Source: a virus. From it: 64,000 bases of DNA. The stretch spans positions 28,859 through 92,858 of the IMG/VR virus record IMGVR_UViG_3300031834_000001. One strand, 5' to 3'. Made by a program: the position numbers and the translations under genes. Under the pieces are notes generated by a model. That model was not told the origin of the DNA, searched no databases, and was given only the letters and a program-made list of their open reading frames with translations. This document shows, one piece after another, positions 1-64,000 of this stretch. Each line of letters starts with the position of its first letter. The first letter of the stretch is position 1.

Positions 1-81
1 GGACCCGAACCTCCCGTCAGGCTTCGCTTGACGGCTAGGGAGGTCAAGAAGGCCAAGCCGGAAGGGGGCGGCCCGGCATGA
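1..81 (+). CDS. C-terminal end of an upstream hypothetical gene (partial)
   Basis: An open frame enters from the left edge and gives 26 codons before TGA at 79-81. The TGA overlaps the ATG of the next gene (ATGA at 78-81), the junction used throughout this operon. The visible tail is basic and glycine/proline rich (AREVKKAKPEGGGPA). No function can be read from it. Confidence 0.6.
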   Translation, partial: GPEPPVRLRLTAREVKKAKPEGGGPA

Positions 82-365
82 CCGACCACGCCCTGCTCGA
101 CGTGTCCGGCTGGCCCGCCGTGTCGTTTGTTCCGGCCGGGGAGTACAACGGGGACGCGCTAATCCCGGCTCCGGTTCCGAACCTCTGCGCCGGCGTCTCC
201 TTGGTGGGCCTCTATCGCGTGTCCCTCGACGACCTCCTGGCCGCCAAGGTTGCCCAGATACCGAAGACGATTACCTGCCCCGCCGGGGTGTTTGCGTGGC
301 ACCGGACGTCCACCTACGGCTTCTGCGCCTACTACGTCAGGGTAAGCGAAGAGGGGAGAGGTTGA
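78..365 (+). CDS. Hypothetical protein, 95 aa
   Basis: Small soluble protein of unknown function. ATG 78 overlaps the preceding stop. The sequence has several short hydrophobic strands (GWPAVSFV, VSLVGLYRV) and no catalytic motif or membrane segment. It belongs to a run of small early-type phage genes joined by 4-base overlaps, which suggests translational coupling. I do not recognise the family. Confidence 0.6.
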   Translation: MTDHALLDVSGWPAVSFVPAGEYNGDALIPAPVPNLCAGVSLVGLYRVSLDDLLAAKVAQIPKTITCPAGVFAWHRTSTYGFCAYYVRVSEEGRG

Positions 366-367
366 GC

Positions 368-796
368 ATGGATACCGACGCCGCCTATGCCGCCCGGCTC
401 ATGGCGGAGACCGATGAGGGCCTGGCCACCGAGGTCATGGGGTGGTCCCTCTCACCCACCGGGCACCACTGGTACGGCCCGCCCGATGAGAAGGGCCGGA
501 CGACATTGGTGGCCGCCGCCGAATGTTGGCACCCCTCCTCCGACTGGGCCGACCTGGGCATGGCGCTCGACAAGGCGACCACGCCCGGCGAGGATGGCCA
601 ACGGATCGCGGGACGCTTCGTCGCCTGGCCGACGCCGGAAGGTTGGAGCGCCGAGGTGCCCGTGGCCAGGTCAGTCTACGCCAATGGCTATGGCCCCACG
701 AAGAAGGCCGCATTGGCCATGGCCATCCTGAGCGCGGCGAGGTTGAGACGGAAGGAACGGGAGATGCAGGTTGGACCAATTGGAGGCGATGCTTGA
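368..796 (+). CDS. Phage ABA-sandwich-like protein, 142 aa
   Basis: ATG 368 follows a GAGGGGAGAGG ribosome site and lies 2 bases after the previous stop; an upstream in-frame start would overlap that gene heavily. The order of blocks resembles the phage ABA sandwich domain: an N-terminal EVMGW motif, a central 'SSDWADLGMALDKA' helix, and an alanine-rich C-terminal helix ending 'KKAALAMAILSA'. That domain is common and uncharacterised in phages. Related layouts occur here at 789, 5811, 6566 and 59413. The role is unknown and the family call is by eye. Confidence 0.6.
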   Translation: MDTDAAYAARLMAETDEGLATEVMGWSLSPTGHHWYGPPDEKGRTTLVAAAECWHPSSDWADLGMALDKATTPGEDGQRIAGRFVAWPTPEGWSAEVPVARSVYANGYGPTKKAALAMAILSAARLRRKEREMQVGPIGGDA

Positions 797-1166
797 CATG
801 CCCGACATCGACACCCTGAGCGGCCAGGAGTTAGACGCCGCCGTGACCGAGGAGGTTCTCGGTATCTCGATTAGGGTTGTGCCGCCAGACATGGCCCTAT
901 CGCCCTCCATCTTCCCCACGAAGCCCAAGCCCATCTCCTCCGACTGGGCAGCCCACGGACTCCTGGTGGAGAGGTTGGAACACCTGGGCTTCCTGTGGGC
1001 CATGGAGCAGACGCTCTGCGAGTCAAAGATGAGGTCCAGCATCGTCTACGGCGTCCGGGTCCGAGTCTCGCCCGGCGTAAGCGGCTACGGCCACTCCCGG
1101 GACCTCCGGGAAGCCCTGGGCCGCGCCGCCCTCAAGGCCGTCAGAGCGAGGGAGGCTATGGCATGA
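789..1166 (+). CDS. Phage ABA-sandwich-like protein, 125 aa
   Basis: The plan matches its upstream neighbour: an N-terminal 'LDAAVTEEVLG' block, an 'SSDWAAHGLLVERLEHLG' helix, a strand region, and a C-terminal 'DLREALGRAALKAV' helix. It is probably a tandem paralogue. The start is uncertain among TTG 771, ATG 789 and ATG 798; all lie around the end of the previous gene and ATG 798 has the best distance from GGAGG at 782-786. No catalytic residues are evident. Confidence 0.6.
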   Translation: MLDMPDIDTLSGQELDAAVTEEVLGISIRVVPPDMALSPSIFPTKPKPISSDWAAHGLLVERLEHLGFLWAMEQTLCESKMRSSIVYGVRVRVSPGVSGYGHSRDLREALGRAALKAVRAREAMA

Positions 1167-1408
1167 AACGCACCTTGTGCGAGTGTGACGCCTGCGGGGC
1201 TCGGGACGCCCTGGAAGTCACGGTGGTCGTGGGCCGTTGCGCGGACCCCTCTGGCCACGGCTACGAGGCGAGCACGGACACCGTGGACCTCTGCCCCGCC
1301 TGTCTGGTCAGGGAGTTGCGGGGCGTACTTGGGACCCTGCATTGGACCGCCGTCAAGGATTGGGTAGCCGAGATTCGCAAGAAGGGACGGGCGGCCGCCG
1401 ATGGCTAG
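1163..1408 (+). CDS. Small zinc-finger-like protein, 81 aa
   Basis: The N terminus carries C-x-C-x2-C (residues 5, 7 and 10) and a CPAC pair near residue 46, a plausible treble-clef or ribbon zinc site. ATG 1163 overlaps the previous gene's stop by 4 bases. The C terminus is a basic amphipathic helix. Nucleic-acid or protein binding is possible; there is no direct evidence for either. Confidence 0.6.
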   Translation: MKRTLCECDACGARDALEVTVVVGRCADPSGHGYEASTDTVDLCPACLVRELRGVLGTLHWTAVKDWVAEIRKKGRAAADG

Positions 1409-1568
1409 CGACACCTGCGGAACCTGCTTCACCTGGGCCGCCCGCAAACGCCGCCGCTACCCACGCGGACAATGGGGAGCCTGCCACCACTGTTCGACTA
1501 GGCGACACGGTTGGCTCTGGGCGGGCGAGAAAGCCTGCGAGCTCTGGGAGAGGAGGGCGGCAACGTGA
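1401..1568 (+). CDS. Very small cysteine-rich basic protein, 55 aa
   Basis: ATG 1401 opens a 55-codon frame ending TGA 1566-1568, overlapping both neighbours (8 bases upstream, GTGA downstream). It begins MASDTCGTCFTW and has CxxC at residues 6-9, C-x2-H-x-C-like residues in the middle, and a late cysteine, so a zinc knuckle is likely. It fills the gap between two coupled genes exactly, which supports it being real. Confidence 0.6.
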   Translation: MASDTCGTCFTWAARKRRRYPRGQWGACHHCSTRRHGWLWAGEKACELWERRAAT

Positions 1569-1852
1569 CCGAGGAGGACTTTGACGCCGCCGCTTTTGAG
1601 TGGCACCTATCCCTCTACCACCGCCTAAAGCCGGAGGACGTGGAGGTTACCGACGTTCCCGGCTACTGGCGCATGGTAATCCCGTGCGCCGGGCGGCCCG
1701 AGTGTGGGCAACCGATCCATTTGGCCATGTTCAACGAGGACCCCATGAAGCACACAGTTTACTATCTGGACCACGACCGCGACGGAAGCGGCAGGTTCCT
1801 CAGCCCTTACCGGACCTGGCGGGCGCTCTGGGAGAGGAGGGAGGCCAAGTGA
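1565..1852 (+). CDS. Hypothetical protein, 95 aa
   Basis: Starts at GTG 1565, overlapping the previous TGA (GTGA). The protein is acidic at the N terminus and carries a C-x4-C pair (IPCAGRPECGQ) near residues 42-47. It has a C-terminal 'YRTWRALWERRE' helix. No known domain is recognised. Confidence 0.55.
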   Translation: MTEEDFDAAAFEWHLSLYHRLKPEDVEVTDVPGYWRMVIPCAGRPECGQPIHLAMFNEDPMKHTVYYLDHDRDGSGRFLSPYRTWRALWERREAK

Positions 1853-2178
1853 CCTTCTCCCCCGAGCACGTTGCGATGATCCTGGCTGGCCGGAAGACTG
1901 AGACGCGCCGGTTAGGCATGACGCCACCCCGCTACCGTGTCGGTCATGTCTACGCCGTCCAACCCGGCCGGGGTCGGGCCGCCGTGGGCCACATTCGCAT
2001 CCTGGACCTCGACCGCCAAATGGTTCGCGAGGTGTCCAATCTCCAGGCGCGGGCCGAGGGGTATGACTCTGTCTTCGAGTTCTGGTCGGCGTTGAACACC
2101 GTGAACGGCCGGGAGGTCCGGGCCGACGAGTGGGTCACGGCGTACAAGTTCGAGTTGGAGGAGGAGACTACCCGGTGA
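1849..2178 (+). CDS. ASCH-domain-like protein, 109 aa
   Basis: The N terminus 'FSPEHVAMILAGRKTETRR' is the classic opening of ASCH/PUA-like phage proteins (FxPxMVxxILxGxKTxTRR). It is followed by 'GHVYAVQPG' and a C-terminal 'EWVTAYKFEL' strand, as expected for the ASCH beta barrel. ASCH proteins are thought to bind RNA or modified nucleobases, and some are amidohydrolases acting on acetylcytidine. The start is GTG 1849 in a GTGA overlap. The family call is firm; the substrate is unknown. Confidence 0.75.
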   Translation: MTFSPEHVAMILAGRKTETRRLGMTPPRYRVGHVYAVQPGRGRAAVGHIRILDLDRQMVREVSNLQARAEGYDSVFEFWSALNTVNGREVRADEWVTAYKFELEEETTR

Positions 2179-2432
2179 GCGAGGTTACGAGGCTTGTCCT
2201 ACTGAGACAATCCGTCCAGGCTGACGTGGATGCCTCTGAGGCCCTGCTCGCCTGGCTTACTCTGGAGCGCAACAAGACTCCCCGGTGGAGATTGCGGATT
2301 CGGTGCCACCTGGCCCGGCGGATCGACAAATGGAAACTGATGGCCCAGGTTTACGAGGGAGTCGTGCGGCGGATTGAGCAGACGCGATTGGACGCTCGGG
2401 CCGAGTCGGAGACAGAGGAGGATTCCCGATGA
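2175..2432 (+). CDS. Helical hypothetical protein, 85 aa (tandem paralogue 1)
   Basis: Starts at GTG 2175 with a 4-base overlap. Almost entirely helical and charged. The core 'TPRWRLRIRCHLARRIDKW' then 'VYEGVVRRIEQTRLDARAESE' matches its downstream neighbour in pattern, so the two look like a tandem duplication. A coiled-coil adaptor or DNA-binding role is possible; function unknown. Confidence 0.55.
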   Translation: MSEVTRLVLLRQSVQADVDASEALLAWLTLERNKTPRWRLRIRCHLARRIDKWKLMAQVYEGVVRRIEQTRLDARAESETEEDSR

Positions 2433-2683
2433 CCGAGGCCATGGGGCTCGGCCGACTGGAGAACGCCGTCCGGGCTAACCTGGCGGACGCCGAGAGGGTG
2501 GAGCGCCTTCTTCGCGAGAGGCTTGCCCTAACTCCTTGGTGGCAATGGGACCTCCGGCGAGCCAGAGGGAAAACGGCCACCCTGTACTTCGGGATGGTCA
2601 AGGGTTACAGGGTAGTCCTGGAGCTCATCGAGTGGACGCGCATCCGGGACGCCCGGGCCCAGTCGGAAGCGAAGGGGAGTTGA
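2429..2683 (+). CDS. Helical hypothetical protein, 84 aa (tandem paralogue 2)
   Basis: ATG 2429 overlaps the preceding TGA. The protein shares with the preceding gene a 'L-x-R/E-x-L-A-L-T-P-W/R-W' block and the ending 'ELIEWTRIRDARAQSE'. It is short, helical and basic, with no catalytic motif. Confidence 0.55.
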   Translation: MTEAMGLGRLENAVRANLADAERVERLLRERLALTPWWQWDLRRARGKTATLYFGMVKGYRVVLELIEWTRIRDARAQSEAKGS

Positions 2684-2700
2684 CCGCCCGCGGCCGCTCC

Positions 2701-2937
2701 ATGCCCCATGACGAGTATGGGCTACCCCTCGTCACCCTGCCGCCAGGGGAGCGCGAGGTCCGCCTGCTGGAAATCCAGGCCCGCTTCTATGGACCGGGCC
2801 AACGGGGCATGGACCGCTTGGCCGACCTCATCACGGGGATTAACGCTAACCTCCCGGCCGAGGAGAGGGAGCGGCGACGCCTGCTATTCACGGACCGTCC
2901 CAGGGGTCCGGGAAAGGTTAAGGTGGCCCATGACTGA
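2701..2937 (+). CDS. Hypothetical protein, 78 aa
   Basis: ATG 2701 begins MPHDEYGLPLV; an earlier TTG at 2680 overlapping the previous stop (TTGA) is a real alternative, since that coupling is common here. The protein has a 'LPPGEREVRLLEIQARFYG' helix and a very basic tail. Function unknown. Confidence 0.5.
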   Translation: MPHDEYGLPLVTLPPGEREVRLLEIQARFYGPGQRGMDRLADLITGINANLPAEERERRRLLFTDRPRGPGKVKVAHD

Positions 2938-3769
2938 CGCGGCGTTCGAGGCCCTACTAACTGAATCGCGCCCAATCCGTCGCCGTCTGTCGCGTCGGTT
3001 CTGGGTGCCCGGCATGGACCGCGAGGACATGGAGCAGATTCTGGCCCTCGCGGTCTGGCTGGCCATGGCGAACTTTGACCCGGCGCGATCCCCTCTCGGT
3101 TTTTACCTCCGAATGACCATGCTGCGGGCCGCCCAGAGCGTCGTCAAATCGGCATTTGCGGATGCCCGCCGGGCTCACGTCGGCATCCAGAGTCTTGACG
3201 AAATCCGGTCCGGCGAGGACGGCCATCTCCGCCGGGAGCCCTGGGCGCACGAATCCGGCTACCTCTCTCTGGAGGACGCCGACTGGCAGGAGGACCTCAT
3301 CGCCGAGGCTCATCTGACCCGCCTGGAGCGCGAGTCGTTCCTGGGCATCCTCGGCAACCGCTACATCCCCGGCATCCTCAGCGAGATAGCCGCCGACCTC
3401 GGAGTCACGGCCGACCAGGTCGGCAATGCCTGGAGTCGGGCTCGCGGGAAACTCGGCGCGGTCGTGGCTCTCAGGGAACCCCATCGGATCCCGGAGGGCG
3501 TGAGAGTTCAAATCGGTTGGCGGCTTACGTCCGGCAAACTCTGCATGGACGGCCAATGGTACAAGCTTCGCAGGTGGAGCCGGGCCCAGCCGGACTGCTA
3601 TGAGGCCGAGTCGGGCGGGCAAACGTGTCTCGTTAGGGCGGACCGGGTAATCAGGATGGACGCGCGGGCTTGGGGCGGCCGGGCGGAACATGCGGTCGGC
3701 GTGGCTACCTGGCGCGGGCCGATGTGGGCGCAGGAGAGTTTCGGGTGGGAGGATGGCGAGGGTGGCTAA
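2930..3769 (+). CDS. Sigma-70-family-like RNA polymerase sigma factor, 279 aa
   Basis: Residues about 11-80 resemble sigma region 2: a helix 'PIRRRLSRRFWVPGMDREDMEQ' followed by 'LALAVWLAMANFDPARSPLGFYL', the usual ED-x-x-Q ... W-x-A-x-x-F-D-P pattern of SigH-like factors. A second helical unit at about 125-170 ('LTRLERESFLGILG' ... 'SEIAADLGVTADQVGNAWSRARGKL') looks like the region 4 helix-turn-helix. About 90 extra C-terminal residues are unexplained. Known relatives redirect host RNA polymerase. By inference it may activate phage genes in time. ATG 2930 overlaps the previous gene by 8 bases. Confidence 0.65.
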   Translation: MTDAAFEALLTESRPIRRRLSRRFWVPGMDREDMEQILALAVWLAMANFDPARSPLGFYLRMTMLRAAQSVVKSAFADARRAHVGIQSLDEIRSGEDGHLRREPWAHESGYLSLEDADWQEDLIAEAHLTRLERESFLGILGNRYIPGILSEIAADLGVTADQVGNAWSRARGKLGAVVALREPHRIPEGVRVQIGWRLTSGKLCMDGQWYKLRRWSRAQPDCYEAESGGQTCLVRADRVIRMDARAWGGRAEHAVGVATWRGPMWAQESFGWEDGEGG

Positions 3770-4292
3770 GGCCAAGGCTGTCGGCAGGGTTTACGGCGAG
3801 CCCCGGTTATACGAGAAGAAGTTGGCGCGGGTTATGGAACGCCTGGGCGTCGAGGATTCCGACTTCAACTATGATCGCTTCGGGGCCTCCGTCCAATTTC
3901 GCTATAAGGGTTCCCTCTACGCCTTCGAGCACACGGTCGAGCGGGCCAAGCAACGCGGCCTGGGCATCGTCTACGGCTCCGACTGCTTCGCCCAACTCGT
4001 TCACGCCTTGGAGGACATCGCCCGCCTGGTCGAGCGGGGCATCTATGACCTCCAGACTTGGGTGGTCGGCCTCAAGGCCCTGCCCGCCGCGACGAACCTG
4101 CCCGACTGGTGCAAGGTGCTGGGCCTGGCCGAAATCCCGGTGTCCTTCGACGACGTGAAAGCCAGGTACCGGGAGTTGTCGAAGGCGCGCCACCCCGACC
4201 AGGGCGGCACGGACTCCGAGTTCAGACTGCTCAACGAGGCTTACGAAGAAGCCGAACGGAGTTTCGGGAAGGGAGACGGTGAGTGTGTCTGA
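3753..4292 (+). CDS. J-domain (DnaJ-like) protein, 179 aa
   Basis: The C-terminal 55 or so residues form a J domain: 'WCKVLGLAEIPVSFDDVKARYRELS', then 'KARHPDQGG' containing the invariant HPD triad, then 'FRLLNEAYEEAERSFG'. The N-terminal 110 residues include an aromatic strand region and a long helix and resemble nothing I know. J proteins stimulate Hsp70 ATPase; phage ones often help replication or assembly by recruiting host DnaK. ATG 3753 lies after GGGAGG and overlaps the sigma-like gene. Confidence 0.75.
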   Translation: MARVAKAKAVGRVYGEPRLYEKKLARVMERLGVEDSDFNYDRFGASVQFRYKGSLYAFEHTVERAKQRGLGIVYGSDCFAQLVHALEDIARLVERGIYDLQTWVVGLKALPAATNLPDWCKVLGLAEIPVSFDDVKARYRELSKARHPDQGGTDSEFRLLNEAYEEAERSFGKGDGECV

Positions 4293-4611
4293 CCAGAAGG
4301 ATGACCGGCGGGCGCGGTGGGCGGCATGTCTCGCGAGGGGTTGGGTGTCCCTGGAGGATGAGCGTTTGCTTGACTCCGATTTCGTGTCCGCGCCCGGTGC
4401 CCCGTTACCAATATCCATCTTGCCCGGGTTAGGCGTCCTCGACGACGTCCGGCAGACTCTCATCATGCGCATGGCCGCCGTCGAAATCGAGTGGGACCAC
4501 GGCATGCTGACCGACGATGACTACCGCGCTCGCAAGGAGGATATCGTCGCCGAGGTGACCGGGCTGTTCCGGGACACGTTGGGGCGGACGTTGGGATTGG
4601 AGAGCGCGTGA
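4279..4611 (+). CDS. Hypothetical protein, 110 aa
   Basis: Start GTG 4279 (or GTG 4285) overlaps the J-domain gene. Residues 60-110 form a helical pair ('LIMRMAAVEIEWDHGMLTDDDY' region) followed by an acidic helix. No recognised domain. Its position suggests only membership of the early operon. Confidence 0.55.
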   Translation: MSVSDQKDDRRARWAACLARGWVSLEDERLLDSDFVSAPGAPLPISILPGLGVLDDVRQTLIMRMAAVEIEWDHGMLTDDDYRARKEDIVAEVTGLFRDTLGRTLGLESA

Positions 4612-4817
4612 TCGCCGCCGACCCCGATGACCTGCGCGGCATGGGCGACCATAACCGGCTTGATGCGCTCGCCCGATTAGTCGCCTTGGGTCTGCGCCGC
4701 AAGGTTAGCCACCTCCCCAGATGGGACGGGCCGAGGGTGGAGCGGCCGGTGGACTACCTGGTGCTACCGTTTCGCCTGACCATCGTGGTGGACAAGGAGG
4801 CCAACGAGGATGGCTAG
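4608..4817 (+). CDS. Hypothetical protein, 69 aa
   Basis: GTG 4608 in a GTGA overlap. Short protein with an N-terminal acidic segment, a 'LDALARLVALGLRRKV' helix and a hydrophobic C-terminal strand (LVLPFRLTIVVD). Function unknown. Confidence 0.5.
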   Translation: MIAADPDDLRGMGDHNRLDALARLVALGLRRKVSHLPRWDGPRVERPVDYLVLPFRLTIVVDKEANEDG

Positions 4818-5445
4818 AGTAGAGAGGTTGCCCCTGTCCCGCAGGTTCGCTCGCGCTGCCCTGCGCTTCGCAGATTTCGCCCTGCGTCTCTTGGGTTTCC
4901 AACACATCTTCAGCACCTGCGAACCCTGCGAATACCCGGTCGGCCTGGTGACCCACCGGGGCAGGGTGGACATGGTTCTGCGGGCCGGAACGTTAGACCT
5001 GTTCGACCATGTGGAGGACCCGAGCCTGTCGGAGGACGCCGTCGTGTTCCCGCCGTCCCTTACGCGCCGGTTCGTCACCAAGGCCCACGCCCTCTACGAG
5101 GTTTGGGGGCGGCCATGCCGACTCCCCCGACCCCTGGCGGACGTGACGTTGGCCGAGTTGGCGATGACCTGCATGGTCTGCCCGGCCCAGTGGGAGGGCA
5201 AGACGACCGGCGGGCGCGAGGTCTACATCCGCTACCGTCATGGGCGCTTCACGGTGGACCTGAATGGATTTCGATACTACTCCGCCAAACTCGGCGATGA
5301 CTCCGCGTCCGACATGACCACCGAGGAGATGCTCGCCTACACCGGGATGGCCATGGCTCCCGGAGTCAGCCCGACCGGCTGGGCGGATTGGATGAACGGC
5401 GAGACCGAGAAGCGGCAGGAAGGGGAGGTTGGCAAGGATGTCTGA
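4810..5445 (+). CDS. Hypothetical protein, 211 aa
   Basis: ATG 4810 is preceded by GGAGG and overlaps the preceding gene by 8 bases. The N-terminal 35 residues form basic amphipathic helices (RRFARAALRFADFALRLLGF) that could contact membrane or nucleic acid. Two cysteine pairs follow (CEPC, CMVC). The C-terminal half is mixed strand and helix. No family recognised. Confidence 0.55.
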   Translation: MARVERLPLSRRFARAALRFADFALRLLGFQHIFSTCEPCEYPVGLVTHRGRVDMVLRAGTLDLFDHVEDPSLSEDAVVFPPSLTRRFVTKAHALYEVWGRPCRLPRPLADVTLAELAMTCMVCPAQWEGKTTGGREVYIRYRHGRFTVDLNGFRYYSAKLGDDSASDMTTEEMLAYTGMAMAPGVSPTGWADWMNGETEKRQEGEVGKDV

Positions 5446-5827
5446 TGAGTTGACCCGGCCGTGCCCGGACGCTAGGGCGGATGAGATTGCCGCCCGGCTA
5501 GCCAAGTATGGCGAAGCGGAAATGTTCACCTCGCCGAGTTGGGAGGACGTTTCTACCTTGATCGCCGACCGGGCTTGGGCGAACAAGAGACTCCACGGCC
5601 GTGGGGTAGGTTGGCTCGCTTATTCCCCCTCGTGGTACGTGAAAGCCCTGGTGGCCGAGACGACCCCGGAGGAGAGGGCTCGCTACGATGGCTACCGGCG
5701 CGGCCAGGGCGACTTCACCGACCGATTCTGTGCCGGGCTCGCCGAGTGTGCCTTGGGCGACAGGTTGGCCGAGGTCGTTGGTTATATCCAAACTCGCAAG
5801 GAGGCTCCCCATGCTGACCAGAGTTGA
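5438..5827 (+). CDS. Hypothetical protein, 129 aa
   Basis: ATG 5438 is preferred to TTG 5429; GGGGAGG lies about 10 bases upstream. It contains 'TLIADRAWANKRLHGRGVGW' and 'TTPEERARYDGYRRGQGDF', a soluble mixed fold. No catalytic pattern is recognised. Confidence 0.55.
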   Translation: MSDELTRPCPDARADEIAARLAKYGEAEMFTSPSWEDVSTLIADRAWANKRLHGRGVGWLAYSPSWYVKALVAETTPEERARYDGYRRGQGDFTDRFCAGLAECALGDRLAEVVGYIQTRKEAPHADQS

Positions 5828-6569
5828 GCGGCAAGCCCTGCGGGACAGGCTGGCCCCGGTGGAGGTGAAGTGGAAGAGTTATGGCAGGGATGCCTGGGAG
5901 GGGCGCTTCGAGCATTCCGGCGACTTCGTCTGTTGGCTATGGATAGAGCATCGCGTCCCGCTCGGTTGGTGGTGGGGGGCGTATGTGGCCGAGAGTATCG
6001 CTGCGGGCCATTGCGGGCATTACAGCGTGATAGGTCATGCCAAGTCGTCCCTCCCTACCCTCGCCGCCGCCCAATCCGCCGCCTCCTCCTGGCTCACCTC
6101 CCACCTCCATCCCGACCGGGAGGCCATCCTCTCCCTGCTCGACTGGGCGGATGAGGTGGATGCGCCTACGGAGGCGGCCACGTCTATACCCTTCCCGCCC
6201 GGATTGACGGGGGAAACCGTGGAAATTGAGGGTGACCTGGTCGCCACGCCGACCCCGGAGGCCGAGACTCTCCAGGCCATCCAGGAGTGGTTTGAAGCCA
6301 TGCTGATGAAGACGCGGCCCTGGATGTCCTGGGACGTCGGCACGGACGGGCCGTACCCGCCCCACAGGCCATTCGCTATAGGCGTCGAGACTCCGGCGGT
6401 TGGCTACGACACTATCCGCGACGGCGCGAGACTCCTGGGCATCGAGGCCCCCGAGTGGGGCGCGGCGTATGCGTGGGCAAAGGCGAGGTTGGAACAGTGG
6501 AAGGAGGCCACGCGCCCGCAGGCCCTGGAGTGGGCGCGGGTCAGGGAAGCCGAGGAGGAGTCGCCATGA
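5811..6569 (+). CDS. Hypothetical protein with ABA-sandwich-like ends, 252 aa
   Basis: AAGGAGG at 5798-5804 sets the start at ATG 5811. The first half contains a tryptophan-rich strand block (FVCWLWIEHRVPLGWWWGAYV) and an alanine-rich helix 'LPTLAAAQSAASSWL', the arrangement of phage ABA-sandwich proteins. The second half holds a 'DTIRDGARLLGIEAPEW' helix and a long charged helix. Possibly two fused small modules. Function unknown. Confidence 0.5.
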   Translation: MLTRVERQALRDRLAPVEVKWKSYGRDAWEGRFEHSGDFVCWLWIEHRVPLGWWWGAYVAESIAAGHCGHYSVIGHAKSSLPTLAAAQSAASSWLTSHLHPDREAILSLLDWADEVDAPTEAATSIPFPPGLTGETVEIEGDLVATPTPEAETLQAIQEWFEAMLMKTRPWMSWDVGTDGPYPPHRPFAIGVETPAVGYDTIRDGARLLGIEAPEWGAAYAWAKARLEQWKEATRPQALEWARVREAEEESP

Positions 6570-6922
6570 CCACCCTATCCCCCAAGGAAATCCTGGCCCT
6601 GCGTGGTCGGGAGTTGGATGCCGAGATAGACCGGATGCTGGGCAGGGACCCCTGGGCGGCGGCGGCCAGCTCGCCCGGTCGGCGCGTCCTTGAGGTTGTC
6701 GGCTTCATGTTGTCGAAGGGCTTTTCATTCACCCTGACCGTCGCGCCCAGCCCCATGCCCATGTTCCGCGCCGCTTTCCAACGTAGCCAGCCCTACGAGT
6801 CGGACGCCGACTCCACCTATCCCGCCGATGCTGTCTGCTGGGCGGCGCTGCTGGCGTGGAGTGAGGAGGGTGAAGGAACCTCCGGCTCCCCGGCCCAACT
6901 ACCCCACCCGAAAGGAGAGTGA
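6566..6922 (+). CDS. Phage ABA-sandwich-like protein, 118 aa
   Basis: The N-terminal 'LRGRELDAEIDRMLG' is the start typical of ABA-sandwich phage proteins. Then come an 'SSPGRRVLEVVGFMLSKGFSFTLTV' block, an 'FRAAFQRSQPYESDADSTYPADAVCWAALLAW' region and an acidic tail. Likely paralogous to the genes at 368, 789 and 59413. ATG 6566 overlaps the previous TGA. Confidence 0.6.
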   Translation: MTTLSPKEILALRGRELDAEIDRMLGRDPWAAAASSPGRRVLEVVGFMLSKGFSFTLTVAPSPMPMFRAAFQRSQPYESDADSTYPADAVCWAALLAWSEEGEGTSGSPAQLPHPKGE

Positions 6923-7452
6923 TGACCATGACCACCAAACTCCCCGTGCCCGTCCGTTCCGGCCTCCCTCACGGCTATGACTTCGATGTCCGCCTAGACG
7001 GCCGGTCCGTCACCGTCGAGCTAGTCCGAAGCACCCTCTTGGCGTCCAACTCGGTTGCCAGGAGACCCGCAAACTTCTTCGTTCCCATCGACTCCACCAC
7101 ACTTACCCCGCCCTCCTGGTTTGCCTGGCTATTTGGTGACCGCCTCCACCTCCGGGTCCGGCAGGCTGGCCGAGAACTCGCGAGGAGGGCCTGGGAGAGG
7201 GAGGCCGCCACGAAGCCCCCGCCGGATAGGACGCCCCGCAAGTACCGGGCCAACGACATCGTCAAGGGGTACCAGCCGACTGAGGGGATGGCTGAGGACG
7301 CCGAGCCGCCCAAGGGTGGCAGCGGGGTCAGGTATCCCGCGACAGTCAAAGTAACCAAGGTGAGCCGGGGAACCCTCGACTCCCTGGTGGCCGAAGAAGT
7401 TGAGGTCGCCGAGGGCGAGTTGGGTGATCCGGCAGAGGAGGTCTCTCCGTGA
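6919..7452 (+). CDS. Hypothetical protein of a local paralogous family, 177 aa
   Basis: Begins with a strand-rich N-terminal domain, then a 'PPSWFAWLFGDRLHLRVRQAGRELARRA' segment. This segment (tryptophan/phenylalanine, LFG, then a basic amphipathic helix) recurs in the genes at 7449, 7796 and 18938. The acidic, proline-rich C-terminal half looks disordered. ATG 6919 overlaps the previous stop. The shared segment might be a membrane-surface or interaction helix. Confidence 0.55.
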   Translation: MMTMTTKLPVPVRSGLPHGYDFDVRLDGRSVTVELVRSTLLASNSVARRPANFFVPIDSTTLTPPSWFAWLFGDRLHLRVRQAGRELARRAWEREAATKPPPDRTPRKYRANDIVKGYQPTEGMAEDAEPPKGGSGVRYPATVKVTKVSRGTLDSLVAEEVEVAEGELGDPAEEVSP

Positions 7453-7799
7453 GAACTAGATGGACATGGGGTTTCCGCGAGGACACGCCCTACACGCTGA
7501 CCCGGCGTGCCGAAGGCCCCAACGTGGTCTTCGAGATTGACGGGCGATCCCGGTGGCGCCGTGTGGACTACCGGTATGGCTACTACTACCCCACCTGGCA
7601 CTGGGTTGTCACGCCGTTCACCTGGGCTGGCACGCTTTGCGGGCGCGCCTTCGAGGAGAGAGTGGCCAAGGCTGCCGGGCAGGCCGAGAGGCTTCTGGCG
7701 TTGCTGAGGGCCGGGGATGACGAAGCGAAGCGGGCGCACGAGGAGGCCAAGAGGGTGGCGGGGCTAGTCGGAGATGACGGAGGCGAGGGTAAGCCATGA
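7449..7799 (+). CDS. Hypothetical protein of a local paralogous family, 116 aa
   Basis: GTG 7449 (GTGA overlap). Strand-rich N terminus with many tyrosines (YRYGYYYPTWHW), then 'TPFTWAGTLCGRAFEERVAKAAGQAERLLALL', equivalent to the aromatic-LFG-basic-helix block of its neighbours. The tail is a charged helix with lysine and glutamate. Confidence 0.55.
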   Translation: MRTRWTWGFREDTPYTLTRRAEGPNVVFEIDGRSRWRRVDYRYGYYYPTWHWVVTPFTWAGTLCGRAFEERVAKAAGQAERLLALLRAGDDEAKRAHEEAKRVAGLVGDDGGEGKP

Positions 7800-8128
7800 C
7801 CTGCAGAGTGGTCGTCGAACCGCGAGGAGACGCCGTCGTTGTCAGGCTTACCAGGTGCCTGGCGAACTGCGCACCGATGATGAGCGGTTCTTGCGTCGAG
7901 GAAGAGGACCCGGAGGCGTGCTCCGAGCGTCGGCCTGTCTGGTGGGTCTACCTGCCCGGCTGGCTGGCCCGGTTGTTCGGAGCCACCCCCGAGTCCAGGG
8001 TTGCCCGCGCCCATCGGATAGCCGCAAGGCACGCCGAGAGGCTCAACGTCCAAGGTGAACGGTATGACCGGGCGTGCGAGCAGGCCAAGAGGGTAGCAAT
8101 GTTGTGGGGAAGTGGCAAGGATGTCTAG
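7796..8128 (+). CDS. Hypothetical protein of a local paralogous family, 110 aa
   Basis: Third tandem member: strand-forming N terminus (RVVVEPRGDAVVVRL), three cysteines, then 'VYLPGWLARLFGATPESRVARAHRIAARHAERL', matching the block in the two preceding genes. ATG 7796 overlaps the previous stop. Function unknown. Confidence 0.55.
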   Translation: MTCRVVVEPRGDAVVVRLTRCLANCAPMMSGSCVEEEDPEACSERRPVWWVYLPGWLARLFGATPESRVARAHRIAARHAERLNVQGERYDRACEQAKRVAMLWGSGKDV

Positions 8129-8516
8129 CCTAACCGGCAGGCCCACCTGTCCCCGGTTGGTGGCATTGGAGGTTACCGCCCATGGCGAGAAGGCCAGGGG
8201 GTATCGTTGCGCCAACGTGTTCTGCTTGGAGCGCCCGCCCAACCCGTGCGACTGGAGCGAGCCATTCACCCCGGCAGACTCGCAACCTCTGCCGACGCCG
8301 CCAGCCAAGGCCCAGTCGCGGTTTTGTGACGCCTGCCAGGAGACGGACTGGCGGAACGCGGATGGCTCCTGGCCGCGAGAGTGGAGACGGTGGTATCAAT
8401 TCGGATGGGTTGCCAAGTTGGCCGGCCACATCCACCTGGCCTGCTACTCCGAGTGGGCCGCTAAGCATCCCGACCGGACCGGCGTTGCCGTGTGCGAGGC
8501 AGACGTCGATGACTAA
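8121..8516 (+). CDS. Zinc-binding hypothetical protein, 131 aa
   Basis: ATG 8121 follows AAGG; GTG 8112 is an alternative. Cysteines are spread as C-P-R-L, C-A-N-V-F-C, N-P-C-D-W and CDACQET, with a late C-Y-S-E, giving probably two zinc sites. Such layouts often bind nucleic acid or stabilise small folds. No family name can be given. Confidence 0.55.
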   Translation: MSSLTGRPTCPRLVALEVTAHGEKARGYRCANVFCLERPPNPCDWSEPFTPADSQPLPTPPAKAQSRFCDACQETDWRNADGSWPREWRRWYQFGWVAKLAGHIHLACYSEWAAKHPDRTGVAVCEADVDD

Positions 8517-8727
8517 CCTTCTCCCGGCCACCTGGCTCGGTTGGCTGGCCTGGTGCGCGTTGCTTATCGCCAACTATTTCCTTTGGCGACTCCTCTCCCG
8601 CATGGTCGGCCTCGACGCCGGGCTCGGCAGACCGGCCACGGCTGAGGAGGTTGTCGTGTGGGGCCTGGGGCGAGTGGAGAAGCGGCTCGAATGGTGGAAG
8701 ACGCATGGAGGTGTTGAGGATGGCTAG
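8509..8727 (+). CDS. Small single-pass membrane protein, 72 aa
   Basis: Residues about 6-28 form one strongly hydrophobic helix (WLGWLAWCALLIANYFLW), followed by a basic RLLSR stop-transfer pattern and a charged cytoplasmic tail. ATG 8509 overlaps the previous gene by 8 bases. Role unknown; early single-pass phage membrane proteins are often involved in superinfection exclusion or host takeover. Confidence 0.6.
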   Translation: MTNLLPATWLGWLAWCALLIANYFLWRLLSRMVGLDAGLGRPATAEEVVVWGLGRVEKRLEWWKTHGGVEDG

Positions 8728-9097
8728 GACGACCACGGTAACCTGCGACTACTGCGGGGCCGAGTTCGGAGAGGCGATGGAATTCATCAATGTGGCCGTG
8801 TCCGTCTTGGGCGTGCGGCGCGGCGAGATTCGCAGTGGATGGGCCCAGACGCTCGCCAGCCTCATCGTTCCGGGCGACTACTGCGACTGGCGGTGCCTGC
8901 TCAAACGGCTGGCCGAGTATGCCAAGGCGGACGGGCTCGACGTGAAGGACCCGCTGACCGAGGAGGCCCCCGTCATCCCCAATCCGCCCCAGACTCCCCC
9001 GCGCGGAGGTTGGATCAGGAAGGGCGGGATAGGCGAGGTTCCCACGTCAGCCAGGCCGCCACTGCTACCGGGGATTCCGAAGGAGGTTGGGCCATGA
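8720..9097 (+). CDS. Zinc-finger hypothetical protein, 125 aa
   Basis: Begins 'TVTCDYCGAEFGEA' with a CxxC zinc knuckle and carries a second C-x3-C pair near residue 55 (YCDWRCLLKRLAEYA), the layout of a treble-clef finger. The C-terminal 45 residues are proline-rich and probably flexible. ATG 8720 overlaps the membrane-protein gene. Confidence 0.6.
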   Translation: MARTTTVTCDYCGAEFGEAMEFINVAVSVLGVRRGEIRSGWAQTLASLIVPGDYCDWRCLLKRLAEYAKADGLDVKDPLTEEAPVIPNPPQTPPRGGWIRKGGIGEVPTSARPPLLPGIPKEVGP

Positions 9098-9429
9098 GCG
9101 ACCACGTCTCCCGCGCCAGGATGCCCATTTCCCAGGACCTCCTCGCCGCCCTCACCCTCCGACCCTGGCAGGCGTTCCTTGTTCGCCTGGCAACCCTGGT
9201 CGGCATGGGCAAACGGCTGACCGACTACTTCCAGGGGCGCGCCCTGGTGGCCCATGTCCGCCGGAGGTTCAACGAGGATTTCCGGCGCAGGTGGGAAGAG
9301 GCGGAGCGGAAGGTGGAGGACGAAATCCTGTACGGCACAGGGTTCAATATCCCGATGGGTATCCTCGATAACCGCGATGACCGGGCGCTCAACGCTTATC
9401 AGGAAGACGAGGAGGTTGACCATGACTGA
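9094..9429 (+). CDS. Hypothetical protein, 111 aa
   Basis: ATG 9094 follows AAGGAGG. Contains 'LTLRPWQAFLVRLATLVGMGKRL', which could be a short membrane-associated helix, then a long charged helix (RRRFNEDFRRRWEEAERKVE) and an acidic tail. Unknown function. Confidence 0.55.
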   Translation: MSDHVSRARMPISQDLLAALTLRPWQAFLVRLATLVGMGKRLTDYFQGRALVAHVRRRFNEDFRRRWEEAERKVEDEILYGTGFNIPMGILDNRDDRALNAYQEDEEVDHD

Positions 9430-9766
9430 CACGCGTACTATCACCCTCCGGTTCGCCGTGGACATCGAGGTGGCCGTGGTGGATGGCCGGATAAGCCTGG
9501 ACGGTGTTCGCGGGGCCGCCTTGGCCAACCTGGCTACCCAACTTGAGAAACTCTGCTTGCCGGGCCGGACGCTCCTCGTATCGCCGGGAACGGTAACGCT
9601 GACCCTGGCTTCCATGCCCGGCGTGGGAGCCACGTTGTCCGAGGCTGGGCGGGGCTTCAGTTTCCTCCCAGCCGTATTGGCCGCTTTCCACGTCAAACCT
9701 GTCGGGCCTCGTGGGTTGGAGTGCCGGGAGATCATCATCGACGAATTGAGCGAGAAGGCCCCATGA
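9422..9766 (+). CDS. Hypothetical protein, 114 aa
   Basis: ATG 9422 overlaps by 8 bases. Strand-rich at the N terminus (TITLRFAVDIEVAVVDG), then a helix 'LANLATQLEKLCL' and more strands. Probably a compact alpha/beta protein. No motif recognised. Confidence 0.55.
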   Translation: MTDTRTITLRFAVDIEVAVVDGRISLDGVRGAALANLATQLEKLCLPGRTLLVSPGTVTLTLASMPGVGATLSEAGRGFSFLPAVLAAFHVKPVGPRGLECREIIIDELSEKAP

Positions 9767-9903
9767 CTCTCCCCCTCATCTTCCATGTCACCCGAGCCCT
9801 CCCGCTCGGACCGTCCTCCTGGCGTTCCGGGACGATACCCGCCGACTGCGGGCCGCCCAAGCCGGGTCAGGTGGTCATGGTGAAGATGGAGGCCGACTCT
9901 TGA
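9763..9903 (+). CDS. Very small hypothetical protein, 46 aa
   Basis: ATG 9763 overlaps the previous TGA (ATGA), and the frame ends TGA overlapping the TTG start of csf1. The perfect fit between two coupled genes argues it is translated. The sequence is proline-rich with a C-terminal 'PGQVVMVKMEADS' strand. It may serve to couple translation into csf1. Confidence 0.5.
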   Translation: MTLPLIFHVTRALPLGPSSWRSGTIPADCGPPKPGQVVMVKMEADS

Positions 9904-10949
9904 CCACCCTTACCGCTCCCCAACTGGTCTATCAAGCCGCCCTGGCTACCGGGTGGCCCGCTTCCGCCGTGGCCGACGTGCCCGACGGGACTTGCTGGCT
10001 CTGCCAGGGGGAGACCGGCGGCAGGGGTCGGCTGGTCGGCGGCATGTTGTCCGACACGTTCAACGACTCCAACCTGGCTCGCGGCGGGGGCCAGTCTCTC
10101 TGCCCGGCCTGCGTCTTCTGCCTGCAGGAAAGGGTTCGCGCCAAGGCGGGCGAGTCGGCCAAGTTGAGCCCGGATGAGCGAGCTGCCCATCGTCGAGCCA
10201 TGAAGGACCCCGCCCAGGCGGCAAACGGCGTCCTCGGTCTCCGCATGTTCTCCTATCTTGCCACGTCCAACAGACTCCTCCTGCCCGACCGTTCCGAGTG
10301 GCGGGACATACTCCTCTCCCCTCCCGAGCCGCCCTGGACCGCCGCGATAGCCCTTTCCGGCCAGAAACACCTAGCCTTGCGCGGCAGGGTCAACTGGTCC
10401 AACCTGGCCCCCATCGTCCTTCTCGAAATCCAGCTTATCCAGTTCACCCCGGCCAACCTCGCCGCCGACCTGGCCATCATCGAGGACGGGATGACCGTGT
10501 TCTCCAAGACGGAACTGGAGACCGGAGATTACTCCATCCACCGGATAGGCCAGTTCGGACTCGACCGCTTCGAGGAACTGGAGGGACGCCTGGCGGCCAT
10601 GCGTCTCCGGCGAAGCCAGTTTACCCTGGCCGTCTACGTGGCGAGGGAACCTCATGACTCCAGGTGTACTCGGCCCGTCCAACCTCGCCCGAACACCGGG
10701 GTATCCGTGCCCGCTTGCTTCCGCCAGAAGACCCCAACGGCCAAGGCGCAACAAGAAGTCTGGTTCGCCGACCCGGCCAACCGCGCCAAGTGGTCCATGC
10801 GGCCCGGCGCGTGGGAGTGTCACCCCGAGTGCCGGGTACTCCTGGCTCGGTCAGGCGGGCAGAAGGAACCTCGCCCGGCGGCTAGCAACTCCATGATAGC
10901 GAGGGAGGGTTGGGCCGATGGACTCTTCGGGGAGGCCAAGGTTCGCTAG
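9900..10949 (+). CDS. csf1: Csf1 (Cas8-like large subunit) of a type IV-B CRISPR effector, 349 aa
   Basis: The start is TTG 9900 (TTGA overlap), with GGAGG 7 bases upstream. The N terminus carries the Csf1 zinc finger: C32-x2-C35, then C68-x2-C71 followed by C74. The spacer 'GMLSDTFNDSNLAR' matches the Csf1 signature, a short Thr-Phe-x-(D/N) stretch before 'CxxCxFCLxER'. The rest is alpha/beta with a long helix 'DRFEELEGRLAAMRLRRSQFTLAVYVARE'. Csf1 is the large subunit of type IV complexes. Its presence upstream of cas11, csf2 and csf3 is strong context. The C-terminal ~90 residues are basic and less familiar. Confidence 0.82.
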   Translation: MTTLTAPQLVYQAALATGWPASAVADVPDGTCWLCQGETGGRGRLVGGMLSDTFNDSNLARGGGQSLCPACVFCLQERVRAKAGESAKLSPDERAAHRRAMKDPAQAANGVLGLRMFSYLATSNRLLLPDRSEWRDILLSPPEPPWTAAIALSGQKHLALRGRVNWSNLAPIVLLEIQLIQFTPANLAADLAIIEDGMTVFSKTELETGDYSIHRIGQFGLDRFEELEGRLAAMRLRRSQFTLAVYVAREPHDSRCTRPVQPRPNTGVSVPACFRQKTPTAKAQQEVWFADPANRAKWSMRPGAWECHPECRVLLARSGGQKEPRPAASNSMIAREGWADGLFGEAKVR

Positions 10950-12045
10950 GCCGTTCTTCGTGACCCCGCACGCCGTGGACCAATTTCGCGCCAAGATAGC
11001 CGACCTCGCCCCGGCGGACGTGATAACCGAGGTCCAACGGATGATGCAGGATAAGCGGCTGCCGCCAACCTGGACGCCCAAGGGGAGCCCGTCCGCCAAG
11101 GTTGCCTGTATCCTCCCCGTTGACGCCGAGTTGCGCGAGGGTGGCCTGACGCTTATCTATCTCGGGTGGCTCGGGAGCAACCCGGTGTATATTCCCACCC
11201 TGGCCCCCGACGGAGTTCATGGGGGCTGGCCGTCCGTGCCTACCGTCATGGGCAAGGAGTCCAGGCTTCACAACGTTCTCGTCCGGGCGGCGGCGTGGAA
11301 GAAGCGGTGCGGCAGGTTCCCTCTGCGGCGATGGGTGGAGGAGGACGACCGCCTACTCGCGGCGCTAAGGGATGCCGGGTTCAGCATCCGGCAAGTGGCG
11401 TCCATCATGCGCCGGGGCCACCACACTGTCTGGCGGCACACTCGCCACCCACTGGATCGCCGACAAGACTGGCCCGCTGACGACGTCCAGGCCGCCGTGG
11501 CGCTAAGGGCGGGCGGCAAGTCCTGCCGGGAGGCCGGGCTCATCCTGGGGCGCACATCGGGCGGCGTGGCCATGCGGCTCTACAGGTACCGCCGGGAACA
11601 TCCGAGGGACAAGCGAGCCCGGACCACCGTGCCCGGCCCATGGCCGAAGGAGGACGTGACCCTCGCGGTAGCCATGCGGGCCGAGGGGAAGACGCTGGCC
11701 CGGATAGGCGAGGCCGTCCACCGGAGCCGGGCCGCCGTGAGTTGGCGGATTGTCCGGGAGAGCAGGAAGCCTCTAGCCCCCGAGGTTACCGGGCCGTGGA
11801 CGGAGGCCGAGTTGGAGTTAGCCCACAACCTGCGGGCCAAGGGGAAATCGTGCCCCTGCATCGCTCGGAAACTCAAGCGGAGCGTGGGGGCCGTCTACCG
11901 CAAACTTGCCCTAATCCGCGAGAAGCGCCTGGCCGATCCGAGGGGGCGGGCCATCGCGGGGATGGTGGGCCGGATAATCAAGGTAGTCAGAAAGGAGGGC
12001 ATCGAATGTCTACCGGAACCTTTCAGCCAGAAGAACGCTCCCTAA
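10918..12045 (+). CDS. Four-repeat Myb/SANT-like HTH protein inside the csf locus, 375 aa
   Basis: The N-terminal ~100 residues ('TPHAVDQFRAKIADLAPADV' ... 'LTLIYLGWLG') form an unknown alpha/beta unit. Then come four similar helix-turn-helix repeats, each beginning with tryptophan and acidic residues: W139 (WVEEDDRLLAALRDAG), W185, W242 (WPKEDVTLAVAMRAEGKT) and W294 (WTEAELELAHNLRAKGKS). Each is about 45-55 residues and ends in a basic recognition-like helix. The plan resembles tandem SANT/GcrA-like DNA-binding repeats. The gene overlaps csf1 by 32 bases and cas11 by 40, so it is co-expressed with the Csf proteins. It may give DNA contact to a complex lacking crRNA guidance, or regulate the operon; both are inference. 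Confidence 0.65.
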   Translation: MDSSGRPRFARPFFVTPHAVDQFRAKIADLAPADVITEVQRMMQDKRLPPTWTPKGSPSAKVACILPVDAELREGGLTLIYLGWLGSNPVYIPTLAPDGVHGGWPSVPTVMGKESRLHNVLVRAAAWKKRCGRFPLRRWVEEDDRLLAALRDAGFSIRQVASIMRRGHHTVWRHTRHPLDRRQDWPADDVQAAVALRAGGKSCREAGLILGRTSGGVAMRLYRYRREHPRDKRARTTVPGPWPKEDVTLAVAMRAEGKTLARIGEAVHRSRAAVSWRIVRESRKPLAPEVTGPWTEAELELAHNLRAKGKSCPCIARKLKRSVGAVYRKLALIREKRLADPRGRAIAGMVGRIIKVVRKEGIECLPEPFSQKNAP

Positions 12046-12530
12046 TTCACGGATTCTGGACGCGCCACGAAAGCCGGGCCATAGCGGCTTTGTTGGTCTA
12101 CGGCATCTACCGCTCGCGAGACCAGGGCCGTTTCAAGGTCACGCCCGACATGTGGGGCCGGATTGAGCGGGCGGTCAAATCCTGCGCCCTGAGCGCTCAG
12201 GACTTGGAGGAATTCATCGACCGCTTCAAGTCCAAGATGCAGTGTTCGACCATCCACCCCCGATACATGCGGTCCGACCTCGGCGTCGGCCAAACTCTTG
12301 TTGAGGACCGCAGGACCGGCGAAATCCTCGGTACCAGCGGCGACCGCCGGGAATTCTGGGTGGAAATTCTGGAGGACGCCGACCACAAGGCCGCCCTGGA
12401 CGCCCTGTACCGCCAGACAGGCGCGGTTGTCGCCTTGGTCCGTGACCGCCTGGAGCGCGAGAAACCCCTGGAAGCCATGATTGGAGAGGAGACGCGAAAT
12501 GACGGCGACACCGACAACAAGGCCGAGTAG
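12006..12530 (+). CDS. cas11: Cas11-like small subunit of the type IV-B effector, 174 aa
   Basis: Predominantly helical protein of the size seen for type IV-B Cas11. It lies directly before csf2 and overlaps it by 32 bases. Helices include 'QPEERSLIHGFWTRHESRAIAALLVYGIYRS' and 'AQDLEEFIDRFKSKM'; the tail is acidic. Cas11 subunits line the belly of Cascade-like complexes and stabilise bound nucleic acid. Sequence conservation in this family is low, so the call rests on position, size and helix content. ATG 12006 follows AAAGGAGG. Confidence 0.62.
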   Translation: MSTGTFQPEERSLIHGFWTRHESRAIAALLVYGIYRSRDQGRFKVTPDMWGRIERAVKSCALSAQDLEEFIDRFKSKMQCSTIHPRYMRSDLGVGQTLVEDRRTGEILGTSGDRREFWVEILEDADHKAALDALYRQTGAVVALVRDRLEREKPLEAMIGEETRNDGDTDNKAE

Positions 12531-13557
12531 TTCCTATAAAACCTACTACTTGGAGGGCATCGTGACCCTCCTGTCCCCCCTGTCGCATATCGGGGAGAAT
12601 CTCGGCACGACGACCCACTTTTCCCGGCAGGCCATCGTCGGCCCCGACGGGAAACGCGTGGAGTGCTTCGCCCATTCGGGCAACGGGTTCCGGGGTCACT
12701 TCCGGGACGATGGGGTGAAGCACCTCCTCCGCGCCCTGGGTAGCCCGAACCTGCCGCCCAAGCCGTTTCACCTGCTCTTCGGTGGCGGCACGATGACCGG
12801 GGAATTCGTGGTGGACATTGACCTCGCCCGGCGACTCCGGGAAGCCCTGCCTCTCCTATCTCTCTTCGGGGCCGCGACGGGCAATCACATCATGCCCGGC
12901 AAGTGGAACACGGGTATCCTGTGGCCAATCTGCGCCGAGACGCAACGGCTCCTCCCGGCCTATCTGCGGAACCCCGAGGCCCCGTCCTGCCGGACGTGGA
13001 TAACCGAACTCAACTTCAGCAGAAAGGACGACGGGAAGGATGAGCGGCTAACCCGACACATGCTACCCGGCGCGACGGGCCAGTTGGCGTTAGGGGGAGC
13101 CGAGCCCACGCCGAAAAAGAGGGGCAAGGGCAAGCCTAGCGACGACGGGGAGGCCGGGGACGAACCGGCCCAGCAGATGCGCTATACCGTCCAGGCCCTC
13201 GCGGCGGGCGGCGAACTCTTCCAACGCATCCACGTCCTCGACGCCACCGAGTTGGAGTTCGGGGCTCTCATGTCCTGCTTCTCCGAGTGGTCCCAGGCCC
13301 CCTATCTGGGCGGCAACAACGCGAAGGGCCTGGGGCTCGTTGCGGGCGAGTGGACCTACCAGACCGGCGAGATGGACGAACCGGCCCCGCTAGTCTCCGC
13401 CGGGCCGGGGGAGTTCGCGCCGAAGAACGCGGGCAAGGAGGCCCTGGACCGCTACGACGCCTATCTCCTCGACGCCTACGAGAGGTACATTTCGGGCAAC
13501 GCGCCCGAAATCAGGCAGGCCCTCGGGGTAAGCGGAGGGGTCCATGGAACCGCTTAG
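12499..13557 (+). CDS. csf2: Csf2 (Cas7-like backbone) of a type IV-B CRISPR effector, 352 aa
   Basis: RAMP-fold backbone subunit. Visible hallmarks are 'TLLSPLSHIGE' at about 22-32, 'HSGNGFRGHFRD' at about 58-69, 'SLFGAATGNHIMPGK' in the middle, 'QMRYTVQALAAGGELF', and a glycine-rich RAMP loop 'YLGGNNAKGLGLV' at about 269-281. A lysine-rich insert (KKRGKGK) lies near residue 210. In known type IV-B complexes Csf2 polymerises along RNA. ATG 12499 has GGAGAGGAG just upstream. It sits between cas11 and csf3 with overlaps on both sides. Confidence 0.85.
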   Translation: MTATPTTRPSSSYKTYYLEGIVTLLSPLSHIGENLGTTTHFSRQAIVGPDGKRVECFAHSGNGFRGHFRDDGVKHLLRALGSPNLPPKPFHLLFGGGTMTGEFVVDIDLARRLREALPLLSLFGAATGNHIMPGKWNTGILWPICAETQRLLPAYLRNPEAPSCRTWITELNFSRKDDGKDERLTRHMLPGATGQLALGGAEPTPKKRGKGKPSDDGEAGDEPAQQMRYTVQALAAGGELFQRIHVLDATELEFGALMSCFSEWSQAPYLGGNNAKGLGLVAGEWTYQTGEMDEPAPLVSAGPGEFAPKNAGKEALDRYDAYLLDAYERYISGNAPEIRQALGVSGGVHGTA

Positions 13558-14230
13558 GGTGATCGCTACTCTCGAAACCGGCCAGGTGGCCACGTTCGAC
13601 GGGAATCTCCCGCTCGATGGTATCATCGCGGCCGCCTGGATGCGCCGGTATCACCCGGATGCCTTCTGGACCGGCGCGCCGAACCGCATGGGCGAGGACT
13701 GGATTGAGCCTATCCTCCCCCTTGACCGGCGCGTGTCGGACGGGGAGTGGTACTGGGCTTCCTCGTTCGCCCGGTACCGCCAACTGTCCGAGGAGATCAC
13801 CTACTGGCATAAGAGGTTCGACGACGACATGGAACACTTTCTCGACTTGGGCGGCCGGAGTGGTAGGATGAATGTGAAGTCGGGGCCATTTAAGAGTTAC
13901 CGGATGCCCCTGGTCTACATGGTCACGCCGGAGCTAGTCTGGCACATCGTTGGCGACAGGGGGGAAGTGGCGAGCCTACTCGGCATGATACCCGCCGTCG
14001 GCAAGAAGCGCTCGGCCGGCTATGGTTTCGTGGCCTCCTGGGTGGTCGAACCCTGGCCGGTGGACCTCTCCTGCCATGATGAGCGCGGGAGACCGATGCG
14101 AGCCATTCCGACCAGGGACGGCCCGTCCGAATGTGGGGTCAGGCCGCCCTACTGGCATCCGGTGAACCGGGTTAGGTGCGAGATGCCTGCCCCGTGGGGA
14201 GGAACTGGGGAGTGGGAGAGACAGGGATAA
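13544..14230 (+). CDS. csf3: Csf3 (Cas5-like) of a type IV-B CRISPR effector, 228 aa
   Basis: RAMP protein beginning 'PLRVIATLETGQVATFDGNLPLDGIIAAAWMRR', the typical Csf3 opening in which 'LPLDGI' precedes the first helix. A glycine-rich loop, G153-KKRSAGYGFV, near residues 153-163 is the Cas5/Cas6-type loop. Csf3 normally caps one end of the Csf2 filament. It overlaps csf2 by 14 bases and shares its last base with the next start. No separate Cas6-like crRNA nuclease gene is seen nearby. Confidence 0.83.
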   Translation: MEPLRVIATLETGQVATFDGNLPLDGIIAAAWMRRYHPDAFWTGAPNRMGEDWIEPILPLDRRVSDGEWYWASSFARYRQLSEEITYWHKRFDDDMEHFLDLGGRSGRMNVKSGPFKSYRMPLVYMVTPELVWHIVGDRGEVASLLGMIPAVGKKRSAGYGFVASWVVEPWPVDLSCHDERGRPMRAIPTRDGPSECGVRPPYWHPVNRVRCEMPAPWGGTGEWERQG

Positions 14231-14748
14231 TGTTTCCGTGCCTGGGGGTCAAGCTGGTTCCGGCGGACAAGGTAGTCTGCAACGGCTACAATCCCAACAA
14301 GGTGGCGCGGCGAGAGCTCGACCTGCTGGAACTCTCCATCAGGGAGGATGGGGTGACTCAGGCGCTCGTGGTCTACCATGATGTTGGGGCCGACAAGTAC
14401 GTCATTGTGGACGGGTTCCACCGCTACGTCGTCCTGGTTCGCCTGGGGTGTGCCGAGATCCCGGTAGTCGTGATCGACAAGGACCTGAGAAACCGCATGG
14501 CGAGCACTGTCCGGCACAACCGGGCGCGGGGCAAGCACCAGGTGGACTTGGTGGCCGAGTTGGTCAAAGCGCTCCTCGCCAAGGGATGGGACGACGCGAG
14601 GATAGCGGAGCATCTCGGGATGAGCGCGGAGGAACTGCTGCGCCTGAAGCAGATCGTCGGTGCCGCCAAGTTGCTGGCTGGCACGGAGTATTCGGCGTCT
14701 TACGGGAGGGACGATGAGCCGGATGGGCAGGATTCATCTGACAGATAA
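14230..14748 (+). CDS. IbrB-like ParB/Srx-fold protein, 172 aa
   Basis: The N-terminal half has the ParB/sulfiredoxin-like core: 'YNPNKVARRELDLLELSI', 'EDGVTQALVVY', and the D61-GFHR motif followed by 'IPVVVIDKDL'. The C-terminal half 'RMASTVRHNRARGKHQVDLVAELV' plus 'EHLGMSAEELLRLKQIVG' is the helix-turn-helix part characteristic of IbrB. IbrB is normally paired with IbrA, a PAPS-reductase-like protein; here the IbrA homologue begins about 750 bases downstream (15493). Biochemistry of IbrAB is poorly understood; an ATP- or sulfur-dependent nucleic-acid role is plausible. Confidence 0.75.
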   Translation: MFPCLGVKLVPADKVVCNGYNPNKVARRELDLLELSIREDGVTQALVVYHDVGADKYVIVDGFHRYVVLVRLGCAEIPVVVIDKDLRNRMASTVRHNRARGKHQVDLVAELVKALLAKGWDDARIAEHLGMSAEELLRLKQIVGAAKLLAGTEYSASYGRDDEPDGQDSSDR

Positions 14749-15496
14749 CCACGATCAACTGGACCTGCCGAGAGGACGCGAGGCGGTCTGGCTCCATTCC
14801 GCAAAGGACCGCAGGCCGCGGGCGGAGCGGTGCGTCACGCTCCCGGAGTTCCTGGATGCCCCCTGGGAGAGCGTCAAGGGTGCGGACCTCCTCGTCGTTG
14901 TCGGTCTCGTTTCCCGCCTTTGCACTCCCGGCAACAGGGTGCGCCTGGGCCAGTATCTCACCGACCCCTGGAATGGCCCCGAGCGCGTCTCGGTAGACGA
15001 CAGGTTGTTCATCGTCGATCCGTGGCGCATGTGGTGGCACTTTGGTTGCGTAGGCATCGACTTCGGGGGATGCTCCGTGAGTTATACCTTGGAGACTCGT
15101 TGGAACGGTTTCGTGGTGGGGATGAGGGAGAACCCCTGCACCCCTTCTGAACTCGACCGCTACGGCCTTGGCGTCATTGACGCCCGCGGAGCCTTCAAGT
15201 TCGAGCCGATCAACATTCACGTCGAACCCATGCCGGAGGAGGTTCGCGAATGCTACGCCGCCGAGAAAGAGGTCGCCTTCAACGAGGAGGCGACTCCGGC
15301 GGCGATCATCAAGCGCCTGGCCGCCTTCGCTTCATCGGTCTACCCGTCCCGGTCGGTGCCTTCGTTTAGGGACATGTTCCGCAACCGCCACCTTGAGGTC
15401 CGGGCCACAGACCTTGGCGTGGACCGCTTCCTGGCGAACCAGATTTCTCTCCGGGTTGAGTTGACCAACTACGCCGCCGAGAGCTTCGCCGTATGA
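14714..15496 (+). CDS. Unknown protein between the IbrB- and IbrA-like genes, 260 aa
   Basis: ATG 14714 overlaps the IbrB-like gene by 35 bases and ends overlapping the IbrA-like start by 4, so all three are tightly coupled. The N-terminal half has a hydrophobic strand 'KGADLLVVVGLVSRL' and 'RLFIVDPWRMWWHFGCVGIDFGG'. The C-terminal half is helical and acidic. No catalytic signature is recognised. Its position suggests a third component of an IbrAB-type system. Confidence 0.6.
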   Translation: MSRMGRIHLTDNHDQLDLPRGREAVWLHSAKDRRPRAERCVTLPEFLDAPWESVKGADLLVVVGLVSRLCTPGNRVRLGQYLTDPWNGPERVSVDDRLFIVDPWRMWWHFGCVGIDFGGCSVSYTLETRWNGFVVGMRENPCTPSELDRYGLGVIDARGAFKFEPINIHVEPMPEEVRECYAAEKEVAFNEEATPAAIIKRLAAFASSVYPSRSVPSFRDMFRNRHLEVRATDLGVDRFLANQISLRVELTNYAAESFAV

Positions 15497-16548
15497 ATGT
15501 CTACGAGGGGGCCGTAAACCGAATTAGGTTCATCTTCGCCGAGTTCCCGCGTGTGGTCGTCAGCGTCTCCGGCGGGAAGGACAGCACGTGCCTATTCTAC
15601 CTGGCGGCGGCAGAGGCGGAGCGGCAAGGGCGGCGCTTCGAGGTGTTCTTTCTGGACCAGGAAGCGGAGTATCAGAGTTCCGTCGAGATCATTGAGGGGA
15701 TGATGCGGCACCCGCTAGCGATCCCGCGTTGGTACCAGGTGCCCATCCATATGACCAACGCTACGAGTCACGCCGAACTCTTCCTCCACGCCTGGGGTGA
15801 GGGTGAAACTTGGATACGCGAGAAGAGCCCGCTGGCGATTCACGGCATCCCCGAACCATACCCGAAGCGGTTCTACGACTTCTTCCCCTGGTTTGAGAGT
15901 CTGGACCGGGAGCCGACGGCGCACCTGGTCGGCCTGCGGCAGTTCGAGAGCCTAAACCGTCACCGGGCGGTCTACAAGGCCAATGGGTACAAGCACTATA
16001 AGTGGAGCACCCGATGCGCTCCAGGAAGCGCGAGTTACCGCTTCTATCCGATTTTCGACTGGCAATTCCGCGACGTGTGGAAGTGCATCGCCGACAACAG
16101 TGTCCCCTACAACAAACTCTATGACCGCATGTACGCCCGGAGCGGCGCGAACATGAGCACCATGCGCGTGTCGAACCTCATCCACGAGCGGGCATTCCGG
16201 GCGCTGGCGCAGGTGCAGGAGTTCGAGCCGGACACCTACGACAAATTGGTCGCCCGGTTGGGCGGGGTGCATTGCGCCGCGCTCTACGCCGAGGACCGCT
16301 ACATCTTTAGCGCCGACCGCCTGCCACCCGCGTTCAAGTCGTGGCGGGAGTACCGCGACTACCTATTGGCGACGACGCCGTCAAGCACGCAAAGCCGCTA
16401 CCTCAAGCGCTTCGCCAAGCAGGACGCCGACGAGTCTGCCTGTCAGCACCAGGTCAAGCAGTTACTCCTCAACGACTGGGAAGGCAATCTTCCGATCACG
16501 CGGCAGAAGAGGCGGAAGGTCCGGGAGCAATGGTGGGACCTCCTATGA
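15493..16548 (+). CDS. IbrA-like PP-loop enzyme (PAPS reductase/DUF3440-type), 351 aa
   Basis: The PP-loop SGGKDS is at residues 26-31, followed by 'FEVFFLDQEAEYQSSVEII' and 'HLVGLRQFESLNRHRAVYK'. Later come 'FYPIFDWQFRDVWKCIADN' and 'PYNKLYDRMYARSG', features of the PAPS-reductase-like IbrA family. PP-loop enzymes adenylate a substrate with ATP before sulfur or nitrogen transfer. Partnered upstream by an IbrB-like ParB protein. Type IV-B loci are known to associate with cysH-like genes, so its place after csf3 is meaningful. The substrate is unknown. Confidence 0.8.
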   Translation: MNVYEGAVNRIRFIFAEFPRVVVSVSGGKDSTCLFYLAAAEAERQGRRFEVFFLDQEAEYQSSVEIIEGMMRHPLAIPRWYQVPIHMTNATSHAELFLHAWGEGETWIREKSPLAIHGIPEPYPKRFYDFFPWFESLDREPTAHLVGLRQFESLNRHRAVYKANGYKHYKWSTRCAPGSASYRFYPIFDWQFRDVWKCIADNSVPYNKLYDRMYARSGANMSTMRVSNLIHERAFRALAQVQEFEPDTYDKLVARLGGVHCAALYAEDRYIFSADRLPPAFKSWREYRDYLLATTPSSTQSRYLKRFAKQDADESACQHQVKQLLLNDWEGNLPITRQKRRKVREQWWDLL

Positions 16549-17099
16549 CCGATATTATCATCAGGGCCTGCCGGGAGCGGCAAGCATGGGTGGACTATCT
16601 TCTCGACCGGCTACCGGGGGCCACGGTTGTCTACGATACCACGCGCAACGCGATGAACACCTTCCTCGAAGCCCTGCGAGTTGCCGGCGACCGCCCGGTT
16701 ATCCACATGGAGGACGACGTGCTCCTCGCGAAGGGGTTCGTCTGCAAGGCCGAGTCGGTGATAGGCGAACGTCCCGAGACGGCCATTCAGTTCTTCTCGA
16801 TGCGCAAGCGGGACATCCAGGTTGGGTCTAGGTGGGAACCCGGAGGGACCTTCCTAGCGGGCCTATGCTTCTACTTGCCGGCCGGGATGTCCGAGCGGCT
16901 CCTGCGCTTCGACTGGCCCCGTCGGGAGGAGCATCCCACCGGCCTAGACTTGCTGGTCGCCGATTTCCTGCGGGCCAACAAGGAGAGGTACTGGCTACAT
17001 GTCCCCAATCTGGCGCAACATCGGTTTGGCAAGAGTCTGATCGATTCCCGCCGCTCGCGCTATCGGCAGTCGTTGACCTTCGAGGACCCCGACGAATGA
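16545..17099 (+). CDS. Glycosyltransferase-like protein, 184 aa
   Basis: Contains 'RPVIHMEDDVLLAKGF' near residues 45-60, a metal-binding EDD in the position of the DxD motif of GT-A fold glycosyltransferases. 'GTFLAGLCFYLPAGMSERLLRF' follows, and then an alpha/beta C terminus. It is short for the family (184 aa). ATG 16545 overlaps the IbrA-like stop. Phage glycosyltransferases often decorate modified bases; given PP-loop genes on both sides, a DNA-modification role is an attractive inference only. Confidence 0.6.
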   Translation: MTDIIIRACRERQAWVDYLLDRLPGATVVYDTTRNAMNTFLEALRVAGDRPVIHMEDDVLLAKGFVCKAESVIGERPETAIQFFSMRKRDIQVGSRWEPGGTFLAGLCFYLPAGMSERLLRFDWPRREEHPTGLDLLVADFLRANKERYWLHVPNLAQHRFGKSLIDSRRSRYRQSLTFEDPDE

Positions 17100-17845
17100 C
17101 GGAGGACGAAATGGAGTTGTATCACCTCCATGCCCGGCTTCCCCGCGTCCGCCGTTTGACCGCGCAGGCCATGTCCGACCTTCGCGACTGGCGGGCCAAC
17201 TGTTCCCGCCCTTACGTCGCTTGGTCCACCGGGAAGGACTCGACCCTCTGCTTGTGGCTCGCTCTCCAGGTGGACCCGAATGTCGAGGCTATCTACCTTG
17301 ACGCCGAGTCTTCCCTCCCGGAGACAGAGGAGATGCTCGACACCCTGCCCGCCCAGTGGGGCTTCCGCCTCCGAGTAGTCAAGACACGGCCGCTTCTCGA
17401 CATGCTGGCCCAGTATGGCTTGGACGACCCGCATATCGAGGAGCGGACGATGCAGGCAACCGTCCGGGAACCGATTAAACGGCTGAGACGCGAGGGATAC
17501 GACGGCGTTGTCGTGGGCATTCGCGCCGATGAGAGCCGGGGCAGAATGAAAGGCATTAACCGCATGGGGCGACTTTTCTGGAGCAAGTCGTCCGGGATGT
17601 TGACCTGCTGGCCTGTGGCCCGATGGACAAGCCGGGATGTCTGGGCTTACACGGTGGCCAACGGGCTCCCCTATAACCGGGCCTACGACAAGCTCCTGGG
17701 TTGGCCACTTGAGGAGCGGCGAGTCTCCTACTGGGCGGGCGAGACCAACAGGGAATGCGGCCGCTACGTCTGGCTCCGGCGGTACCACCCCGACCTTTAT
17801 GCCCAACTGGTTGCCCGACTCCCGCGAGTAGGCAACTTTGTCTGA
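17096..17845 (+). CDS. cysH: CysH-like PP-loop enzyme (PAPS reductase family), 249 aa
   Basis: The PP-loop STGKDS spans residues 44-49 (PYVAWSTGKDSTLCLWLAL). It is followed by 'VEAIYLDAESSLPETEEMLD', 'GVVVGIRADESRGR', and 'CWPVARWTSRDVWAYTVANGLPYNRAYD', which are the adenylyl-binding and CysH core motifs. It lacks an obvious C-terminal catalytic ECG-type cysteine motif, so sulfate reduction is unlikely. cysH-like genes are a recognised neighbour of type IV-B csf genes. It overlaps the glycosyltransferase-like gene by 4 bases. Confidence 0.78.
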   Translation: MTEDEMELYHLHARLPRVRRLTAQAMSDLRDWRANCSRPYVAWSTGKDSTLCLWLALQVDPNVEAIYLDAESSLPETEEMLDTLPAQWGFRLRVVKTRPLLDMLAQYGLDDPHIEERTMQATVREPIKRLRREGYDGVVVGIRADESRGRMKGINRMGRLFWSKSSGMLTCWPVARWTSRDVWAYTVANGLPYNRAYDKLLGWPLEERRVSYWAGETNRECGRYVWLRRYHPDLYAQLVARLPRVGNFV

Positions 17846-17863
17846 CCTGAACCCGCCGCCCTA

Positions 17864-18066
17864 AAGGAACCTCCCCGTTCCCGCCTCAACTACCACCCAG
17901 ACCCTGAACGCTAGGAGGCCGACTCGCCGCCGTGTCCGACTCTCCATCCCCCGTCACCCTGCTTACCGGAGACTGCCTGGTGGCCAAGAGTAGGCAGAAG
18001 GAACCTCCCTTGTCCGCTCTCAACTACCAGATAGACCCTGAAAGCGAGGAAGCCCAGTCGCCGTGA
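17864..18066 (+). repeat. Imperfect direct repeat of about 70 bases
   Basis: The segment at 17864-17934 (starting AAGGAACCTCC) is repeated imperfectly at 18000-18066. Translated, they read KEPPRSRLNYHPDPER-stop and KEPPLSALNYQIDPESEE. The first copy follows the CysH-like stop in the same frame without a start codon; the second ends a small frame. This looks like a duplicated gene end. Confidence 0.6.
17932..18066 (+). CDS. Possible small protein, 44 aa
   Basis: GTG 17932 begins a 44-codon frame (SDSPSPVTLLTGD...) that ends TGA overlapping the GTG of the next gene. GGAGG lies about 14 bases upstream. Its C-terminal half is the second copy of the local repeat. Could be a remnant rather than a working gene. 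Confidence 0.4.
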   Translation: MSDSPSPVTLLTGDCLVAKSRQKEPPLSALNYQIDPESEEAQSP

Positions 18067-18278
18067 AGATCATTGAGCACCTCGACGGCCGCTCCTACGC
18101 TGACGACCAGACTCTCCGCGAACTCCACTGGTCCGGCCTGCTCGACTTGCCGCGCCTGCTAACCTGGCTCAGACGGGAGCCCGTGGCGGGTTGTGAGTGT
18201 CCGGTCAACGTAGGAAGCGAGGAGTGCTGGGGGCTCATGCGGCCGCAGGGGGTCAGCGGGGGGAGGGTCGGGAGATGA
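18063..18278 (+). CDS. Hypothetical protein, 71 aa
   Basis: GTG 18063 in a GTGA overlap. It starts MKIIEHLDGRSYADDQTLREL, has a 'LLDLPRLLTWLRRE' helix and a C-x-C/C cluster. The tail is glycine/arginine rich. Function unknown. Confidence 0.5.
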   Translation: MKIIEHLDGRSYADDQTLRELHWSGLLDLPRLLTWLRREPVAGCECPVNVGSEECWGLMRPQGVSGGRVGR

Positions 18279-18544
18279 AGGAAGCCTGGGACGCCATGAT
18301 ACGCAAGTTGCGCCGGGCCATTCTGAGGTGGCTATTCACGCCGGAACCCAAGCGGTGCCCGAAGTGCAAGTCGGCCAAGGTGGAGCATGCGACCGGCGGG
18401 ATAAGCACCACCTTCAGTTTCACCTTTGAGGCCCGTTGCCGAGCCCGTGGCCACGAGTGGGCGGAGCGCCGCAGGGATAACAACTGGTCCGGCTGGTACG
18501 ACCCGAACCGCAACCCGTACGACAGGGAGGCGGGGAAGACGTGA
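18275..18544 (+). CDS. Small zinc-ribbon protein, 89 aa
   Basis: A basic N-terminal helix (MIRKLRRAILRWLF) precedes 'KRCPKCKSAKVEHA', a CxxC zinc ribbon half. A second half (C-R-A-R-G-H-E-W) follows after a strand pair, so this is a one-ribbon C2-CH protein. Probably binds nucleic acid or protein. ATG 18275 overlaps the previous TGA. Confidence 0.55.
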   Translation: MKEAWDAMIRKLRRAILRWLFTPEPKRCPKCKSAKVEHATGGISTTFSFTFEARCRARGHEWAERRRDNNWSGWYDPNRNPYDREAGKT

Positions 18545-18945
18545 GCGAGCCCATTCGCCCATCAAGTGTCCCGGCTAACCCCTACTCCCTCTTCAACCTG
18601 GCGACCGTCACCTATGCGCCGCCCGACTGCGCCGTGGTCAAGATGGGGAGCGACGCCTGCCTGCTCGACACGGCAACCGGGAAGGCCCTGGTGTTCAAGT
18701 CGGGCTGGGAGGAAGAGGTGTTCGGGCCGACCCCCGTGGACGACTCAACGGACGAATCCTGCCCGGATTGCCCGCTCGACAAGTGTGTTAGGTACGACCC
18801 AAACGACCCCAGGTCATGCCCATGGGACCGCGCCACCGGGTACGTCGGGGACTTCAAGGAGGGACACCCGAAGCGAGACGTGCTTGCCAAGGTTGTGCCG
18901 ATGCGGACAAGGGAATGGGGGAAAGAGGATGCTCGGGATGAGTGA
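18541..18945 (+). CDS. Cysteine-rich hypothetical protein, 134 aa
   Basis: GTG 18541 (GTGA). Residues about 76-100 contain four or five cysteines, C-P-D-C-P-L-D-K-C then S-C-P-W, suggesting a zinc or iron-sulfur site. The N-terminal part is strand-rich. No family recognised. Confidence 0.55.
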   Translation: MSEPIRPSSVPANPYSLFNLATVTYAPPDCAVVKMGSDACLLDTATGKALVFKSGWEEEVFGPTPVDDSTDESCPDCPLDKCVRYDPNDPRSCPWDRATGYVGDFKEGHPKRDVLAKVVPMRTREWGKEDARDE

Positions 18946-19276
18946 CGAGACCAGGGTGAGGGTAACCCATTTCGAAATTAGGGGCCGCCAATGCGTCTGC
19001 CTTGCCGCCCAGATTAATGACGATGGCCTATGGAACGACCTTGGCCCCCACTTCTATGTCGGCCCGCCAAATTGGTTTGAGCGGCTATGCGGGGTGACTC
19101 TGGGGGCCAAGATCGAGCGGGCGAGGGAGCGGCTAGCCTCGCGAGTCGCGGCGTCGGTCAAGATATACCAATCCGTGCGCGCCGCGTGCGGACCATGGTT
19201 GTCCGACCTGGGCGACACTGGCCCGGCTTCCATGGCGGGCGACATCATCCCGCCTTCGCCAAGGAGGCCAGAGTAG
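18938..19276 (+). CDS. Hypothetical protein related to the 6919-8128 family, 112 aa
   Basis: ATG 18938 is preferred, 9 bases after AGAGG; ATG 18929 is possible. It contains 'GPPNWFERLCGVTLGAKIERARERLASRVAASV', the same aromatic block followed by a basic helix seen in the genes at 6919, 7449 and 7796, so it is a distant paralogue separated by 10 kb. Function unknown. Confidence 0.55.
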   Translation: MSDETRVRVTHFEIRGRQCVCLAAQINDDGLWNDLGPHFYVGPPNWFERLCGVTLGAKIERARERLASRVAASVKIYQSVRAACGPWLSDLGDTGPASMAGDIIPPSPRRPE

Positions 19277-19278
19277 CC

Positions 19279-19539
19279 ATGGAGCCCCTCGCCGTCCTCA
19301 CCCGCCGCGCCGACGGTGGCTTCACCCTCTCCCCCATCCCGGACACGGTTGCCGGGCGGCACTGGCTAGCCGAGGGCGGCAGGACGCCATGGACTAACTG
19401 GCCCATCGTGAGGGACTGGGGGCAGGCGGGGCCGGTGGGAAGCGGCGTGGATGACAAGGTGGAACCGGGCAGACCGGAAGTCCGGGGATTTTGGGCGAGG
19501 TTGGGGAGACGGCAAATGACTAAGGGGCGCGGACTATGA
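19279..19539 (+). CDS. Hypothetical protein, 86 aa
   Basis: ATG 19279 is 2 bases after the previous stop, with AAGGAGG upstream. Begins MEPLAVLTRRADGGFTL; the middle has 'AGRHWLAEGGRTPWTNWPIV'. The C terminus is basic. No domain recognised. Confidence 0.5.
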   Translation: MEPLAVLTRRADGGFTLSPIPDTVAGRHWLAEGGRTPWTNWPIVRDWGQAGPVGSGVDDKVEPGRPEVRGFWARLGRRQMTKGRGL

Positions 19540-20270
19540 GATGGACCCAGGTAGTCAGTGGAGGCATCGACATCGGGGAAACCATGGGTTACAAGCTCCT
19601 CGCCGGCGGGCTCATTAAGCAGGCCCTCGACGATGTGGCCGACGGTTGTCTTGAGGCCCTCCTCTTCCTCCTGCTCGACATGCGGACCGAGTCCCTCTGC
19701 GAGGACGTGCCGGACCCGCCTATCTTCGGCTACCACGAGGTTCGCAAGGAGGCCGCGAAAAAGTGGCGGGAGGCCAGGTTGACCAAGTCGGCCCTGCGAT
19801 GCGAGGAACACTGGCCGTCCCCGTGCATGGTGGCCCCCACGGCTCCCTGCTTCACGGGGTCTGTCGGGGGGTGCCCGCTCAGAGTGTCTCGCGTTAGCGA
19901 ACGCGGCAAACGGAAGCCAGTGGCTCCCCTGGTCGCCGAGGACCCCTCGCCGGTTAGGGTCCTCATCTACGGCTCGGAGGGTTGGGCCGATGAGGTCGTT
20001 TTGGGGGCCGTGTTGGGGCGGTTTCCCCTGGACTCCGTGGTTATCCACGCCGACCGAGCGGGCGTGGAACAAGTGGCGAGCAAGGTGGCCGGAAAGCTGG
20101 GGCTGGCGACGGAACTCTGGACTCCTGCGCGGGAGAGGTTCCCCAGGGCGGACGTGGCGTTCGGCTTCGTTGCGCGGGGCGAGCCGGACGCGAGGAGCCG
20201 GGCGCTAAGGGTGAGGCTAGAGAGATCGGGAATGCCGAACTGGATGTACAAGGGAGGCGGTAAGACGTGA
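19536..20270 (+). CDS. SLOG-fold (YspA/DUF2493-like) protein, 244 aa
   Basis: The C-terminal ~105 residues match the YspA-like SLOG fold: 'VRVLIYGSEGWADEVVLGAVLGRFPLDSVVIHADRAGVEQVA' followed by 'KLGLATELWTPARERF'. SLOG domains are Rossmannoid and bind nucleotide-derived ligands; several act as sensors or effectors in conflict systems. The N-terminal ~125 residues resemble a separate phage domain with long helices. ATG 19536 overlaps the previous TGA. A nucleotide-binding protein near a csf locus with three PP-loop enzymes is notable. Confidence 0.7.
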   Translation: MRWTQVVSGGIDIGETMGYKLLAGGLIKQALDDVADGCLEALLFLLLDMRTESLCEDVPDPPIFGYHEVRKEAAKKWREARLTKSALRCEEHWPSPCMVAPTAPCFTGSVGGCPLRVSRVSERGKRKPVAPLVAEDPSPVRVLIYGSEGWADEVVLGAVLGRFPLDSVVIHADRAGVEQVASKVAGKLGLATELWTPARERFPRADVAFGFVARGEPDARSRALRVRLERSGMPNWMYKGGGKT

Positions 20271-20848
20271 ACGCCAACGCCGCGCCGGGAACCGTGACAA
20301 CCGCCCAGGCCGACTGGATTCTTTTCAACCGGGTCGAACTGCGCGGCCTGGCTGAAGCTATCATGCCCAAGACTTCTACCTCCATCGTGGCGTTTGGGGT
20401 AACAGGGGGAGCCGATGAGTCGCCCATCGAGACCACGGCCATCGAGAGGGCCCAGATTACCTATGTGCTAGATGAAGCGGACAAGGCCATCCGGGATCGC
20501 TGCGCCGGGTGGAGAGACCGCAAGAGGCGCAAGATGTTCCTGCGGATCGTGGCCCTTTGGTACGATGAGTGGAAGACGTGGAGGGAGATAGACCAGGCCA
20601 TCTACTATACCCAAGTCCACTGTAGGCGCTTCCGGGGCATGGCGAGACAGGCGGTCAAGGAGAGGTTGGCGAGCCTGCCGGGCACGGCGATGAAGGACTT
20701 CTGGAAGGCCGCGAGGACACACACTTTGGGGCATGTTGAAACTAATATTAATGAGAGGTTGGCGGAGGCTAGTCTAGCAGGGAGAACAGGGCAAAAGGCG
20801 AGGGCAAAGATGATCACTTTTGGAGGGGTTTCGGAGGTGACACGATGA
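20267..20848 (+). CDS. Probable late-gene transcription regulator (ArpU/RinA-like position), 193 aa
   Basis: Last gene of the left operon, directly before the late promoter and terminase module, where Gram-positive phages carry ArpU/RinA-type late activators. The core 'YVLDEADKAIRDRC' ... 'LRIVALWYDEWKTWREIDQAIYYTQVHCRRFRGMARQAVKERL' has a sigma-region-4-like helix-turn-helix. GTG 20267 overlaps the SLOG gene. The functional call is from position plus a helix-turn-helix-like region. Confidence 0.55.
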   Translation: MNANAAPGTVTTAQADWILFNRVELRGLAEAIMPKTSTSIVAFGVTGGADESPIETTAIERAQITYVLDEADKAIRDRCAGWRDRKRRKMFLRIVALWYDEWKTWREIDQAIYYTQVHCRRFRGMARQAVKERLASLPGTAMKDFWKAARTHTLGHVETNINERLAEASLAGRTGQKARAKMITFGGVSEVTR

Positions 20849-20865
20849 GCACATAGGCGTATTAT
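20837..20865 (+). promoter_or_regulatory. Candidate late promoter GTGACA-N17-TATTAT
   Basis: A -35 GTGACA at 20837-20842 (5 of 6 to consensus) lies 17 bases from TATTAT at 20860-20865 (5 of 6). It overlaps the end of the regulator gene and precedes the whole head/tail module. This is the only good promoter I see between the early operon and the terminase. Confidence 0.6.
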
Positions 20866-20915
20866 GCGGACCAGGGGGTTCTGTCCTCCACTGCCCACTG
20901 AGGAAGGCTACCGCA

Positions 20916-20938
20916 GGCCGCCGGGTACGGCGGTCTTG
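20916..20938 (+). terminator. Leader hairpin, terminator-like
   Basis: CCGCC (20918-20922) pairs with GGCGG (20929-20933) around a 6-base loop, followed by TCTT. It lies about 50 bases after the candidate late promoter and before the first late gene. It could act as an attenuator or antitermination site. The T-tract is weak. Confidence 0.35.
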
Positions 20939-20994
20939 TGACGTACAGGGGAGGCCCAACCCCACGGGCCCGCCCAGACAGGAACCAACCCACC

Positions 20995-21378
20995 ATGCCC
21001 ACCGCCCCACCCCACGCCTGCGCTAACCGAGCCTGCCCCGGCCTCGCCGCCAAGGGTCACCGCTACTGCCCGGCCTGCGAGGGCAAGGGCATGGGGCGCG
21101 AGGAAGCCAGGGTCTACGATGCCAGACGGGGGAGCGCGAGGGAACGGGGGTACGACGGGAGATGGGAGAGGTTCCGGGCTAGCATCCTGCGACACCGGGG
21201 TATCTGTGAGTACCGGGAGGACGGCGGTAAGCCCTGCGTTGAGCCAGCCACTGACGTGCATCACGTTATCCCCAAGGTTGACGGCGGCCCGGATACCGAG
21301 GAGAACGTCCAAGCTTTATGTGGCTATCACCATAAGGCGACTGAATCTAGAAGCGGCAGGCGGTGGGGCCATGCGTGA
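20995..21378 (+). CDS. HNH endonuclease, 127 aa
   Basis: N-terminal zinc ribbon (CANRACPGLA, CPAC) followed by 'ERGYDGRWERFRASILRHRGICEYREDGG' and the HNH core 'ATDVHHVIPKVDGGPDTEENVQALCGYHHKATES' with DVHH and YHH catalytic histidines. Phage HNH proteins of this type sit next to the terminase and nick during packaging. ATG 20995 is chosen; GTG 20938 is less likely since it overlaps the leader hairpin. Confidence 0.82.
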   Translation: MPTAPPHACANRACPGLAAKGHRYCPACEGKGMGREEARVYDARRGSARERGYDGRWERFRASILRHRGICEYREDGGKPCVEPATDVHHVIPKVDGGPDTEENVQALCGYHHKATESRSGRRWGHA

Positions 21379-22183
21379 CCTGGTCTGCGAGAGATGCCAT
21401 GAACCCTTCCGATCAGTTAGGCCGCGCCAGTACTGCTCGCGAACCTGTTCCAACAGGGCAACCTCGCCGGTGAGGGAGGACGCTGCCGCCCAGAAGAAGG
21501 CGGTCACCCTGTGGTCATGCGGGGGAGGCGTGCAGAGCGCAGCGGTGGCCGTGCTGATAGTGGAGGGCAAGCTGCCCAGGCCCGACCTGGCCGTCATGGT
21601 GGATGTGGGATACGAGACGGCGGCCACATGGCGCTATGTGGACGAGGTCATCAGGCCGGGCGTTGGGGATGTTGGGGTAACGTTGGAGATCGTGAAGACC
21701 ACCGACTGGGCGAGCAATGACCTGTTCGACAGGACTGGCCACCTGGTCATTCCCGCCTACAAAGAGGACGGGGGCAGGTTGGCCACCCACTGCTCAGGGC
21801 CGTGGAAGGTCAGGGTGGTCAAGCGGTGGCTCAGGAGTCTGGGAGTAGAGAGGTGCGAGGATTGGGTGGGCATCTCGGCGGATGAGGCACAGAGGGCTAG
21901 GCCGTCGGGGAGCAGGTGGTTCAGTAACAGGTACCCGCTCGTTGAGGCGGGCATGACGAGAGAGGACTGCCTGTGGGCTATCTGTGGACACGGTTGGCCG
22001 AAGCCGATGAGGACATCTTGCGTCATGTGCCCACAGAGGAGCGCGGCGCAGTGGCGGGGGATGAAGGAGAGCCAACCGGACGAGTGGGACAGGGCGTGCG
22101 AGATAGATGAGGAGATTAGGGCGCGAGGCGCGAGGGCGTATCTGCACAGGTCGCTAAGGCCGCTCCGGGAGGCGTTGGGGTAG
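21371..22183 (+). CDS. Zinc-finger PP-loop protein (PAPS-reductase-like), 270 aa
   Basis: Cys residues 6, 9, 22 and 26 form an N-terminal zinc finger (CERCHEPF, YCSRTC). The PP-loop region is S49-CGGGVQS, the variant common in phage PAPS-reductase-like proteins. Then come 'AVMVDVGYETAATWRYVDEVI', 'VGISADEAQRARPS', and a cysteine cluster 'TSCVMCPQRS'. It is the third PP-loop enzyme in the window and differs from the two near the csf genes. Possibly it modifies DNA or a nucleotide before packaging. ATG 21371 overlaps the HNH stop. Confidence 0.72.
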   Translation: MRDLVCERCHEPFRSVRPRQYCSRTCSNRATSPVREDAAAQKKAVTLWSCGGGVQSAAVAVLIVEGKLPRPDLAVMVDVGYETAATWRYVDEVIRPGVGDVGVTLEIVKTTDWASNDLFDRTGHLVIPAYKEDGGRLATHCSGPWKVRVVKRWLRSLGVERCEDWVGISADEAQRARPSGSRWFSNRYPLVEAGMTREDCLWAICGHGWPKPMRTSCVMCPQRSAAQWRGMKESQPDEWDRACEIDEEIRARGARAYLHRSLRPLREALG

Positions 22184-22202
22184 GTAGGGGCGGTGGAAAT
22201 CT

Positions 22203-23348
22203 GTGGGACCGACTGTGAGAGGACCGACAGGGTGGGAAGGAAGGCAGTCAACCCTCCCCGGTTCAAACGTGATTTTGCCGCAAGAACAAATTGAACAGTC
22301 CGCTCAACCTAGCCTAGCTAGCGAAGAGGAGTCCTCCCACTCCCTGGTTGAGCGGGTTTCCATTTGGGAGACCGCGAGGGAGAGCGGAACCTTGATAACC
22401 GATCTGGGACCAGTCATTCGAGAGGCCCGACTGGCGGGCAGGGGCTACAAGGCCATCGCCAGAGAAACCGGATTCCCCCGAGATGCCATCCGCAATTACT
22501 GCAAGAGGAACGGCTTGGCCGGCGAGCGCGGTCCTCGACCAAAGGCTCGGGTAGAGACTAAGCCGCCCAAGCCAGTTCTCTGTCGGCGGTGCGGGAAGGA
22601 ACTCCCGGTCCACGCTTCCACGGGACCGCCAGCCCAATACTGTTCGAGCGAATGCCGGCGTGCCTGGTGGGAAGAACACCAAGATCAGAGGCGGCAGTAT
22701 GACCTTATCTGCAAGTGCTGCGGGAACTCCTTCAAGAGTGCGCGGCAAAGCCGGCAATTCTGCTCCCCTGGGTGTTCCCGCGCGGCCACAAGGCTTCTCC
22801 CTGACGGCGCGTGCGCGGTCTGCGGTAAGACGTTCAGACCTAGAAACACTCACCAGAAGTGCTGCTCCTGGCCCTGCGGGCAGACCGCGTCCAAGAGTGG
22901 CCGGCCTAAGCCGGTGGCGCGAACCTGCAAGCGTTGCGGGAAGACCTTTGTTCCCAAGCGGGCCAACTATGCTACCTACTGCTCGCGGGAGTGCGCGTTC
23001 GCGGACCGAGCGGTAGCAATCACCGAGGCGAGAGCGCGCAAGACGGTGCCCTGGCGGTTCGGCGCCGGCGATGCGAGTTGCCGCCGCCGGGCGAGGCGAT
23101 ATGGTCGAGCGGTGGAGAGAATTGTGCCGCTTGAGGTCTACGAGCGTGACGGTTGGAAATGCGGGATCTGTGGAAAGAAAGTTGACCGGCGACTTCGTTG
23201 GCCCCATCCCATGAGCGCGTCGCTAGATCATATCGTGCCCCTCTCGCGAGACGGGGACCATGTCGCCACCAATGTCCAACTCGCCCACCACAGTTGTAAC
23301 ACACGGAGGCACGTTACCGGGGCGGCGCAGTTGAGACTGCTACCCTAA
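22203..23348 (+). CDS. HNH endonuclease with multiple zinc ribbons, up to 381 aa
   Basis: After a helix-turn-helix-like segment ('GRGYKAIARETGFPRDAIRNYCKRNGL', about residues 80-106) come four CxxC...CxxxC fingers (CRRCGKEL/YCSSEC, CKCCGNSF/FCSPGC, CAVCGKTF/CCSWPC, CKRCGKTF/YCSREC). A C-terminal HNH domain follows, with 'YERDGWKCGICGKKV', 'ASLDHIVPLSRDG' and 'LAHHSCNTRR'. Catalysis is likely through the LDH and HHSCN residues. Start uncertain: GTG 22203, GTG 22269 or TTG 22392, the last having GAGGGAGAG upstream. Confidence 0.75.
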   Translation: MGPTVRGPTGWEGRQSTLPGSNVILPQEQIEQSAQPSLASEEESSHSLVERVSIWETARESGTLITDLGPVIREARLAGRGYKAIARETGFPRDAIRNYCKRNGLAGERGPRPKARVETKPPKPVLCRRCGKELPVHASTGPPAQYCSSECRRAWWEEHQDQRRQYDLICKCCGNSFKSARQSRQFCSPGCSRAATRLLPDGACAVCGKTFRPRNTHQKCCSWPCGQTASKSGRPKPVARTCKRCGKTFVPKRANYATYCSRECAFADRAVAITEARARKTVPWRFGAGDASCRRRARRYGRAVERIVPLEVYERDGWKCGICGKKVDRRLRWPHPMSASLDHIVPLSRDGDHVATNVQLAHHSCNTRRHVTGAAQLRLLP

Positions 23349-23370
23349 GCGAAATCTGGAGGCTTTCCTC

Positions 23371-23706
23371 TTGTCCGACACGTCTCCCGTCAAGGCCCCC
23401 AAGCACCTCAAATCCGAGACGCGCCGGTGGTTCAAGGGTGTCTGCGCCGACTATGAGCTCGAACCCCACCATCTGCGTCTCCTGACCCTGGCCGCCGAAG
23501 CCTGGGACAGGGGCCAGCAGGCCCGCGAGGCCCTAGTTGACTACGGCCTGACCTTCAACGACCGCTTCAACCAGCCCCACGCCCGCCCCGAAGTGGCCAT
23601 TGAGCGGGACGCCCGGATCGCCTTCGCCCGGCTCCTCCGGGAACTCGCGCTAGACGTGGAGCCCCCGAAGCAACCTGGCCGCCCGCCGACCATAGCGAGG
23701 CAGTAG
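23371..23706 (+). CDS. terS: Terminase small subunit (P27-like), 111 aa
   Basis: TTG 23371 with TGGAGG upstream. 'PKHLKSETRRWFKGVCADYELEPHHLRLLTLAAEAWDR' is the typical P27 opening, followed by 'ALVDYGLTFNDRFNQPHARPEVAIERDARIAFARLLRELAL'. The small subunit recognises the packaging site and recruits the large subunit encoded 3 bases downstream. Confidence 0.85.
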   Translation: MSDTSPVKAPKHLKSETRRWFKGVCADYELEPHHLRLLTLAAEAWDRGQQAREALVDYGLTFNDRFNQPHARPEVAIERDARIAFARLLRELALDVEPPKQPGRPPTIARQ

Positions 23707-23709
23707 GCC

Positions 23710-25794
23710 ATGCCGCCCAAGAGACGCCGGGCCAAGGGGCGGGCCGCCGGGCTCGACTTCGACTCCTGGGTTGACCTTATGTACGGGCCGAACCCCTACC
23801 GCCCAGTCTACGCGAGTCCCTTTCTGCGCCGGGCGGCATGGGCTACCCACAAGAACAGTCTTCTCGCCGAGTGTCAGGATACCGCCCATCGACCGCAGGC
23901 GTGGTGGGAATATGACCTGGGCCGCCTGCCCGACTTCTCGAAGAACGAGTGCCAGGTTGAACTCCTGGTCGAGATTGGCCAGGCTTCCGAGGACGAACTC
24001 GCCACATTCCTGAAACTAGTCTACCTGGAACAGGAGAGCCTTCGTGAGCGCGGAGCGTATGCCCCCGCCGAGGAGACGGCCGCCTACCGCCGCCGGGCCA
24101 TCCTGGCGAAAAAGGTTGCCGGGTGGGAGCCCGCACTACCCGTGCCGGGGTATGGCGAGTCCCGTTTCGCCGAACCGGCCAGGCCGCCCAAGGGGGTCAA
24201 GATAGACGAAGCCGCCGCCTTCCGGGCCTGCTTCTTCATCGAGAGTTTGCGCCACTGGGAGGGCGACTGGGCCGGGGTTCCCTTCATCCTCTCCCCCTGG
24301 CAACGGGAAGAGATAGTCCGCCCGCTTCTCGGGGCGCTCCGGTCCGACCGGACCAGGCGTTTCCGCAAAGCCTATATCTCCGTGGCTTGCAAGAACGGTA
24401 AGACGGCATTGATGGCGGCCGTCGCTCTTTACTTGTTCATGGCCGACGGCGAACCAGGCGGGCAGGTCTACTCCGCCGCCGCCGACCGCAAGCAGGCCGC
24501 GCTGATTTTCGACGCCGCCATTGGGATGCTTGAGCAATGCCCGTTCCTTCGTCGCCGGGTTGACGTTCTGACCGGGGCCAAGATGATCCGGTTGCCCGCC
24601 AAGAGTAGCCGGTGGCAGGTTCTCTCGGCAGACGCGCCCACCAAGCATGGCCTGAACGCCTCAGTCATCATCTTTGACGAACTTCACGCGCAACCCACCG
24701 ACGCCCTGTGGAACGTCCTCATAACCCGCATGGGCGCCAGGCGGCAACCGCTCCTCATCGCCATAACGACCGCCGGAAACGACGAGACCTCCATTTGCCA
24801 CCGCCAGTATGAGTACGCCGAGAAGATACTGGCCGGCGTCTTCCCCGACGAGAGCTTCTTCGCCTATATCCGCGAGGCTCCCAAGGACGCCGACTGGCGG
24901 GATGAGGCGGTCTGGTATGGGCCGAATCCCGGCCTCGGTGTCTTCCGCAACCTCGACGAACTCAGGACTTCGATACGCGAGGCCGAGCGAGTCCCGGCCA
25001 ACCAGAACAACATCAGAAACCTCTACTTGAACCAGTGGGTTAAGGCTGAGTCCCGTTGGATTGACCTCTACGCCTGGGACCTCACGGCGGGCATGGTCGA
25101 TGAAGCCGCCCTTGAAGGCCGGCCATGCTATGCCGGGTTGGACCTCGCCGCGTCCCAGGACCTCTCGGCTCTGGCCCTGGTCTTCCCGATGGACACGGAC
25201 CCCGTGGAGTACAAGATCATCTGCAGGTTCTGGCTACCCGAAGAGGGCCTGCTTGAGCGCCGCCGCCGAGACAATGTCTCCTACGACGTCTGGGCCGGGA
25301 TGCCCGGAGGAGTGGCGAACGCCAGATACCCCAAGTTCATCGAACTGACCCCCGGCAACGTCATCGACTACAGCTACATCCGCCGGGCCGTCCGGGAACT
25401 CGCCAAAAGGTACCGGATAGTCCATATCGCCTATGACCCCTGGGGAGCGCGTCAACTCGCGCAAGAGTTCCAGGAGGACGGCGTCGGCGTGGCCGAGTTC
25501 AACCAGTGGCCCAGCAAGTTTGCCAGCCCGACTAGGGAGTTCGAGCGGCTAGTCCTCACCAAGCGCCTCCACCACGGGGGCAACCCGGTCCTGCGGTTTA
25601 TGATGGACTGCTGCCAGGTGAGGTCCGACTCAAACGGCAACGTCCGCCCCGTCAAACCCGACCGCCAGAAATCACACAAGCGGATTGACGGCGTGGTAGC
25701 CACCATCATGGCCCTGGACGGGGCCTTGAGGAATGAGGCCGCCCAGCAGAAGTCCGCCTACGAGTCCCACGGTTTGGAAACGATCGGCTTCTAG
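23710..25794 (+). CDS. terL: Terminase large subunit, 694 aa
   Basis: ATPase-nuclease DNA packaging motor. Walker-A-like K228-NGKT (ISVACKNGKTALM), Walker B 'IIFDELHA' with D323-E324, and motif III 'LLIAITTAGND'. The nuclease part begins 'CYAGLDLAASQDLSALAL' with D478 and ends near 'KRIDGVVATIMALDGAL'. The N-terminal ~175 residues include a helical extension (from about position 70) longer than in compact Terminase_1 members. The family resembles HK97/YmfN-type terminases, which usually cut at cos or pac; which applies here cannot be seen. Confidence 0.93.
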   Translation: MPPKRRRAKGRAAGLDFDSWVDLMYGPNPYRPVYASPFLRRAAWATHKNSLLAECQDTAHRPQAWWEYDLGRLPDFSKNECQVELLVEIGQASEDELATFLKLVYLEQESLRERGAYAPAEETAAYRRRAILAKKVAGWEPALPVPGYGESRFAEPARPPKGVKIDEAAAFRACFFIESLRHWEGDWAGVPFILSPWQREEIVRPLLGALRSDRTRRFRKAYISVACKNGKTALMAAVALYLFMADGEPGGQVYSAAADRKQAALIFDAAIGMLEQCPFLRRRVDVLTGAKMIRLPAKSSRWQVLSADAPTKHGLNASVIIFDELHAQPTDALWNVLITRMGARRQPLLIAITTAGNDETSICHRQYEYAEKILAGVFPDESFFAYIREAPKDADWRDEAVWYGPNPGLGVFRNLDELRTSIREAERVPANQNNIRNLYLNQWVKAESRWIDLYAWDLTAGMVDEAALEGRPCYAGLDLAASQDLSALALVFPMDTDPVEYKIICRFWLPEEGLLERRRRDNVSYDVWAGMPGGVANARYPKFIELTPGNVIDYSYIRRAVRELAKRYRIVHIAYDPWGARQLAQEFQEDGVGVAEFNQWPSKFASPTREFERLVLTKRLHHGGNPVLRFMMDCCQVRSDSNGNVRPVKPDRQKSHKRIDGVVATIMALDGALRNEAAQQKSAYESHGLETIGF

Positions 25795-25819
25795 CTCCCC
25801 GCCCTCCAAGGAGGCCCCC

Positions 25820-26128
25820 ATGTCTCGCCTAGCCACCTTTCGCCACTGGTTCTCGCGGTCCGCCCATCCCGCCCTGCTCCACCTCGCCCGCCAAGGACGC
25901 CGCGACTTTGGCCGCTTCATCGCCTGGCTCGACAGGTTCCTCACGGCGAACAAGTTGGACCTGGCCTACTATGCCGGTCTAGCCCTAGTCGGAGTCGGCC
26001 TGACCCTCAAGTGGGGTCTCTGGCTGGGCCTCCTGGTCCCCGGAGCCGCCTCTTCCCTGGCCATCATCTACCTTCTGACCCAGAAGTCCGCGCCCCCCAA
26101 GTCCACCTCGCCCGCCCAGAGGAGCTAA
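25820..26128 (+). CDS. Small membrane protein between terminase and portal, 102 aa
   Basis: Two hydrophobic helices, about residues 49-65 (LAYYAGLALVGVGLTLKWGLWLG) and 69-85 (LVPGAASSLAIIYLL), follow a basic N terminus. GAGG upstream fixes ATG 25820. Small two-pass membrane proteins at this site occur in many phages with unknown role. Confidence 0.65.
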   Translation: MSRLATFRHWFSRSAHPALLHLARQGRRDFGRFIAWLDRFLTANKLDLAYYAGLALVGVGLTLKWGLWLGLLVPGAASSLAIIYLLTQKSAPPKSTSPAQRS

Positions 26129-26134
26129 CACCCC

Positions 26135-27796
26135 GTGGGTGTCCTAACTATCGAACGCCGCTCGGACGATGAGGGCCAGTGGAGGCCCCAGTCCCTCAAG
26201 GACCTCGACCTCTACCTGGATTCCCTGGCCTATGGCGGGCCTACCATGTCCGGCCAGCACGTCGGGGAGGAGCAGGCTCTCAAGCTGTCCGCCGTCTGGG
26301 CCTGCGTCCGCCGTCTGGCCGAGCCCATCGCCGGGATACCCTTCCAGGTTTTCGAGGAGACCGACATCGGCCGGGAGAGACGCCGCCGCCACAACCTTGA
26401 GACCGTCCTGAACCGCATGGCTAACCCCGAAATGACGGCCTACGAGTGGCGCGAGACGATGGTGGCCCACGTCAGCCTCTGGGGTAACCACTACTCCTAC
26501 ATCCAGCGGGATCGTCTGGACCGCGTGCGTGGCCTGATCCCCATTCACCCCAGCCGGGTCGAAATCAAGCGCGAGCCGCCCATTCGTGGGAAGTTGGTCT
26601 ACTACGTTTCCTTTTCCGATGGGCATAAGGAGCCCAACAAGCCGTCCGAGATCCTCCACATTAAGCTTTTCAGCCTCGACGGCGTCAACGGCGTCTCGTT
26701 CATCGGGTTCGCGCGCGAGGGCCTGGGCATCGGGCTCAGCCTGGAGGAAATGGCGGCCAGGTTCTTCGGGCATGGAATGCAACTTGCGGGGACGCTGGAG
26801 CACCCCGGCCCAACCCTCTCAGACGAAGCCAAGGAGAATCTGAGAAGTTCGATCAAGGAGCGGTTCGGCGGAGTTGGCAAGTCGCAGGGCCTCTTGCTGT
26901 TGGAAAACGGTATTAAGTACAATAAGATGAGCATCCCGCCCAACGACGCCCAATTTTTGGAAAGTCGCGCGTGGTCGGTCACCGACATCGCCCGTTGGTT
27001 CCTGGTGCCCGCCCCGCTGATTAACGACCTTAGCCAAGCGACAAACTCCAACATCGAGGAACAGGACCGCACGTTCATCACGCTTACCCTGGTCCCCGGT
27101 TGGTGCCGGCGCATCGAGTCCCGCGTGAACACCTCCCTTTTCCTGCCGTCGGAGACGGACTTCTATGCCAAACTTAACGTGGACGGCCTGCTCCGAGGTG
27201 ACCCCGTGGCCCGCGCTACATCTCTCAAGATCAGACTGGACGCCGGAGCGATCAACGCTAACGAGTGGCGCACCCTGGATGAAATGAACTCCATCGGTCC
27301 CCAAGGTGACATCTACCGCTTCCCGCTCAACATGGCTTCCGCGCAGGACATCGTGGACGGGAAGGTTCAGCCGAACCCGAACGTCAAGGGCCCCGCCGAC
27401 ACCGCGCGGTCCCTCCTCGCCCACCGGGCCCTCCTCGAATCCCAGGCGGCCGTAGTCCTCCGGCGCGAGGAGCAGGAGGTTATCGCTATCGCCCGGCGCG
27501 GCCTGTCCGACCCGGCCTCCCTACGTACCCGACTGGAGTCCTGGTTCGCCGGTCACGTCTCCTTCGCCCAGGCCCACCTAAGAGACGCGGTTGCCGCCTG
27601 CGCTGCGGCCGCCGGGCAGGGTAACGTGGAACCCGACGCCTACCTTGGGGAGGATGTCCTCCTCCAGAAGCCCGCCGTCCTGGCCTGTCTAGCCGAACCT
27701 GACCCCGTCGCCGCCCTCCGCTCACACTACGACGCCCGACGGTTGAGCTGGCCGGGCGAGGTTGCCGATAGCATCCTGTCCGCCCTGGAGGTCTAG
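26135..27796 (+). CDS. Portal protein (HK97 family), 553 aa
   Basis: GTG 26135. The opening after ~40 residues, 'ALKLSAVWACVRRLAEPIAGIPFQVFEE', is the phage portal signature. It continues with 'NPEMTAYEWRETMVAHVSLWGNHYSYIQRD', 'SVTDIARWFLVPAPLINDL' and 'NIEEQDRTFITLTLVPGWCRRIES'. Portal dodecamers form the DNA gate. At 553 aa it is longer than usual (about 400-450); the extra C-terminal ~120 residues are helical with alanine-rich segments. Confidence 0.92.
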   Translation: MGVLTIERRSDDEGQWRPQSLKDLDLYLDSLAYGGPTMSGQHVGEEQALKLSAVWACVRRLAEPIAGIPFQVFEETDIGRERRRRHNLETVLNRMANPEMTAYEWRETMVAHVSLWGNHYSYIQRDRLDRVRGLIPIHPSRVEIKREPPIRGKLVYYVSFSDGHKEPNKPSEILHIKLFSLDGVNGVSFIGFAREGLGIGLSLEEMAARFFGHGMQLAGTLEHPGPTLSDEAKENLRSSIKERFGGVGKSQGLLLLENGIKYNKMSIPPNDAQFLESRAWSVTDIARWFLVPAPLINDLSQATNSNIEEQDRTFITLTLVPGWCRRIESRVNTSLFLPSETDFYAKLNVDGLLRGDPVARATSLKIRLDAGAINANEWRTLDEMNSIGPQGDIYRFPLNMASAQDIVDGKVQPNPNVKGPADTARSLLAHRALLESQAAVVLRREEQEVIAIARRGLSDPASLRTRLESWFAGHVSFAQAHLRDAVAACAAAAGQGNVEPDAYLGEDVLLQKPAVLACLAEPDPVAALRSHYDARRLSWPGEVADSILSALEV

Positions 27797-27799
27797 CCC

Positions 27800-29302
27800 A
27801 TGCCCGCCTGCCCGAAGCACAAAACCGACACCGTTGACACCGCCTGGGACGCCGGGGCGAATGAGAAGCGCCTGCCTGACGACGCCGACAAGTCCACTTT
27901 GCAGAAGATGTACGCCTGGGTTCCCGAAGGCGACTCACCGACCAAGAGCGCGTCGAAATTCCCGCACCATGAGGTCTCCGAGTCCGGCGTTCCCGGCGCG
28001 GCGAACCTCAACGGATGTCAGGCTGGCTTCGGCCGCCTCAATCAATCCGACATTTCCGAGGGCGACAAGGACGGCGTCCATGCCCACTTGTCCGCGCACT
28101 ACATGGACGCCGGCAAGGAGCCGCCGGAGAGAAGCGCGAGTGGGCCGATTGAGACCCGCGTGGGCAAGAAGCTCGGCAAGGCCAACCGGGAGAGGGTCGA
28201 GAAGGTTAGGGACCTCCAGAAGGATTTGCGGGGCCTAGCCAAGCAGGCGCATGACCTGGCTGAGGAAGTCCTCAACTCCGACAACAAGGACGACGGCGAG
28301 GAGGAAAGCAAGGGACGCGCCGCCCAGTGGTACCAGGCCGAACCTCGCAAGCGGTCGGTTCCCCAGTCCCAAATTGAGTACCGGACCTTCCGCGTGGAGT
28401 ACCGGACGGACCGGACGACCGGGAAGCCGCGCATAACCGGCCACGCCGCCATGTTCAACCAGGAGACCGAGGTTTACGACTGGTGGATGGACGACACCTA
28501 TATTGAGGATATCGCCCCCGGCGCGTTCGCCAAGACCATCAGGGAAGCCGACGTGCGGATGCTCTTCAACCATAACCCAGACTGGATTTTGGGGCGCAGC
28601 AAACCCGGCAAGGCCAGCACCCTGCGGCTCTCCGAGGACGCCGTCGGCCTCGCCATCGACAACGACCCGCCGGAAACTCAGTTGGTCAATGACCTGGTCC
28701 TGGTGCCCATGGAGCGCGGCGACCTAGACCAAATGTCCTTCGCCTTCCGGGTGATCCGGCATGAGATTATCGAACTCGGCAACCGCAAATTCAAGCGGAG
28801 ACTGCTTGAGGTCGAGTTGTTTGACACGTCAATCGTGACTTACCCGCAGTATGAATTGACCCATGCCGAGGTTGTCCACTCGGCTTTCGCGGACGCGGGA
28901 ATTGACATGCGCAGCCTCGGCCCCGAGTTGATTCGTCGCATGGCGGGCCTCCCGGTTAACGCCGACGCCCTACGCTCCTCCCTGACCGCCCTTCGCTCCC
29001 TGCTCCCCGAGGGGGCCAAGTGCGGCTGCGGCCGCTGCAAGTCCGAGCCCGCCCCGGAGATTACGCCCGTTCCCCCTGTCAACCCTCCGACCGTGGAAGC
29101 CGAGGCCAGCAAGGTGGGCCCCACTCCCCCGGCCGATGTTATACCGCCTAGCCCCGCCGCTCCAACCCCCGACTCCGAGCCGGGCAATGACCACTCGGAG
29201 GATAAGCGCGAGACGCCGACACTGGCAGGCCAGCCGTCGGAGAAGCGTGCCAGGAGGTTGAAGATCGCCGAGGCCGAGGCGTACCTGCTCATAGGCAAGT
29301 AA
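27800..29302 (+). CDS. Prohead maturation protease with N-terminal extension, 500 aa
   Basis: Residues about 195-375 match HK97 U35 proteases: 'RITGHAAMFNQETEVYDWW', 'EDIAPGAFAKTI', H258 in 'MLFNHNPDWILGRS', and S313 in 'DQMSFAFRV', the expected His/Ser catalytic pair. The N-terminal ~130 residues ('TAWDAGANEKRLPDDADKSTLQKMYAW' ... 'FPHHEVSE') are a separate module, perhaps ChaB- or scaffold-like. The proline-rich C-terminal tail may scaffold. No separate scaffold gene is seen. GGAGG upstream sets ATG 27800. Confidence 0.88.
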   Translation: MPACPKHKTDTVDTAWDAGANEKRLPDDADKSTLQKMYAWVPEGDSPTKSASKFPHHEVSESGVPGAANLNGCQAGFGRLNQSDISEGDKDGVHAHLSAHYMDAGKEPPERSASGPIETRVGKKLGKANRERVEKVRDLQKDLRGLAKQAHDLAEEVLNSDNKDDGEEESKGRAAQWYQAEPRKRSVPQSQIEYRTFRVEYRTDRTTGKPRITGHAAMFNQETEVYDWWMDDTYIEDIAPGAFAKTIREADVRMLFNHNPDWILGRSKPGKASTLRLSEDAVGLAIDNDPPETQLVNDLVLVPMERGDLDQMSFAFRVIRHEIIELGNRKFKRRLLEVELFDTSIVTYPQYELTHAEVVHSAFADAGIDMRSLGPELIRRMAGLPVNADALRSSLTALRSLLPEGAKCGCGRCKSEPAPEITPVPPVNPPTVEAEASKVGPTPPADVIPPSPAAPTPDSEPGNDHSEDKRETPTLAGQPSEKRARRLKIAEAEAYLLIGK

Positions 29303-29331
29303 CCGCTACCTATCCGCACCCGCAACCGAGG

Positions 29332-29353
29332 CCCGCCCACTGAGGCGGGTTTT
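29332..29353 (+). terminator. Intrinsic terminator-like hairpin before the capsid gene
   Basis: CCCGCC (29332-29337) pairs with GGCGGG (29344-29349), followed by TTTT. It lies between the protease and major capsid genes. A partial terminator here could set the ratio of the two products, or be a processing site. Confidence 0.55.
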
Positions 29354-29381
29354 GTGTTGCCTCTGAAAGGAGCCACTCAGC

Positions 29382-30686
29382 ATGACCATCGACGAAACCA
29401 GCGCCCAGTACGCCCAGGCGTTCGCCGACATGAAGGCCGCCGACGGTAAGGACGATGAGGCCGCCTTCATCGAAGCCGAGGGCCGCATGACCGCCGCTAA
29501 GACTAAGCTGATCCGCGCCGAGAAGTTGGGCACCGAGGAACGTTGGAGTAGCAAGCCCCCGGAGGACGACAAGCCTCCGACGGACGATCCAACGGCCCCG
29601 GAAGCCCGGTCCGAACCCCCGTGTCCCCGCCTCTACCGGAACCTTGGCGAGCAACTGGTCGATGTGGTCCGAGCGGGCAGGGGCCACGCGCCCGACAAGC
29701 GCTTGCTCCAACTGAACGACTACGAGGCTCGCGTCTCCGGCATGTCCGAGGGCGTCCCCGCTGACGGAGGCTGGATGGTCCAGACCGACTCCGCCACCGA
29801 GTTGATTAAGACGACCTGGGAGACGAACGTCCTCGCGGGAAGATGCCGGACGTGGCAACTGTCCACCAGCGCGAATTCCATGAAGGTTCCCGCCGTGGAT
29901 GAAACCTCCCGCGCCACCGGATCCCGTTGGGGTGGCGTCCAGGTCTACTGGGAAACCGAAGGCGAGTCAACGAGTGGCAAGAAGATCAAACTCTCCTTCG
30001 TCCGGCTGGAACTGAAAAAGATGAAGGGCGTCGCCTATCTGTCCTCGGAACTCCTGGAAGACGCGCCTCTCATGCAGGATTGGGTCAATCAGGCGTTCCC
30101 GGAGGAAATGGGCTTCATGCTCGACGACGCCATCTTCCGTGGCGACGGAGCCAGTCAGCCTCTCGGCTTCACCAACGCCGCTTGCTTGGTCACTGTAGCC
30201 AAGCGAACCAATCAGGTAGAGGACACCATCCTCGCCGAGAACGTCATCGACATGTGGGCGCGAGTGGCTCCATCCTGCAAGCCTCGCTCCGTCTGGCTCA
30301 TCAACTCCGAGGTTATGACGGAACTCCCCAAGATGACCATCAACGTGGGCACCGGCGGCTCCGTCGTCTACATGCCCGCCGGTGGGTTGGCTGGCCTCCC
30401 CTATGGAACTCTCTACGGCCGCCCGGTCCTCGAAATCGAGCAGGCGTCCGCCCTGGGCGACGTGGGCGACATCTGCTGCGTCGATCTCACCCAGTACTAC
30501 CTGGCCAGAAAGCGCGGCGTCCAGGCCGCGACCTCCATCCACGTCAAGTTCGTCGAAGAGGAAACGGCCCTCCGGTGGTCCATGCGCGTCGATGGCCAAC
30601 CCGCTTGGAAGTCAGCCCTCACCCCGTATAAGGCCAAGTCCGGCAACACCATCTCCCCGTTTGTCACCCTGGCCGCCCGCGCCTAA
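29382..30686 (+). CDS. Major capsid protein (HK97 fold), 434 aa
   Basis: N-terminal ~70 residues are a charged helical delta-like domain (MTIDETSAQYAQAFADMKAADGK...). A linker follows, then the capsid domain starting near 'SGMSEGVPADGGWMVQTDSATELI'. The tell-tale motifs are 'GVAYLSSELLEDAPLMQDWVNQAF' and 'AIFRGDGASQPLGFTNA'. The upstream protease probably removes the delta domain during maturation. ATG 29382 is preceded by AAAGGAG. Confidence 0.93.
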   Translation: MTIDETSAQYAQAFADMKAADGKDDEAAFIEAEGRMTAAKTKLIRAEKLGTEERWSSKPPEDDKPPTDDPTAPEARSEPPCPRLYRNLGEQLVDVVRAGRGHAPDKRLLQLNDYEARVSGMSEGVPADGGWMVQTDSATELIKTTWETNVLAGRCRTWQLSTSANSMKVPAVDETSRATGSRWGGVQVYWETEGESTSGKKIKLSFVRLELKKMKGVAYLSSELLEDAPLMQDWVNQAFPEEMGFMLDDAIFRGDGASQPLGFTNAACLVTVAKRTNQVEDTILAENVIDMWARVAPSCKPRSVWLINSEVMTELPKMTINVGTGGSVVYMPAGGLAGLPYGTLYGRPVLEIEQASALGDVGDICCVDLTQYYLARKRGVQAATSIHVKFVEEETALRWSMRVDGQPAWKSALTPYKAKSGNTISPFVTLAARA

Positions 30687-30701
30687 CCTAGCTCCCCCGG
30701 C

Positions 30702-30738
30702 CCGGACCCCGACGGCCTAACCGCCATTTGGGTCCGGG
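30702..30738 (+). terminator. Hairpin after the major capsid gene
   Basis: CCCGGACCC (30702-30710) and GGGTCCGGG (30730-30738) form a perfect 9-bp stem with a 19-base loop. The run after it is TCTCCC, not a U-tract, so processing or partial termination is as likely as full termination. Confidence 0.45.
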
Positions 30739-30765
30739 TCTCCCAATTGAAAGGAGGCAAGCGTA

Positions 30766-31239
30766 ATGCCTGGTGACAGCATCTTCTACGTCTCTCAGAT
30801 GGGCCATGTCGTCAACGTCCTGCCCCCGAAGGACATCACCGGCGGGGCCACCACGGGCGTCGTGTTCTCGATGGCGACCTACAGCCACGCCAGCGTCATC
30901 CTCCAGTTCGGCGTGACCGGCGCGGCTTGCACGGTGACCGTCGAGGAGTGCGACGCCTTCTCGCCGACGTCCCATCCCGACATCACCTTCAACGTCCACA
31001 AGGAGGAGACGGACTCCGGGGACACCCTGGGGGCTCTGGTCTCCGCGGCCACTCTGGCCACCTCGACCAACAACAGCATCATGTACGTGATCGAACTCGA
31101 CGCCGCCCAACTCTCCGAGGGCTACCCCTACGTCCGGCTCAACTGGTCCAACCCGGGCCAAGCGACCCTCGCGTCCGCCGTGGCCATCCTGTCGGGCGCG
31201 AGATACGCCTCCGACCAGTCCGCCACCGTGATCGCCTAA
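30766..31239 (+). CDS. Capsid decoration-like protein, 157 aa
   Basis: Follows the capsid gene with AAAGGAGG upstream. Strand-rich: 'HVVNVLPPKDITGGATTGVVFSMATYSHASVILQFG', 'ACTVTVEECDAFSP', 'YPYVRLNWSNPGQATLASAVAILSGARY'. This pattern is common in phage head-associated proteins located after the capsid gene. Decoration of the head is the best inference. Confidence 0.65.
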   Translation: MPGDSIFYVSQMGHVVNVLPPKDITGGATTGVVFSMATYSHASVILQFGVTGAACTVTVEECDAFSPTSHPDITFNVHKEETDSGDTLGALVSAATLATSTNNSIMYVIELDAAQLSEGYPYVRLNWSNPGQATLASAVAILSGARYASDQSATVIA

Positions 31240-31255
31240 CCACCTAGTTCCCCCC

Positions 31256-31296
31256 ATCCGGGCGGGTCCGACCCCAGAAACCGGGCCCGCCCGGAT
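31256..31296 (+). terminator. Strong hairpin after the decoration-like gene
   Basis: ATCCGGGCGGG (31256-31266) and CCCGCCCGGAT (31286-31296) form a perfect 11-bp stem with a 19-base loop. There is no U-tract. Together with 29332 and 30702 it places a hairpin after each head gene. Confidence 0.5.
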
Positions 31297-31333
31297 CGCC
31301 CTACCCATCAGCCCAACCAGGAGGGACCCTGAA

Positions 31334-34300
31334 ATGGCTACTGGTTCTCGCTCTGCGCTGTCTTGGAGGAATGTCCCCGGAGGTATGCCCGCCGTCATCG
31401 ACACCGGCCGCTACCCCGGCACTGTTTTCTGGGTTGACAGCACCAACTCGAACGCCGGAGACACCTCCGGCCACGGGTCGGAGCCGGACGGCCCGTTCGC
31501 CAGCATCAACTACGCCGTTACGCAATGCACGGCCAGCAAGGGTGACACGATTATCGCCATGCCCGGCCACGTGGAGACAGTCACCGCCGCTGGCGGACTC
31601 GCCTTCGGCGTTATCGGCGTGAAGGTCATCTTCCAGGGCGAAGGGTCGTCCCGCGCCACCATCAACTTCACCACGGCCGCGTCCGCCGACATGGACATCA
31701 CCGCCGCCAACGTGAGCCTCATCGGCCCCCGTTTCCTAGTCGGAGTGGACGCCCTCACTAACCCGATCCACATTGCCGCCGCCGACTGCCTCATCAAGGA
31801 CGCCGAGTGGTACGACGCCCCGGCCAAGGCGGCCATCGACTGCGTGGTGGCCACCGCCGCCGCCTCTCGCCTGGTCATCGACGGTTGGAAGTTCTTCGCC
31901 TCGACCACCGGCACCCAGAAGCAGTCGAGCATCCAGGTAGGCGCGGCCGCCAACGTGGTTCTCAAGAACATCTGGATCGCGGGCGACTTCGGCACCGGTA
32001 ACATCGAGAACGGCACGGCCTGGGCGAACGTCCTGATCGCCGACGTCGTCCTGGAAAACACGAACGTCGGGCCTGTGCCGGGTATCACCCTGGCGGCCAC
32101 CGCCACCGGGAACGTCGTCAACGCCAAGGTCACCATCGCCTCCGGCACGGTCCCCATCACGGCGAACAACGACATGCAGTGGTACGACTCCGGCTACAGC
32201 ACGACCGACGCTTCGGCCTGGGGCACCATTGGCGTCATCCCGGCCGCTGGGCTTGAGGGCAAAGTGGACCTCGTCCTGGCCGACACGACCACCATCAAGC
32301 TGACTGCCGCTGACGCCAAGATCGACACGACCGCCGTTGCGGCCGCGCCAGTTCTCAACTCCCTGGGCCGTTTCATCTACTCTGGCGGCACGGCGCGCGG
32401 CACTCCCCTGGCCGACTCGAAGTCCTTGGTGGACGCTCTCGGCACGGACGGCACGACGATGTCGGACAACACCACCAGCATCGTGGGTATTCTCGGCGTG
32501 AACGACGCGGACAACGCTTTCGTCTCATCCGCCGTGGTCGCCAACGCTGACGGGTCCATCCTCGAACGCCTGGAGTTCGCGCAGAACCAGGCCAACAAGC
32601 TCGACGCCGTGACCCTTGCCGCCGCGCCGGTCGCCGGTTCCCTGGCTCGCTTCGTCGCCTCCGGCGGCACGGCCCTCGGCACGGCCCTGGCGGACTCCAA
32701 GTCCCTCGTGGACGCCTTGGGCAGCAACGGCACAACGGTCGCCGACTCGGCCACCTCGGTCCTCGGTGCTATCGGCGCGAACAACGCCGACAATGCCTTC
32801 ACCTCGGCCGCCGTTGTCGCCAATGCCGACGGTTCCGCCCTTGAGCGCCTGGAGTTCGTCCAGACGAAGGTCGGCTCGCCCGTCGGGGCTTCCGTGTCCG
32901 CCGACATTGCCACCATCGACGCCCACACCGACAAGATTGACTCGGCGAGCCTGGCTGTCGCGCCGACCGCTGGCTCCTTGGCGACCTTCATCGCCTCTGG
33001 CGGCGTCGCGCTCGGGACGGCCCTCGGTGCGTCCAAGTCCATCCTCGACGCCCTCGGCAGCAACGGCCTAGCGGTTGCGGATTCGGCAGTGTCCGTCCTT
33101 GGCGCGGTTGGCGCGAACAACGCGGATAACGCTTTCGGCTCGGCCGCCGTGGTCAGCAATGCCGACGGCTCCGTTCTGGAGCGCGCGGAGTACATCCAGG
33201 CCCAGGTGGCCTTGGTCAAAGCGGTCACCGATGTCGAGGCCGCCGCTCTAGGCACGAACGGCACGGCAGTCACCGACTCGGCGGTCTCGGTCCTCGGAGC
33301 CATCGGCGCGAACAACGCGGATAACGCATTCTCGTCCGCTGCCGTTGTCGGCAACGCTGACGGGTCTGTCCTGGAACGCCTGGAGTTCGTCCAGACCAAG
33401 GTGGGCTCGCCGGTCGGGGCTTCCGTGTCCGCCGACATCGCCACCATCGACGCCAACACCGACAAGATTGACTCGGCGAGCCTGGCGGTCAACCCGACGG
33501 CGGGCTCTATGGCTCGCTTTGTCGCCTCTGGTGGAACCGCTCTCGGCACGGCCCTGGCCGACTCCAAATCCCTCGTGGACGCCCTGGGCACCAACGGTAC
33601 CACGGTTGCCGACTCGGCCACCTCCGTCCTCGGCGCGATCGGCGCGAACAACGCGGATAACGCTTTCACCTCGGCGGCCGTGGTTGCCAACGAGGACGGC
33701 TCCGTACTGGAGCGCATCCAGTGGAACCAGGAGCAGGTTGCCGTTACCTACGCTGCGGCCAACAAAATCGACGGCGCTACCCTGGCTGTCTCTCCTGTCG
33801 CGGGTTCCATGGCTCGTTTCGTGGCCTCTGGCGGTACCGCGCTGGGCACGCCTCTCGCGGATAGCAAGTCCCTGGTGGACGCCCTGGGCACCAACGGGAC
33901 CACCCTGGTTGACTCGGCGACCTCCATCGTCGGCATCCTCGGCGTGGATGATGCCGATAACACATTCGCCTCGACCAACGTCGTCGCCAATGAGGACGGA
34001 TCAATCCTGGAACGCCAGGAGTTCGTCCAGTCGAAGGTGGGCACGCTGGCCAACGCGGGCGGCACGGTCACTCTTGGCGGCATCTTCGGCGACGTGGCCA
34101 ATATCAGCATGGCCACCCGGCTCGACTCGGCGACCAAGAAGACCGTCATCGCCGACGGTACCGCGATCCCCAACAACACCCAGGCCGCCGCTGGCCTCCT
34201 GGCTACTGCGACCAACGGGGACTGCTACATCGAGGAAATCATCTGGCAGCGCGGCGTGGACAACTTCGTCGGCCCGACGAACTATGAACTCACCACCGAC

Positions 34301-34537
34301 AACGTCGCCGGACTCACCGGGGCCAGCGGTCCCAACGGGGTGGCCATCCTCGCCAAGTTCAACGCGGCCAAGACTGGCGTCCTCTCGCTCGACGGGACGA
34401 CGAAGCAGGTTCCCTTCGTTCTAGAGGCCACAAAGAAACTGTACATCCACGGCGATGACGCGGCGACCTCGGCTGGCGGCACCACCAACTTCTACATCAA
34501 GTACCGCCGGATGGCCGCGAACGCCTACCTCGCCTAG
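31334..34537 (+). CDS. Large repeat-containing virion protein (fibre-like), 1067 aa
   Basis: Residues 1-330 look like a right-handed beta helix (pectate-lyase-like), with serial short strands such as 'DTIIAMPGHVETVTAAGG' and 'ATINFTTAASADMDITAANVSLIGP'. Then about six repeats of 80-110 residues follow, built on 'GxALADSKSLVDALG-NGT', 'SATSVLGAIGANNADNAF', 'AVV-NADGS-LERLEF'. The last 170 residues are non-repetitive and could be a receptor-binding tip. The gene lies between capsid and neck genes, suggesting a head fibre; a tail fibre is the alternative. ATG 31334 has AGGAGGG upstream. Confidence 0.7.
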   Translation: MATGSRSALSWRNVPGGMPAVIDTGRYPGTVFWVDSTNSNAGDTSGHGSEPDGPFASINYAVTQCTASKGDTIIAMPGHVETVTAAGGLAFGVIGVKVIFQGEGSSRATINFTTAASADMDITAANVSLIGPRFLVGVDALTNPIHIAAADCLIKDAEWYDAPAKAAIDCVVATAAASRLVIDGWKFFASTTGTQKQSSIQVGAAANVVLKNIWIAGDFGTGNIENGTAWANVLIADVVLENTNVGPVPGITLAATATGNVVNAKVTIASGTVPITANNDMQWYDSGYSTTDASAWGTIGVIPAAGLEGKVDLVLADTTTIKLTAADAKIDTTAVAAAPVLNSLGRFIYSGGTARGTPLADSKSLVDALGTDGTTMSDNTTSIVGILGVNDADNAFVSSAVVANADGSILERLEFAQNQANKLDAVTLAAAPVAGSLARFVASGGTALGTALADSKSLVDALGSNGTTVADSATSVLGAIGANNADNAFTSAAVVANADGSALERLEFVQTKVGSPVGASVSADIATIDAHTDKIDSASLAVAPTAGSLATFIASGGVALGTALGASKSILDALGSNGLAVADSAVSVLGAVGANNADNAFGSAAVVSNADGSVLERAEYIQAQVALVKAVTDVEAAALGTNGTAVTDSAVSVLGAIGANNADNAFSSAAVVGNADGSVLERLEFVQTKVGSPVGASVSADIATIDANTDKIDSASLAVNPTAGSMARFVASGGTALGTALADSKSLVDALGTNGTTVADSATSVLGAIGANNADNAFTSAAVVANEDGSVLERIQWNQEQVAVTYAAANKIDGATLAVSPVAGSMARFVASGGTALGTPLADSKSLVDALGTNGTTLVDSATSIVGILGVDDADNTFASTNVVANEDGSILERQEFVQSKVGTLANAGGTVTLGGIFGDVANISMATRLDSATKKTVIADGTAIPNNTQAAAGLLATATNGDCYIEEIIWQRGVDNFVGPTNYELTTDNVAGLTGASGPNGVAILAKFNAAKTGVLSLDGTTKQVPFVLEATKKLYIHGDDAATSAGGTTNFYIKYRRMAANAYLA
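32320..34080 (+). repeat. Six tandem coding repeats in the fibre-like gene
   Basis: Units begin near 32320, 32629, 32960, 33236, 33488 and 33786 and run 250-330 bases. Units 2, 4 and 5 are nearly identical over long stretches of protein. Unit 4 lacks the first ~25 residues of the motif, so the array has lost or gained partial units. Such arrays can change length by recombination. Confidence 0.75.
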
Positions 34538-34555
34538 TTCCACCTAGTCCGACAC

Positions 34556-34586
34556 GGAGGGCCTCGCTTCCGACGGAGGCCCTCCC
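34556..34586 (+). terminator. Hairpin after the fibre-like gene
   Basis: GAGGGCCTC (34557-34565) pairs with GAGGCCCTC (34576-34584) around a 10-base loop. It is followed by CCCTACC, with no U-tract. It is the fourth hairpin that separates late genes here. Confidence 0.45.
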
Positions 34587-34605
34587 CTACCTGGAGGTCT
34601 GACCC

Positions 34606-34965
34606 ATGGCAACTCCCTTTGAGGAACGGGTCTCCCAGTCCGTCAAGGTTATCAAGTACAGTTGGACCTCCACCGCTGGCGGGGCCGCTTCGGACACCAC
34701 CGCGAACGCCTACGACGGCAAGGTCCTCTGGGTAGTCACGGACCCCGACGGAACCTCCGTCCCCTCGGACAACTACTCCCTCACAATCCTCAACTCCGAC
34801 GGGGTGGACATTCTCGCCGGGGCTTGCCTGGCCAACCGGGATACCGCGAACACGGAGTATGTGGCCGAGGCGTCCCTGGGCTGCGCGGGCAACTCCAAGC
34901 TCACCTTCACCATTTCGGGGGCCGGAGACACCAGGAAAGGTGTGGTGTACCTTTATGTCCGATAA
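34606..34965 (+). CDS. Virion-associated hypothetical protein, 119 aa
   Basis: GGAGG precedes ATG 34606. Strand-rich with 'VIKYSWTSTAGGAASDTT', 'KVLWVVTDPDGTSVPSDNYSLTILNSDGVDI' and 'KLTFTISGAGDTRKGVVYLYV', an Ig-like beta sandwich. Similar small proteins after capsid genes are minor head or fibre-attachment proteins. Confidence 0.6.
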   Translation: MATPFEERVSQSVKVIKYSWTSTAGGAASDTTANAYDGKVLWVVTDPDGTSVPSDNYSLTILNSDGVDILAGACLANRDTANTEYVAEASLGCAGNSKLTFTISGAGDTRKGVVYLYVR

Positions 34966-35167
34966 GGTCCTCATTCGCTTCGTCACCCCTCAACCTAAGG
35001 GTCCATCCCTCCCTGGCCGCCCGGAGTGGGTCAGCGAGTCCCAGGCCACCGCACTGGTCCGGGCGGGCCACGCTGAGTATGTGGACTCCACAACTCCCGA
35101 GACGGCCATGGTAGCCCCGGCGGAGAATGCCATGAGGCCGAGTGGTAGAGCGAGGAGGGTGAACTAG
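34955..35167 (+). CDS. Hypothetical protein, 70 aa
   Basis: ATG 34955 overlaps the previous gene by 11 bases. Contains 'DKVLIRFVTPQPKG', then 'PEWVSESQATALVRAGHAEYVD', a short helix-strand like those in phage head-tail joining regions, and a disordered basic tail. Function unknown. Confidence 0.55.
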   Translation: MSDKVLIRFVTPQPKGPSLPGRPEWVSESQATALVRAGHAEYVDSTTPETAMVAPAENAMRPSGRARRVN

Positions 35168-35482
35168 ATGGCCGCATTCCCCTGGTGGATGAAGGCGCAT
35201 CCGGCTACTCCCGGAGATCCCATGGCCAAGCGGTTGGTCACCATTCACCCATTGTATCGGCCCGTCCTACTCTGGCGGGTATTGCGCGACAGGTTGGCCG
35301 TGACCATCGAGGAAACGGCTGGCTCCCCCAGGCTCCCCTGGTGGGTTAAGGTTGGCTCGGACCGGCGCGTCACCCTCCACCCTCTCTACAGGCTATGGTT
35401 TGTCTGCCGAGTCTCGTTGAGGGTCGCCAAGTCGTCCTGGTTCGATCCTAAAAACCTGGTTCGCGGAGAGGAGGCCGGGTAG
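35168..35482 (+). CDS. Hypothetical protein with internal duplication, 104 aa
   Basis: Starts immediately after the previous stop. Two halves match: 'FPWWMKAHPATPG' ... 'KRLVTIHPLYRPVLLWRVLRDRL' and 'LPWWVKVGSDRRVTLHPLYRLWFVCRVSLRV'. This is a clear internal tandem duplication of about 45 residues. Each half ends in a hydrophobic-basic helix that may touch membrane. Confidence 0.55.
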   Translation: MAAFPWWMKAHPATPGDPMAKRLVTIHPLYRPVLLWRVLRDRLAVTIEETAGSPRLPWWVKVGSDRRVTLHPLYRLWFVCRVSLRVAKSSWFDPKNLVRGEEAG

Positions 35483-35484
35483 CC

Positions 35485-35688
35485 ATGTCCGACTGTGACC
35501 ATGACTGGTGCGATTCCGCCTACGTCCTCACCTCTAACCCGCCCCAACGGGATCGCATTTGCCGCAAGTGTGGCCGGGCTGAGCGTGTCGCCACTGGCCC
35601 CTACTATGACGCCGGAGAGTTCGACCGCCTAAAGCGCCAGTTCGGCGGTGGCAAGGTTGAGATCAGAGTTCCCAAGGAGGAGTTCTAG
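35485..35688 (+). CDS. Small zinc-binding phage protein, 67 aa
   Basis: The pattern 'CDHDWCDS' ... 'LTSNPPQRDRICRKCGRAERV' is the common phage ribbon C-x2-H-x2-C...C-x2-C. Usually uncharacterised. ATG 35485 lies 2 bases after the previous stop. Confidence 0.65.
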   Translation: MSDCDHDWCDSAYVLTSNPPQRDRICRKCGRAERVATGPYYDAGEFDRLKRQFGGGKVEIRVPKEEF

Positions 35689-35958
35689 GTGGAGGGTTCC
35701 GCTTTCGATGGATCGCGGGCCAATCGGTTCCGCAAGCGCCCCGTAGTCGTGGATGCCATCCAGTGGACAGGCGAGAACGACCGAGAAGTAGCGGAATTCC
35801 TCGGTCTGCCTACGGATCGGCGGTACAGGGAATTCTCAATCTTGACTCTGGAAGGCCAGATGGTTGTTTCATTGTGGGACTGGATCATCCGAGGAGTCGA
35901 GGGTGAGTTCTACCCCTGCAAGCCCGACGTTTTCGCGCTGACGCACGAACCCGCCTGA
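35689..35958 (+). CDS. Conserved phage hypothetical protein, 89 aa
   Basis: GTG 35689 follows AAGGAGG. 'RKRPVVVDAIQWTGENDREVAEFLG' and 'LTLEGQMVVSLWDWIIRGVEGEFYPCKPDVFALTHE' match a widespread family of small phage proteins ('KKPVxVEAxQWxG... GDWIIRGVxGEFYPCKPDIF'). No function is known for the family. Confidence 0.75.
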   Translation: MEGSAFDGSRANRFRKRPVVVDAIQWTGENDREVAEFLGLPTDRRYREFSILTLEGQMVVSLWDWIIRGVEGEFYPCKPDVFALTHEPA

Positions 35959-35996
35959 AGGACCAGTCCGCCCAGAAAGCGAGGTAGCACCTCCCC

Positions 35997-36167
35997 ATGG
36001 CCCCCGAGCACGCCTCCTGGTTCATCGACTTCTTTCGGCTCCACCGGCTCGACGGGCTACCCGTGGCCGTCCAGCATTACCTAGCCCTCAACGGTTGGGA
36101 AGCCACCCCGGAGAACCGCGAGAGGGCGGTCGCCGAGTTAGTCGAGCCGTACCTGGCGGCGTTGTGA
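35997..36167 (+). CDS. Small helical hypothetical protein, 56 aa
   Basis: ATG 35997 opens 56 codons ending TGA 36165-36167. Reads MAPEHASWFIDFFRLHRLDG..., helical with hydrophobic spacing, and 'NRERAVAELVEPYLAAL' at the C terminus. The position between coding genes and amphipathic composition support translation. Function unknown. Confidence 0.5.
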   Translation: MAPEHASWFIDFFRLHRLDGLPVAVQHYLALNGWEATPENRERAVAELVEPYLAAL

Positions 36168-36214
36168 CATCCTAGCCGGGCACCAGTCCCGAGTCCGACT
36201 TGAGGAGTGGGATT

Positions 36215-36559
36215 ATGGAGTCCACCGTTACGACCTGGCAGGGACCGTACTCCTGCCCAGACTGCCTCATCGACCGCGCCAAACTGGCCAACCCCTGTTC
36301 CGCCTGCAAGCGGGTAGCGAGGACAGTTGCTGCGCCGCCCGTTCACCTCACGGTCAACCTGTCCACCACCGCCCCTTGGGAGGTTGGCGAGGGCGTGCGC
36401 GAGTTGTTCGCCGCGCTCCGCAGGGAAGGAGTCACCACCCCGCCGCTCGACCCTGCGTGGATCGCCGCCGAGACGGACAGGGCGGTCGCATGGGCTCAAC
36501 GCCTTGCCGCGCGTGCGAAGTCTGGCATCCCGGTTGCCGAGCCCTCCCCGAAGGAGTAG
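36215..36559 (+). CDS. Hypothetical protein with zinc knuckle, 114 aa
   Basis: GAGGAG precedes ATG 36215. Residues 13-32 contain CPDC and C-x2-C (SCPDCLIDRAKLANPCSAC), a likely zinc site. The C-terminal half is helical (DPAWIAAETDRAVAWAQRLAARA). Function unknown. Confidence 0.55.
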   Translation: MESTVTTWQGPYSCPDCLIDRAKLANPCSACKRVARTVAAPPVHLTVNLSTTAPWEVGEGVRELFAALRREGVTTPPLDPAWIAAETDRAVAWAQRLAARAKSGIPVAEPSPKE

Positions 36560-36604
36560 CCGTTGGGCAGGCGGGACAAGGAAAACAAGGAGGTCATATG
36601 AGTC

Positions 36605-36850
36605 ATGGCTACCGAGGGTCACAACTGGAAGGTCGTCTTCCCGAAACCCCACGAAGGTCACGTCTATCTTGACGGCGAGGAACTCCATGAGGTCTGTGCC
36701 GTCACCGTCACCGCTAGGGTCGGGGTAGCGCCCGTACTCACGCTCGAAGTGCGGCCCGGCACTCTAGAGGTCGAGGGTTTCGCTGATGTGGGCTATCCCG
36801 TCAAGGTAATCATAATCGGCACTCCCGCCGAATCCGTCAAGCCTTCCTAG
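36605..36850 (+). CDS. Hypothetical protein, 81 aa
   Basis: AAGGAGG is 12 bases upstream of ATG 36605. Strand-rich: 'HVYLDGEELHEVCAVTVTARVGVAPVLTLEVRPGTLEVEGF' resembles phage proteins that describe a small beta barrel. Function unknown. Confidence 0.55.
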   Translation: MATEGHNWKVVFPKPHEGHVYLDGEELHEVCAVTVTARVGVAPVLTLEVRPGTLEVEGFADVGYPVKVIIIGTPAESVKPS

Positions 36851-36912
36851 TTGTTCCGGTTCCACGGTATCCGCCTAGCGAACCCGAGCCCTCCCCGAAG
36901 GAGTAGCTGCCT

Positions 36913-37860
36913 ATGCCCGCCCATGTCTCCGTCAAAACTCAGCCCACCGTGGAGCCCGTCTCCCTGGCCGAGTTGAAGGCCGAACTCCGACTCGACTCGG
37001 GCTCCTTGGCCGACAACGTCACCGTCTCGCAATCCATCGCCGCCGGTTCCTACGCCGTCGGCACGCAGACGGGGTCCTCCGTGGATGTCCTCGGCTCCCA
37101 GGCCCTGGCGGTTCTCGATTCCAAGCTCAACGGGTCCGGCGGGACAGTCGATGTCCACCTGGAGGAGTCGGACACCGGGATATCCGCCTGGACCGACGTC
37201 GTCTCGGGCGGCGTGTTCACCCAGGTTACTACGGCTAACGACGGGGCCACCTACGAGAAGGCGTACACCGGGGCCAAGAGGTACGTCCGGGCCATCGGGG
37301 TCATCGCCGGGGTCGCCTGCGAATTCGGGGTCTCCATCCACGCCAAGGTGGGCCAGTCCACCGAGGATGATAGCCTGACTTCCCGTATCTCCGAGGCGCG
37401 CGTGTTGGCCGAGAAGTACGACGGGCGCAGCTATGTGAACCGGACCCTCTACTACCACCTAGACTCTTTCCCCTCTGCGGACTACATTGTGCTACCTCGC
37501 CCGCCCGTCCAATCCGGCACGGCTCCCATAATCACCTATTACGACGAGGACAACGCGGAACTCCCCTTCGCGGCCACCAGTTGGACCCTGGTCGCCACGG
37601 ACATTTTCCGCCCCCGGATTTACCTGAACGACGGGGAGTCCTGGCCGACCACCACCCTCCGGGAATTCAGCGGGGTTCGCGTGGAGTACCTGGCTGGCTA
37701 CGGAGCGACCGCGGCCGCCGTGTTCACTGAGGCCCCCTACATTAAGCGGAACATCATCCGGATAGCCGGGTACCTCCATTCTCACCGGGCAGACGAAGCG
37801 GTGGACATGGACGCCTACCTGCGCTTGCTCTCCTGGCCGGACAGGATGCTCAGCGTATGA
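36913..37860 (+). CDS. Head-tail connector protein (gp6-like), 315 aa
   Basis: Starts 'HVSVKTQPTVEPVSLAELKAELRLD', the usual gp6-like opening. An insert of ~120 residues (about 35-155) rich in strands follows, then the family core 'SRISEARVLAEKYDGRSYVNRTLYYHLDSFP', 'GVRVEYLAGYG' and 'APYIKRNIIRIAGYLHSHR'. Forms the adaptor ring below the portal. The inserted domain makes it about twice normal length and may be a surface Ig-like module. Confidence 0.8.
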   Translation: MPAHVSVKTQPTVEPVSLAELKAELRLDSGSLADNVTVSQSIAAGSYAVGTQTGSSVDVLGSQALAVLDSKLNGSGGTVDVHLEESDTGISAWTDVVSGGVFTQVTTANDGATYEKAYTGAKRYVRAIGVIAGVACEFGVSIHAKVGQSTEDDSLTSRISEARVLAEKYDGRSYVNRTLYYHLDSFPSADYIVLPRPPVQSGTAPIITYYDEDNAELPFAATSWTLVATDIFRPRIYLNDGESWPTTTLREFSGVRVEYLAGYGATAAAVFTEAPYIKRNIIRIAGYLHSHRADEAVDMDAYLRLLSWPDRMLSV

Positions 37861-38189
37861 CCAAGACGACCATCGCCAGCCTGGATACCAGGATAGCCCT
37901 CCAGTCCAATATCCCCACTCGCGGGCCCGGCCTGGGCGTCGTCCCCAACTGGGTCACCTTCGACACCGCCTGGGGCCGGGTGGACGAACAGTCCGGCCGG
38001 GAAGCCCTGCGCGCCGGGCAACTCCAAGCCGAACGGGTAGTCGTGGTCACCATTTGGAAACGCGACGACCTCCGGGCCCGCATGAGGGCCACGTTCGCCG
38101 GGCGCGTCCTGGACATCCAGGGGGTCATCCCGGCCAAGGACGACCCGGCGTTTCAGGAACTCCATTGCGTGGAGGTGGTGGCCGGATGA
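37857..38189 (+). CDS. Head closure/head-tail adaptor protein (gp16-like), 110 aa
   Basis: Typical order 'ASLDTRIALQSN', 'TFDTAWGRVDEQSGREALRAGQLQAERVVVVTIWKRDDLRARMRATF', 'GRVLDIQGVIPAKDDPAFQELHCVEV', matching SPP1 gp16-type closure proteins. ATG 37857 overlaps the connector stop. Confidence 0.85.
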   Translation: MTKTTIASLDTRIALQSNIPTRGPGLGVVPNWVTFDTAWGRVDEQSGREALRAGQLQAERVVVVTIWKRDDLRARMRATFAGRVLDIQGVIPAKDDPAFQELHCVEVVAG

Positions 38190-38689
38190 TTAAGGAGATC
38201 CGAGTCCTCGGCCTGGAACGCTTCAACGACCTGGCCCGCCTGGTCCCCGAGTTACTGACGAAAACCCTGCCGGAGGCGTCTCGCGCCGGGGTCAAGCCCA
38301 TCTTCGACGCCGCCTATGCCATCGCCTCCACGAAGACCGGGAGGATGAAGAAGGCCATGGAGATCGCGGAGGGCGAGCCGGGCGAGTCTCAACTCGGCGG
38401 GATGATGGGCAGATTTGTCGGCCCTGCTACCTCGGCCACCGCCGGGATAACGTTCGGCGACAAAGGCTGGTACTGGCGGCTAGTCGAGAACGGCCACTTT
38501 GTCGCGCCGCGCGGCACCAAACTCAAGCGTGGCAGGCGAGGAACGGCGGCCAAGCGGAGATCGGCGGGGATTCAGTTCGTCCGCGCCCGCCCCTTCCTCC
38601 GGCCCGCCTTCGACACCATGGCAGACGCCGCTACCGCCGCCGACGGCAAGGTTATCGGGGACGCCATGGAGAGGTTGGCCGTAAAATGA
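38186..38689 (+). CDS. Neck protein (HK97 gp10-like), 167 aa
   Basis: 'IKEIRVLGLERFNDLARLVPELLTKTLPEASRAGVKPIFDAAYA' then 'TGRMKKAMEI', 'WYWRLVENG' and 'VRARPFLRPAFDT', the usual gp10 motifs. Joins head to tail. ATG 38186 overlaps the previous stop. Confidence 0.85.
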   Translation: MIKEIRVLGLERFNDLARLVPELLTKTLPEASRAGVKPIFDAAYAIASTKTGRMKKAMEIAEGEPGESQLGGMMGRFVGPATSATAGITFGDKGWYWRLVENGHFVAPRGTKLKRGRRGTAAKRRSAGIQFVRARPFLRPAFDTMADAATAADGKVIGDAMERLAVK

Positions 38690-39141
38690 CCGTCGCCAAT
38701 ATTAAGACTCGCCTCAATGCAGGCATCGCCTCCCGCCTGCTCGCCTACTCCGGCCTAGTCGCCCTCGTCGCCGCCCGGATTTACTCCCAGGACAGCAGGC
38801 CCGACAATGACCCCCTGCCCGCCGTGGAGGTCCAGTGTATCAGTAGCCCCCACGGGTACACCCTGACCGGCTCGGACGGCCGGGGAGTCGCGCGATACCA
38901 GTTCACCGCCATCGCCGCCCAGCCCCAGACGGTCACCGACGCTAGCGGGGTCACCATTGTCGGCGCGGATGAGGTGGCTGGCCAGATTGTCGCGGCCTTC
39001 GACGGCTTCCATGGAACCATGGGCGACGTGGAGGTCCAGGCGGCGTTCGTGATCGACGACGGGCGCGAGGTGCCCAAAGAGGAGGGCCTGGAGATTTACG
39101 GCGTCCAGGTGGACGTCCAGATCATCTACACCATCGACTAA
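38686..39141 (+). CDS. Tail completion/terminator protein (DUF3168/gp17-like), 151 aa
   Basis: Opening 'LNAGIASRLLAYSGLVALVAARIYSQDSRPDNDPLPAVEVQCIS' and later 'QFTAIAAQPQTVTDASG', 'ADEVAGQIVAAFDGF' and 'EEGLEIYGVQVDVQIIYTID' fit the tail terminator family. ATG 38686 overlaps the previous gene. Confidence 0.8.
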   Translation: MTVANIKTRLNAGIASRLLAYSGLVALVAARIYSQDSRPDNDPLPAVEVQCISSPHGYTLTGSDGRGVARYQFTAIAAQPQTVTDASGVTIVGADEVAGQIVAAFDGFHGTMGDVEVQAAFVIDDGREVPKEEGLEIYGVQVDVQIIYTID

Positions 39142-39201
39142 CCCCCGCTCGCTTAGCTCGACCACTCACCCCCAGTCCTACCCGAAGGAGGCTTTTTCAC
39201 C

Positions 39202-39918
39202 ATGGCTGCCTCTGGAGCCAAGATCGGCTATGGCACTACCCTCACCATCGATGGAACCCTGGTCGGCGAGATTAACAAAATCGGCGGGGTCAGTCTGACT
39301 CAAGGGGAGGCGAAGGTTACCCATCTCGGCTCGGACTCTGGCTACGAGGAATTCAAGCCGACGATGCGCGACGGCGGCACCCTGTCCCTTGAAGGTAACC
39401 TGATTGTTGCCGACGTTGGGCAGATCGCGCTCCTGACCGGCTTCAACGCCGGGACGATCCACACGGTGATCATTACCCTTCCCACCGCCACGGGTTCCAC
39501 GTGGACATTCACCGCATTTTCCAAGGGCCTCAAACTCCCCGGTGATTTCACCAACGAGGGCATGGTCTTCTCGGTCGAATTCCGGATTACCGGGAAGCCG
39601 ACATTCGCCACGGCGGCCTCGGTCAACGTCACCGCCCTAACCGTCACGACCGGCACCCTAGTCCCGACCTTCGCGGCCGCCACGTACTCCTATGTGGCCC
39701 ACGTCGCCACGGACCAGGCGACCGTCACCATGACCGCCACGTTCGCCGCCGGGGTCGCCACCCTCACCTACGGCACGTCCAGCCAGACCCTCACAACCGT
39801 CACGCCGTCCTCGGCTATCACGTTGGGCGCGGCCGGCAGCCTGACCGTGGTCACCATCGTCGTTCAGGAAACCGCGAAGACGCCTAAAACTTACGTCATC
39901 ACGGTCGAACGCGCCTAG
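39202..39918 (+). CDS. Major tail tube protein with Ig-like C-terminal domain, 238 aa
   Basis: Residues 1-135 match the phage tail tube family: 'TLTIDGTLVGEINKIGGVSLTQGEAKVTHLGSDSGYEEFKPTMRDGGTLSLEGNL' and 'EGMVFSVEFRITGKPTF'. Residues ~140-238 form a cadherin-like beta sandwich, 'VTALTVTTGTLVPTFAAATYSYVAHVA' ... 'TYVITVERA'. Such domains decorate the tail surface and bind carbohydrates. AAGGAGG precedes ATG 39202. Confidence 0.9.
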   Translation: MAASGAKIGYGTTLTIDGTLVGEINKIGGVSLTQGEAKVTHLGSDSGYEEFKPTMRDGGTLSLEGNLIVADVGQIALLTGFNAGTIHTVIITLPTATGSTWTFTAFSKGLKLPGDFTNEGMVFSVEFRITGKPTFATAASVNVTALTVTTGTLVPTFAAATYSYVAHVATDQATVTMTATFAAGVATLTYGTSSQTLTTVTPSSAITLGAAGSLTVVTIVVQETAKTPKTYVITVERA

Positions 39919-39937
39919 CCGCATAAGGGACTCACTC

Positions 39938-39966
39938 GGGGGAGGGGTCCGGTTGGGCCTCTCCCC
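39938..39966 (+). terminator. Hairpin after the tail tube gene
   Basis: GGGGAGGGG pairs imperfectly with CCTCTCCCC around a 10-base loop (about 39938-39966), ending CTTC. A weak terminator or processing hairpin, placed as expected after a highly expressed tube gene. Confidence 0.4.
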
Positions 39967-39985
39967 TTCACCCTTGGAGGTCAAT

Positions 39986-40414
39986 ATGCCCAAGCAGAAA
40001 ACACCCGGCCTAGCTAGGCCGGTTCCGATCACGCTCGACAAGGAGCGCGTCATCGACTTCAACCTCGACGCCTGCCGCCGGTTGGGGGAAATCCTCGGCA
40101 TCAATACCCTAGACGGTTCCCTATACGCCAAGCAGTGGGACGCCACCACGTTTCAGACGGTCCTCTGGGCTGGCCTGGTGACCGATGACCCCACGTTAAC
40201 TCTCGTAGACGTCGGCCGCATTGTGCCAAGGCACCGCATGAATGACACCTTCGAGGCCGTCCTCCGCGCCTGGGGCATCGACCCCGCCGCCGTCCTGAAG
40301 GCCGCCGAGGAGATCGAGAAGGACGCCGGGATGCCGGAGGCCGCCGCGCAATCGGACCCTCCCTCCCCGACTGGGATGCCCTCTGGGCTATCGGCCGCCA
40401 CGACCTCGGGCTAG
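39986..40414 (+). CDS. Tail assembly chaperone, short product, 142 aa
   Basis: TTGGAGG precedes ATG 39986. 'PVPITLDKERVIDFNLDACRRLGEILGI' and 'FQTVLWAGLVTDDPTLTLVDVGRIVPR' are typical of gpG-like chaperones upstream of the tape measure. The second frame beginning near 40357 continues the protein in the -1 frame, so it is probably read by frameshifting. Confidence 0.8.
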   Translation: MPKQKTPGLARPVPITLDKERVIDFNLDACRRLGEILGINTLDGSLYAKQWDATTFQTVLWAGLVTDDPTLTLVDVGRIVPRHRMNDTFEAVLRAWGIDPAAVLKAAEEIEKDAGMPEAAAQSDPPSPTGMPSGLSAATTSG

Positions 40415-40701
40415 GCGAGAAGGAATTCTGGGCCCTCCATCCCCGCAAATTCGCCGCCCTCCTTGAGCGTCACCGATTGACCGAACGGCGCAAGGACTGG
40501 CGGGCCGGGATGATCGCCTCCGTCATCGCCAACGTCAACCGAAACGCCGAGGCATATCCCGACCCCTTCACCCCCGAGGATTTCATGCCGAGCCTAGTAG
40601 CCGCCGAATCTTCGGACAGCGACCCCCTGACGCCCGAGAACACCGTCCGCCTGTGCCGGGCCCTCAACGCTGCCTTCGGCGGGGAAGTCATCGACGCCTA
40701 A
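40357..40701 (+). CDS. Tail assembly chaperone, -1 frame extension, about 114 codons
   Basis: An open frame one base back of the short chaperone, reading LPDWDALWAIGRHDLGLGE then 'FWALHPRKFAALLERHRL', typical of gpT-like extensions. There is no good start before TTG 40477, so it is probably made only as a fusion. The overlap includes CCCTCCCTCCCC (40357-40368), but no classic XXXYYYZ slippery heptamer is clear. The product would join the tail assembly chaperones that wrap the tape measure. Confidence 0.65.
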   Translation, partial: PSLPDWDALWAIGRHDLGLGEKEFWALHPRKFAALLERHRLTERRKDWRAGMIASVIANVNRNAEAYPDPFTPEDFMPSLVAAESSDSDPLTPENTVRLCRALNAAFGGEVIDA

Positions 40702-40725
40702 TCCTACTCAGGAGACCTAGCCGCC

Positions 40726-42951
40726 ATGGCAAAGACCCGTGTCGCCGAGCTCGCCATAGCCGTAACCACCAACGCCGATCAGGCTAGCGCCTCCATGAAT
40801 GCCATGTTCAAATCGGCCGCCAACGAGGGCCGGAAGTTTGAGCGCACCATGGCGGCCGTCGTCCTGGTTGGGAAGCGGATGGAGTCGGTCGGCAAGGTAA
40901 TGTCGGTGGCCATAACCCTCCCGCTAGTCCTGGCCGCCACCTCCGCCACAAAGTTGGCCATGGCCGCCGTGGAGTCCGAGAACCTCTTCACCGTCTCGAT
41001 GGGCAGCATGGCCTCCTCGGCTCGGGCGTGGTCGCTCGACCTCTCGAAGTCTCTCGGCCTGAACTCCTACGAGGTCAGGAAGTTCGTCGGCACCTTCAAC
41101 GTCATGCTGGGCTCGATGGGGTTGGGGGAACAGACCGCCCTCGCCTGGTCCGAGCGCATGACCCAAATGGCCTACGACGCCAGTTCCTTCTACAACGTAC
41201 CCCTGCCGGAAATGTTCGCCAAACTACAGTCGGGCATCTCCGGCGAGGTCGAACCCCTGAAGCGGCTCGGCATCCTGATCGACGTGGCGACGGTGAAGGA
41301 GTACGCCTACCGCCAGGGGATAGCCGAGCGCGGCTCGGAAATGACGAATAGCCAGAAGGTCACCGCCCGACTGGGGCTCATCATGGAGCAAATGGGCAAG
41401 GCCCAGGGGGACCTCGCCAGGACCATGGATAGCCCGGCCAACAAGCTCCGGGCTCTGACGGCACGGTTCCAGGAAGCCGGAATTGAACTCGGGACTCACC
41501 TGCTACCCCTGGTCATCAAGGGTGCCGACTCCCTGATCGGGTTGGCCGACGCCTTCCTCCGGTTGCCGCCGGGGGCGCAGAAGGCCATGTTCTCCATCGC
41601 CGCGACAGCCGCCGTGATCGGCCCCCTGCTCTTCATCGGCGGCAAACTGGCCCAGTCGGTCGTCGCCCTCAACACGGTCAAGGTTATCTTCGCCAGCCTG
41701 CTCCGCGGCCGGGTCATTCCGTCCGTGGTGGCCGAGACGGTGACCCTTGCCGCCCAGGTACCCGCTACCAACGCCGTCACCGCCGCGACGGAGAGACTCG
41801 CCCTGGCCAAGGTCGGGGCCGGAGTCGCCTCCAAGGCCGCCGCGCCCGCCGCAGGTTTGTTCGCGAAGGCGCTAGGTGGAATCGGACTCGGGGCCGTCGC
41901 CGCCCTGGCCGGGGTCGGCTACCTCTTCTATGCCGCCTCCAAGCTCCCGCCTCTCTACGGCCGCATGACCACCGAGACGATGAAGTATGCCGACAGCCTC
42001 AAGCCCACGACGAAGCGCATGAGGGAACTCGCCGACGGAGCCGAGCAAGCGGCCGAGAACCTCCGTGGCGTGGCCGACGTTGAGGCCCGGCTCATGGCGC
42101 AGGAGGCCGCCTGGCACGACGCGCAGACCACGGCAACCTGGAAGAGAGGTCTCCACGCCGGGATATCCGGGCAGGCCACGCAGTGGGAGGCCGACCGCCA
42201 GGCCGCGCTAGCCCTGGGCGGAGGCGACGGCGGTCTCTCCAAGCTCTCCTCGGCCCTCTCGGTCATCTCCGACGAACTAGCCATCGGCGCCGCCGAGTGG
42301 AAACTGTGGACGGCCGAGTTTCGCGGGGAGGAGTCGTCCCTCCAGTTTCAGGTTGCCTGGGCCGACCAACTCGCCACGAAGATGTCGGACCTCCGGAACG
42401 CCATAGCCTCCGTGTCCGCCATGAAGGGCAAGGACTCCGACGAGACCAGGGAATTGACCAAGTACCTGCTGGACCTGCGGACCCAACTCGCCGAGACCAC
42501 GAAGGAGTACCTGGCGGCGAAGGCGGCCATGGCTGGCCCGTCGGCGACGCAGAAGGAATGGTTCAACGTGTCCGCCGACATGGCCGGGCCCGCCGGGATG
42601 AACTTCGACGCCGCCATTCAGCAGTACATCGACATGTGGGCGAAGTCCGGCGTCACCAAGTCCGCCGAGGAAGCCAGGGCGGCCATCTTCGGCACATTCG
42701 GCCCCATCCCCGGCCTGGCTGGCGGCGGCACGGTTACCTCCTCCGGCCTGGTCCGCATAAACGAACGGGAGCCCGAGATCGTCTCCCTCCCCCGTGGGGC
42801 CACGGTTACCCCTCTCTCCCAGTCTTCCCGCTCCTACGGCCCCGTCAACGTCGTCGTCAACATTAACGGCCGCCCCGACGCCACCATTAACGAACGCGAC
42901 ATCGAACGCGCCTTTACCCGGTCCCTGGAGAGGTTGGCCGCCCTTGCCTAA
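40726..42951 (+). CDS. Tape measure protein, 741 aa
   Basis: Long helical protein with a central hydrophobic region: 'MSVAITLPLVLAATSATKLAMAA', then 'AMFSIAATAAVIGPLLFIGGKLAQSVV' and 'LGAVAALAGVGYLFYAASKLP'. It includes the phage tail-length domain 'YDASSFYNVPLPEMFAKLQSGISGEVEPLKRLGI'. The C terminus 'GPVNVVVNINGRPDATI...ERLAALA' is typical. At 741 aa the tail should be about 100 nm, a siphovirus estimate from the known ~1.5 A per residue. Confidence 0.92.
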   Translation: MAKTRVAELAIAVTTNADQASASMNAMFKSAANEGRKFERTMAAVVLVGKRMESVGKVMSVAITLPLVLAATSATKLAMAAVESENLFTVSMGSMASSARAWSLDLSKSLGLNSYEVRKFVGTFNVMLGSMGLGEQTALAWSERMTQMAYDASSFYNVPLPEMFAKLQSGISGEVEPLKRLGILIDVATVKEYAYRQGIAERGSEMTNSQKVTARLGLIMEQMGKAQGDLARTMDSPANKLRALTARFQEAGIELGTHLLPLVIKGADSLIGLADAFLRLPPGAQKAMFSIAATAAVIGPLLFIGGKLAQSVVALNTVKVIFASLLRGRVIPSVVAETVTLAAQVPATNAVTAATERLALAKVGAGVASKAAAPAAGLFAKALGGIGLGAVAALAGVGYLFYAASKLPPLYGRMTTETMKYADSLKPTTKRMRELADGAEQAAENLRGVADVEARLMAQEAAWHDAQTTATWKRGLHAGISGQATQWEADRQAALALGGGDGGLSKLSSALSVISDELAIGAAEWKLWTAEFRGEESSLQFQVAWADQLATKMSDLRNAIASVSAMKGKDSDETRELTKYLLDLRTQLAETTKEYLAAKAAMAGPSATQKEWFNVSADMAGPAGMNFDAAIQQYIDMWAKSGVTKSAEEARAAIFGTFGPIPGLAGGGTVTSSGLVRINEREPEIVSLPRGATVTPLSQSSRSYGPVNVVVNINGRPDATINERDIERAFTRSLERLAALA

Positions 42952-45073
42952 CCTGACGCCCAACCGCACCGAGCGCACCCACCTGCGCCACGCGAACTCC
43001 AAACACTTCCTCCTCGACAACGGCCAGTCCCAGGTGGAAATCTATCTCCAGCCCATCCATTACCTCGACGACGCCGGAGTCTGGCAGGACATCGAGTCCA
43101 CCTTGAAAGCCTCGGGCGACCACGTCCGTTGCGTCAACCGTCGCGCCCCTGTTCGCCTGTCCCGCTACGCCGACGGCTCGGTCACCATTGACGACCGGCA
43201 TGGCCGCTCTATCTCGTACCGCCCGGTGGGCCCGGCCCACGTCAAGGGGTCCCACGCCAAGCACGTCCTGACCCATGTGGACGCCTGGCCCGACACGGAC
43301 CTCCAGTGGATTACGTCCACCTCCGGCCTTGTCAAACTCCTAACCCTCAAGTCCGCCGAGTCCCCCGACTCCTACCTGTTCACCGTGGCGACCGAGGGCC
43401 TGACGCTGACCCAGGACGCCGACGGGATCATTCGCGCGCGGTCCGGCGAGGAAGTCGTCTTCATCCTCACGCGCCCCTGGTGCCATGACGCCGCCGGGGT
43501 GGATGGGCCGGTTAGCTACTCCCTGGAGGACGGGGCTATCCGGGTAAGCGTGGACCCGGCCTGGCTGGGCGAGGAAAGCAGGGCCTGGCCGGTGGAAGTG
43601 GACCCGACGGAGATTCAACCCGACGCGGCGGCGGGCAAGGACGCTTACGTCTCCAGCGCCGCGGCGGACACCAACTATGGAACCGCGACGACCATGAACG
43701 CTGGTAATACCGGCGGCACCCAAAAACGCCGCAGCCTAGTCGAGTTCGTCGTAACGACTTACGCCGGGAAAACCCTTTTGAGCGCCAACCTCGGCCTCTA
43801 CTGTAGCGCGGAGTCTAGCGTCACGGACTACGTTGTCGGGGCGCACGAGATCACGGCGGCGTGGGACGAGTTGACGGTCACCTGGAACAATCAACCCGCC
43901 AATGACGCCGTCGCCGAGGCGACCGTCAGCATTACGGGGACGGCGGCCTGGTTTACCTGGGACCTGACCACTCTAGTCCAAGCCTGGCTTGATGGAGCGA
44001 GCACCAACAACGGCGTCAAGTTGGTGAACGCCTCGGAAGCCACGGAAAACAGCGCGAAAACCTTTTACTCGTCCGACTACAGCGTCACGGACCTCACCAA
44101 ATGTCCCAAGCTGGTCCTCATCTTCCTGCCCCTGGTCAATCCGACATCACCGTTGGGCACCGTGGGCGCTCCGGGCACCGTGACCGACGATGTCTCGCCA
44201 CAACTTGCCTGGACTTATACGGCTGGCGATGGCCCGGCCCAGAGCCAGTATCAGGTCCAACTCTACACGTCCGCCGGGGACCTCGTGGTGGACTCCGGGG
44301 CGGTAGCATCGGCTAACGCTTACTATAACTGCGCGGCCAACCTGCTCGATTACGACATCACCTACAAGTGGCGCGCGAACGTGTACGACGGCACCTACTG
44401 GTCCGGCTATTCCTCCTGGAACTACTTCACCACCGACCTCTCCGCGCCGATCACCGTGGTCGCCACCGCAGACGCGGCCGCCGCCGAGATTGACATCGCC
44501 TGGGCCGCCCATGCTGGCGAGGACCTCTACGGGTACATCGTCTACCGGAAGTTGCATGACGCGGCGGACTCGACGTACATCCGGGTTAACTATACGTCGG
44601 TTACGACCAACGCCTTCGCGGACGATACCGCCCAAACGGGGCTCGCTTACGCCTACGCCGTGTCCGCCGTGGCCAACGACGGCTTCGAGTCGGACAAATC
44701 CACCCATGGGGACGGGACGGTGACGTTCACCGGGTACTGGCTGGGGGAGGCGGCGGTCAAGGTTAGGCCGACGCCAAGGTGGGTACGCCCGAGACTCGCG
44801 AGCGCCAGGGTGGCCCTAAATAGCGCGGCGGTAAACCAGGACTACGGGTACGGGCCGAGACAGTTAGTCGTCGAGTTCCGCTACGACACCATCGCCGGGC
44901 GGGAGGCCCTGTTCGACGCCTGGCCGACGGGTGAGGCGAAGAGCTACCGGGACGAAAAGGGCTACGTCATCCGAGGGACCCTCATCGGCGACGTTTCGGA
45001 GGACATCCTCGAAATCCCCGGCGCGACGACGATGGGTTGGCTGACGTTCACGATCGCGGAGGTGACGGCGTAG
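42944..45073 (+). CDS. Large tail protein with DNRLRE-like and Fn3-like domains, 709 aa
   Basis: TTG 42944 overlaps the tape measure stop, with GGAGAGG upstream. Residues ~230-390 hold a DNRLRE-like module ('DAYVSSAAADTNYGTATTMNAG' ... 'AWDELTVTWNNQP' ... 'WFTWDLTTLVQAWLDG'). Fn3-like repeats follow (LAWTYTAGD, 'DIAWAAHAGEDLYGYIVYRKL'). The C-terminal ~90 residues resemble a distal-tail domain. DNRLRE modules occur in secreted and surface proteins that bind polysaccharides. Adhesion at the tail tip is the likely job. Confidence 0.72.
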   Translation: MPNLTPNRTERTHLRHANSKHFLLDNGQSQVEIYLQPIHYLDDAGVWQDIESTLKASGDHVRCVNRRAPVRLSRYADGSVTIDDRHGRSISYRPVGPAHVKGSHAKHVLTHVDAWPDTDLQWITSTSGLVKLLTLKSAESPDSYLFTVATEGLTLTQDADGIIRARSGEEVVFILTRPWCHDAAGVDGPVSYSLEDGAIRVSVDPAWLGEESRAWPVEVDPTEIQPDAAAGKDAYVSSAAADTNYGTATTMNAGNTGGTQKRRSLVEFVVTTYAGKTLLSANLGLYCSAESSVTDYVVGAHEITAAWDELTVTWNNQPANDAVAEATVSITGTAAWFTWDLTTLVQAWLDGASTNNGVKLVNASEATENSAKTFYSSDYSVTDLTKCPKLVLIFLPLVNPTSPLGTVGAPGTVTDDVSPQLAWTYTAGDGPAQSQYQVQLYTSAGDLVVDSGAVASANAYYNCAANLLDYDITYKWRANVYDGTYWSGYSSWNYFTTDLSAPITVVATADAAAAEIDIAWAAHAGEDLYGYIVYRKLHDAADSTYIRVNYTSVTTNAFADDTAQTGLAYAYAVSAVANDGFESDKSTHGDGTVTFTGYWLGEAAVKVRPTPRWVRPRLASARVALNSAAVNQDYGYGPRQLVVEFRYDTIAGREALFDAWPTGEAKSYRDEKGYVIRGTLIGDVSEDILEIPGATTMGWLTFTIAEVTA

Positions 45074-47116
45074 TTGGCCAGAACAGCGAAGCTCTATACC
45101 TATCCTGGCGTCTACATCGAGGACCTGCGCCCCCTGGACATGAGCGTCACCGTTGACCGCAACTCACCTTATCGGCGCACGGCTAACTTCACCCTGGCCA
45201 TCGAGGACCTGCCCAAGGTGAACGTTCTGGGGCAACAGGCAAAACTCCTGGACGGCGCGGCTCCGCTTTTCGGCGGCTTCATTGACACCGCGAGATCCAA
45301 TCCCACCCCGAGCGGGGGTTCCGTGTCAGTTTCCTGTAGCGACCGGACGAAGATTTTCAAACTGGCCCGCTTCCCCGCCGACACCGCCTACGAGGACCTG
45401 GACGCCAGGGAGACCCCCACCCTCATCTCCAACGCGGCGGGGTCGAGCGAACTCGCGCCGGGTGGGGAGATTCAGAGTAGCGGCTCGATTTACAAACGGG
45501 TCGTCCAGGTTTACGTTCCTGACTCGCCCTACGGGTGGGTTACCGTGAGAGAATCCGAGATTCACGAGACCGGGAGCATCCTCACGGGCAACTACACCCT
45601 TTCTGTCACCCAGCCGGTGACCATCTGGTCCAGCGGTGGGAGCGTCATAAATGGCTACTACTCCGAGATCACCGTGACCCTCTACGTTGACCTTGGCGTC
45701 TCGACCGACGTGGACATCGTAGTCGCCACAACGAACGGCACGGCCACCAGTTACACCTCGACCAACGGGACCACATGGGCCGCCTACGCCGCCACGACCA
45801 CCTGGCGGTACCTGAAGTTAGAGCTCCACCGGCACGCCACGTCCCTCACCGGCGGCGTGGTTATGACGGCGACCGGAACCTACGCCGCCAGCCGGGTTCT
45901 CACCGATGGCACGGACTTCTGGATGCCCGCGACGACGGACATCGCCGACAGGTATATCACGTTCACCCTGCTCTCCACGGTGACCGTCACGTCGGAGGCG
46001 GTCGGGACGGGTGACGGGGCCACGACCATCTTTGTGCTCGACTGGTTCCCGATCACCGACCACTCCGAGGTTATCTATGTGGATGCGGTGGCCAAAACTC
46101 GCGGGGTGGACTACTCCGAGGTGTCGGCTACGGGGACGATTACCTTCCTGGCCGGGAAAATCCCCACGCAGGGCCAACTCATCACCGCCAACTACACCTT
46201 CCCCACGTTGGGCCGCAACGTCCTGTACCTCAGGTGGGGCACATCGGACGCCGACAGGACGACACGGCTTGTCTACGACATTCAGACTTCGGCGGACAAT
46301 GTGACCTATACCACGGTTATCAGCGACGCCCACGCGACGCCTAACTACCTCGCCGAGCACCTGTTGACCCTGTCCACCAACCTCTACCTGCGGGTCAAGG
46401 TGAAGAAGTGCAACGGGGCGGTGGCGTTGAGGTACGCGAAAGTTCAGTACATCGACTCTTCCAACGACATCGGGACGATCATCCAGACCATCGCGGGCAC
46501 GGAGGGCGAGACCTCCTTCGACTTTGCGACGACCAGGCAGTACCGGAGTTCGATCACCGCCGCCCAGGGCGACGAAAAATGGGGGACGATGGAGTCCCTG
46601 GCCCAGTCGATAGGGTGCGAGTTGTTCTACTCGGCAACGGAGGTTTTGACGTTCCGGTTGGCCGAGGACTTGGACATAACCGACACGTCCATTCCGACCT
46701 ATGAGACCCTGCTCAGCATGGATGCGGAGTACTCGGACGCGGGAATCTACAACCGGATCATTGCCGTCTATGAGGACGCCGGGGCGACCTACCGCTTCGT
46801 CGCGCTCAACGACGCCGCTTCCTCGCCGACCGGGACGCCCAACATAGGCACGCGGACCTCCCCGGTGTTCAAGTCGGCCACCGCGAACAGTCAACAGAAG
46901 GTGGAAGCCTGGGCGCGGTACCTACTGACCCTCTACTCCCGGCGCACCATCAAGGCCGAGATTAGTAAGTCTGCCGTCAACTCCCTGGAGCCGGGGGACG
47001 TCGTCCACCTGCATGAAAGTAAGTCGGGCGTCAATGGGAACTTCATCATGGAGTCATACACATTGACCGACAACGGCCGAGAATATGACATTAGAGCAAG
47101 CGTCTCGGAGGTGTAG
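45074..47116 (+). CDS. Tail hub/baseplate-like protein, 680 aa
   Basis: TTG 45074 follows directly. N-terminal ~100 residues ('YIEDLRPLDMSVTVDRNSPYRRTANFTLAIEDLP' ... 'GGFIDTARS') resemble the hub (gp27-like) fold. A middle region has beta-rich segments, including 'FVLDWFPITDHSEVIYVDAVAKTRGVDYSEVSATGTITF', a common phage insert. The C-terminal 150 residues return to the hub core ('KWGTMESLAQSIGCELFY' ... 'INSLEPGDVVHLHE'-type). Attachment role inferred. Confidence 0.7.
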   Translation: MARTAKLYTYPGVYIEDLRPLDMSVTVDRNSPYRRTANFTLAIEDLPKVNVLGQQAKLLDGAAPLFGGFIDTARSNPTPSGGSVSVSCSDRTKIFKLARFPADTAYEDLDARETPTLISNAAGSSELAPGGEIQSSGSIYKRVVQVYVPDSPYGWVTVRESEIHETGSILTGNYTLSVTQPVTIWSSGGSVINGYYSEITVTLYVDLGVSTDVDIVVATTNGTATSYTSTNGTTWAAYAATTTWRYLKLELHRHATSLTGGVVMTATGTYAASRVLTDGTDFWMPATTDIADRYITFTLLSTVTVTSEAVGTGDGATTIFVLDWFPITDHSEVIYVDAVAKTRGVDYSEVSATGTITFLAGKIPTQGQLITANYTFPTLGRNVLYLRWGTSDADRTTRLVYDIQTSADNVTYTTVISDAHATPNYLAEHLLTLSTNLYLRVKVKKCNGAVALRYAKVQYIDSSNDIGTIIQTIAGTEGETSFDFATTRQYRSSITAAQGDEKWGTMESLAQSIGCELFYSATEVLTFRLAEDLDITDTSIPTYETLLSMDAEYSDAGIYNRIIAVYEDAGATYRFVALNDAASSPTGTPNIGTRTSPVFKSATANSQQKVEAWARYLLTLYSRRTIKAEISKSAVNSLEPGDVVHLHESKSGVNGNFIMESYTLTDNGREYDIRASVSEV

Positions 47117-47121
47117 CGGAA

Positions 47122-47424
47122 TTGCCAAACTCAGCTATGGCTACATTGCATCAGAAGTTGCATGAGGGTGGCGGGCGACCAGTCGGGTCGCCACATACGC
47201 CTGGGGATGTGCAGGAAGTTGTGGTCATCGACTCGGTTTGGTACGGGTCGGACGGCCGCTACGTGCGAGTGCGCCGCCAGGGCCAGACCGGCGCGACGGG
47301 AGTCCTGCGCTGGTGCGGCGCGAAAGCCACGGCCCCCGTTCCGGAGGACAAAGCAATCCTGGTCAAGCCCTTGGGCAGTATGAATTTGGGTTGGGTCCTT
47401 CCGAACACGACGGCGGCGTCCTAG
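47122..47424 (+). CDS. Small tail-end hypothetical protein, 100 aa
   Basis: TTG 47122; the region 'HTPGDVQEVVVIDSVWYGSDGRYVRVRRQGQTGATGVLRWCG' is strand-rich and compact, like small virion proteins that cap a tail module. It is the last gene before the convergent terminator. Function unknown. Confidence 0.55.
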   Translation: MPNSAMATLHQKLHEGGGRPVGSPHTPGDVQEVVVIDSVWYGSDGRYVRVRRQGQTGATGVLRWCGAKATAPVPEDKAILVKPLGSMNLGWVLPNTTAAS

Positions 47425-47431
47425 AGCAGAA

Positions 47432-47454
47432 GGCCCCGCCGCTTGGGCGGGGCC
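47432..47454. terminator. Bidirectional terminator hairpin between convergent genes
   Basis: GGCCCCGCC (47432-47440) pairs with GGCGGGGCC (47446-47454) around a 5-base loop. It separates the rightward tail operon from the leftward stalk-domain gene. The stem is strong; U-runs are lacking on both strands. Confidence 0.55.
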
Positions 47455-47480
47455 AGGTGAGGGCATCGAGAATCCAGGTG

Positions 47481-48296
47481 CTACGGCGTTCCTCCCGCCG
47501 CTATGTATGCGGCCTGGGCGGCGTCTAGAGCCTGCTGGTACGCAAGGTTTGCCACTCGCACGCTTTCTCGATAGACACCCCAAACGAGATCGCACGCTTC
47601 GCGGTCATCGGCGTAAATCGGTTCCTGGGGGTAGGGGAAGCCCAGGGCGGCGAGAGCCGCGTTCCGCGTCTGCGTGGCTTCGGCATACGCCGCATCGCGA
47701 ACCTCCATGGCCGCCGCGGTGGCTTCCTCCAACTGAATCCTCGGATCCACTTCCAAGGCTTCCATCGCGAACATCCCTCCCGCCTCCAGGTAGGCCGCTC
47801 TGGCTGCGGCGTAGGCGTCTTCCCGGATCGCGTCGGCCGCCAGGCACGCCTGCACCCAGTTGGCGTGATCCACGCCGGGGCCGCTAGAGTAGTTGGCTGC
47901 CACGAACACGGCGTAAGCCGCCTGGGCCGCCACGTCATAAGCGGCGTCCGCTGCGACGATGGCCGCCTCATAGATTTCTTCCGCCGTGGCTTCCTCGCCC
48001 AGGATGGTGACTGTTCCCGTCCCAGCCGTCCCGGAGGGCTGAGTCTCCACGGCCGCCGTCTTCGTCTTGGGATCCCAGTTTACCCGGCCGCCCAAGCTCT
48101 CCTCAACAGACCGGAGCGGCACGAACACCCTGTCGCCGATGAGAACCGCCGGGGCATCGCTGGCCAGCCTCTGGCCATTGATGGTGACCGAGACCACCTG
48201 GAACCCCTTGTAGGTCGAGGACCCCGCCAGGCCGAGGCTTCCCAGGCCGACGGCGCACAACATGACGACCAGGGCTAGAGTTATCGCCCTCTTCAT
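47481..48296 (-). CDS. Secreted copper-amine-oxidase N-terminal (stalk) domain protein, 271 aa
   Basis: The product starts MKRAITLALVVMLCAVGLGSLG, a signal peptide. The CuAO stalk domain follows: 'VTINGQRLASDAPAVLIGDRVFVPLRSVEESLGGRVNWDPKTKTAAVE'. The remaining ~170 residues are an alanine-rich helical region of AYxAAxxA-type repeats. Stalk domains are abundant on Bacillota surfaces and rare in phages, so this is probably host-derived cargo. It runs leftward with its own promoter (48330-48338) and AAAGGAGG site, independent of the late operon. Confidence 0.8.
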   Translation of the reverse strand: MKRAITLALVVMLCAVGLGSLGLAGSSTYKGFQVVSVTINGQRLASDAPAVLIGDRVFVPLRSVEESLGGRVNWDPKTKTAAVETQPSGTAGTGTVTILGEEATAEEIYEAAIVAADAAYDVAAQAAYAVFVAANYSSGPGVDHANWVQACLAADAIREDAYAAARAAYLEAGGMFAMEALEVDPRIQLEEATAAAMEVRDAAYAEATQTRNAALAALGFPYPQEPIYADDREACDLVWGVYRESVRVANLAYQQALDAAQAAYIAAGGTP

Positions 48297-48329
48297 AGCT
48301 CTGCCTCCTTTACCATTCTCTGTGGCTCC

Positions 48330-48338
48330 ATTATACCA
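48330..48338 (-). promoter_or_regulatory. Extended -10 promoter for the stalk-domain gene
   Basis: On the minus strand the sequence reads TGG-TATAAT, a perfect -10 with an extended TGN. No clear -35 is present. It lies about 35 bases before the start codon, so the gene can be expressed without other phage promoters. Confidence 0.6.
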
Positions 48339-48414
48339 CGGACCCAGGGTTAGCCCATGCCCTATCTGCTCCAACGTATTCGCCATTCGCCCACTCACCC
48401 CAGGAGGTCCTCCC

Positions 48415-48852
48415 ATGCTCTGGACACTGCTCCCCCTGCTCGCGCAAGCCGCCGAAACAATCCCGCCGGACGGTTGGACCGATGCCAACAAGGTCATCGG
48501 CAGCATCCTGGCCCTTGGCATCGTCCAGATAGCCCTGGCCGCCGTGAAGTGGAAGGGCGGCAACGGTCATTGCAAGGCCGACTCGCTCCAACCCCTCCTC
48601 CAGGCCATCGCCGCCAGGGATGCTGCCGTCCCCTGCGACGCCGAGAACCTCCGGCCGCTCCTGCAAGCCATCGCATCGAAGGAGACCACGGCCACCATGC
48701 TGGCCCCGCTCATGGAAGCCCTCCGGCAATCCATCGACCGCCTGACCGACGGGGTGAACGAGTTTAGGCGTGACAGTGGGCAGGCCCATGAGAGACAGGA
48801 GGGCGCGTTGGAGCAGATTCGCAGGCAGACAGACAGGAGGCGGGCGGGGTGA
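48415..48852 (+). CDS. Single-pass membrane lysis-region protein, 145 aa
   Basis: AGGAGG precedes ATG 48415. A hydrophobic N terminus (MLWTLLPLLAQAAE), then a membrane helix 'VIGSILALGIVQIALAAV', then a long charged helical tail (LEQIRRQTDRRRAG) that could form a coiled coil. It is directly upstream of an endolysin and overlaps it by 4 bases. Holin-like or i-spanin-like; the membrane count is too low to decide. Confidence 0.6.
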   Translation: MLWTLLPLLAQAAETIPPDGWTDANKVIGSILALGIVQIALAAVKWKGGNGHCKADSLQPLLQAIAARDAAVPCDAENLRPLLQAIASKETTATMLAPLMEALRQSIDRLTDGVNEFRRDSGQAHERQEGALEQIRRQTDRRRAG

Positions 48853-49427
48853 AGCCCCAGCTAATCCGGCCGGTCTTGGACACCTTCCCCGTCTCGGCCA
48901 CTTTCGGGCAACTCGGCCGCCACTGGGAGCCGAAAGACCCCGTGACCGGGCTCGGCAAACACCATGGAGTGGATTTCGCCTGCCCGGTAGGGACCACCGT
49001 CCGGGCCATGTCCGGCGGGCTCGTCAAGGAGGTCACGTCCACCACGTTGGGCGGACTCTACGTGGCCGTCCTGCATGGCGACGGACGCCGGGCCTCCTAC
49101 CACCACCTGAAGGCGTCCCTGGTCAAGGTGGGGGATAAGGTCACCCAGTGCCAGCCCGTGGCCACGTCCGGCAACTCAGGAACGAACACCACGGGGGAGC
49201 ATCTCCACCTGACTCTCCGGGATGCCAAGGGGGCAGCCATCGACCCCATGCCGGAGTTCGCGCCGACCCCGTTCGCCGACATCGGGCCGGAACACTGGGG
49301 CTTCACCGTGGCCAAGTGGGCGCGTGACCGGCTTGAGATGAGCGGGGTAGACGGAGAACTCCGGCCGGAGGAGCCGCTCTCGACCATCCGGCTCCTGGCG
49401 CTACTCAGGCGGGCCCTGCGCGAGTGA
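48849..49427 (+). CDS. M23 endopeptidase endolysin with SLH-like tail, 192 aa
   Basis: GTG 48849 in a GTGA overlap. Zinc ligands of a LytM/M23 fold: H39-GVD42, H85 or H86, and H118-L-H120 in 'TTGEHLHLTL'. Cleaves peptidoglycan cross-bridges. Residues ~140-192 ('FADIGPEHWGFTVAKWARDRLEMSG') look like an S-layer homology unit, used to bind the host wall in Bacillota. This is good evidence about the host envelope. Confidence 0.85.
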   Translation: MKPQLIRPVLDTFPVSATFGQLGRHWEPKDPVTGLGKHHGVDFACPVGTTVRAMSGGLVKEVTSTTLGGLYVAVLHGDGRRASYHHLKASLVKVGDKVTQCQPVATSGNSGTNTTGEHLHLTLRDAKGAAIDPMPEFAPTPFADIGPEHWGFTVAKWARDRLEMSGVDGELRPEEPLSTIRLLALLRRALRE

Positions 49428-49439
49428 AGGCGGGGCGTT

Positions 49440-49468
49440 TTGCGCCGAACGTATGTTCTTGATATAAT
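49440..49468 (+). promoter_or_regulatory. Promoter with LexA-like box upstream of TnpB
   Basis: -35 TTGCGC (49440-49445), 17-base spacer, then TGA-TATAAT (49460-49468), an extended -10. The spacer holds CGAACGTATGTTCT (49446-49459), a close match to the Gram-positive LexA/DinR operator (CGAAC-N4-GTTCG). A repressor there would block polymerase. This implies SOS control of TnpB or of the former downstream lysis gene. Confidence 0.65.
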
Positions 49469-49500
49469 TGAGATAGCAGGCCCGGAGGGGTTCGCCAACT

Positions 49501-50670
49501 GTGGATCGCACCATAAGACTCCCGCTTTTCCCGACTCCCGAGCAAGCCGCCGCCCTCGCCGAGACAACCCGGCAGTTTACCGCCGTTTTCAACGCCGCTT
49601 GCATCTGCGGTTGGGAGAACCGGGTACATAACGCGATACGCCTCCACTACCTGGTCTACCATCCGCTCAGGGCTCAATACCCCGCCCTCGCTAGCGACCT
49701 TCACATCCAGGCAAGGGCCAGGGCCGCTCAAACCGTGAGGTCTGCCTTCGCCCTGGCCAAGAAGGGTCGCAAGGTATCGGCTCCCCGCTCCCGCTCCTGC
49801 CCGCCGCGTTATAACCTGCACACGTTCAAGCTTGACTGGGCCGCAGGGTTGGTCAGGTTGTCCTCTGTCTCCGGGCGGATGACCGTTCCGTTCCGGGTGC
49901 CCGAGTATGCTGGGCGGTACGTAGGTTGCAAGACCCGCACCGCCGACCTCGTCGAGCGGGATGGGCGTTTCTGGCTTCATGTCTCCCTAGACGTTCCCGC
50001 TCCGCAGACGACTCTGGTTAACGCCGTGGTCGGCGTGGACCTTGGGATAGCCCAATCCGCCGTCACGTCCGACGCCCGCTTCCTGGGCGAGGGGTCTTGG
50101 CGAAATACCGAAGATCGGTACTTTCGCGTGAGGCGGGCTTTGCAGAAACGAGGGACAAAGAGCGCCAAGAGGCACCTCGGCAGGCTCCGGGGGAAACAAA
50201 GCCGCTTCCGCCAGGACTGCGACCATGTCTTGAGCAAAGCGATTGTCCAGACCGCGCCGCCAGGGGCCACCATCGTCCTGGAGGACTTGACCAACATCCG
50301 GTCCCGAGTCAGGGTTCAACGTGGCCAACAGGCCAGACGCCTCCATTCCTGGAGTTTCAACCAACTTCGTCAGTTCGTCGAGTACAAAGCGGAAGAGCGG
50401 GGTTGTACGGTGGCCCTGGTCGATCCCAGGCATACCTCGCAGCGATGCTCCCGGTGCGGCCATACCGCACGGGACAACCGCCGCTCCCGCGCTCTGTTCG
50501 TCTGTCGGCAGTGCGGTTTCAGCCTCCATGCCGACCTCAATGGGGCGCGAAACATAGCCGCCAAGTACCGTGCCGGGCTCGGCATGTCCGAACCCGGCGG
50601 GCCGCCTGTCAACCGGCCTATCGTGGCGCACGGAGACATCTCCTTGCAGCCGCAAGCCGTCGCCCCTTAG
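49501..50670 (+). CDS. tnpB: IS200/IS605-family TnpB nuclease, 389 aa
   Basis: RuvC-type catalytic residues D180 (VVGVDLG), E261 (VLEDL) and D345 (HADLNGARN), plus a C-terminal zinc ribbon CSRCGHTARDNR...CRQCGF. GTG 49501 has GGAGG upstream. TnpB is an RNA-guided nuclease; its guide RNA normally overlaps the gene's 3' end. No TnpA partner is present. The stop codon lies in a hairpin (50657-50677), and truncated amidase sequence begins right after it. Confidence 0.9.
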   Translation: MDRTIRLPLFPTPEQAAALAETTRQFTAVFNAACICGWENRVHNAIRLHYLVYHPLRAQYPALASDLHIQARARAAQTVRSAFALAKKGRKVSAPRSRSCPPRYNLHTFKLDWAAGLVRLSSVSGRMTVPFRVPEYAGRYVGCKTRTADLVERDGRFWLHVSLDVPAPQTTLVNAVVGVDLGIAQSAVTSDARFLGEGSWRNTEDRYFRVRRALQKRGTKSAKRHLGRLRGKQSRFRQDCDHVLSKAIVQTAPPGATIVLEDLTNIRSRVRVQRGQQARRLHSWSFNQLRQFVEYKAEERGCTVALVDPRHTSQRCSRCGHTARDNRRSRALFVCRQCGFSLHADLNGARNIAAKYRAGLGMSEPGGPPVNRPIVAHGDISLQPQAVAP

Positions 50671-50677
50671 GGGACGG
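50657..50677 (+). ncRNA. Candidate guide-RNA (omega RNA) end hairpin of TnpB 1
   Basis: CCGT-CG-CCCC pairs with GGGG-ACGG around TTA, with a 2-base bulge (50657-50677). It covers the TnpB stop codon, as in reRNAs of IS605 elements. The downstream guide would then come from the amidase fragment. Structure is inferred by eye. Confidence 0.4.
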
Positions 50678-51030
50678 TGGTTGACTGTAATTCGGCGTCC
50701 GCCACGGAAGCCAAGGGTATCGAGGTCTTTCACTACGACGATCCCGACTTGGCCGCCATCCTCCTCCGGTACCTGCTGGCCTTCACCGGCGCGACGGATA
50801 GGGGAGTTAAGCAACCCCCGCCCACCTCGGATCCGAAGGACGCCCCCTCCACCCTGGCCCACTGGCCCGTCCTCCATGACCCCGTTTGCCCGGCGGCCCT
50901 GGTGGAATGTGGCTTCGTGAGTAACGCCGGCGAGTTGGCGTTGTTGATGAGCCCGGCCTACCAGGTCCGGCTGGGGTGCGCGTTGGCCGCCGGGGTGATG
51001 GAGTTTAGCAGAGTCAACGAAGGGAGGTGA
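50677..51030 (+). pseudogene. N-acetylmuramoyl-L-alanine amidase, 5'-truncated remnant
   Basis: The frame reads 'CNSASATEAKGIEVFHYDDPDLAAILLRYLLAFTGATDRGVK' and 'LHDPVCPAALVECGFVSNAGELALLMSPAYQVRLGCALAAGVMEF'. These are the second half of an Amidase_3 domain, including the catalytic 'VECGF' region. The N-terminal half with the first zinc histidine is missing and TnpB lies in its place. A GTG at 50677 could still start translation. It is likely inactive; M23 endolysin may carry out lysis. Confidence 0.75.
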
Positions 51031-51035
51031 AATAC

Positions 51036-51449
51036 ATGCCGCAAGACTTCGTCACATGGTCCTACCTCGGAACCTTCGCGGGTATGGCCGCCGCCACTTT
51101 CTGGCTCACCCAGAAGTCCAAAAACTTCATCGACGGCATCCTCGCTCGCCGGGGACTCTCCCTTGAAACCGACCTCCTAGCCTGGGCCTGGGCCGCCTTC
51201 CTAACCATCGTCGTATGGGGTCAACGTGGAGACCTCACCGTCGGTTGGAACTGGCCGCTCGCTCTGGTCAACTCCCTCTTCGTCGCCATTGTGGCCATGA
51301 GCACCCACCAAGCCGGTGCCAACGATGGGGCCGGGGCCGTCGAGTCTGCCTACTCCGGAGACGACATGGCCGACGTGACCCCCAAGCTTCGCGCCGTGGC
51401 CGCCTCCGCCGACGCCGAATTGGCCAAAGCTAAAGTTGCCGGCCAGTAG
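51036..51449 (+). CDS. Holin, 137 aa
   Basis: GGGAGGTGA upstream of ATG 51036. Membrane helices near residues 9-25 (YLGTFAGMAAATFWL), 47-61 (DLLAWAWAAFLTIVVWG) and 72-88 (WPLALVNSLFVAIVAM), followed by a charged tail. Position right after the amidase remnant and size fit a holin that releases endolysin. Spacing from the GTG 51027 alternative is less good. Confidence 0.65.
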   Translation: MPQDFVTWSYLGTFAGMAAATFWLTQKSKNFIDGILARRGLSLETDLLAWAWAAFLTIVVWGQRGDLTVGWNWPLALVNSLFVAIVAMSTHQAGANDGAGAVESAYSGDDMADVTPKLRAVAASADAELAKAKVAGQ

Positions 51450-51676
51450 TTGCAGGCCCGGTCCACGTTGTGGTATCGTCTCCACTAGGGTCACCCGCTC
51501 CACCTGACAACGTTAACCCCAACGCCGACCTCCTCTCCGGCGTGTCCCACTCCTCCCAACGGCCCCCGGTCTCCTAGCGAGATCGGGGGCCGCCTCCATG
51601 CCGGAATACTCCGCGCCATGGAACTTGCTGATCGGGCGCACAAACAAAGTGTACATTCTGTAGCGGAGGCGAAGTC
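51450..51676. other. Non-coding stretch between holin and second TnpB
   Basis: About 227 bases without a convincing gene. It holds the hairpin at 51561-51591, ending the lysis module, and then the run-up to TnpB 2 with GGAGG 11 bases before GTG 51677. I see no clear sigma-A promoter here. Confidence 0.5.
51561..51591 (+). terminator. Terminator-like hairpin ending the lysis module
   Basis: GGCCCCCGGTCTC (51561-51573) pairs with GAGATCGGGGGCC (51579-51591), a long stem with one G-T pair around 5 bases. The run after it is GCCTCC, so it may work as a Rho-independent stop of modest strength. Confidence 0.5.
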
Positions 51677-52822
51677 GTGATCGTCCATCAGGCATTCCGC
51701 TATGAGCTCGACCCGAACACCGCCTCTCGCGAAGCCTTGGCGCGACACGCCGGGGCCGCCCGCTTCGCCTATAACTGGGGCCTGGACATTTGCAAGGCTT
51801 GCCTAGATGTTGAGGAGCGTCCGCCGAGTGCCATGACTCTCCACCGAATCTGGAACAGGTGGAAGCGGGATAATATACCCTGGTGGAGCGATGTCTCCAA
51901 GTGCGCCCCGCAGGAGGCTTTCCGTGATCTCGACCGCGCTTTCCAGAACTTCTGGCGGGGGAGGAAGACGGGGAAGCGTGTCGGCTTCCCTCGCTTCCAC
52001 AAGAAGGGCCGGGACGACCGCTTCCGGCTCACGCAAATTGGGCGCGTCCTCTCCCGTGCCGTGATCTTGCCCCGCCTGGGCCCCATCCGGACCAAAGAGC
52101 CGGCGGACAAGTTCCGGGGTCGAGTCCTATCCGCTACGGTATCCCGCGAGGCGGATCGTTGGTATGTGTCCTTGGCGGTGGAGCGGGAACGCCCCGACCC
52201 CGCTCCAGTTTCCGGCCCCGTCGTGGGTGTTGACCTCGGCTTGAACTGCTTCGCGGTCTTGTCGGATGGGACTCGTGTCGAGTCGCCCAAGCCCCTGGCG
52301 CGAAGCCTGCGCCGCCTTCGCCGGAGGAGTCGCGCACATAGCCGGAAGCAAAGAGACTCGGTTAATCAGGCCAAGGCAGCCATGGCTCTGGCCAGGCTCC
52401 ATCGGCGCATCCGCAACCAACGGCGGGACTTCCTCCACAAGTTGACCACGGGACTGGCGAAAACCAAGTCGGTTATCGTGGTCGAGGACTTGTCCGTAGC
52501 CGGGATGGTCCGTAACCGCCGCCTGGCCCGGAGTATCGCCGACGCCGGGTGGTCGGAGTTCCGCCGGATGCTGGCCTACAAGACCGTCTGGTATGGTTCG
52601 CAATTGGTGGTCGGCCCGCGCTTCTTCCCGTCCTCGAAGACGTGCTCGGCCTGCGGTGCGGTGAAGTCGAACCTATCCCTGGCCGAACGGACTTACCGCT
52701 GCGACTCCTGCGGTCTTGAGATGGACCGCGACTTGAACGCCGCGCTCAACCTGGCGCGGCTCGTCGCCGGGAGTTCCCCGGAGACGGTAAACGCCTGTGG
52801 AGCGGACGTAAGACCCGCCTAG
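51677..52822 (+). CDS. tnpB: Second TnpB nuclease, distinct from the first, 381 aa
   Basis: GTG 51677. RuvC residues D186 (GVDLG), E270 (VVEDL) and D352 (MDRDLNAALN), with zinc ribbon CSACGAVKSNL...CDSCGLEM. N-terminal domain 'FRYELDPNTASREALARHAGAARFAYNWGLD' is the usual TnpB/OrfB opening. It is a different subfamily from the copy at 49501. The stop is in a CCCGC-CTA-GCGGG hairpin (52814-52826), so the omega-RNA end may be similarly placed. Confidence 0.88.
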   Translation: MIVHQAFRYELDPNTASREALARHAGAARFAYNWGLDICKACLDVEERPPSAMTLHRIWNRWKRDNIPWWSDVSKCAPQEAFRDLDRAFQNFWRGRKTGKRVGFPRFHKKGRDDRFRLTQIGRVLSRAVILPRLGPIRTKEPADKFRGRVLSATVSREADRWYVSLAVERERPDPAPVSGPVVGVDLGLNCFAVLSDGTRVESPKPLARSLRRLRRRSRAHSRKQRDSVNQAKAAMALARLHRRIRNQRRDFLHKLTTGLAKTKSVIVVEDLSVAGMVRNRRLARSIADAGWSEFRRMLAYKTVWYGSQLVVGPRFFPSSKTCSACGAVKSNLSLAERTYRCDSCGLEMDRDLNAALNLARLVAGSSPETVNACGADVRPA

Positions 52823-52864
52823 CGGGCAGACCGCGACGAAGCAGGAATCCTCAAGTGGCACTTG
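52814..52864 (+). ncRNA. Candidate guide-RNA end of TnpB 2
   Basis: Hairpin CCCGC-CTA-GCGGG (52814-52826) covers the stop codon, and CAAGT-GGC-ACTTG (52852-52864) follows 25 bases later. Two small hairpins at the gene end match the expected right-end/omega-RNA region. Inferred only. Confidence 0.35.
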
Positions 52865-52909
52865 TGCCGCGGAGGAGGAACTGGCCGCCTCCTTTACTGC
52901 TCACCCTTG

Positions 52910-52942
52910 CCCGCCCCGGCCACCCGGCTGGGGCGGGTTTCT
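52910..52942 (+). terminator. Intrinsic terminator after TnpB 2
   Basis: CCCGCCCC (52910-52917) pairs with GGGGCGGG (52930-52937), followed by TTTCTCT. It isolates TnpB transcription from the EXLDI promoter that starts 14 bases later. Confidence 0.65.
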
Positions 52943-52955
52943 CTATGTACTTCCC

Positions 52956-52984
52956 TTGACGGACGTATACTCCCGGCGTATACT
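52956..52984 (+). promoter_or_regulatory. Promoter TTGACG-N17-TATACT with repeated GTATAC half-sites
   Basis: -35 TTGACG (52956-52961) and -10 TATACT (52979-52984) are separated by 17 bases. GTATAC occurs twice (52965-52970 and 52978-52983), 13 bases apart, with the second on the -10 box. A small DNA-binding protein could bind here; the gene it drives is an EXLDI protein with a ribbon-helix-helix-like start, so self-repression is plausible. Confidence 0.65.
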
Positions 52985-53005
52985 TCTCCCAAGGAGGTAA
53001 TGACC

Positions 53006-53479
53006 ATGGCGAAGAAGACGATTTACGTAAGGGACGGCGACGCCGAACTGTGGGCTAAGGCCGAAGCGATGATCGGGGAGGACAGCCTGTCCGGCCTGCT
53101 GGCCACCGCGCTCCGGGCCCATCTCGAACGGGAGGGGACGAAGGCGAAAGTGGTAAACGGAATGAAGCGCATTGTCGTGGACACCTACGACGACGAAAGG
53201 CTTATCAGAAAGGCGTTCACGGGGACGTGGCTTGTGGAGGGTATGGAGACCGGGGAGGATCGCTTCGACATCGGATGGCGCTATAGCGTGGCTTCCACCC
53301 AGGGCGGCCAGATAGCCCTCTACGCCTACAAGGGCGAGACTCCCGGCGAAGAACTGGAGGCCCACCTCAACGTATACGAATCCATACAACACGCCGCTGC
53401 GTCAGAGGAGCCGGAGGACATTCTGGCCGCTGCCGCCGCCGAACTGGGCGACGACTTCGTACAGGAACTCGACATCTAG
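53006..53479 (+). CDS. EXLDI-family protein with RHH-like N terminus, 157 aa
   Basis: AAGGAGG at 52991-52997 is 8 bases before ATG 53006. 'KKTIYVRDGDAELWAKAEAMIGEDSLSGLLATALRAHLE' resembles a ribbon-helix-helix start. The ending 'FVQELDI' is the family's EXLDI motif, with 'GTWLVEG' in the middle. EXLDI proteins are poorly understood and appear near regulatory loci. It has its own consensus promoter and terminator, like a repressor or immunity gene. Confidence 0.7.
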   Translation: MAKKTIYVRDGDAELWAKAEAMIGEDSLSGLLATALRAHLEREGTKAKVVNGMKRIVVDTYDDERLIRKAFTGTWLVEGMETGEDRFDIGWRYSVASTQGGQIALYAYKGETPGEELEAHLNVYESIQHAAASEEPEDILAAAAAELGDDFVQELDI

Positions 53480-53494
53480 CATAGCTCCAACCTT

Positions 53495-53525
53495 GCCCCC
53501 CTGGTCCTCCGACCGGGGGGCTTCT
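53495..53525 (+). terminator. Terminator after the EXLDI gene
   Basis: GCCCCCC pairs with GGGGGGC around a 13-base loop (about 53495-53521), followed by TTCTTC. The gene and its terminator form an isolated unit. Confidence 0.6.
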
Positions 53526-53962
53526 TCATGTGCTCCCCCGTCCTCTACGCCCCTCTGCGGGAACCCCTCGCGCTACGCCTGGCCCTGGCCGCCGCGGCAC
53601 GAACATACATTCGCTTAGGCTATCACCCTAATCCGGGGGTCCAACGCGTCCTGGGGCATCCTACGCCGTCGGAGGGGCGGTGAAACGTCGTCTACCAGGG
53701 GGTTTGTGGCGGGCGACATTGTGCGTTGGGCCGTCTAGTTGACAAAACTCGGCGTTATGTGTAACCACGCAGGTAGATGGCCCTATGGACACCCCCGAAA
53801 TAACGGCCTACGGGGTGCGTTGCGGGGCGCAACGTCCAATCACCCTAATCGGTCCATTCTCGCCCGCCCTGGGGCTTCCTAGAGCCTCCCTGCCCAGCCA
53901 ACCCTTTGTCGAATTGTGTCGAAATCCTCTGGGCTGAGTGGGGAGCAAATGCGGCCCAGGGG

Positions 53963-53992
53963 TTGCGCTACGCTACGTGGGCATGATATGAT
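53963..53992 (+). promoter_or_regulatory. Promoter TTGCGC-N18-TATGAT for the right early operon
   Basis: -35 TTGCGC (53963-53968), 18-base spacer, TGA-TATGAT (53984-53992) giving an extended -10. It lies 40 bases before the start of the next operon at 54034. The -35 matches that of the TnpB 1 promoter. Confidence 0.6.
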
Positions 53993-54033
53993 GGGGTTGC
54001 GAGACGATACGGAATTCGAGGGAGGATGCGAGG

Positions 54034-54810
54034 ATGACAATCAAGGCGAGGTATCCGGGCAAGTGCTACAAGTGCGGTGGAGTTATCGGAGTGGGCCAGG
54101 ACATCGATTGGGACAAGGACACCAAGAAGGCTTCGCATCTCAAGTGTCCCGCGAAGGTAGCGACTCCCGTGGCGACCCCGAAGGCGGCGACTCCGAAGGC
54201 GGCCGACGGCAGCCAGGGTCTCCTGGTCACCGAGTTCCCGCGCCGGACACGCCAGGAGGCCCCGCCAGCGGGCTACGTGTTCCGGTCTAACAAGTACGGC
54301 AAGCACGTTACCGTCGTGAAGGTTCGGTCCGAGTTCCTTAGCGCGAACGATTGCGCCGAGAACGGCGATGAGACCTTCGGCGGGGCGGCCTACTGGCTGC
54401 ACACGATCTACTGCCGCCCGGCGACCGATGAGGAAGCCGCGCCGGTCCTGGCCGCCGAGGTCGAGGCCCAGAAGAAGAAGGACGCCGCCGCCCGCCTAGA
54501 GGCTATCGCCAAGCAGACATGCCTGACCGGCGAACGGGCCCCGAAGATTGAGGGAACCCAGGACGGCCGGAACGACGTGGACGGCGAGGTCCTCTGCGAC
54601 TCGTTCGACCTCCACGGCGGCGGGAGTCGGTTCGTCATAACCTCCGACGCCATCTGGTACGTGAGGAACAACGGGGCCGACGGGGACGACTGGTCGGCGA
54701 ACAATGTCCGCACGGGCGGAGCGGGAGCCGTCGGCTACAGGGTTCCCCTCGACGCCGGGCTGGCTGAGGAGATCAGGACGCTGGCGGGGATCGTTGAGGT
54801 CAAGAAGTAG
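54034..54810 (+). CDS. Zinc-ribbon hypothetical protein, 258 aa
   Basis: Starts 'TIKARYPGKCYKCGGVIGVGQDIDWDKD', the small ribbon seen in many phage proteins (ARYPGKCxxCGxxIxxGDxIxWD). A linker of PKAATPKAA repeats follows. The middle domain carries 'PPAGYVFRSNKYGKHVTVVKV' and the C-terminal 'DSFDLHGGGSRFVITSDAIWYVRNN'. First gene of the right-hand operon. Function unknown. Confidence 0.6.
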   Translation: MTIKARYPGKCYKCGGVIGVGQDIDWDKDTKKASHLKCPAKVATPVATPKAATPKAADGSQGLLVTEFPRRTRQEAPPAGYVFRSNKYGKHVTVVKVRSEFLSANDCAENGDETFGGAAYWLHTIYCRPATDEEAAPVLAAEVEAQKKKDAAARLEAIAKQTCLTGERAPKIEGTQDGRNDVDGEVLCDSFDLHGGGSRFVITSDAIWYVRNNGADGDDWSANNVRTGGAGAVGYRVPLDAGLAEEIRTLAGIVEVKK

Positions 54811-54908
54811 TCCGACCGGGGGAGCTACCCTCCCCCACCTTTGAGAACCCTTGCGGACGCCGCAGGACCCGAACCCCAAGGGGTGCGGGAGGAGAGGAGA
54901 GGTCGAGT

Positions 54909-55406
54909 ATGCCGAGGACGGCGACCGAAATTCGCGAAATCCAACTGGGCATCCGGGAGCGAGTGGTGTTGTCTGAGTATCTAGAGGGCCGCACTCCGGA
55001 TCCCCGCAGTCTGCGAGCCATACAGGTAGCCCGGCGGTACCTCCAGGGGGAGGCTACTCGCGAAGAACTTGGAGCGGTTCACCGCGCCGCCGAGGCGCTC
55101 CACAATGACCGGTACGGCCAAGCGCTTTGGGCGCTTGGGTCTACCCCCACCGAGGCTATCGGCACTCCGGGTTACCGCCCCTATAACGATGCGGTGACTT
55201 ACGCCGCCTGGGTCGCTCTCCAGGCCATCGAGGACGTTGACGAAATGCGCTCCATTACCGGCGCTATCCCTCGCGCCATTGATGAGGCGGGCAAGGCGGC
55301 CGAGTCCGCGGCCCGGGCCCGGGGGCTCAACGCGGTCGATGCCGGCCGGGTTCAGAGGGAGACCGAGGCGGCCCTCAACGCCGAGCTTGGAGTAACTGGA
55401 GTCTGA
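54909..55406 (+). CDS. Helical hypothetical protein, 165 aa
   Basis: Starts at ATG 54909 after GGAGGAGAGGAGAGG, in a region with two small hairpins (about 54816-54838). Mostly helical with alanine-rich segments, 'TATEIREIQLGIRERVVLSEYLEG' first and 'AAESAARARGLNAVDAGRVQRETEAALNAEL' last. Function unknown. Confidence 0.55.
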   Translation: MPRTATEIREIQLGIRERVVLSEYLEGRTPDPRSLRAIQVARRYLQGEATREELGAVHRAAEALHNDRYGQALWALGSTPTEAIGTPGYRPYNDAVTYAAWVALQAIEDVDEMRSITGAIPRAIDEAGKAAESAARARGLNAVDAGRVQRETEAALNAELGVTGV

Positions 55407-55440
55407 CAGCCCCAGGGCCGGGAGAAGGAGGAGGTAGACA

Positions 55441-55770
55441 ATGAGTTATGACATTCGCCTAGAATGCCCGGTTTGCCGCGAGGCCCTGCCCGTGGACCAT
55501 TTCACGGACGGCGGGACTCACCCTCTGGATGGTTCACGTGAGGCCGACCTGAATGTCACCTACAACTATGCGCCGCACTTTGACTTCAAGTCCCTGAATG
55601 ACCGCCAGGCTGGCGACACCATCCCCGACTTGGAGGCCGCCCTCGAACGCTTGGGCGACAAGCCTGACGATGACTACTGGGCCGCTACGCCCGGGAACGC
55701 CGGACGCGCCGTGGCGATCCTGCTCGGTTGGGCGAAGCGACATCCCACGGGAATCTGGGGGGTCCGATGA
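55441..55770 (+). CDS. Hypothetical protein with CxxC, 109 aa
   Basis: AGGAGG precedes ATG 55441. Begins 'YDIRLECPVCREALPVDHFTDGGTHPLDGSREADLNVTYNYAPHF'. This pattern of a CPVC start and an NVTYNYAPHF strand is common in small phage and bacterial proteins of unknown function. The end is helical. Confidence 0.65.
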   Translation: MSYDIRLECPVCREALPVDHFTDGGTHPLDGSREADLNVTYNYAPHFDFKSLNDRQAGDTIPDLEAALERLGDKPDDDYWAATPGNAGRAVAILLGWAKRHPTGIWGVR

Positions 55771-55964
55771 TGGGCGACCAGGATCAACGGCTGAAACCGA
55801 AGTTCCGCGAGTTGTTCTGGGCCGCCGTCCTCGCGGAGACCGAAGAAGAGTCTGAGCGTTTCAGGAAGGCCGCCGTCGAACTTCTTACCGCCAGTGCGAC
55901 GGCAGAATGTGCGCACAAGATCGCGGGCCACTTCAGGGCCGGAGAAGGAGGGCTCAGACGATGA
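55767..55964 (+). CDS. Small helical hypothetical protein, 65 aa
   Basis: Starts at ATG 55767 or 55770, overlapping the previous stop. Helices 'LKPKFRELFWAAVLAETEEESERFRKAAVELLTASATAEC'. Function unknown. Confidence 0.5.
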   Translation: MMGDQDQRLKPKFRELFWAAVLAETEEESERFRKAAVELLTASATAECAHKIAGHFRAGEGGLRR

Positions 55965-56848
55965 CCATCGATTATGACCGTTGGGACGGCTCGACCGGCG
56001 GCAACTTGTCGCCCACCCAGGTAGTCGAGGATTGCCTGAGATTTGGGGAGTCGCATGGGGAGTTCGCCGACAGGTTTACCAGTGAGGGCTTCGTCCAGAA
56101 GGACCACCGCGAACAGCTGGCCCGCGACGCTTCCGAGGCTGGCCGCGAGTTCGGCGAGGCCGACTGGTCCGCCTACGTGGTCGGGCTCCGCCAGTTCATC
56201 GTGGACACCCTGGACGCCGCCCGGCCCGAGGGGACCATCTGCCGGCGAGTGGACGCCTCGATAACATGGACCTTCCCTGCGGATTCCGAACTGGAGTCCT
56301 GGGAAGCCGTGGGGGATGAGGCCGACTCGGCGACCCTGGTCACTGGGCTACTCGGCCGAGCACCCTATACGGCCCTGTACAACGTGGTTAGCCGGGGCCG
56401 CACCACGTCCTTCTTCGTCGCCGAGCCCGTCTACGGCATCAAGGAGTTCGCTGCGGCCCTGGGGATCGAGCGGAATCATTTCTCGGCCGTCCTCAGCCGG
56501 GGGCAGGGAAGTATCCCTCGTCCGGCCCTGGCGACCGCGGACGACCACATCTGGACGCATTCCCAGGTCGAGGAGTGCAAGCGGGCCCGGCTACTCAAGG
56601 CCCGCCAGCCCCGGCCGGTGGTCACGATCAGCGAGAACCCCTCGGGCGACCCGGAGGCCAAGCGGTTCATCGTGGCCCATCACCAAGGGGCCATGCCCGC
56701 CCACGCGGAACACGGCTTCGACTCCTTGGTCCAAGCGAAGGGGTCAGTGTCTAGGGAATACCTTCTCCGACGGCCCGTCAGGAAGGATGAGGCCGCCGGG
56801 GATGTCCTGTTCATCGGGAGGCTCCGGGCGAAGCGGCCCAAGTCGTAG
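55961..56848 (+). CDS. Hypothetical DNA-binding-like protein, 295 aa
   Basis: ATG 55961 overlaps the previous TGA. Middle part 'VYGIKEFAAALGIERNHFSAVLSRGQGSIPRPALATADDHIWTHSQVEECKRAR' resembles an excisionase/MerR-like winged helix-turn-helix. An acidic N-terminal domain and a basic C-terminal region surround it. Might be a regulator of the adjacent repeated promoter elements; no direct evidence. Confidence 0.55.
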   Translation: MTIDYDRWDGSTGGNLSPTQVVEDCLRFGESHGEFADRFTSEGFVQKDHREQLARDASEAGREFGEADWSAYVVGLRQFIVDTLDAARPEGTICRRVDASITWTFPADSELESWEAVGDEADSATLVTGLLGRAPYTALYNVVSRGRTTSFFVAEPVYGIKEFAAALGIERNHFSAVLSRGQGSIPRPALATADDHIWTHSQVEECKRARLLKARQPRPVVTISENPSGDPEAKRFIVAHHQGAMPAHAEHGFDSLVQAKGSVSREYLLRRPVRKDEAAGDVLFIGRLRAKRPKS

Positions 56849-56934
56849 GCGAGGGTTCGCGGAGGGCCGGGTTCCCACGGGGGCCTGGCCCTCTTCGCGT
56901 CACCGTGTCGAAAACTATCTCCCGGCGGAGCAGG

Positions 56935-56985
56935 TATACTAGTAGACAGGGGGAGGGGAATAGGATACAATGTAGACAGGTAGAG
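56935..56985 (+). promoter_or_regulatory. Promoter region with repeated element (copy 1)
   Basis: TATACT (56935-56940), TAGACA (56943-56948) and TACAAT (56966-56971) with 17 bases between the last two give a possible promoter. The 23-base element beginning GGATACAATGTAGACAG at 56963 recurs at 57306 and 62943. A TGTCGAAA box is just upstream (56906). Confidence 0.6.
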
Positions 56986-57008
56986 AACGGGAAGGCGAGT
57001 TGAGAAAG

Positions 57009-57296
57009 ATGGCTCTCAAGCGCGAACGCGTCACCTGCGTCTTCGTCGGAGCGGAACGCCTCCCTGACGTCCGGGTGGGCTTTCAATCCACGCCCCTTGG
57101 TGGCGTCGTTCTGCGCCGCCCGACCTTCAACGGGCGGTTCGCCCTTTGGGTTGGCCGCGTGTTCGGTCCTGACGGACAACCTTTTTGCGCGGTGTACCAA
57201 CGGCAGGGGCAGGCAATGATTTTCGCGGGCAGGACCGCTTTTCGCGTAGACCTCCAACGCCTAGCGGAGGGTTACTCCTACAAACCCAATGCCTAG
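57009..57296 (+). CDS. Hypothetical protein, 95 aa
   Basis: Starts at ATG 57009 or TTG 57000, whose GGAAGG is closer. Strand-rich with 'RVTCVFVGAERLPDVRVGFQS' and 'GRFALWVGRVFGPDGQPFCAVYQRQGQAMIF'. Function unknown. Lies directly behind the first repeated promoter element. Confidence 0.5.
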   Translation: MALKRERVTCVFVGAERLPDVRVGFQSTPLGGVVLRRPTFNGRFALWVGRVFGPDGQPFCAVYQRQGQAMIFAGRTAFRVDLQRLAEGYSYKPNA

Positions 57297-57305
57297 CGGG
57301 GGATA

Positions 57306-57328
57306 GGATACAATGTAGACAGGTAGAG
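57306..57328 (+). promoter_or_regulatory. Repeated promoter/operator element (copy 2)
   Basis: GGATACAATGTAGACAG plus GTAGAG at 57306-57328, identical to copy 1 over 23 bases and lying ~20 bases before the next start. No good -35 at 17 bases, so an operator role fits as well as a promoter. Confidence 0.55.
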
Positions 57329-57344
57329 GGGGGGGGCAACCAGG

Positions 57345-57569
57345 ATGGCCAAGAGGGGCTGGCGTTACGTGGCGGAGTACGGCGGCGAACGCTTCACGCG
57401 CACCTCGGCCCGCATCTACACTCACGCAGTAGTGATTGACGATGCTAGCGGCGCGTGGGTGTGGTCTTTCTGTGGCAGTGAGACCCTCGCCGTCCAGCAA
57501 GCCGCCAAGGCGAGAAGGACCCGTTCGGCGTGCAGAGTCGAGATCGTTCCGGTCAAGCGGGAGGGCTAG
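57345..57569 (+). CDS. Hypothetical protein, 74 aa
   Basis: ATG 57345. 'RYVAEYGGERFTRTSARIYTHAVVIDDASGAWVWSFCGSETLAVQQAAKA' is a compact strand-helix protein. It is the second gene under the repeated element. Function unknown. Confidence 0.5.
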   Translation: MAKRGWRYVAEYGGERFTRTSARIYTHAVVIDDASGAWVWSFCGSETLAVQQAAKARRTRSACRVEIVPVKREG

Positions 57570-57610
57570 GGACGCACCACCCTGCGGGTCCCATAGGGCC
57601 GAGGGAGAGG

Positions 57611-58168
57611 ATGGGGATAAGAGTGGCCAAGAGATGCAACAGGGCATATATCGGACGCTTCACGGACCAGGACGGTAGCGTTCACCGGGTTCACGCTGAG
57701 CGCCAGGGGGACAAGATCGAGGGGTACCGCTGGCAGGTCCTCGGGGACGGCCAGGACGCCGAGTGCTCGGGCAAGACATTCGGCGAGGCGGTCAAGGCCG
57801 CCTGCGACGCCTGGCCGGAGATTGAACTGGGCGAGGTGGCCGGGGACGCCCTGCGACGCTACCTGGCCTGGCCTGGCGGTCGCGTACCCGCCCCGCGAGT
57901 CTGGTGGCCCACCGAAGCCGAGAAGTTGGGTCGGATGCTCGGGGCCGACAAGGAATGCCCGGTGGCCGAGTTCATCAGGTGTAACCGGGAAGCCGACGTG
58001 GCCGGGTACGAGCAGGAGTGTAAGGTCGGCGAACCCACCGCCATTTGCGGCCTGTGCGCCGAGATGCTGGGCCACCGGGAGACCTCGGCGGACGGGTTGT
58101 GCGCCATCCGGCTGAGGATGTTGGTTCCCGTGCTCCTGCCGGATGACGTGGAGGAACAAGAGGGCTAG
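57611..58168 (+). CDS. Hypothetical cysteine-containing protein, 185 aa
   Basis: ATG 57611 is preceded closely by AGGGAGAGG; GTG 57623 is possible. Contains a 'FTDQDGSVHRVHAERQGDKIEGYRWQVLGDGQDAECSGKTFGEAVKAAC' domain and a C-terminal 'CKVGEPTAICGLCAEMLGH' with CxxC. Function unknown. Confidence 0.5.
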   Translation: MGIRVAKRCNRAYIGRFTDQDGSVHRVHAERQGDKIEGYRWQVLGDGQDAECSGKTFGEAVKAACDAWPEIELGEVAGDALRRYLAWPGGRVPAPRVWWPTEAEKLGRMLGADKECPVAEFIRCNREADVAGYEQECKVGEPTAICGLCAEMLGHRETSADGLCAIRLRMLVPVLLPDDVEEQEG

Positions 58169-58222
58169 GCTCGACCACAACCGGGGAGTCGTCGTGGCTC
58201 CCCTGGAGGAAGGGGGTTCCCC

Positions 58223-58552
58223 ATGCGCCGCCTTGCCTGCCTTATCACCGGGCTCGCCCCGGCCTGCGAGGATTGCCTGGTTCGCCAGGCCCTCGATGAG
58301 TATGTCTGTCGCGGCCGGAACCTCATCGGAACCTACGTAACCCTGGCCGACGTGGCGAGGGCCGAGGGCCGGATTAGGGATGCCCGCCGGAGGTTGAACC
58401 GCGCTCGCGGGAACCGACTGGGTTACGTGTCCCCGTCAACGCACCAGAGGGCCGTGACCAGCATGACCAACACGCTTCGCAGGCGGGAGCGGGAGTTACT
58501 GGCCGTCATGGCTGGGTTGGCGAGGGAGAGGTACACCGAGTTTCCGAGATAG
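58223..58552 (+). CDS. Helical hypothetical protein, 109 aa
   Basis: ATG 58223 after GGAGGAAGGGGG. N-terminal C-x2-C (ACEDCLVRQAL) and a long charged helix 'DVARAEGRIRDARRRLNRARGN'. May bind nucleic acid. Function unknown. Confidence 0.5.
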   Translation: MRRLACLITGLAPACEDCLVRQALDEYVCRGRNLIGTYVTLADVARAEGRIRDARRRLNRARGNRLGYVSPSTHQRAVTSMTNTLRRRERELLAVMAGLARERYTEFPR

Positions 58553-58582
58553 TCCCGGTTCGCCGGGGAGAGGAGGAGGGCC

Positions 58583-58894
58583 ATGCTTAACTGGAAGGGC
58601 AAGGAACTCGTGACCTACGGGGACATCATGGACGCGATTCTGGCTTGCGAGACCCCGGAGGAAATGCGGGCCTGCATGGACGCCTATCGGGCCGAGAACC
58701 CCCACGCCGATGGGAGCATCGGGTACATGACGGGCTACTACGACAACGAGACCGCCAAGCGGGTCAAGCGGTGGCTAGGAGTCAGGCACCCCATTTTCGA
58801 CGGCCACGACCCGACGCCGAAAGAGGCGTTTGGGGCGGGCAAGAAGTGGGCCGGGGAGAGCCGGGCGGGCAAGGAGGCCGAGCCGACATGCTGA
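58583..58894 (+). CDS. Hypothetical protein, 103 aa
   Basis: GGAGGAGG precedes ATG 58583. 'GKELVTYGDIMDAILACETPEEMRACMDAYRAENPHADGSIGYMTGYYDNETAKRVKRWLGVRHPIFDG' matches small widespread phage proteins with the phrase 'NIGYxTGYY' and 'HPIFG'. Function not known. Confidence 0.65.
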   Translation: MLNWKGKELVTYGDIMDAILACETPEEMRACMDAYRAENPHADGSIGYMTGYYDNETAKRVKRWLGVRHPIFDGHDPTPKEAFGAGKKWAGESRAGKEAEPTC

Positions 58895-59184
58895 CCACCA
58901 AGGACCTGCTGGACCCCCGGCACACTCCGGGGCCGTTGGAGGTTAAGCGCACCGTGGGCGCATGGGGAATCTACGCCCCCGAGTCCGGCCTTATCGCCCC
59001 GGTATCCACGGAGGCCGATGCCACCCTGTTCGCCGCCTCTCCCGACTTGGCCAAGGTGGTCCGGGAGTATCTGGAGGGACTGGAGGATAAGTGGCTCCCG
59101 GATCATGGTCCGCTATTGGACGCCCAGCCCCTGTACGCCATTCTCGCCAGGGTCTACGGGACGAAGGAGGACTCCGATGTTTAA
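58888..59184 (+). CDS. Hypothetical protein, 98 aa
   Basis: ATG 58888 overlaps the previous gene by 7 bases. Contains 'GAWGIYAPESGLIAPVSTEADATLFAASPDLAKVVREYLEG', a common phage helper pattern (…AxLxAAAPDLLxAL). Function unknown. Confidence 0.6.
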   Translation: MLTTKDLLDPRHTPGPLEVKRTVGAWGIYAPESGLIAPVSTEADATLFAASPDLAKVVREYLEGLEDKWLPDHGPLLDAQPLYAILARVYGTKEDSDV

Positions 59185-59416
59185 GTCATTCGCCAAACTC
59201 AACAGGGCCGCCCTGCTGGAGATGGGTCTCTCTGAGGCCGAAGCCGACGCCATGCTGGCCAAGCCGGGCGGGAGCGACTGGACCACGTTGAAAATCCCTA
59301 GCGAGTTGAGGGACCGCCTCGCCACCCTGGCCCGCAAGGAGGGCCTGTCGATGGGGGCCTTCGTGGCGAAACTGGTGGAGGAGGCTCGCCGGGAGAAGGA
59401 GGGTGACCAGACATGA
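59177..59416 (+). CDS. Small RHH-like protein, 79 aa
   Basis: ATG 59177. 'WTTLKIPSELRDRLATLARKEGLSMGAFVAKLVEEA' is a ribbon-helix-helix domain like Arc/MetJ or CopG regulators. N-terminal segment is a short helix. May repress phage promoters. It overlaps both neighbours. Confidence 0.65.
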   Translation: MFKSFAKLNRAALLEMGLSEAEADAMLAKPGGSDWTTLKIPSELRDRLATLARKEGLSMGAFVAKLVEEARREKEGDQT

Positions 59417-59895
59417 CCGGCTCCGAAGTGTTGGCCAGGTGGAACACCCTTACCCCGGCGGAACGTGACGCCTGGGTGGCGGAGAGGTGCATGGACATGT
59501 CCCTCATGCGTTGCGTGAACAGCGCGGAGTACGTGACCCACGAGATGGCCATGGACGCCGGAGACCGCTCGCTCGAAGGGTCCCTCTACCGCGCCGAGGA
59601 GTGGGAGCCGGTCGAGCCGCCCCCGTTCACCCAGGACAACAACGCCGCCATCTCCGTCGCGGAGAAACTGGGGCTTACCCTGCTTCCCGTGCGAGACTTG
59701 GCGGACGAGGATAACCCGAAACTGCTGGGATGGATAGCGACGGACCACCCGGTGGCGATGGGCGACTGGGCCGATGGGCCGCGCGAAGTCCTCTTGGCGA
59801 TAGACAGGTTCCTGCCCGCCGAGTTGGTCCAGCCTACCCCGGCGGCCGCGATATGCCTGGCGGGGTTGGCCTACGTCGAGGGAGGCGAGGGTTAG
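59413..59895 (+). CDS. Phage ABA-sandwich-like protein, 160 aa
   Basis: ATG 59413 overlaps the previous TGA. 'SEVLARWNTLTPAERDAWVAERCM' then 'PPPFTQDNNAAISVAEKLGLTLLPV' and C-terminal 'TPAAAICLAGLAYVEGG' fit the phage ABA sandwich domain, better than the other local members. Function unknown. Confidence 0.7.
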   Translation: MTGSEVLARWNTLTPAERDAWVAERCMDMSLMRCVNSAEYVTHEMAMDAGDRSLEGSLYRAEEWEPVEPPPFTQDNNAAISVAEKLGLTLLPVRDLADEDNPKLLGWIATDHPVAMGDWADGPREVLLAIDRFLPAELVQPTPAAAICLAGLAYVEGGEG

Positions 59896-59896
59896 C

Positions 59897-60094
59897 ATGG
59901 ACTCCGAACTGGCCGACGCGCTCGTAGCCATCGAGGCGAAGGTGGATCGGTTGTTCCGCTATCTCGTCTCGATCACCGACGCCTGCCCGGACTGCAAGGG
60001 GATGGGCTGGTACCCGAGCGCGTATCCCCACAGGGAATGCTCGGGTTGTGCGGGAAGCGGGAGAGTGCCGAGGGGGCGGGGAGGTGAGGGTTGA
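59897..60094 (+). CDS. DnaJ-type zinc finger protein, 65 aa
   Basis: ATG 59897. Two CxxCxGxG motifs ('CPDCKGMGW' and 'CSGCAGSGR') are the DnaJ central-type zinc finger. An N-terminal coiled helix precedes them. Probably a chaperone-like or binding module of its own; function unknown. Confidence 0.65.
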   Translation: MDSELADALVAIEAKVDRLFRYLVSITDACPDCKGMGWYPSAYPHRECSGCAGSGRVPRGRGGEG

Positions 60095-60306
60095 TGCTAT
60101 GGTTCCTGGTAAACGAGGTTCATAGGTGCCACTGTGCCGCCTGGGGTGACACGGAGACCGAGGCCCAGGAGGCGCGACTGGATTGCCGGTACCGCGACGG
60201 GAAGGGTGTCTGCTTCGTGGACGGCGTCTATGACGCGGTCGGCAGGGACGGCCGGAGGTACCTGGTGGTAAAGGGGGAGCCGGGAGACCTGGCCCGGCAG
60301 GGTTGA
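60094..60306 (+). CDS. Hypothetical protein, 70 aa
   Basis: ATG 60094 (TTG 60091 possible). 'NEVHRCHCAAWGDTETEAQEARLDCRYRDGKGVCFVDGVYDAV' contains several cysteines and histidines. Function unknown. Confidence 0.5.
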   Translation: MLWFLVNEVHRCHCAAWGDTETEAQEARLDCRYRDGKGVCFVDGVYDAVGRDGRRYLVVKGEPGDLARQG

Positions 60307-60725
60307 ACAACAGAGATCAACAGAGAGGAGTGTTGACGTTGGACGTTGACAAGCTCCACGGACTCCTAGCCGACGTGACTAGCCCATTCTACGAGGGGGT
60401 CACTGAGGACGCCGGGCTCGCCATAGTAGACTGCCACTTCGTGGTTATCGGCGTGGACAAGGTGAAGGCCGAGGCCCGCCGGGGCGAACTGGTGGACCTG
60501 CTGGCCGGGTATTCACCTCCCGGCAGATTGGCCGTCGGTCCCTCGTACATCGAGGTCGGCGGCGTCCTGGGCGACCAGGGCGAGGCGTTCCGGCTATTCG
60601 CGGTCGGCGAGGCTCTGGGAATGTGGAAGGTGATTACGCCGAAGACCATGGGTTTCGAGGGCCGCGCGGCTGAACAGTTGGCTGGACAGGGGTTCGTCAT
60701 GATGAGCGGCTACAAGGTCGCCTGA
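60303..60725 (+). CDS. Hypothetical protein, about 130-140 aa
   Basis: Start uncertain: TTG 60303 (TTGA overlap) or TTG 60339 with GAGAGGAG upstream. 'AIVDCHFVVIGVDKVKAEARRGELVDLLAGYSPPGRLAVGPSYIEVGGVLGDQGEAFRLFAVGEALGMW' is a phage protein pattern with a helical end. Function unknown. Confidence 0.55.
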   Translation: MNNRDQQRGVLTLDVDKLHGLLADVTSPFYEGVTEDAGLAIVDCHFVVIGVDKVKAEARRGELVDLLAGYSPPGRLAVGPSYIEVGGVLGDQGEAFRLFAVGEALGMWKVITPKTMGFEGRAAEQLAGQGFVMMSGYKVA

Positions 60726-60745
60726 GCCTCCGGGGTATAGACAGC

Positions 60746-60811
60746 CGCCTGCCGGCCGGGGTAAGATGGGGTTAGAATCCGGCCTGGCGTTCCTCCGGGG
60801 ACGGGCAGGCG
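60746..60811 (+). repeat. Nested inverted repeat between convergent genes
   Basis: Outer arms CGCCTGCC (60746-60753) and GGCAGGCG (60804-60811) enclose inner arms GGCCGG and CCGGCC (60754-60759 and 60779-60784). It lies between two converging genes. It could be a structured RNA or terminator; no tRNA-like T-arm or anticodon is seen. Confidence 0.4.
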
Positions 60812-60826
60812 AGAATCCAAGAGAGG

Positions 60827-60852
60827 CCGCCCCAGCAAGGGGCGGTCTTCTC
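60827..60852. terminator. Bidirectional terminator hairpin
   Basis: CCGCCCC (60827-60833) pairs with GGGGCGG (60839-60845) around AGCAA, followed by TCTTCTC. It lies just before the end of the leftward methyltransferase gene and ends rightward transcription. Confidence 0.6.
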
Positions 60853-60856
60853 GTTT

Positions 60857-61432
60857 CTACTCCACCCTCTGCCACACGAACGCCATTCTGACCCGGTGGT
60901 TCGTTGACCCCGCGATTCCCACGGTCCCCACAAGCAACACGTCCGCCTTCCGGTACATCGGGAGCACCGTGTCCAGCCAGACTAGGAAGCCGCCCGGTCT
61001 GAGCGCCTTGGCGCACTCGCCTACCACCCTCTTCCTGTTGACCGGCCCCGTCCCATACTTCGCTGAGTCCTCCTTGGAGTATGGCGGGTCGGCCAGGATG
61101 AGCCCGAATCTCCCCTCCCCCACCAGGTTTCCCAGGTCATGCGCGTCTCCCACGATGTCCGGGTTCATGTCGGCGCGAATGTCCAGCCTCAAACCCTGGC
61201 CCGCCTGCACGGACCCGGCGAACAGGTGGAGGGTCATGTCCGGCGGGATGTCCGGGAAGAGCGTGGTCACCCGGTCGAGATAGCCCGGCGGGTAGGACCC
61301 ATAGTATCCGGAGCCCCGGTAGTTGTTGCCGCCCATCCAGACTCCGGTCAGCCAACGGTCCGTGCCGACCATGGGCGGGCGAGTCGGCCAACGGGAGTTG
61401 TAGAGGGCGGCGCGGTCGGCAAGGGTTAGCAT
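60857..61432 (-). CDS. DNA methyltransferase-like protein (DPPY motif), 191 aa
   Basis: The start ATG at 61430-61432 (minus) has a GGAGGTG ribosome site. Motif I-like 'LHLFAGSVQAGQGLRLDI' and motif IV 'GLILADPPYSKED' at about residues 110-120 suggest amino-group methylation of adenine or cytosine. 'KALRPGGFLVWLDTVLPMYRK' follows. It is the last gene of the leftward operon, which includes a nuclease-like protein, so restriction-modification or anti-restriction is possible. Confidence 0.75.
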   Translation of the reverse strand: MLTLADRAALYNSRWPTRPPMVGTDRWLTGVWMGGNNYRGSGYYGSYPPGYLDRVTTLFPDIPPDMTLHLFAGSVQAGQGLRLDIRADMNPDIVGDAHDLGNLVGEGRFGLILADPPYSKEDSAKYGTGPVNRKRVVGECAKALRPGGFLVWLDTVLPMYRKADVLLVGTVGIAGSTNHRVRMAFVWQRVE

Positions 61433-61830
61433 GTCGGCACCTCCACCTCGCTCGACTCGGTGCATCTCCACAGTCTAGTCCCCACTCTGACGCCTCCCAC
61501 CATGTCCAGCAGCTTCTTGACGCCCAACCCGTCCGGGAAGGCGACGGTTACCCCGTTCACCGTGACCCACAGGTTGACCGGGATTCCCTCATCCTTCGTG
61601 GTGGCCCGGAATCTCAGGCACCTCTGCGTCGCCCTAGTCGCCCACTCTTCCCTATCGGGGAAGTTTCCTTCGGTGAGTCTCAGACCCCACGCGGGATCCC
61701 CGACCATCGAGGCGGCCAGGTCCCACGCGGCGGCTGGCGGGATCGCCGCGGCGAACCGGGCCTGGTAGACGGCCAGGCGCGGAGCAGGGGGCCGGCCGAA
61801 CAGGGGGAGTTGGGCTTCGATAGGTCTCAT
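61426..61830 (-). CDS. Unknown protein in the leftward operon, 134 aa
   Basis: ATG at 61828-61830 (minus) overlaps the nuclease-like gene and, at the other end, the methyltransferase by 7 bases. Begins MRPIEAQLPLFGRPPAP. A strand-rich end ('VNLWVTVNGVTVAFPDGLGVKKLLDMVGGVRV') may form a small barrel. Could be a specificity or adaptor subunit; this is inference. Confidence 0.55.
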   Translation of the reverse strand: MRPIEAQLPLFGRPPAPRLAVYQARFAAAIPPAAAWDLAASMVGDPAWGLRLTEGNFPDREEWATRATQRCLRFRATTKDEGIPVNLWVTVNGVTVAFPDGLGVKKLLDMVGGVRVGTRLWRCTESSEVEVPTC

Positions 61831-62477
61831 GGTTCCCCCGTCAGTCCCAGGTCGGCCATGATTTGCCGGGCCACCTCGGGGTCATGGGGTGTCTGCGGGC
61901 GGCGTGGCTTGACCACTTTAGCCGGGAGAACCCCTCGCCACCGGAGGGCCGATTCGCGCGGTGAGGATCGGCGAACGAAGGCTTCCCCGGTCTCCAACGC
62001 CCTCACGTAGTCTATGGCCTCCGTGTTGCCCAGGTCGAACTCGCCGTCGAGGGGGGCCGTGATTAACTGGATAACGATGGCCAGCGGGCCGCAGTAGAGG
62101 GGAAGTCGGTCCGCCGGGGCGACCCGCCGGGCCTCCAGGATGACCCTCGCCGACTCGGTTCCCACGGCCACCAATCCGACTCCGGCTTCCTCGAAGGCCG
62201 GGAGGTTCCTGGCCGCCGGGGCGACATACTCCTCCGCCATGCCCACCCAGGAGTAATCGACGTGCCAGCGATTCCGGGCCGCCTGGGCCAACGCGCGTCT
62301 CCAGTCGGACACCTTGAGTTCGACGGCCACCATGTCACCGTCGGCGAACCAGGCCACCAGGTCGGCGAGGCAGTTCCCGATGTTGCAGACCTCGCCCAGG
62401 ATGGACCCCGCGCCGCGACTGGTAAGCCAGGCCATCGCCGGGGCCGTCAGGGATGACTCGGGACGCCTAGTCCTCAC
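61827..62477 (-). CDS. PD-(D/E)XK-like nuclease, 216 aa
   Basis: GTG at 62475-62477 (minus) overlaps the upstream stop (GTGA). 'LADLVAWFADGDMVAVELKVSDWRRALAQAARNRWHVDYSWVGMAEE' has D39 ... E53-L-K55 in the spacing of PD-(D/E)XK nucleases. A following helix 'RRALAQAARNRWH' is typical of restriction or Holliday-type folds. C-terminal part is basic. Function as a restriction-like nuclease is inferred. Confidence 0.6.
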   Translation of the reverse strand: MRTRRPESSLTAPAMAWLTSRGAGSILGEVCNIGNCLADLVAWFADGDMVAVELKVSDWRRALAQAARNRWHVDYSWVGMAEEYVAPAARNLPAFEEAGVGLVAVGTESARVILEARRVAPADRLPLYCGPLAIVIQLITAPLDGEFDLGNTEAIDYVRALETGEAFVRRSSPRESALRWRGVLPAKVVKPRRPQTPHDPEVARQIMADLGLTGEP

Positions 62478-62833
62478 GACCACGCCGCCGCCCACATGGC
62501 TTGAAGGAGTCGATGGAACGCCTCGCCGAATTGGGCGGGCTCGCACTCCACGCATAACTCCCCTCTCTTCTCCTCTACCCCGAACCCGGCCAGGGTGACT
62601 CGCAGGGCGGCCCAGTCTACATCGCGGCCGGACATGGCCCGATCGTCTAGGGTGTCCGCGCTATCCGTCAGGCGCAGGCGTCCGTCGTCGCCGGTCCAGA
62701 CGTCAATGACCATGCAGTCATTGTGGCGATCCAGGAACGGCGTGATAATCCTCGTCCACTTGCTCCCAGTGGCCTCGGTGCGAAACTGGCCGCCCAGATA
62801 GGCCAGGTAGGACGCGGCGAAATCGGTAGGCAT
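62474..62833 (-). CDS. DUF1828-domain protein, 119 aa
   Basis: ATG at 62831-62833 with AAGGAGG upstream. 'WTRIITPFLDRHNDCMVIDVWTGDDGRLRLTDSADTLDD' is the DUF1828 signature (TPFxDxHxDxIxIYVxxxxGxxxLTDDGxTLxxL). First gene of a four-gene leftward operon. DUF1828 proteins are uncharacterised and often lie in defence or mobile contexts. Confidence 0.72.
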   Translation of the reverse strand: MPTDFAASYLAYLGGQFRTEATGSKWTRIITPFLDRHNDCMVIDVWTGDDGRLRLTDSADTLDDRAMSGRDVDWAALRVTLAGFGVEEKRGELCVECEPAQFGEAFHRLLQAMWAAAWS

Positions 62834-62922
62834 GTTAACCCCTCCTTCTGCCTGGTTATTGAGGCCCGGCGAGAGAGGTTCCTTCTGGTGGGTGGGGTGG
62901 GAAGGGGAATGACTAATAGTCC

Positions 62923-62965
62923 TTGACAACGGGGTCGGGATGGGATACAATGTAGACAGATGGAG
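62923..62965 (+). promoter_or_regulatory. Sigma-A promoter with repeated element (copy 3)
   Basis: TTGACA (62923-62928), 17-base spacer, TACAAT (62946-62951), a near-perfect promoter. The element GGATACAATGTAGACAG at 62943-62959 is the same as at 56963 and 57306 over 17 bases. It drives the final rightward genes and faces away from the leftward operon. Confidence 0.75.
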
Positions 62966-62978
62966 AGGGGCAACAAAC

Positions 62979-63179
62979 ATGCGGACCGCCCAGCAGGAAG
63001 CGTACATCGAGAGGCTCCGGGAACTCGACAAGGACGGCCAGTTGCAGGACCATCTCAACCGGGCCAAGAGGGTAGTCGCCCAGCGCATCTTCGCTGAGCA
63101 CCCGAATGAGGACATCAACCGCATCGCCAGGGTGGCCGAGGCTCTGATTGAAACCATCGCCATGGGGATGCCCGAGTAG
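62979..63179 (+). CDS. Hypothetical protein, 66 aa
   Basis: ATG 62979 after GGAGAGGGG. 'AQQEAYIERLRELDKDGQLQDHLNRAKRVVAQRIF' is a charged helical segment; no known domain. First gene under the copy-3 promoter. Confidence 0.55.
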   Translation: MRTAQQEAYIERLRELDKDGQLQDHLNRAKRVVAQRIFAEHPNEDINRIARVAEALIETIAMGMPE

Positions 63180-63184
63180 AGACA

Positions 63185-63570
63185 GGGGACGTAGGGACCG
63201 CCCGATGAACCGGGAAGCCGGGGAGGGCGAGGAGAATAAGAGAGGAGATGGGCTCAGTGGTAGAACGGGCGGTCCTAGTTGACCCGGCCTACGCCAACCG
63301 CATCAATGCGGCCGTGGCTAACGGCGACGGCGAGAGGGCCTTCGAGCTCCTCGCGGGCGAAGGTTGGCGGATTAGTCTCTGGCAGACCCCGGAGAACCGG
63401 GAGAAGTTGAGCGTCGATGCCATCTGGTTCCTGGAGACAATCGAGGCAACGCCGAAGAAGTTCTGGCGTTCCTGACGGAGGTGCTTGAGGCGCAGGTGAA
63501 GTAGGCCATGCCCCGCCCGATGAACCCTTGGGGGAGGGTGGGGAGAATGGGAGAGGAGAGGTTGAGATGG
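63185..63570 (+). repeat. Repeated leader block before two small genes
   Basis: CCGCCCGATGAACC followed by a GGGGAGGG run and GGAGAAT...GAGAGGAGA occurs at 63198-63250 and again at 63516-63566. Both lie directly before a start codon (63248 and 63567). It is likely a duplicated 5' leader with ribosome site. Confidence 0.5.
63248..63475 (+). CDS. Hypothetical protein, 75 aa
   Basis: ATG 63248 after AGAGAGGAG. 'GSVVERAVLVDPAYANRINAAVANGDGERAFELLAGEGWRISLW' is an alpha/beta miniature protein. Function unknown. Confidence 0.55.
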   Translation: MGSVVERAVLVDPAYANRINAAVANGDGERAFELLAGEGWRISLWQTPENREKLSVDAIWFLETIEATPKKFWRS

Positions 63571-63830
63571 ATCGCAAGGCCGAGTTCGAGCAGAAGTTTG
63601 TTGGCTGCCGCTACGTCGAGCGCCTGTCCGAAATGAGAGAGGTCAACGGGTCCGGCTTCTACCCGGTTGTCAGCGAGGGAGGGGTGATCGCCATCTTCGA
63701 TTGTGCAAACCCTGACCCCGCTTACTCTCGGAAGCCTCGCGTCGGGAGCATCTATTCCGTTAGGCCCCTCCGTAGCGACTGGCACATCGACGCCGACAAG
63801 CCGGACACCCCGCAAGCACAGCACGTCTAG
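63567..63830 (+). CDS. Hypothetical protein, 87 aa
   Basis: ATG 63567 has GAGAGGAG nearby. 'KAEFEQKFVGCRYVERLSEMREVNGSGFYPVVSEGGVIAIFDCANPDP' is a compact strand-helix protein. Function unknown. Confidence 0.5.
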   Translation: MDRKAEFEQKFVGCRYVERLSEMREVNGSGFYPVVSEGGVIAIFDCANPDPAYSRKPRVGSIYSVRPLRSDWHIDADKPDTPQAQHV

Positions 63831-63855
63831 CCCAGCCCCATGGGGAGAAAAGGAG

Positions 63856-64000
63856 ATGGGCGAGGTGGATAAGCTCGAACGCAAGGAGTGTCCGATCAAT
63901 CTCTGGTACCTGAGCCACCGGGCCGCCGACGTTGAGGAGTTCGCCGGGGAGCACGGTTTCTTGGACCTAACGACCGCGACTTGCCGGATATGCGAGGAGT
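63856..64000 (+). CDS. Hypothetical protein, N-terminal part (runs off the window)
   Basis: AAAGGAG precedes ATG 63856. The 48 visible codons begin MGEVDKLERKECPINLWYLS and end near CRICEE. A cysteine pattern C-P-I... C-R-I-C suggests a zinc site. The gene continues beyond base 64000. Confidence 0.55.
   Translation, partial: MGEVDKLERKECPINLWYLSHRAADVEEFAGEHGFLDLTTATCRICEE

Follow-up and report, generated by a model that had tools for sequence, protein, structure and literature searches.

The DUF1828 domain is known from the candidate defence system PDC-M24, in which a DUF6978 gene lies adjacent to a gene encoding a fused DUF1828-DUF1829 protein; in the two canonical PDC-M24 systems that were scanned, the gene upstream of DUF1828 matches PF22398. 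DUF1829 has also been found in HipAD/DS-6, a validated defence system (PMC13092281). The phage methyltransferases of phrog_3816 are elsewhere solitary. Among nucleases, the MmcB-like proteins (3dnx) and EndoMS/NucS have a D...ExK...Q arrangement, and EndoMS carries an additional N-terminal domain. In the haloarchaeal phage phiH (PhiH1_420-430), a relative of the nuclease described here lies near an N6/N4 methyltransferase. Most of these share a feature with a locus in IMG/VR record IMGVR_UViG_3300031834_000001, of which positions 28,859 to 92,858 form a stretch of 64,000 nucleotides (hereafter the window). Four leftward open reading frames occupy positions 60857-62833 of the window; these, and the two elements at their borders, are as follows:

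62474..62833, minus strand: stand-alone DUF1828 protein, 119 aa (PF08861)
61827..62477, minus strand: nuclease of the PD-(D/E)XK fold, 216 aa, starting at GTG 62477
61426..61830, minus strand: protein without a recognised family, 134 aa, no relatives found
60857..61432, minus strand: DPPY-containing class I SAM methyltransferase, 191 aa, starting at ATG 61432 (phrog_3816)
60823..60849, plus strand: hairpin with T-rich tail that terminates the rightward neighbour and may act in both directions
62923..62951, plus strand: sigma-70-type promoter that reads away from the cassette, TTGACA-17-TACAAT

All four frames are intact. As the original prediction had described, they run against their neighbours, being flanked on either side by rightward genes, and they overlap by 4 to 7 bases: GTGA (4), ATGA (4) and ATGCTAA (7), in gene order from DUF1828. 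The cassette had also been said to be bounded by a terminator and a divergent promoter; both elements exist, but they belong to the rightward neighbours, since the T tract of the hairpin lies on the plus strand and the promoter reads rightward. A search for a sigma-70-type promoter serving the leftward cassette found none. A good Shine-Dalgarno sequence (GAAGGAGGGG) precedes the ATG of the DUF1828 gene, the methyltransferase gene has its own (GTGGAGGTG), and third-codon-position G+C in the four genes is 79-87%, as in the structural genes of the phage. Overlaps of 1-10 bases are ordinary in this phage, where they join 55 of 137 rightward neighbouring gene pairs, and those of the cassette are therefore no evidence of a special module. 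The uncommon feature is instead orientation: a simple codon-usage gene call placed 8 of 151 open reading frames on the whole contig leftward, four of them in the cassette.

The DUF1828 assignment was borne out by a match to PF08861 over residues 31-114 (E = 7.5e-17). Against PADLOC PDC-M24B, the protein aligned only with the N-terminal half, residues 4-115 falling on positions 6-121 of a 255-position profile. Whereas PDC-M24 has a fused DUF1829 half and an adjacent DUF6978 gene, the cassette protein stops after DUF1828 with no Pfam match to DUF1829, none of the four cassette proteins matches PF22398 in Pfam, and DUF1828 is followed by a separate nuclease and methyltransferase. For the 134-aa protein, Pfam, PHROGs, NCBIfam and PADLOC yielded nothing significant and viral contigs no match, the best phage match having E=0.5. 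Its candidacy as a DUF6978 relative was rejected, there being no match, and a weak resemblance to YAF2_RYBP (Pfam, E=0.22) was dismissed as chance.

By sequence, the nuclease matched no family in Pfam or NCBIfam, an antiporter model in the latter (E=0.12) being rejected as chance. Relatives were reached via haloarchaeal phage phiH, then Arthrobacter and haloarchaeal plasmids, with others in archaeal, planctomycete and Pyrinomonadaceae genomes. An alignment of 14 sequences, the cassette protein and 13 relatives, showed A52, E54, L55, K56, W60, Q66, A67 and G102 to be invariant (numbering follows P0002, whose first codon precedes the GTG by one; subtract 1 for GTG numbering); E30 and D40 are retained in most non-haloarchaeal rows. 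The cassette nuclease has the D...ExK...Q arrangement as D40, E54, K56 and Q66, together with E30. AlphaFold, run on a shallow alignment, predicted a core at about residues 6-122 with pLDDT of about 97, and predicted the C-terminal tail of about 95 aa poorly. When this model was searched with Foldseek, the top PDB match was 3dnx (MmcB-like, E=2e-6), followed by SfsA and NucS/EndoMS, whereas HindIII matched much more weakly; the structural matches include viral proteins annotated as MmcB-like, many of them in phages. Because fold and motif agree, the assignment of a PD-(D/E)XK-fold protein, with a predicted alpha-beta-beta-beta-alpha-beta core and its catalytic positions kept, is supported; the original prediction had been staked on this fold, and here predicted core, structural matches and conserved residues all point the same way. 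The likeness to MmcB is structural only, with no sequence match to the family profile (PF06319), and the C-terminal tail is an extra relative to both MmcB-like proteins and EndoMS. DUF1829 was also considered as a hidden PD-(D/E)XK domain akin to the nuclease. By eye, the elements of the two seemed to come in a similar order, but hhalign returned P 0.02 and a probability of 2.3%, and the idea was rejected.

The methyltransferase, predicted from its DPPY motif, matches phrog_3816 ('DNA methyltransferase') over its full length (residues 15-203 of P0004, E=3.1e-44), with the motif in place. It is about 49-53% identical to relatives at three loci (L008, L009 and L010; tblastn gives 51-52%), its ATG at 61432 coincides with the start of its relatives, and DPPY, G73, Y126 and R182 are invariant across 53 aligned phrog_3816 sequences. 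The AlphaFold model, again from a shallow alignment, has a pLDDT of 82, and the nearest solved folds found with Foldseek were the RNA methyltransferases Trm11, TrmN and MnmM, at TM-scores of about 0.5; with RNA enzymes as the closest solved folds, DPPY and the PHROGs label are no proof of a DNA target. Scans of viral contigs recovered phrog_3816 relatives at 64 loci (58 distinct proteins), among neighbours as varied as portal genes, C5 (Dcm) and N6/N4 methyltransferases, a GTP cyclohydrolase-like gene and others, which suggests that the enzyme normally acts without a dedicated nuclease; the cassette copy differs in being the last gene of a leftward operon that contains one. No recognisable DNA-recognition domain was detected in either the nuclease or the methyltransferase with Pfam, PHROGs, NCBIfam or PADLOC.

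The original prediction had called for the same four genes to be sought elsewhere, and on this point it was not upheld: the complete set was absent from all phage, plasmid, viral-contig and genome records searched, and only the methyltransferase-nuclease pair recurred, once. Scans of viral contigs for close relatives of the DUF1828 protein, the nuclease and the 134-aa protein singly returned nothing. None of the other cassette genes stood near DUF1828 at any of 36 cellular loci (two bacterial phyla, centred on a Pyrinomonadaceae and a planctomycete genome, with flanks of about 1.5 kb), and homologues of the nuclease or methyltransferase stood beside it at none of 12 viral loci. The single recurrence, at one of 58 other phrog_3816 loci, is in IMGVR_UViG_3300031772_000003 (L102), in which the methyltransferase directly overlaps a nuclease homologue (hhalign probability 94.9%, E=4.5e-8). 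Two of the four cassette genes thus have homologues there, overlapping each other, but with the methyltransferase first, AxK in place of ExK, no DUF1828 and other methyltransferases nearby. A whole-record search with profile A8 missed even this homologue and is therefore uninformative.

Partial likenesses were seen at two further sets of loci. In a group of related phage contigs (L083, L086-L088), a short DUF1828 gene comes after D12 or C5 methyltransferase genes, a gene for a VRR-NUC-like protein, or both, the VRR-NUC match falling just under the Pfam cut-off; the kinds of gene beside a stand-alone DUF1828 are those of the cassette, but neither the nuclease nor the methyltransferases are of the same families, and the contigs belong to a single phage lineage. 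In phiH (L004), L018 and L022, which are mutually related elements, relatives of the nuclease have N6/N4 methyltransferases about 3 kb away or less; phiH differs from the cassette in the methyltransferase family, in an insertion in the nuclease and in having no DUF1828. In archaeal chromosomes the nuclease relatives mostly stand alone.

The record that carries the cassette is 92,858 bases long and begins and ends with the same 31 bases (L027:1-31 and window 63970-64000), from which the genome, recorded as linear, is probably closed at about 92,827 bp. Terminase, portal, head protease and tape measure genes mark it as a tailed phage. It encodes three further DNA methyltransferases:

L027:663-1751: N6_N4_Mtase
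L028:11056-12291: N6_N4_Mtase
L028:9064-9558: Dam (PF05869)

The same phage carries a type IV CRISPR effector operon (window 9900-14230, and 14230-17845), with matches to Csf1/Cas8-like (1.5e-23), Cas11 (2.2e-34), Csf2/Cas7 (1.7e-59) and Csf3/Cas5 (2.2e-49). After the effector genes come a ParB-like protein (a by-eye assignment) and a pair of PAPS-reductase (CysH/DndC-like) genes, an order like that of type IV-B. No CRISPR-like repeats were found in window 5000-20500. A published report describes type IV-B components encoded by viruses (PMC10848311). Divergent HTH regulators resembling a cI/Cro switch were seen at L027:5340-5720 (minus strand) and 5888-6103 (plus strand). The phage contig yielded neither an integrase nor a serine recombinase, and a temperate lifestyle by way of an integrase was rejected despite the cI-like/Cro-like pair. 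The genes that follow the tail module include one of a transposase family (window 51677-52822; phrog_506, 3.6e-108), and window 49501-50670 resembles another by eye. A leftward gene inside the rightward late region (window 47481-48296, minus strand) encodes a protein of 271 aa that starts with a signal-like segment and matches the copper amine oxidase N-terminal domain (4.6e-11).

What is established is that the cassette consists of four intact co-oriented genes, with the folds of both enzymes and the conservation of both active sites. We tentatively favour, at a probability of roughly 0.43, an accessory (moron-like) operon comprising an autonomous methyltransferase, an MmcB/EndoMS-like nuclease, and DUF1828 and 134-aa partners. 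As the four genes were together in none of the other records searched, the operon is better regarded as locally assembled, from parts that would travel separately elsewhere, than as an established restriction or defence system. Several observations favour the accessory reading: the phrog_3816 relatives are spread over 58 distinct viral loci and have varied neighbours; the phage bears three other methyltransferases; the MmcB-like structural matches are in many cases in phages and the nuclease relatives are mostly solitary; and the four-gene set is unseen elsewhere, its overlaps being routine for the phage. The methyltransferase would act alone on nucleic acid, most likely phage DNA, and its mark may shield that DNA from host restriction, as may those of the other three enzymes; an anti-restriction role is plausible. 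The nuclease would cut or process DNA, perhaps damaged or competing, with the DUF1828 and 134-aa proteins as its putative binding or regulatory partners. Other observations sit less easily with an accessory operon. An orientation opposed to nearly all other genes, together with strict co-orientation, suggests one regulated unit; the overlapping pair in L102 is hard to explain if the two enzymes are unrelated; and the nearest solved folds to the predicted methyltransferase structure are RNA enzymes.

The main rival, which we consider possible rather than probable, is a compact restriction-modification-like unit in which the methyltransferase would mark phage DNA, the nuclease would cut unmarked DNA of the host or of rival phages, and the DUF1828 protein, the 134-aa protein or both would recognise sequence. 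Conserved catalytic residues in the aligned sequences of both enzymes are consistent with such a unit, as are the second overlapping pair in L102, the proximity of nuclease relatives to N6/N4 methyltransferases in the halophilic elements, and the different phage lineage in which DUF1828 stands beside D12/C5 methyltransferases and a VRR-NUC nuclease. However, the L102 nuclease, the only one at the 58 other methyltransferase loci, has AxK; the nuclease fold is closest to repair enzymes; and the methyltransferases of the haloarchaeal elements, themselves mutually related, are of a different family. Dedicated restriction-modification is not favoured, given that the pair recurs only once, that the methyltransferase is usually solitary and that neither enzyme has a recognisable target-recognition domain. 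Of the restriction-modification-like or anti-defence system originally proposed, the nuclease fold thus stood and an anti-restriction methyltransferase is plausible, while the co-occurrence of the four genes did not hold.

Two other readings carry less weight. The cassette could have arisen from DUF1828-type defence as an abortive-infection or toxin-antitoxin-like module, in which the nuclease would be the effector and the other proteins its controls, and could serve superinfection exclusion. The match to the N-terminal half of PDC-M24B points in this direction, as do the presence of the usual partner domain, DUF1829, in HipAD/DS-6 (PMC13092281) and the type IV CRISPR genes, from which the phage bears defence-type cargo. 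We nevertheless regard the module as unlikely: the cassette lacks both DUF1829 and DUF6978, aligning the profiles of the nuclease and the DUF1829 region with hhalign lent no support, and with no integrase found a lysogenic role is unsupported. Still less probable is that the methyltransferase modifies RNA (for example tRNA or rRNA guanine) and that the operon is translation- or RNA-repair-related cargo. The best solved Foldseek matches are RNA methyltransferases, and DPPY is also present in RNA methyltransferases of these kinds, but the TM-scores are only about 0.5, there is no RNA-binding domain, PHROGs labels the family a DNA methyltransferase, and one relative weakly matches an N6-adenine profile (E=0.015, below the cut-off).

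Recent work links DUF1829, the usual partner of DUF1828, to phage defence, and DUF1828 itself is part of a candidate defence system. Here, a stand-alone DUF1828 has a nuclease and a methyltransferase next to it in two phage settings that are unrelated, as are their enzymes. A more ambitious reading, which we hold to be rather improbable, is that the cassette represents a new minimal phage-borne system for DNA discrimination, in which DUF1828 would provide recognition or control for small PD-(D/E)XK nucleases held in check by a co-encoded methyltransferase, and would be a general adaptor assembled with different enzymes in different phages. Small enough to clone, the cassette offers a way to ask whether DUF1828 serves nucleases as an adaptor for recognition or control. 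Should it be no such adaptor, the cassette would still be a clean example of a large phage that carries a methyltransferase and a nuclease as accessory cargo.
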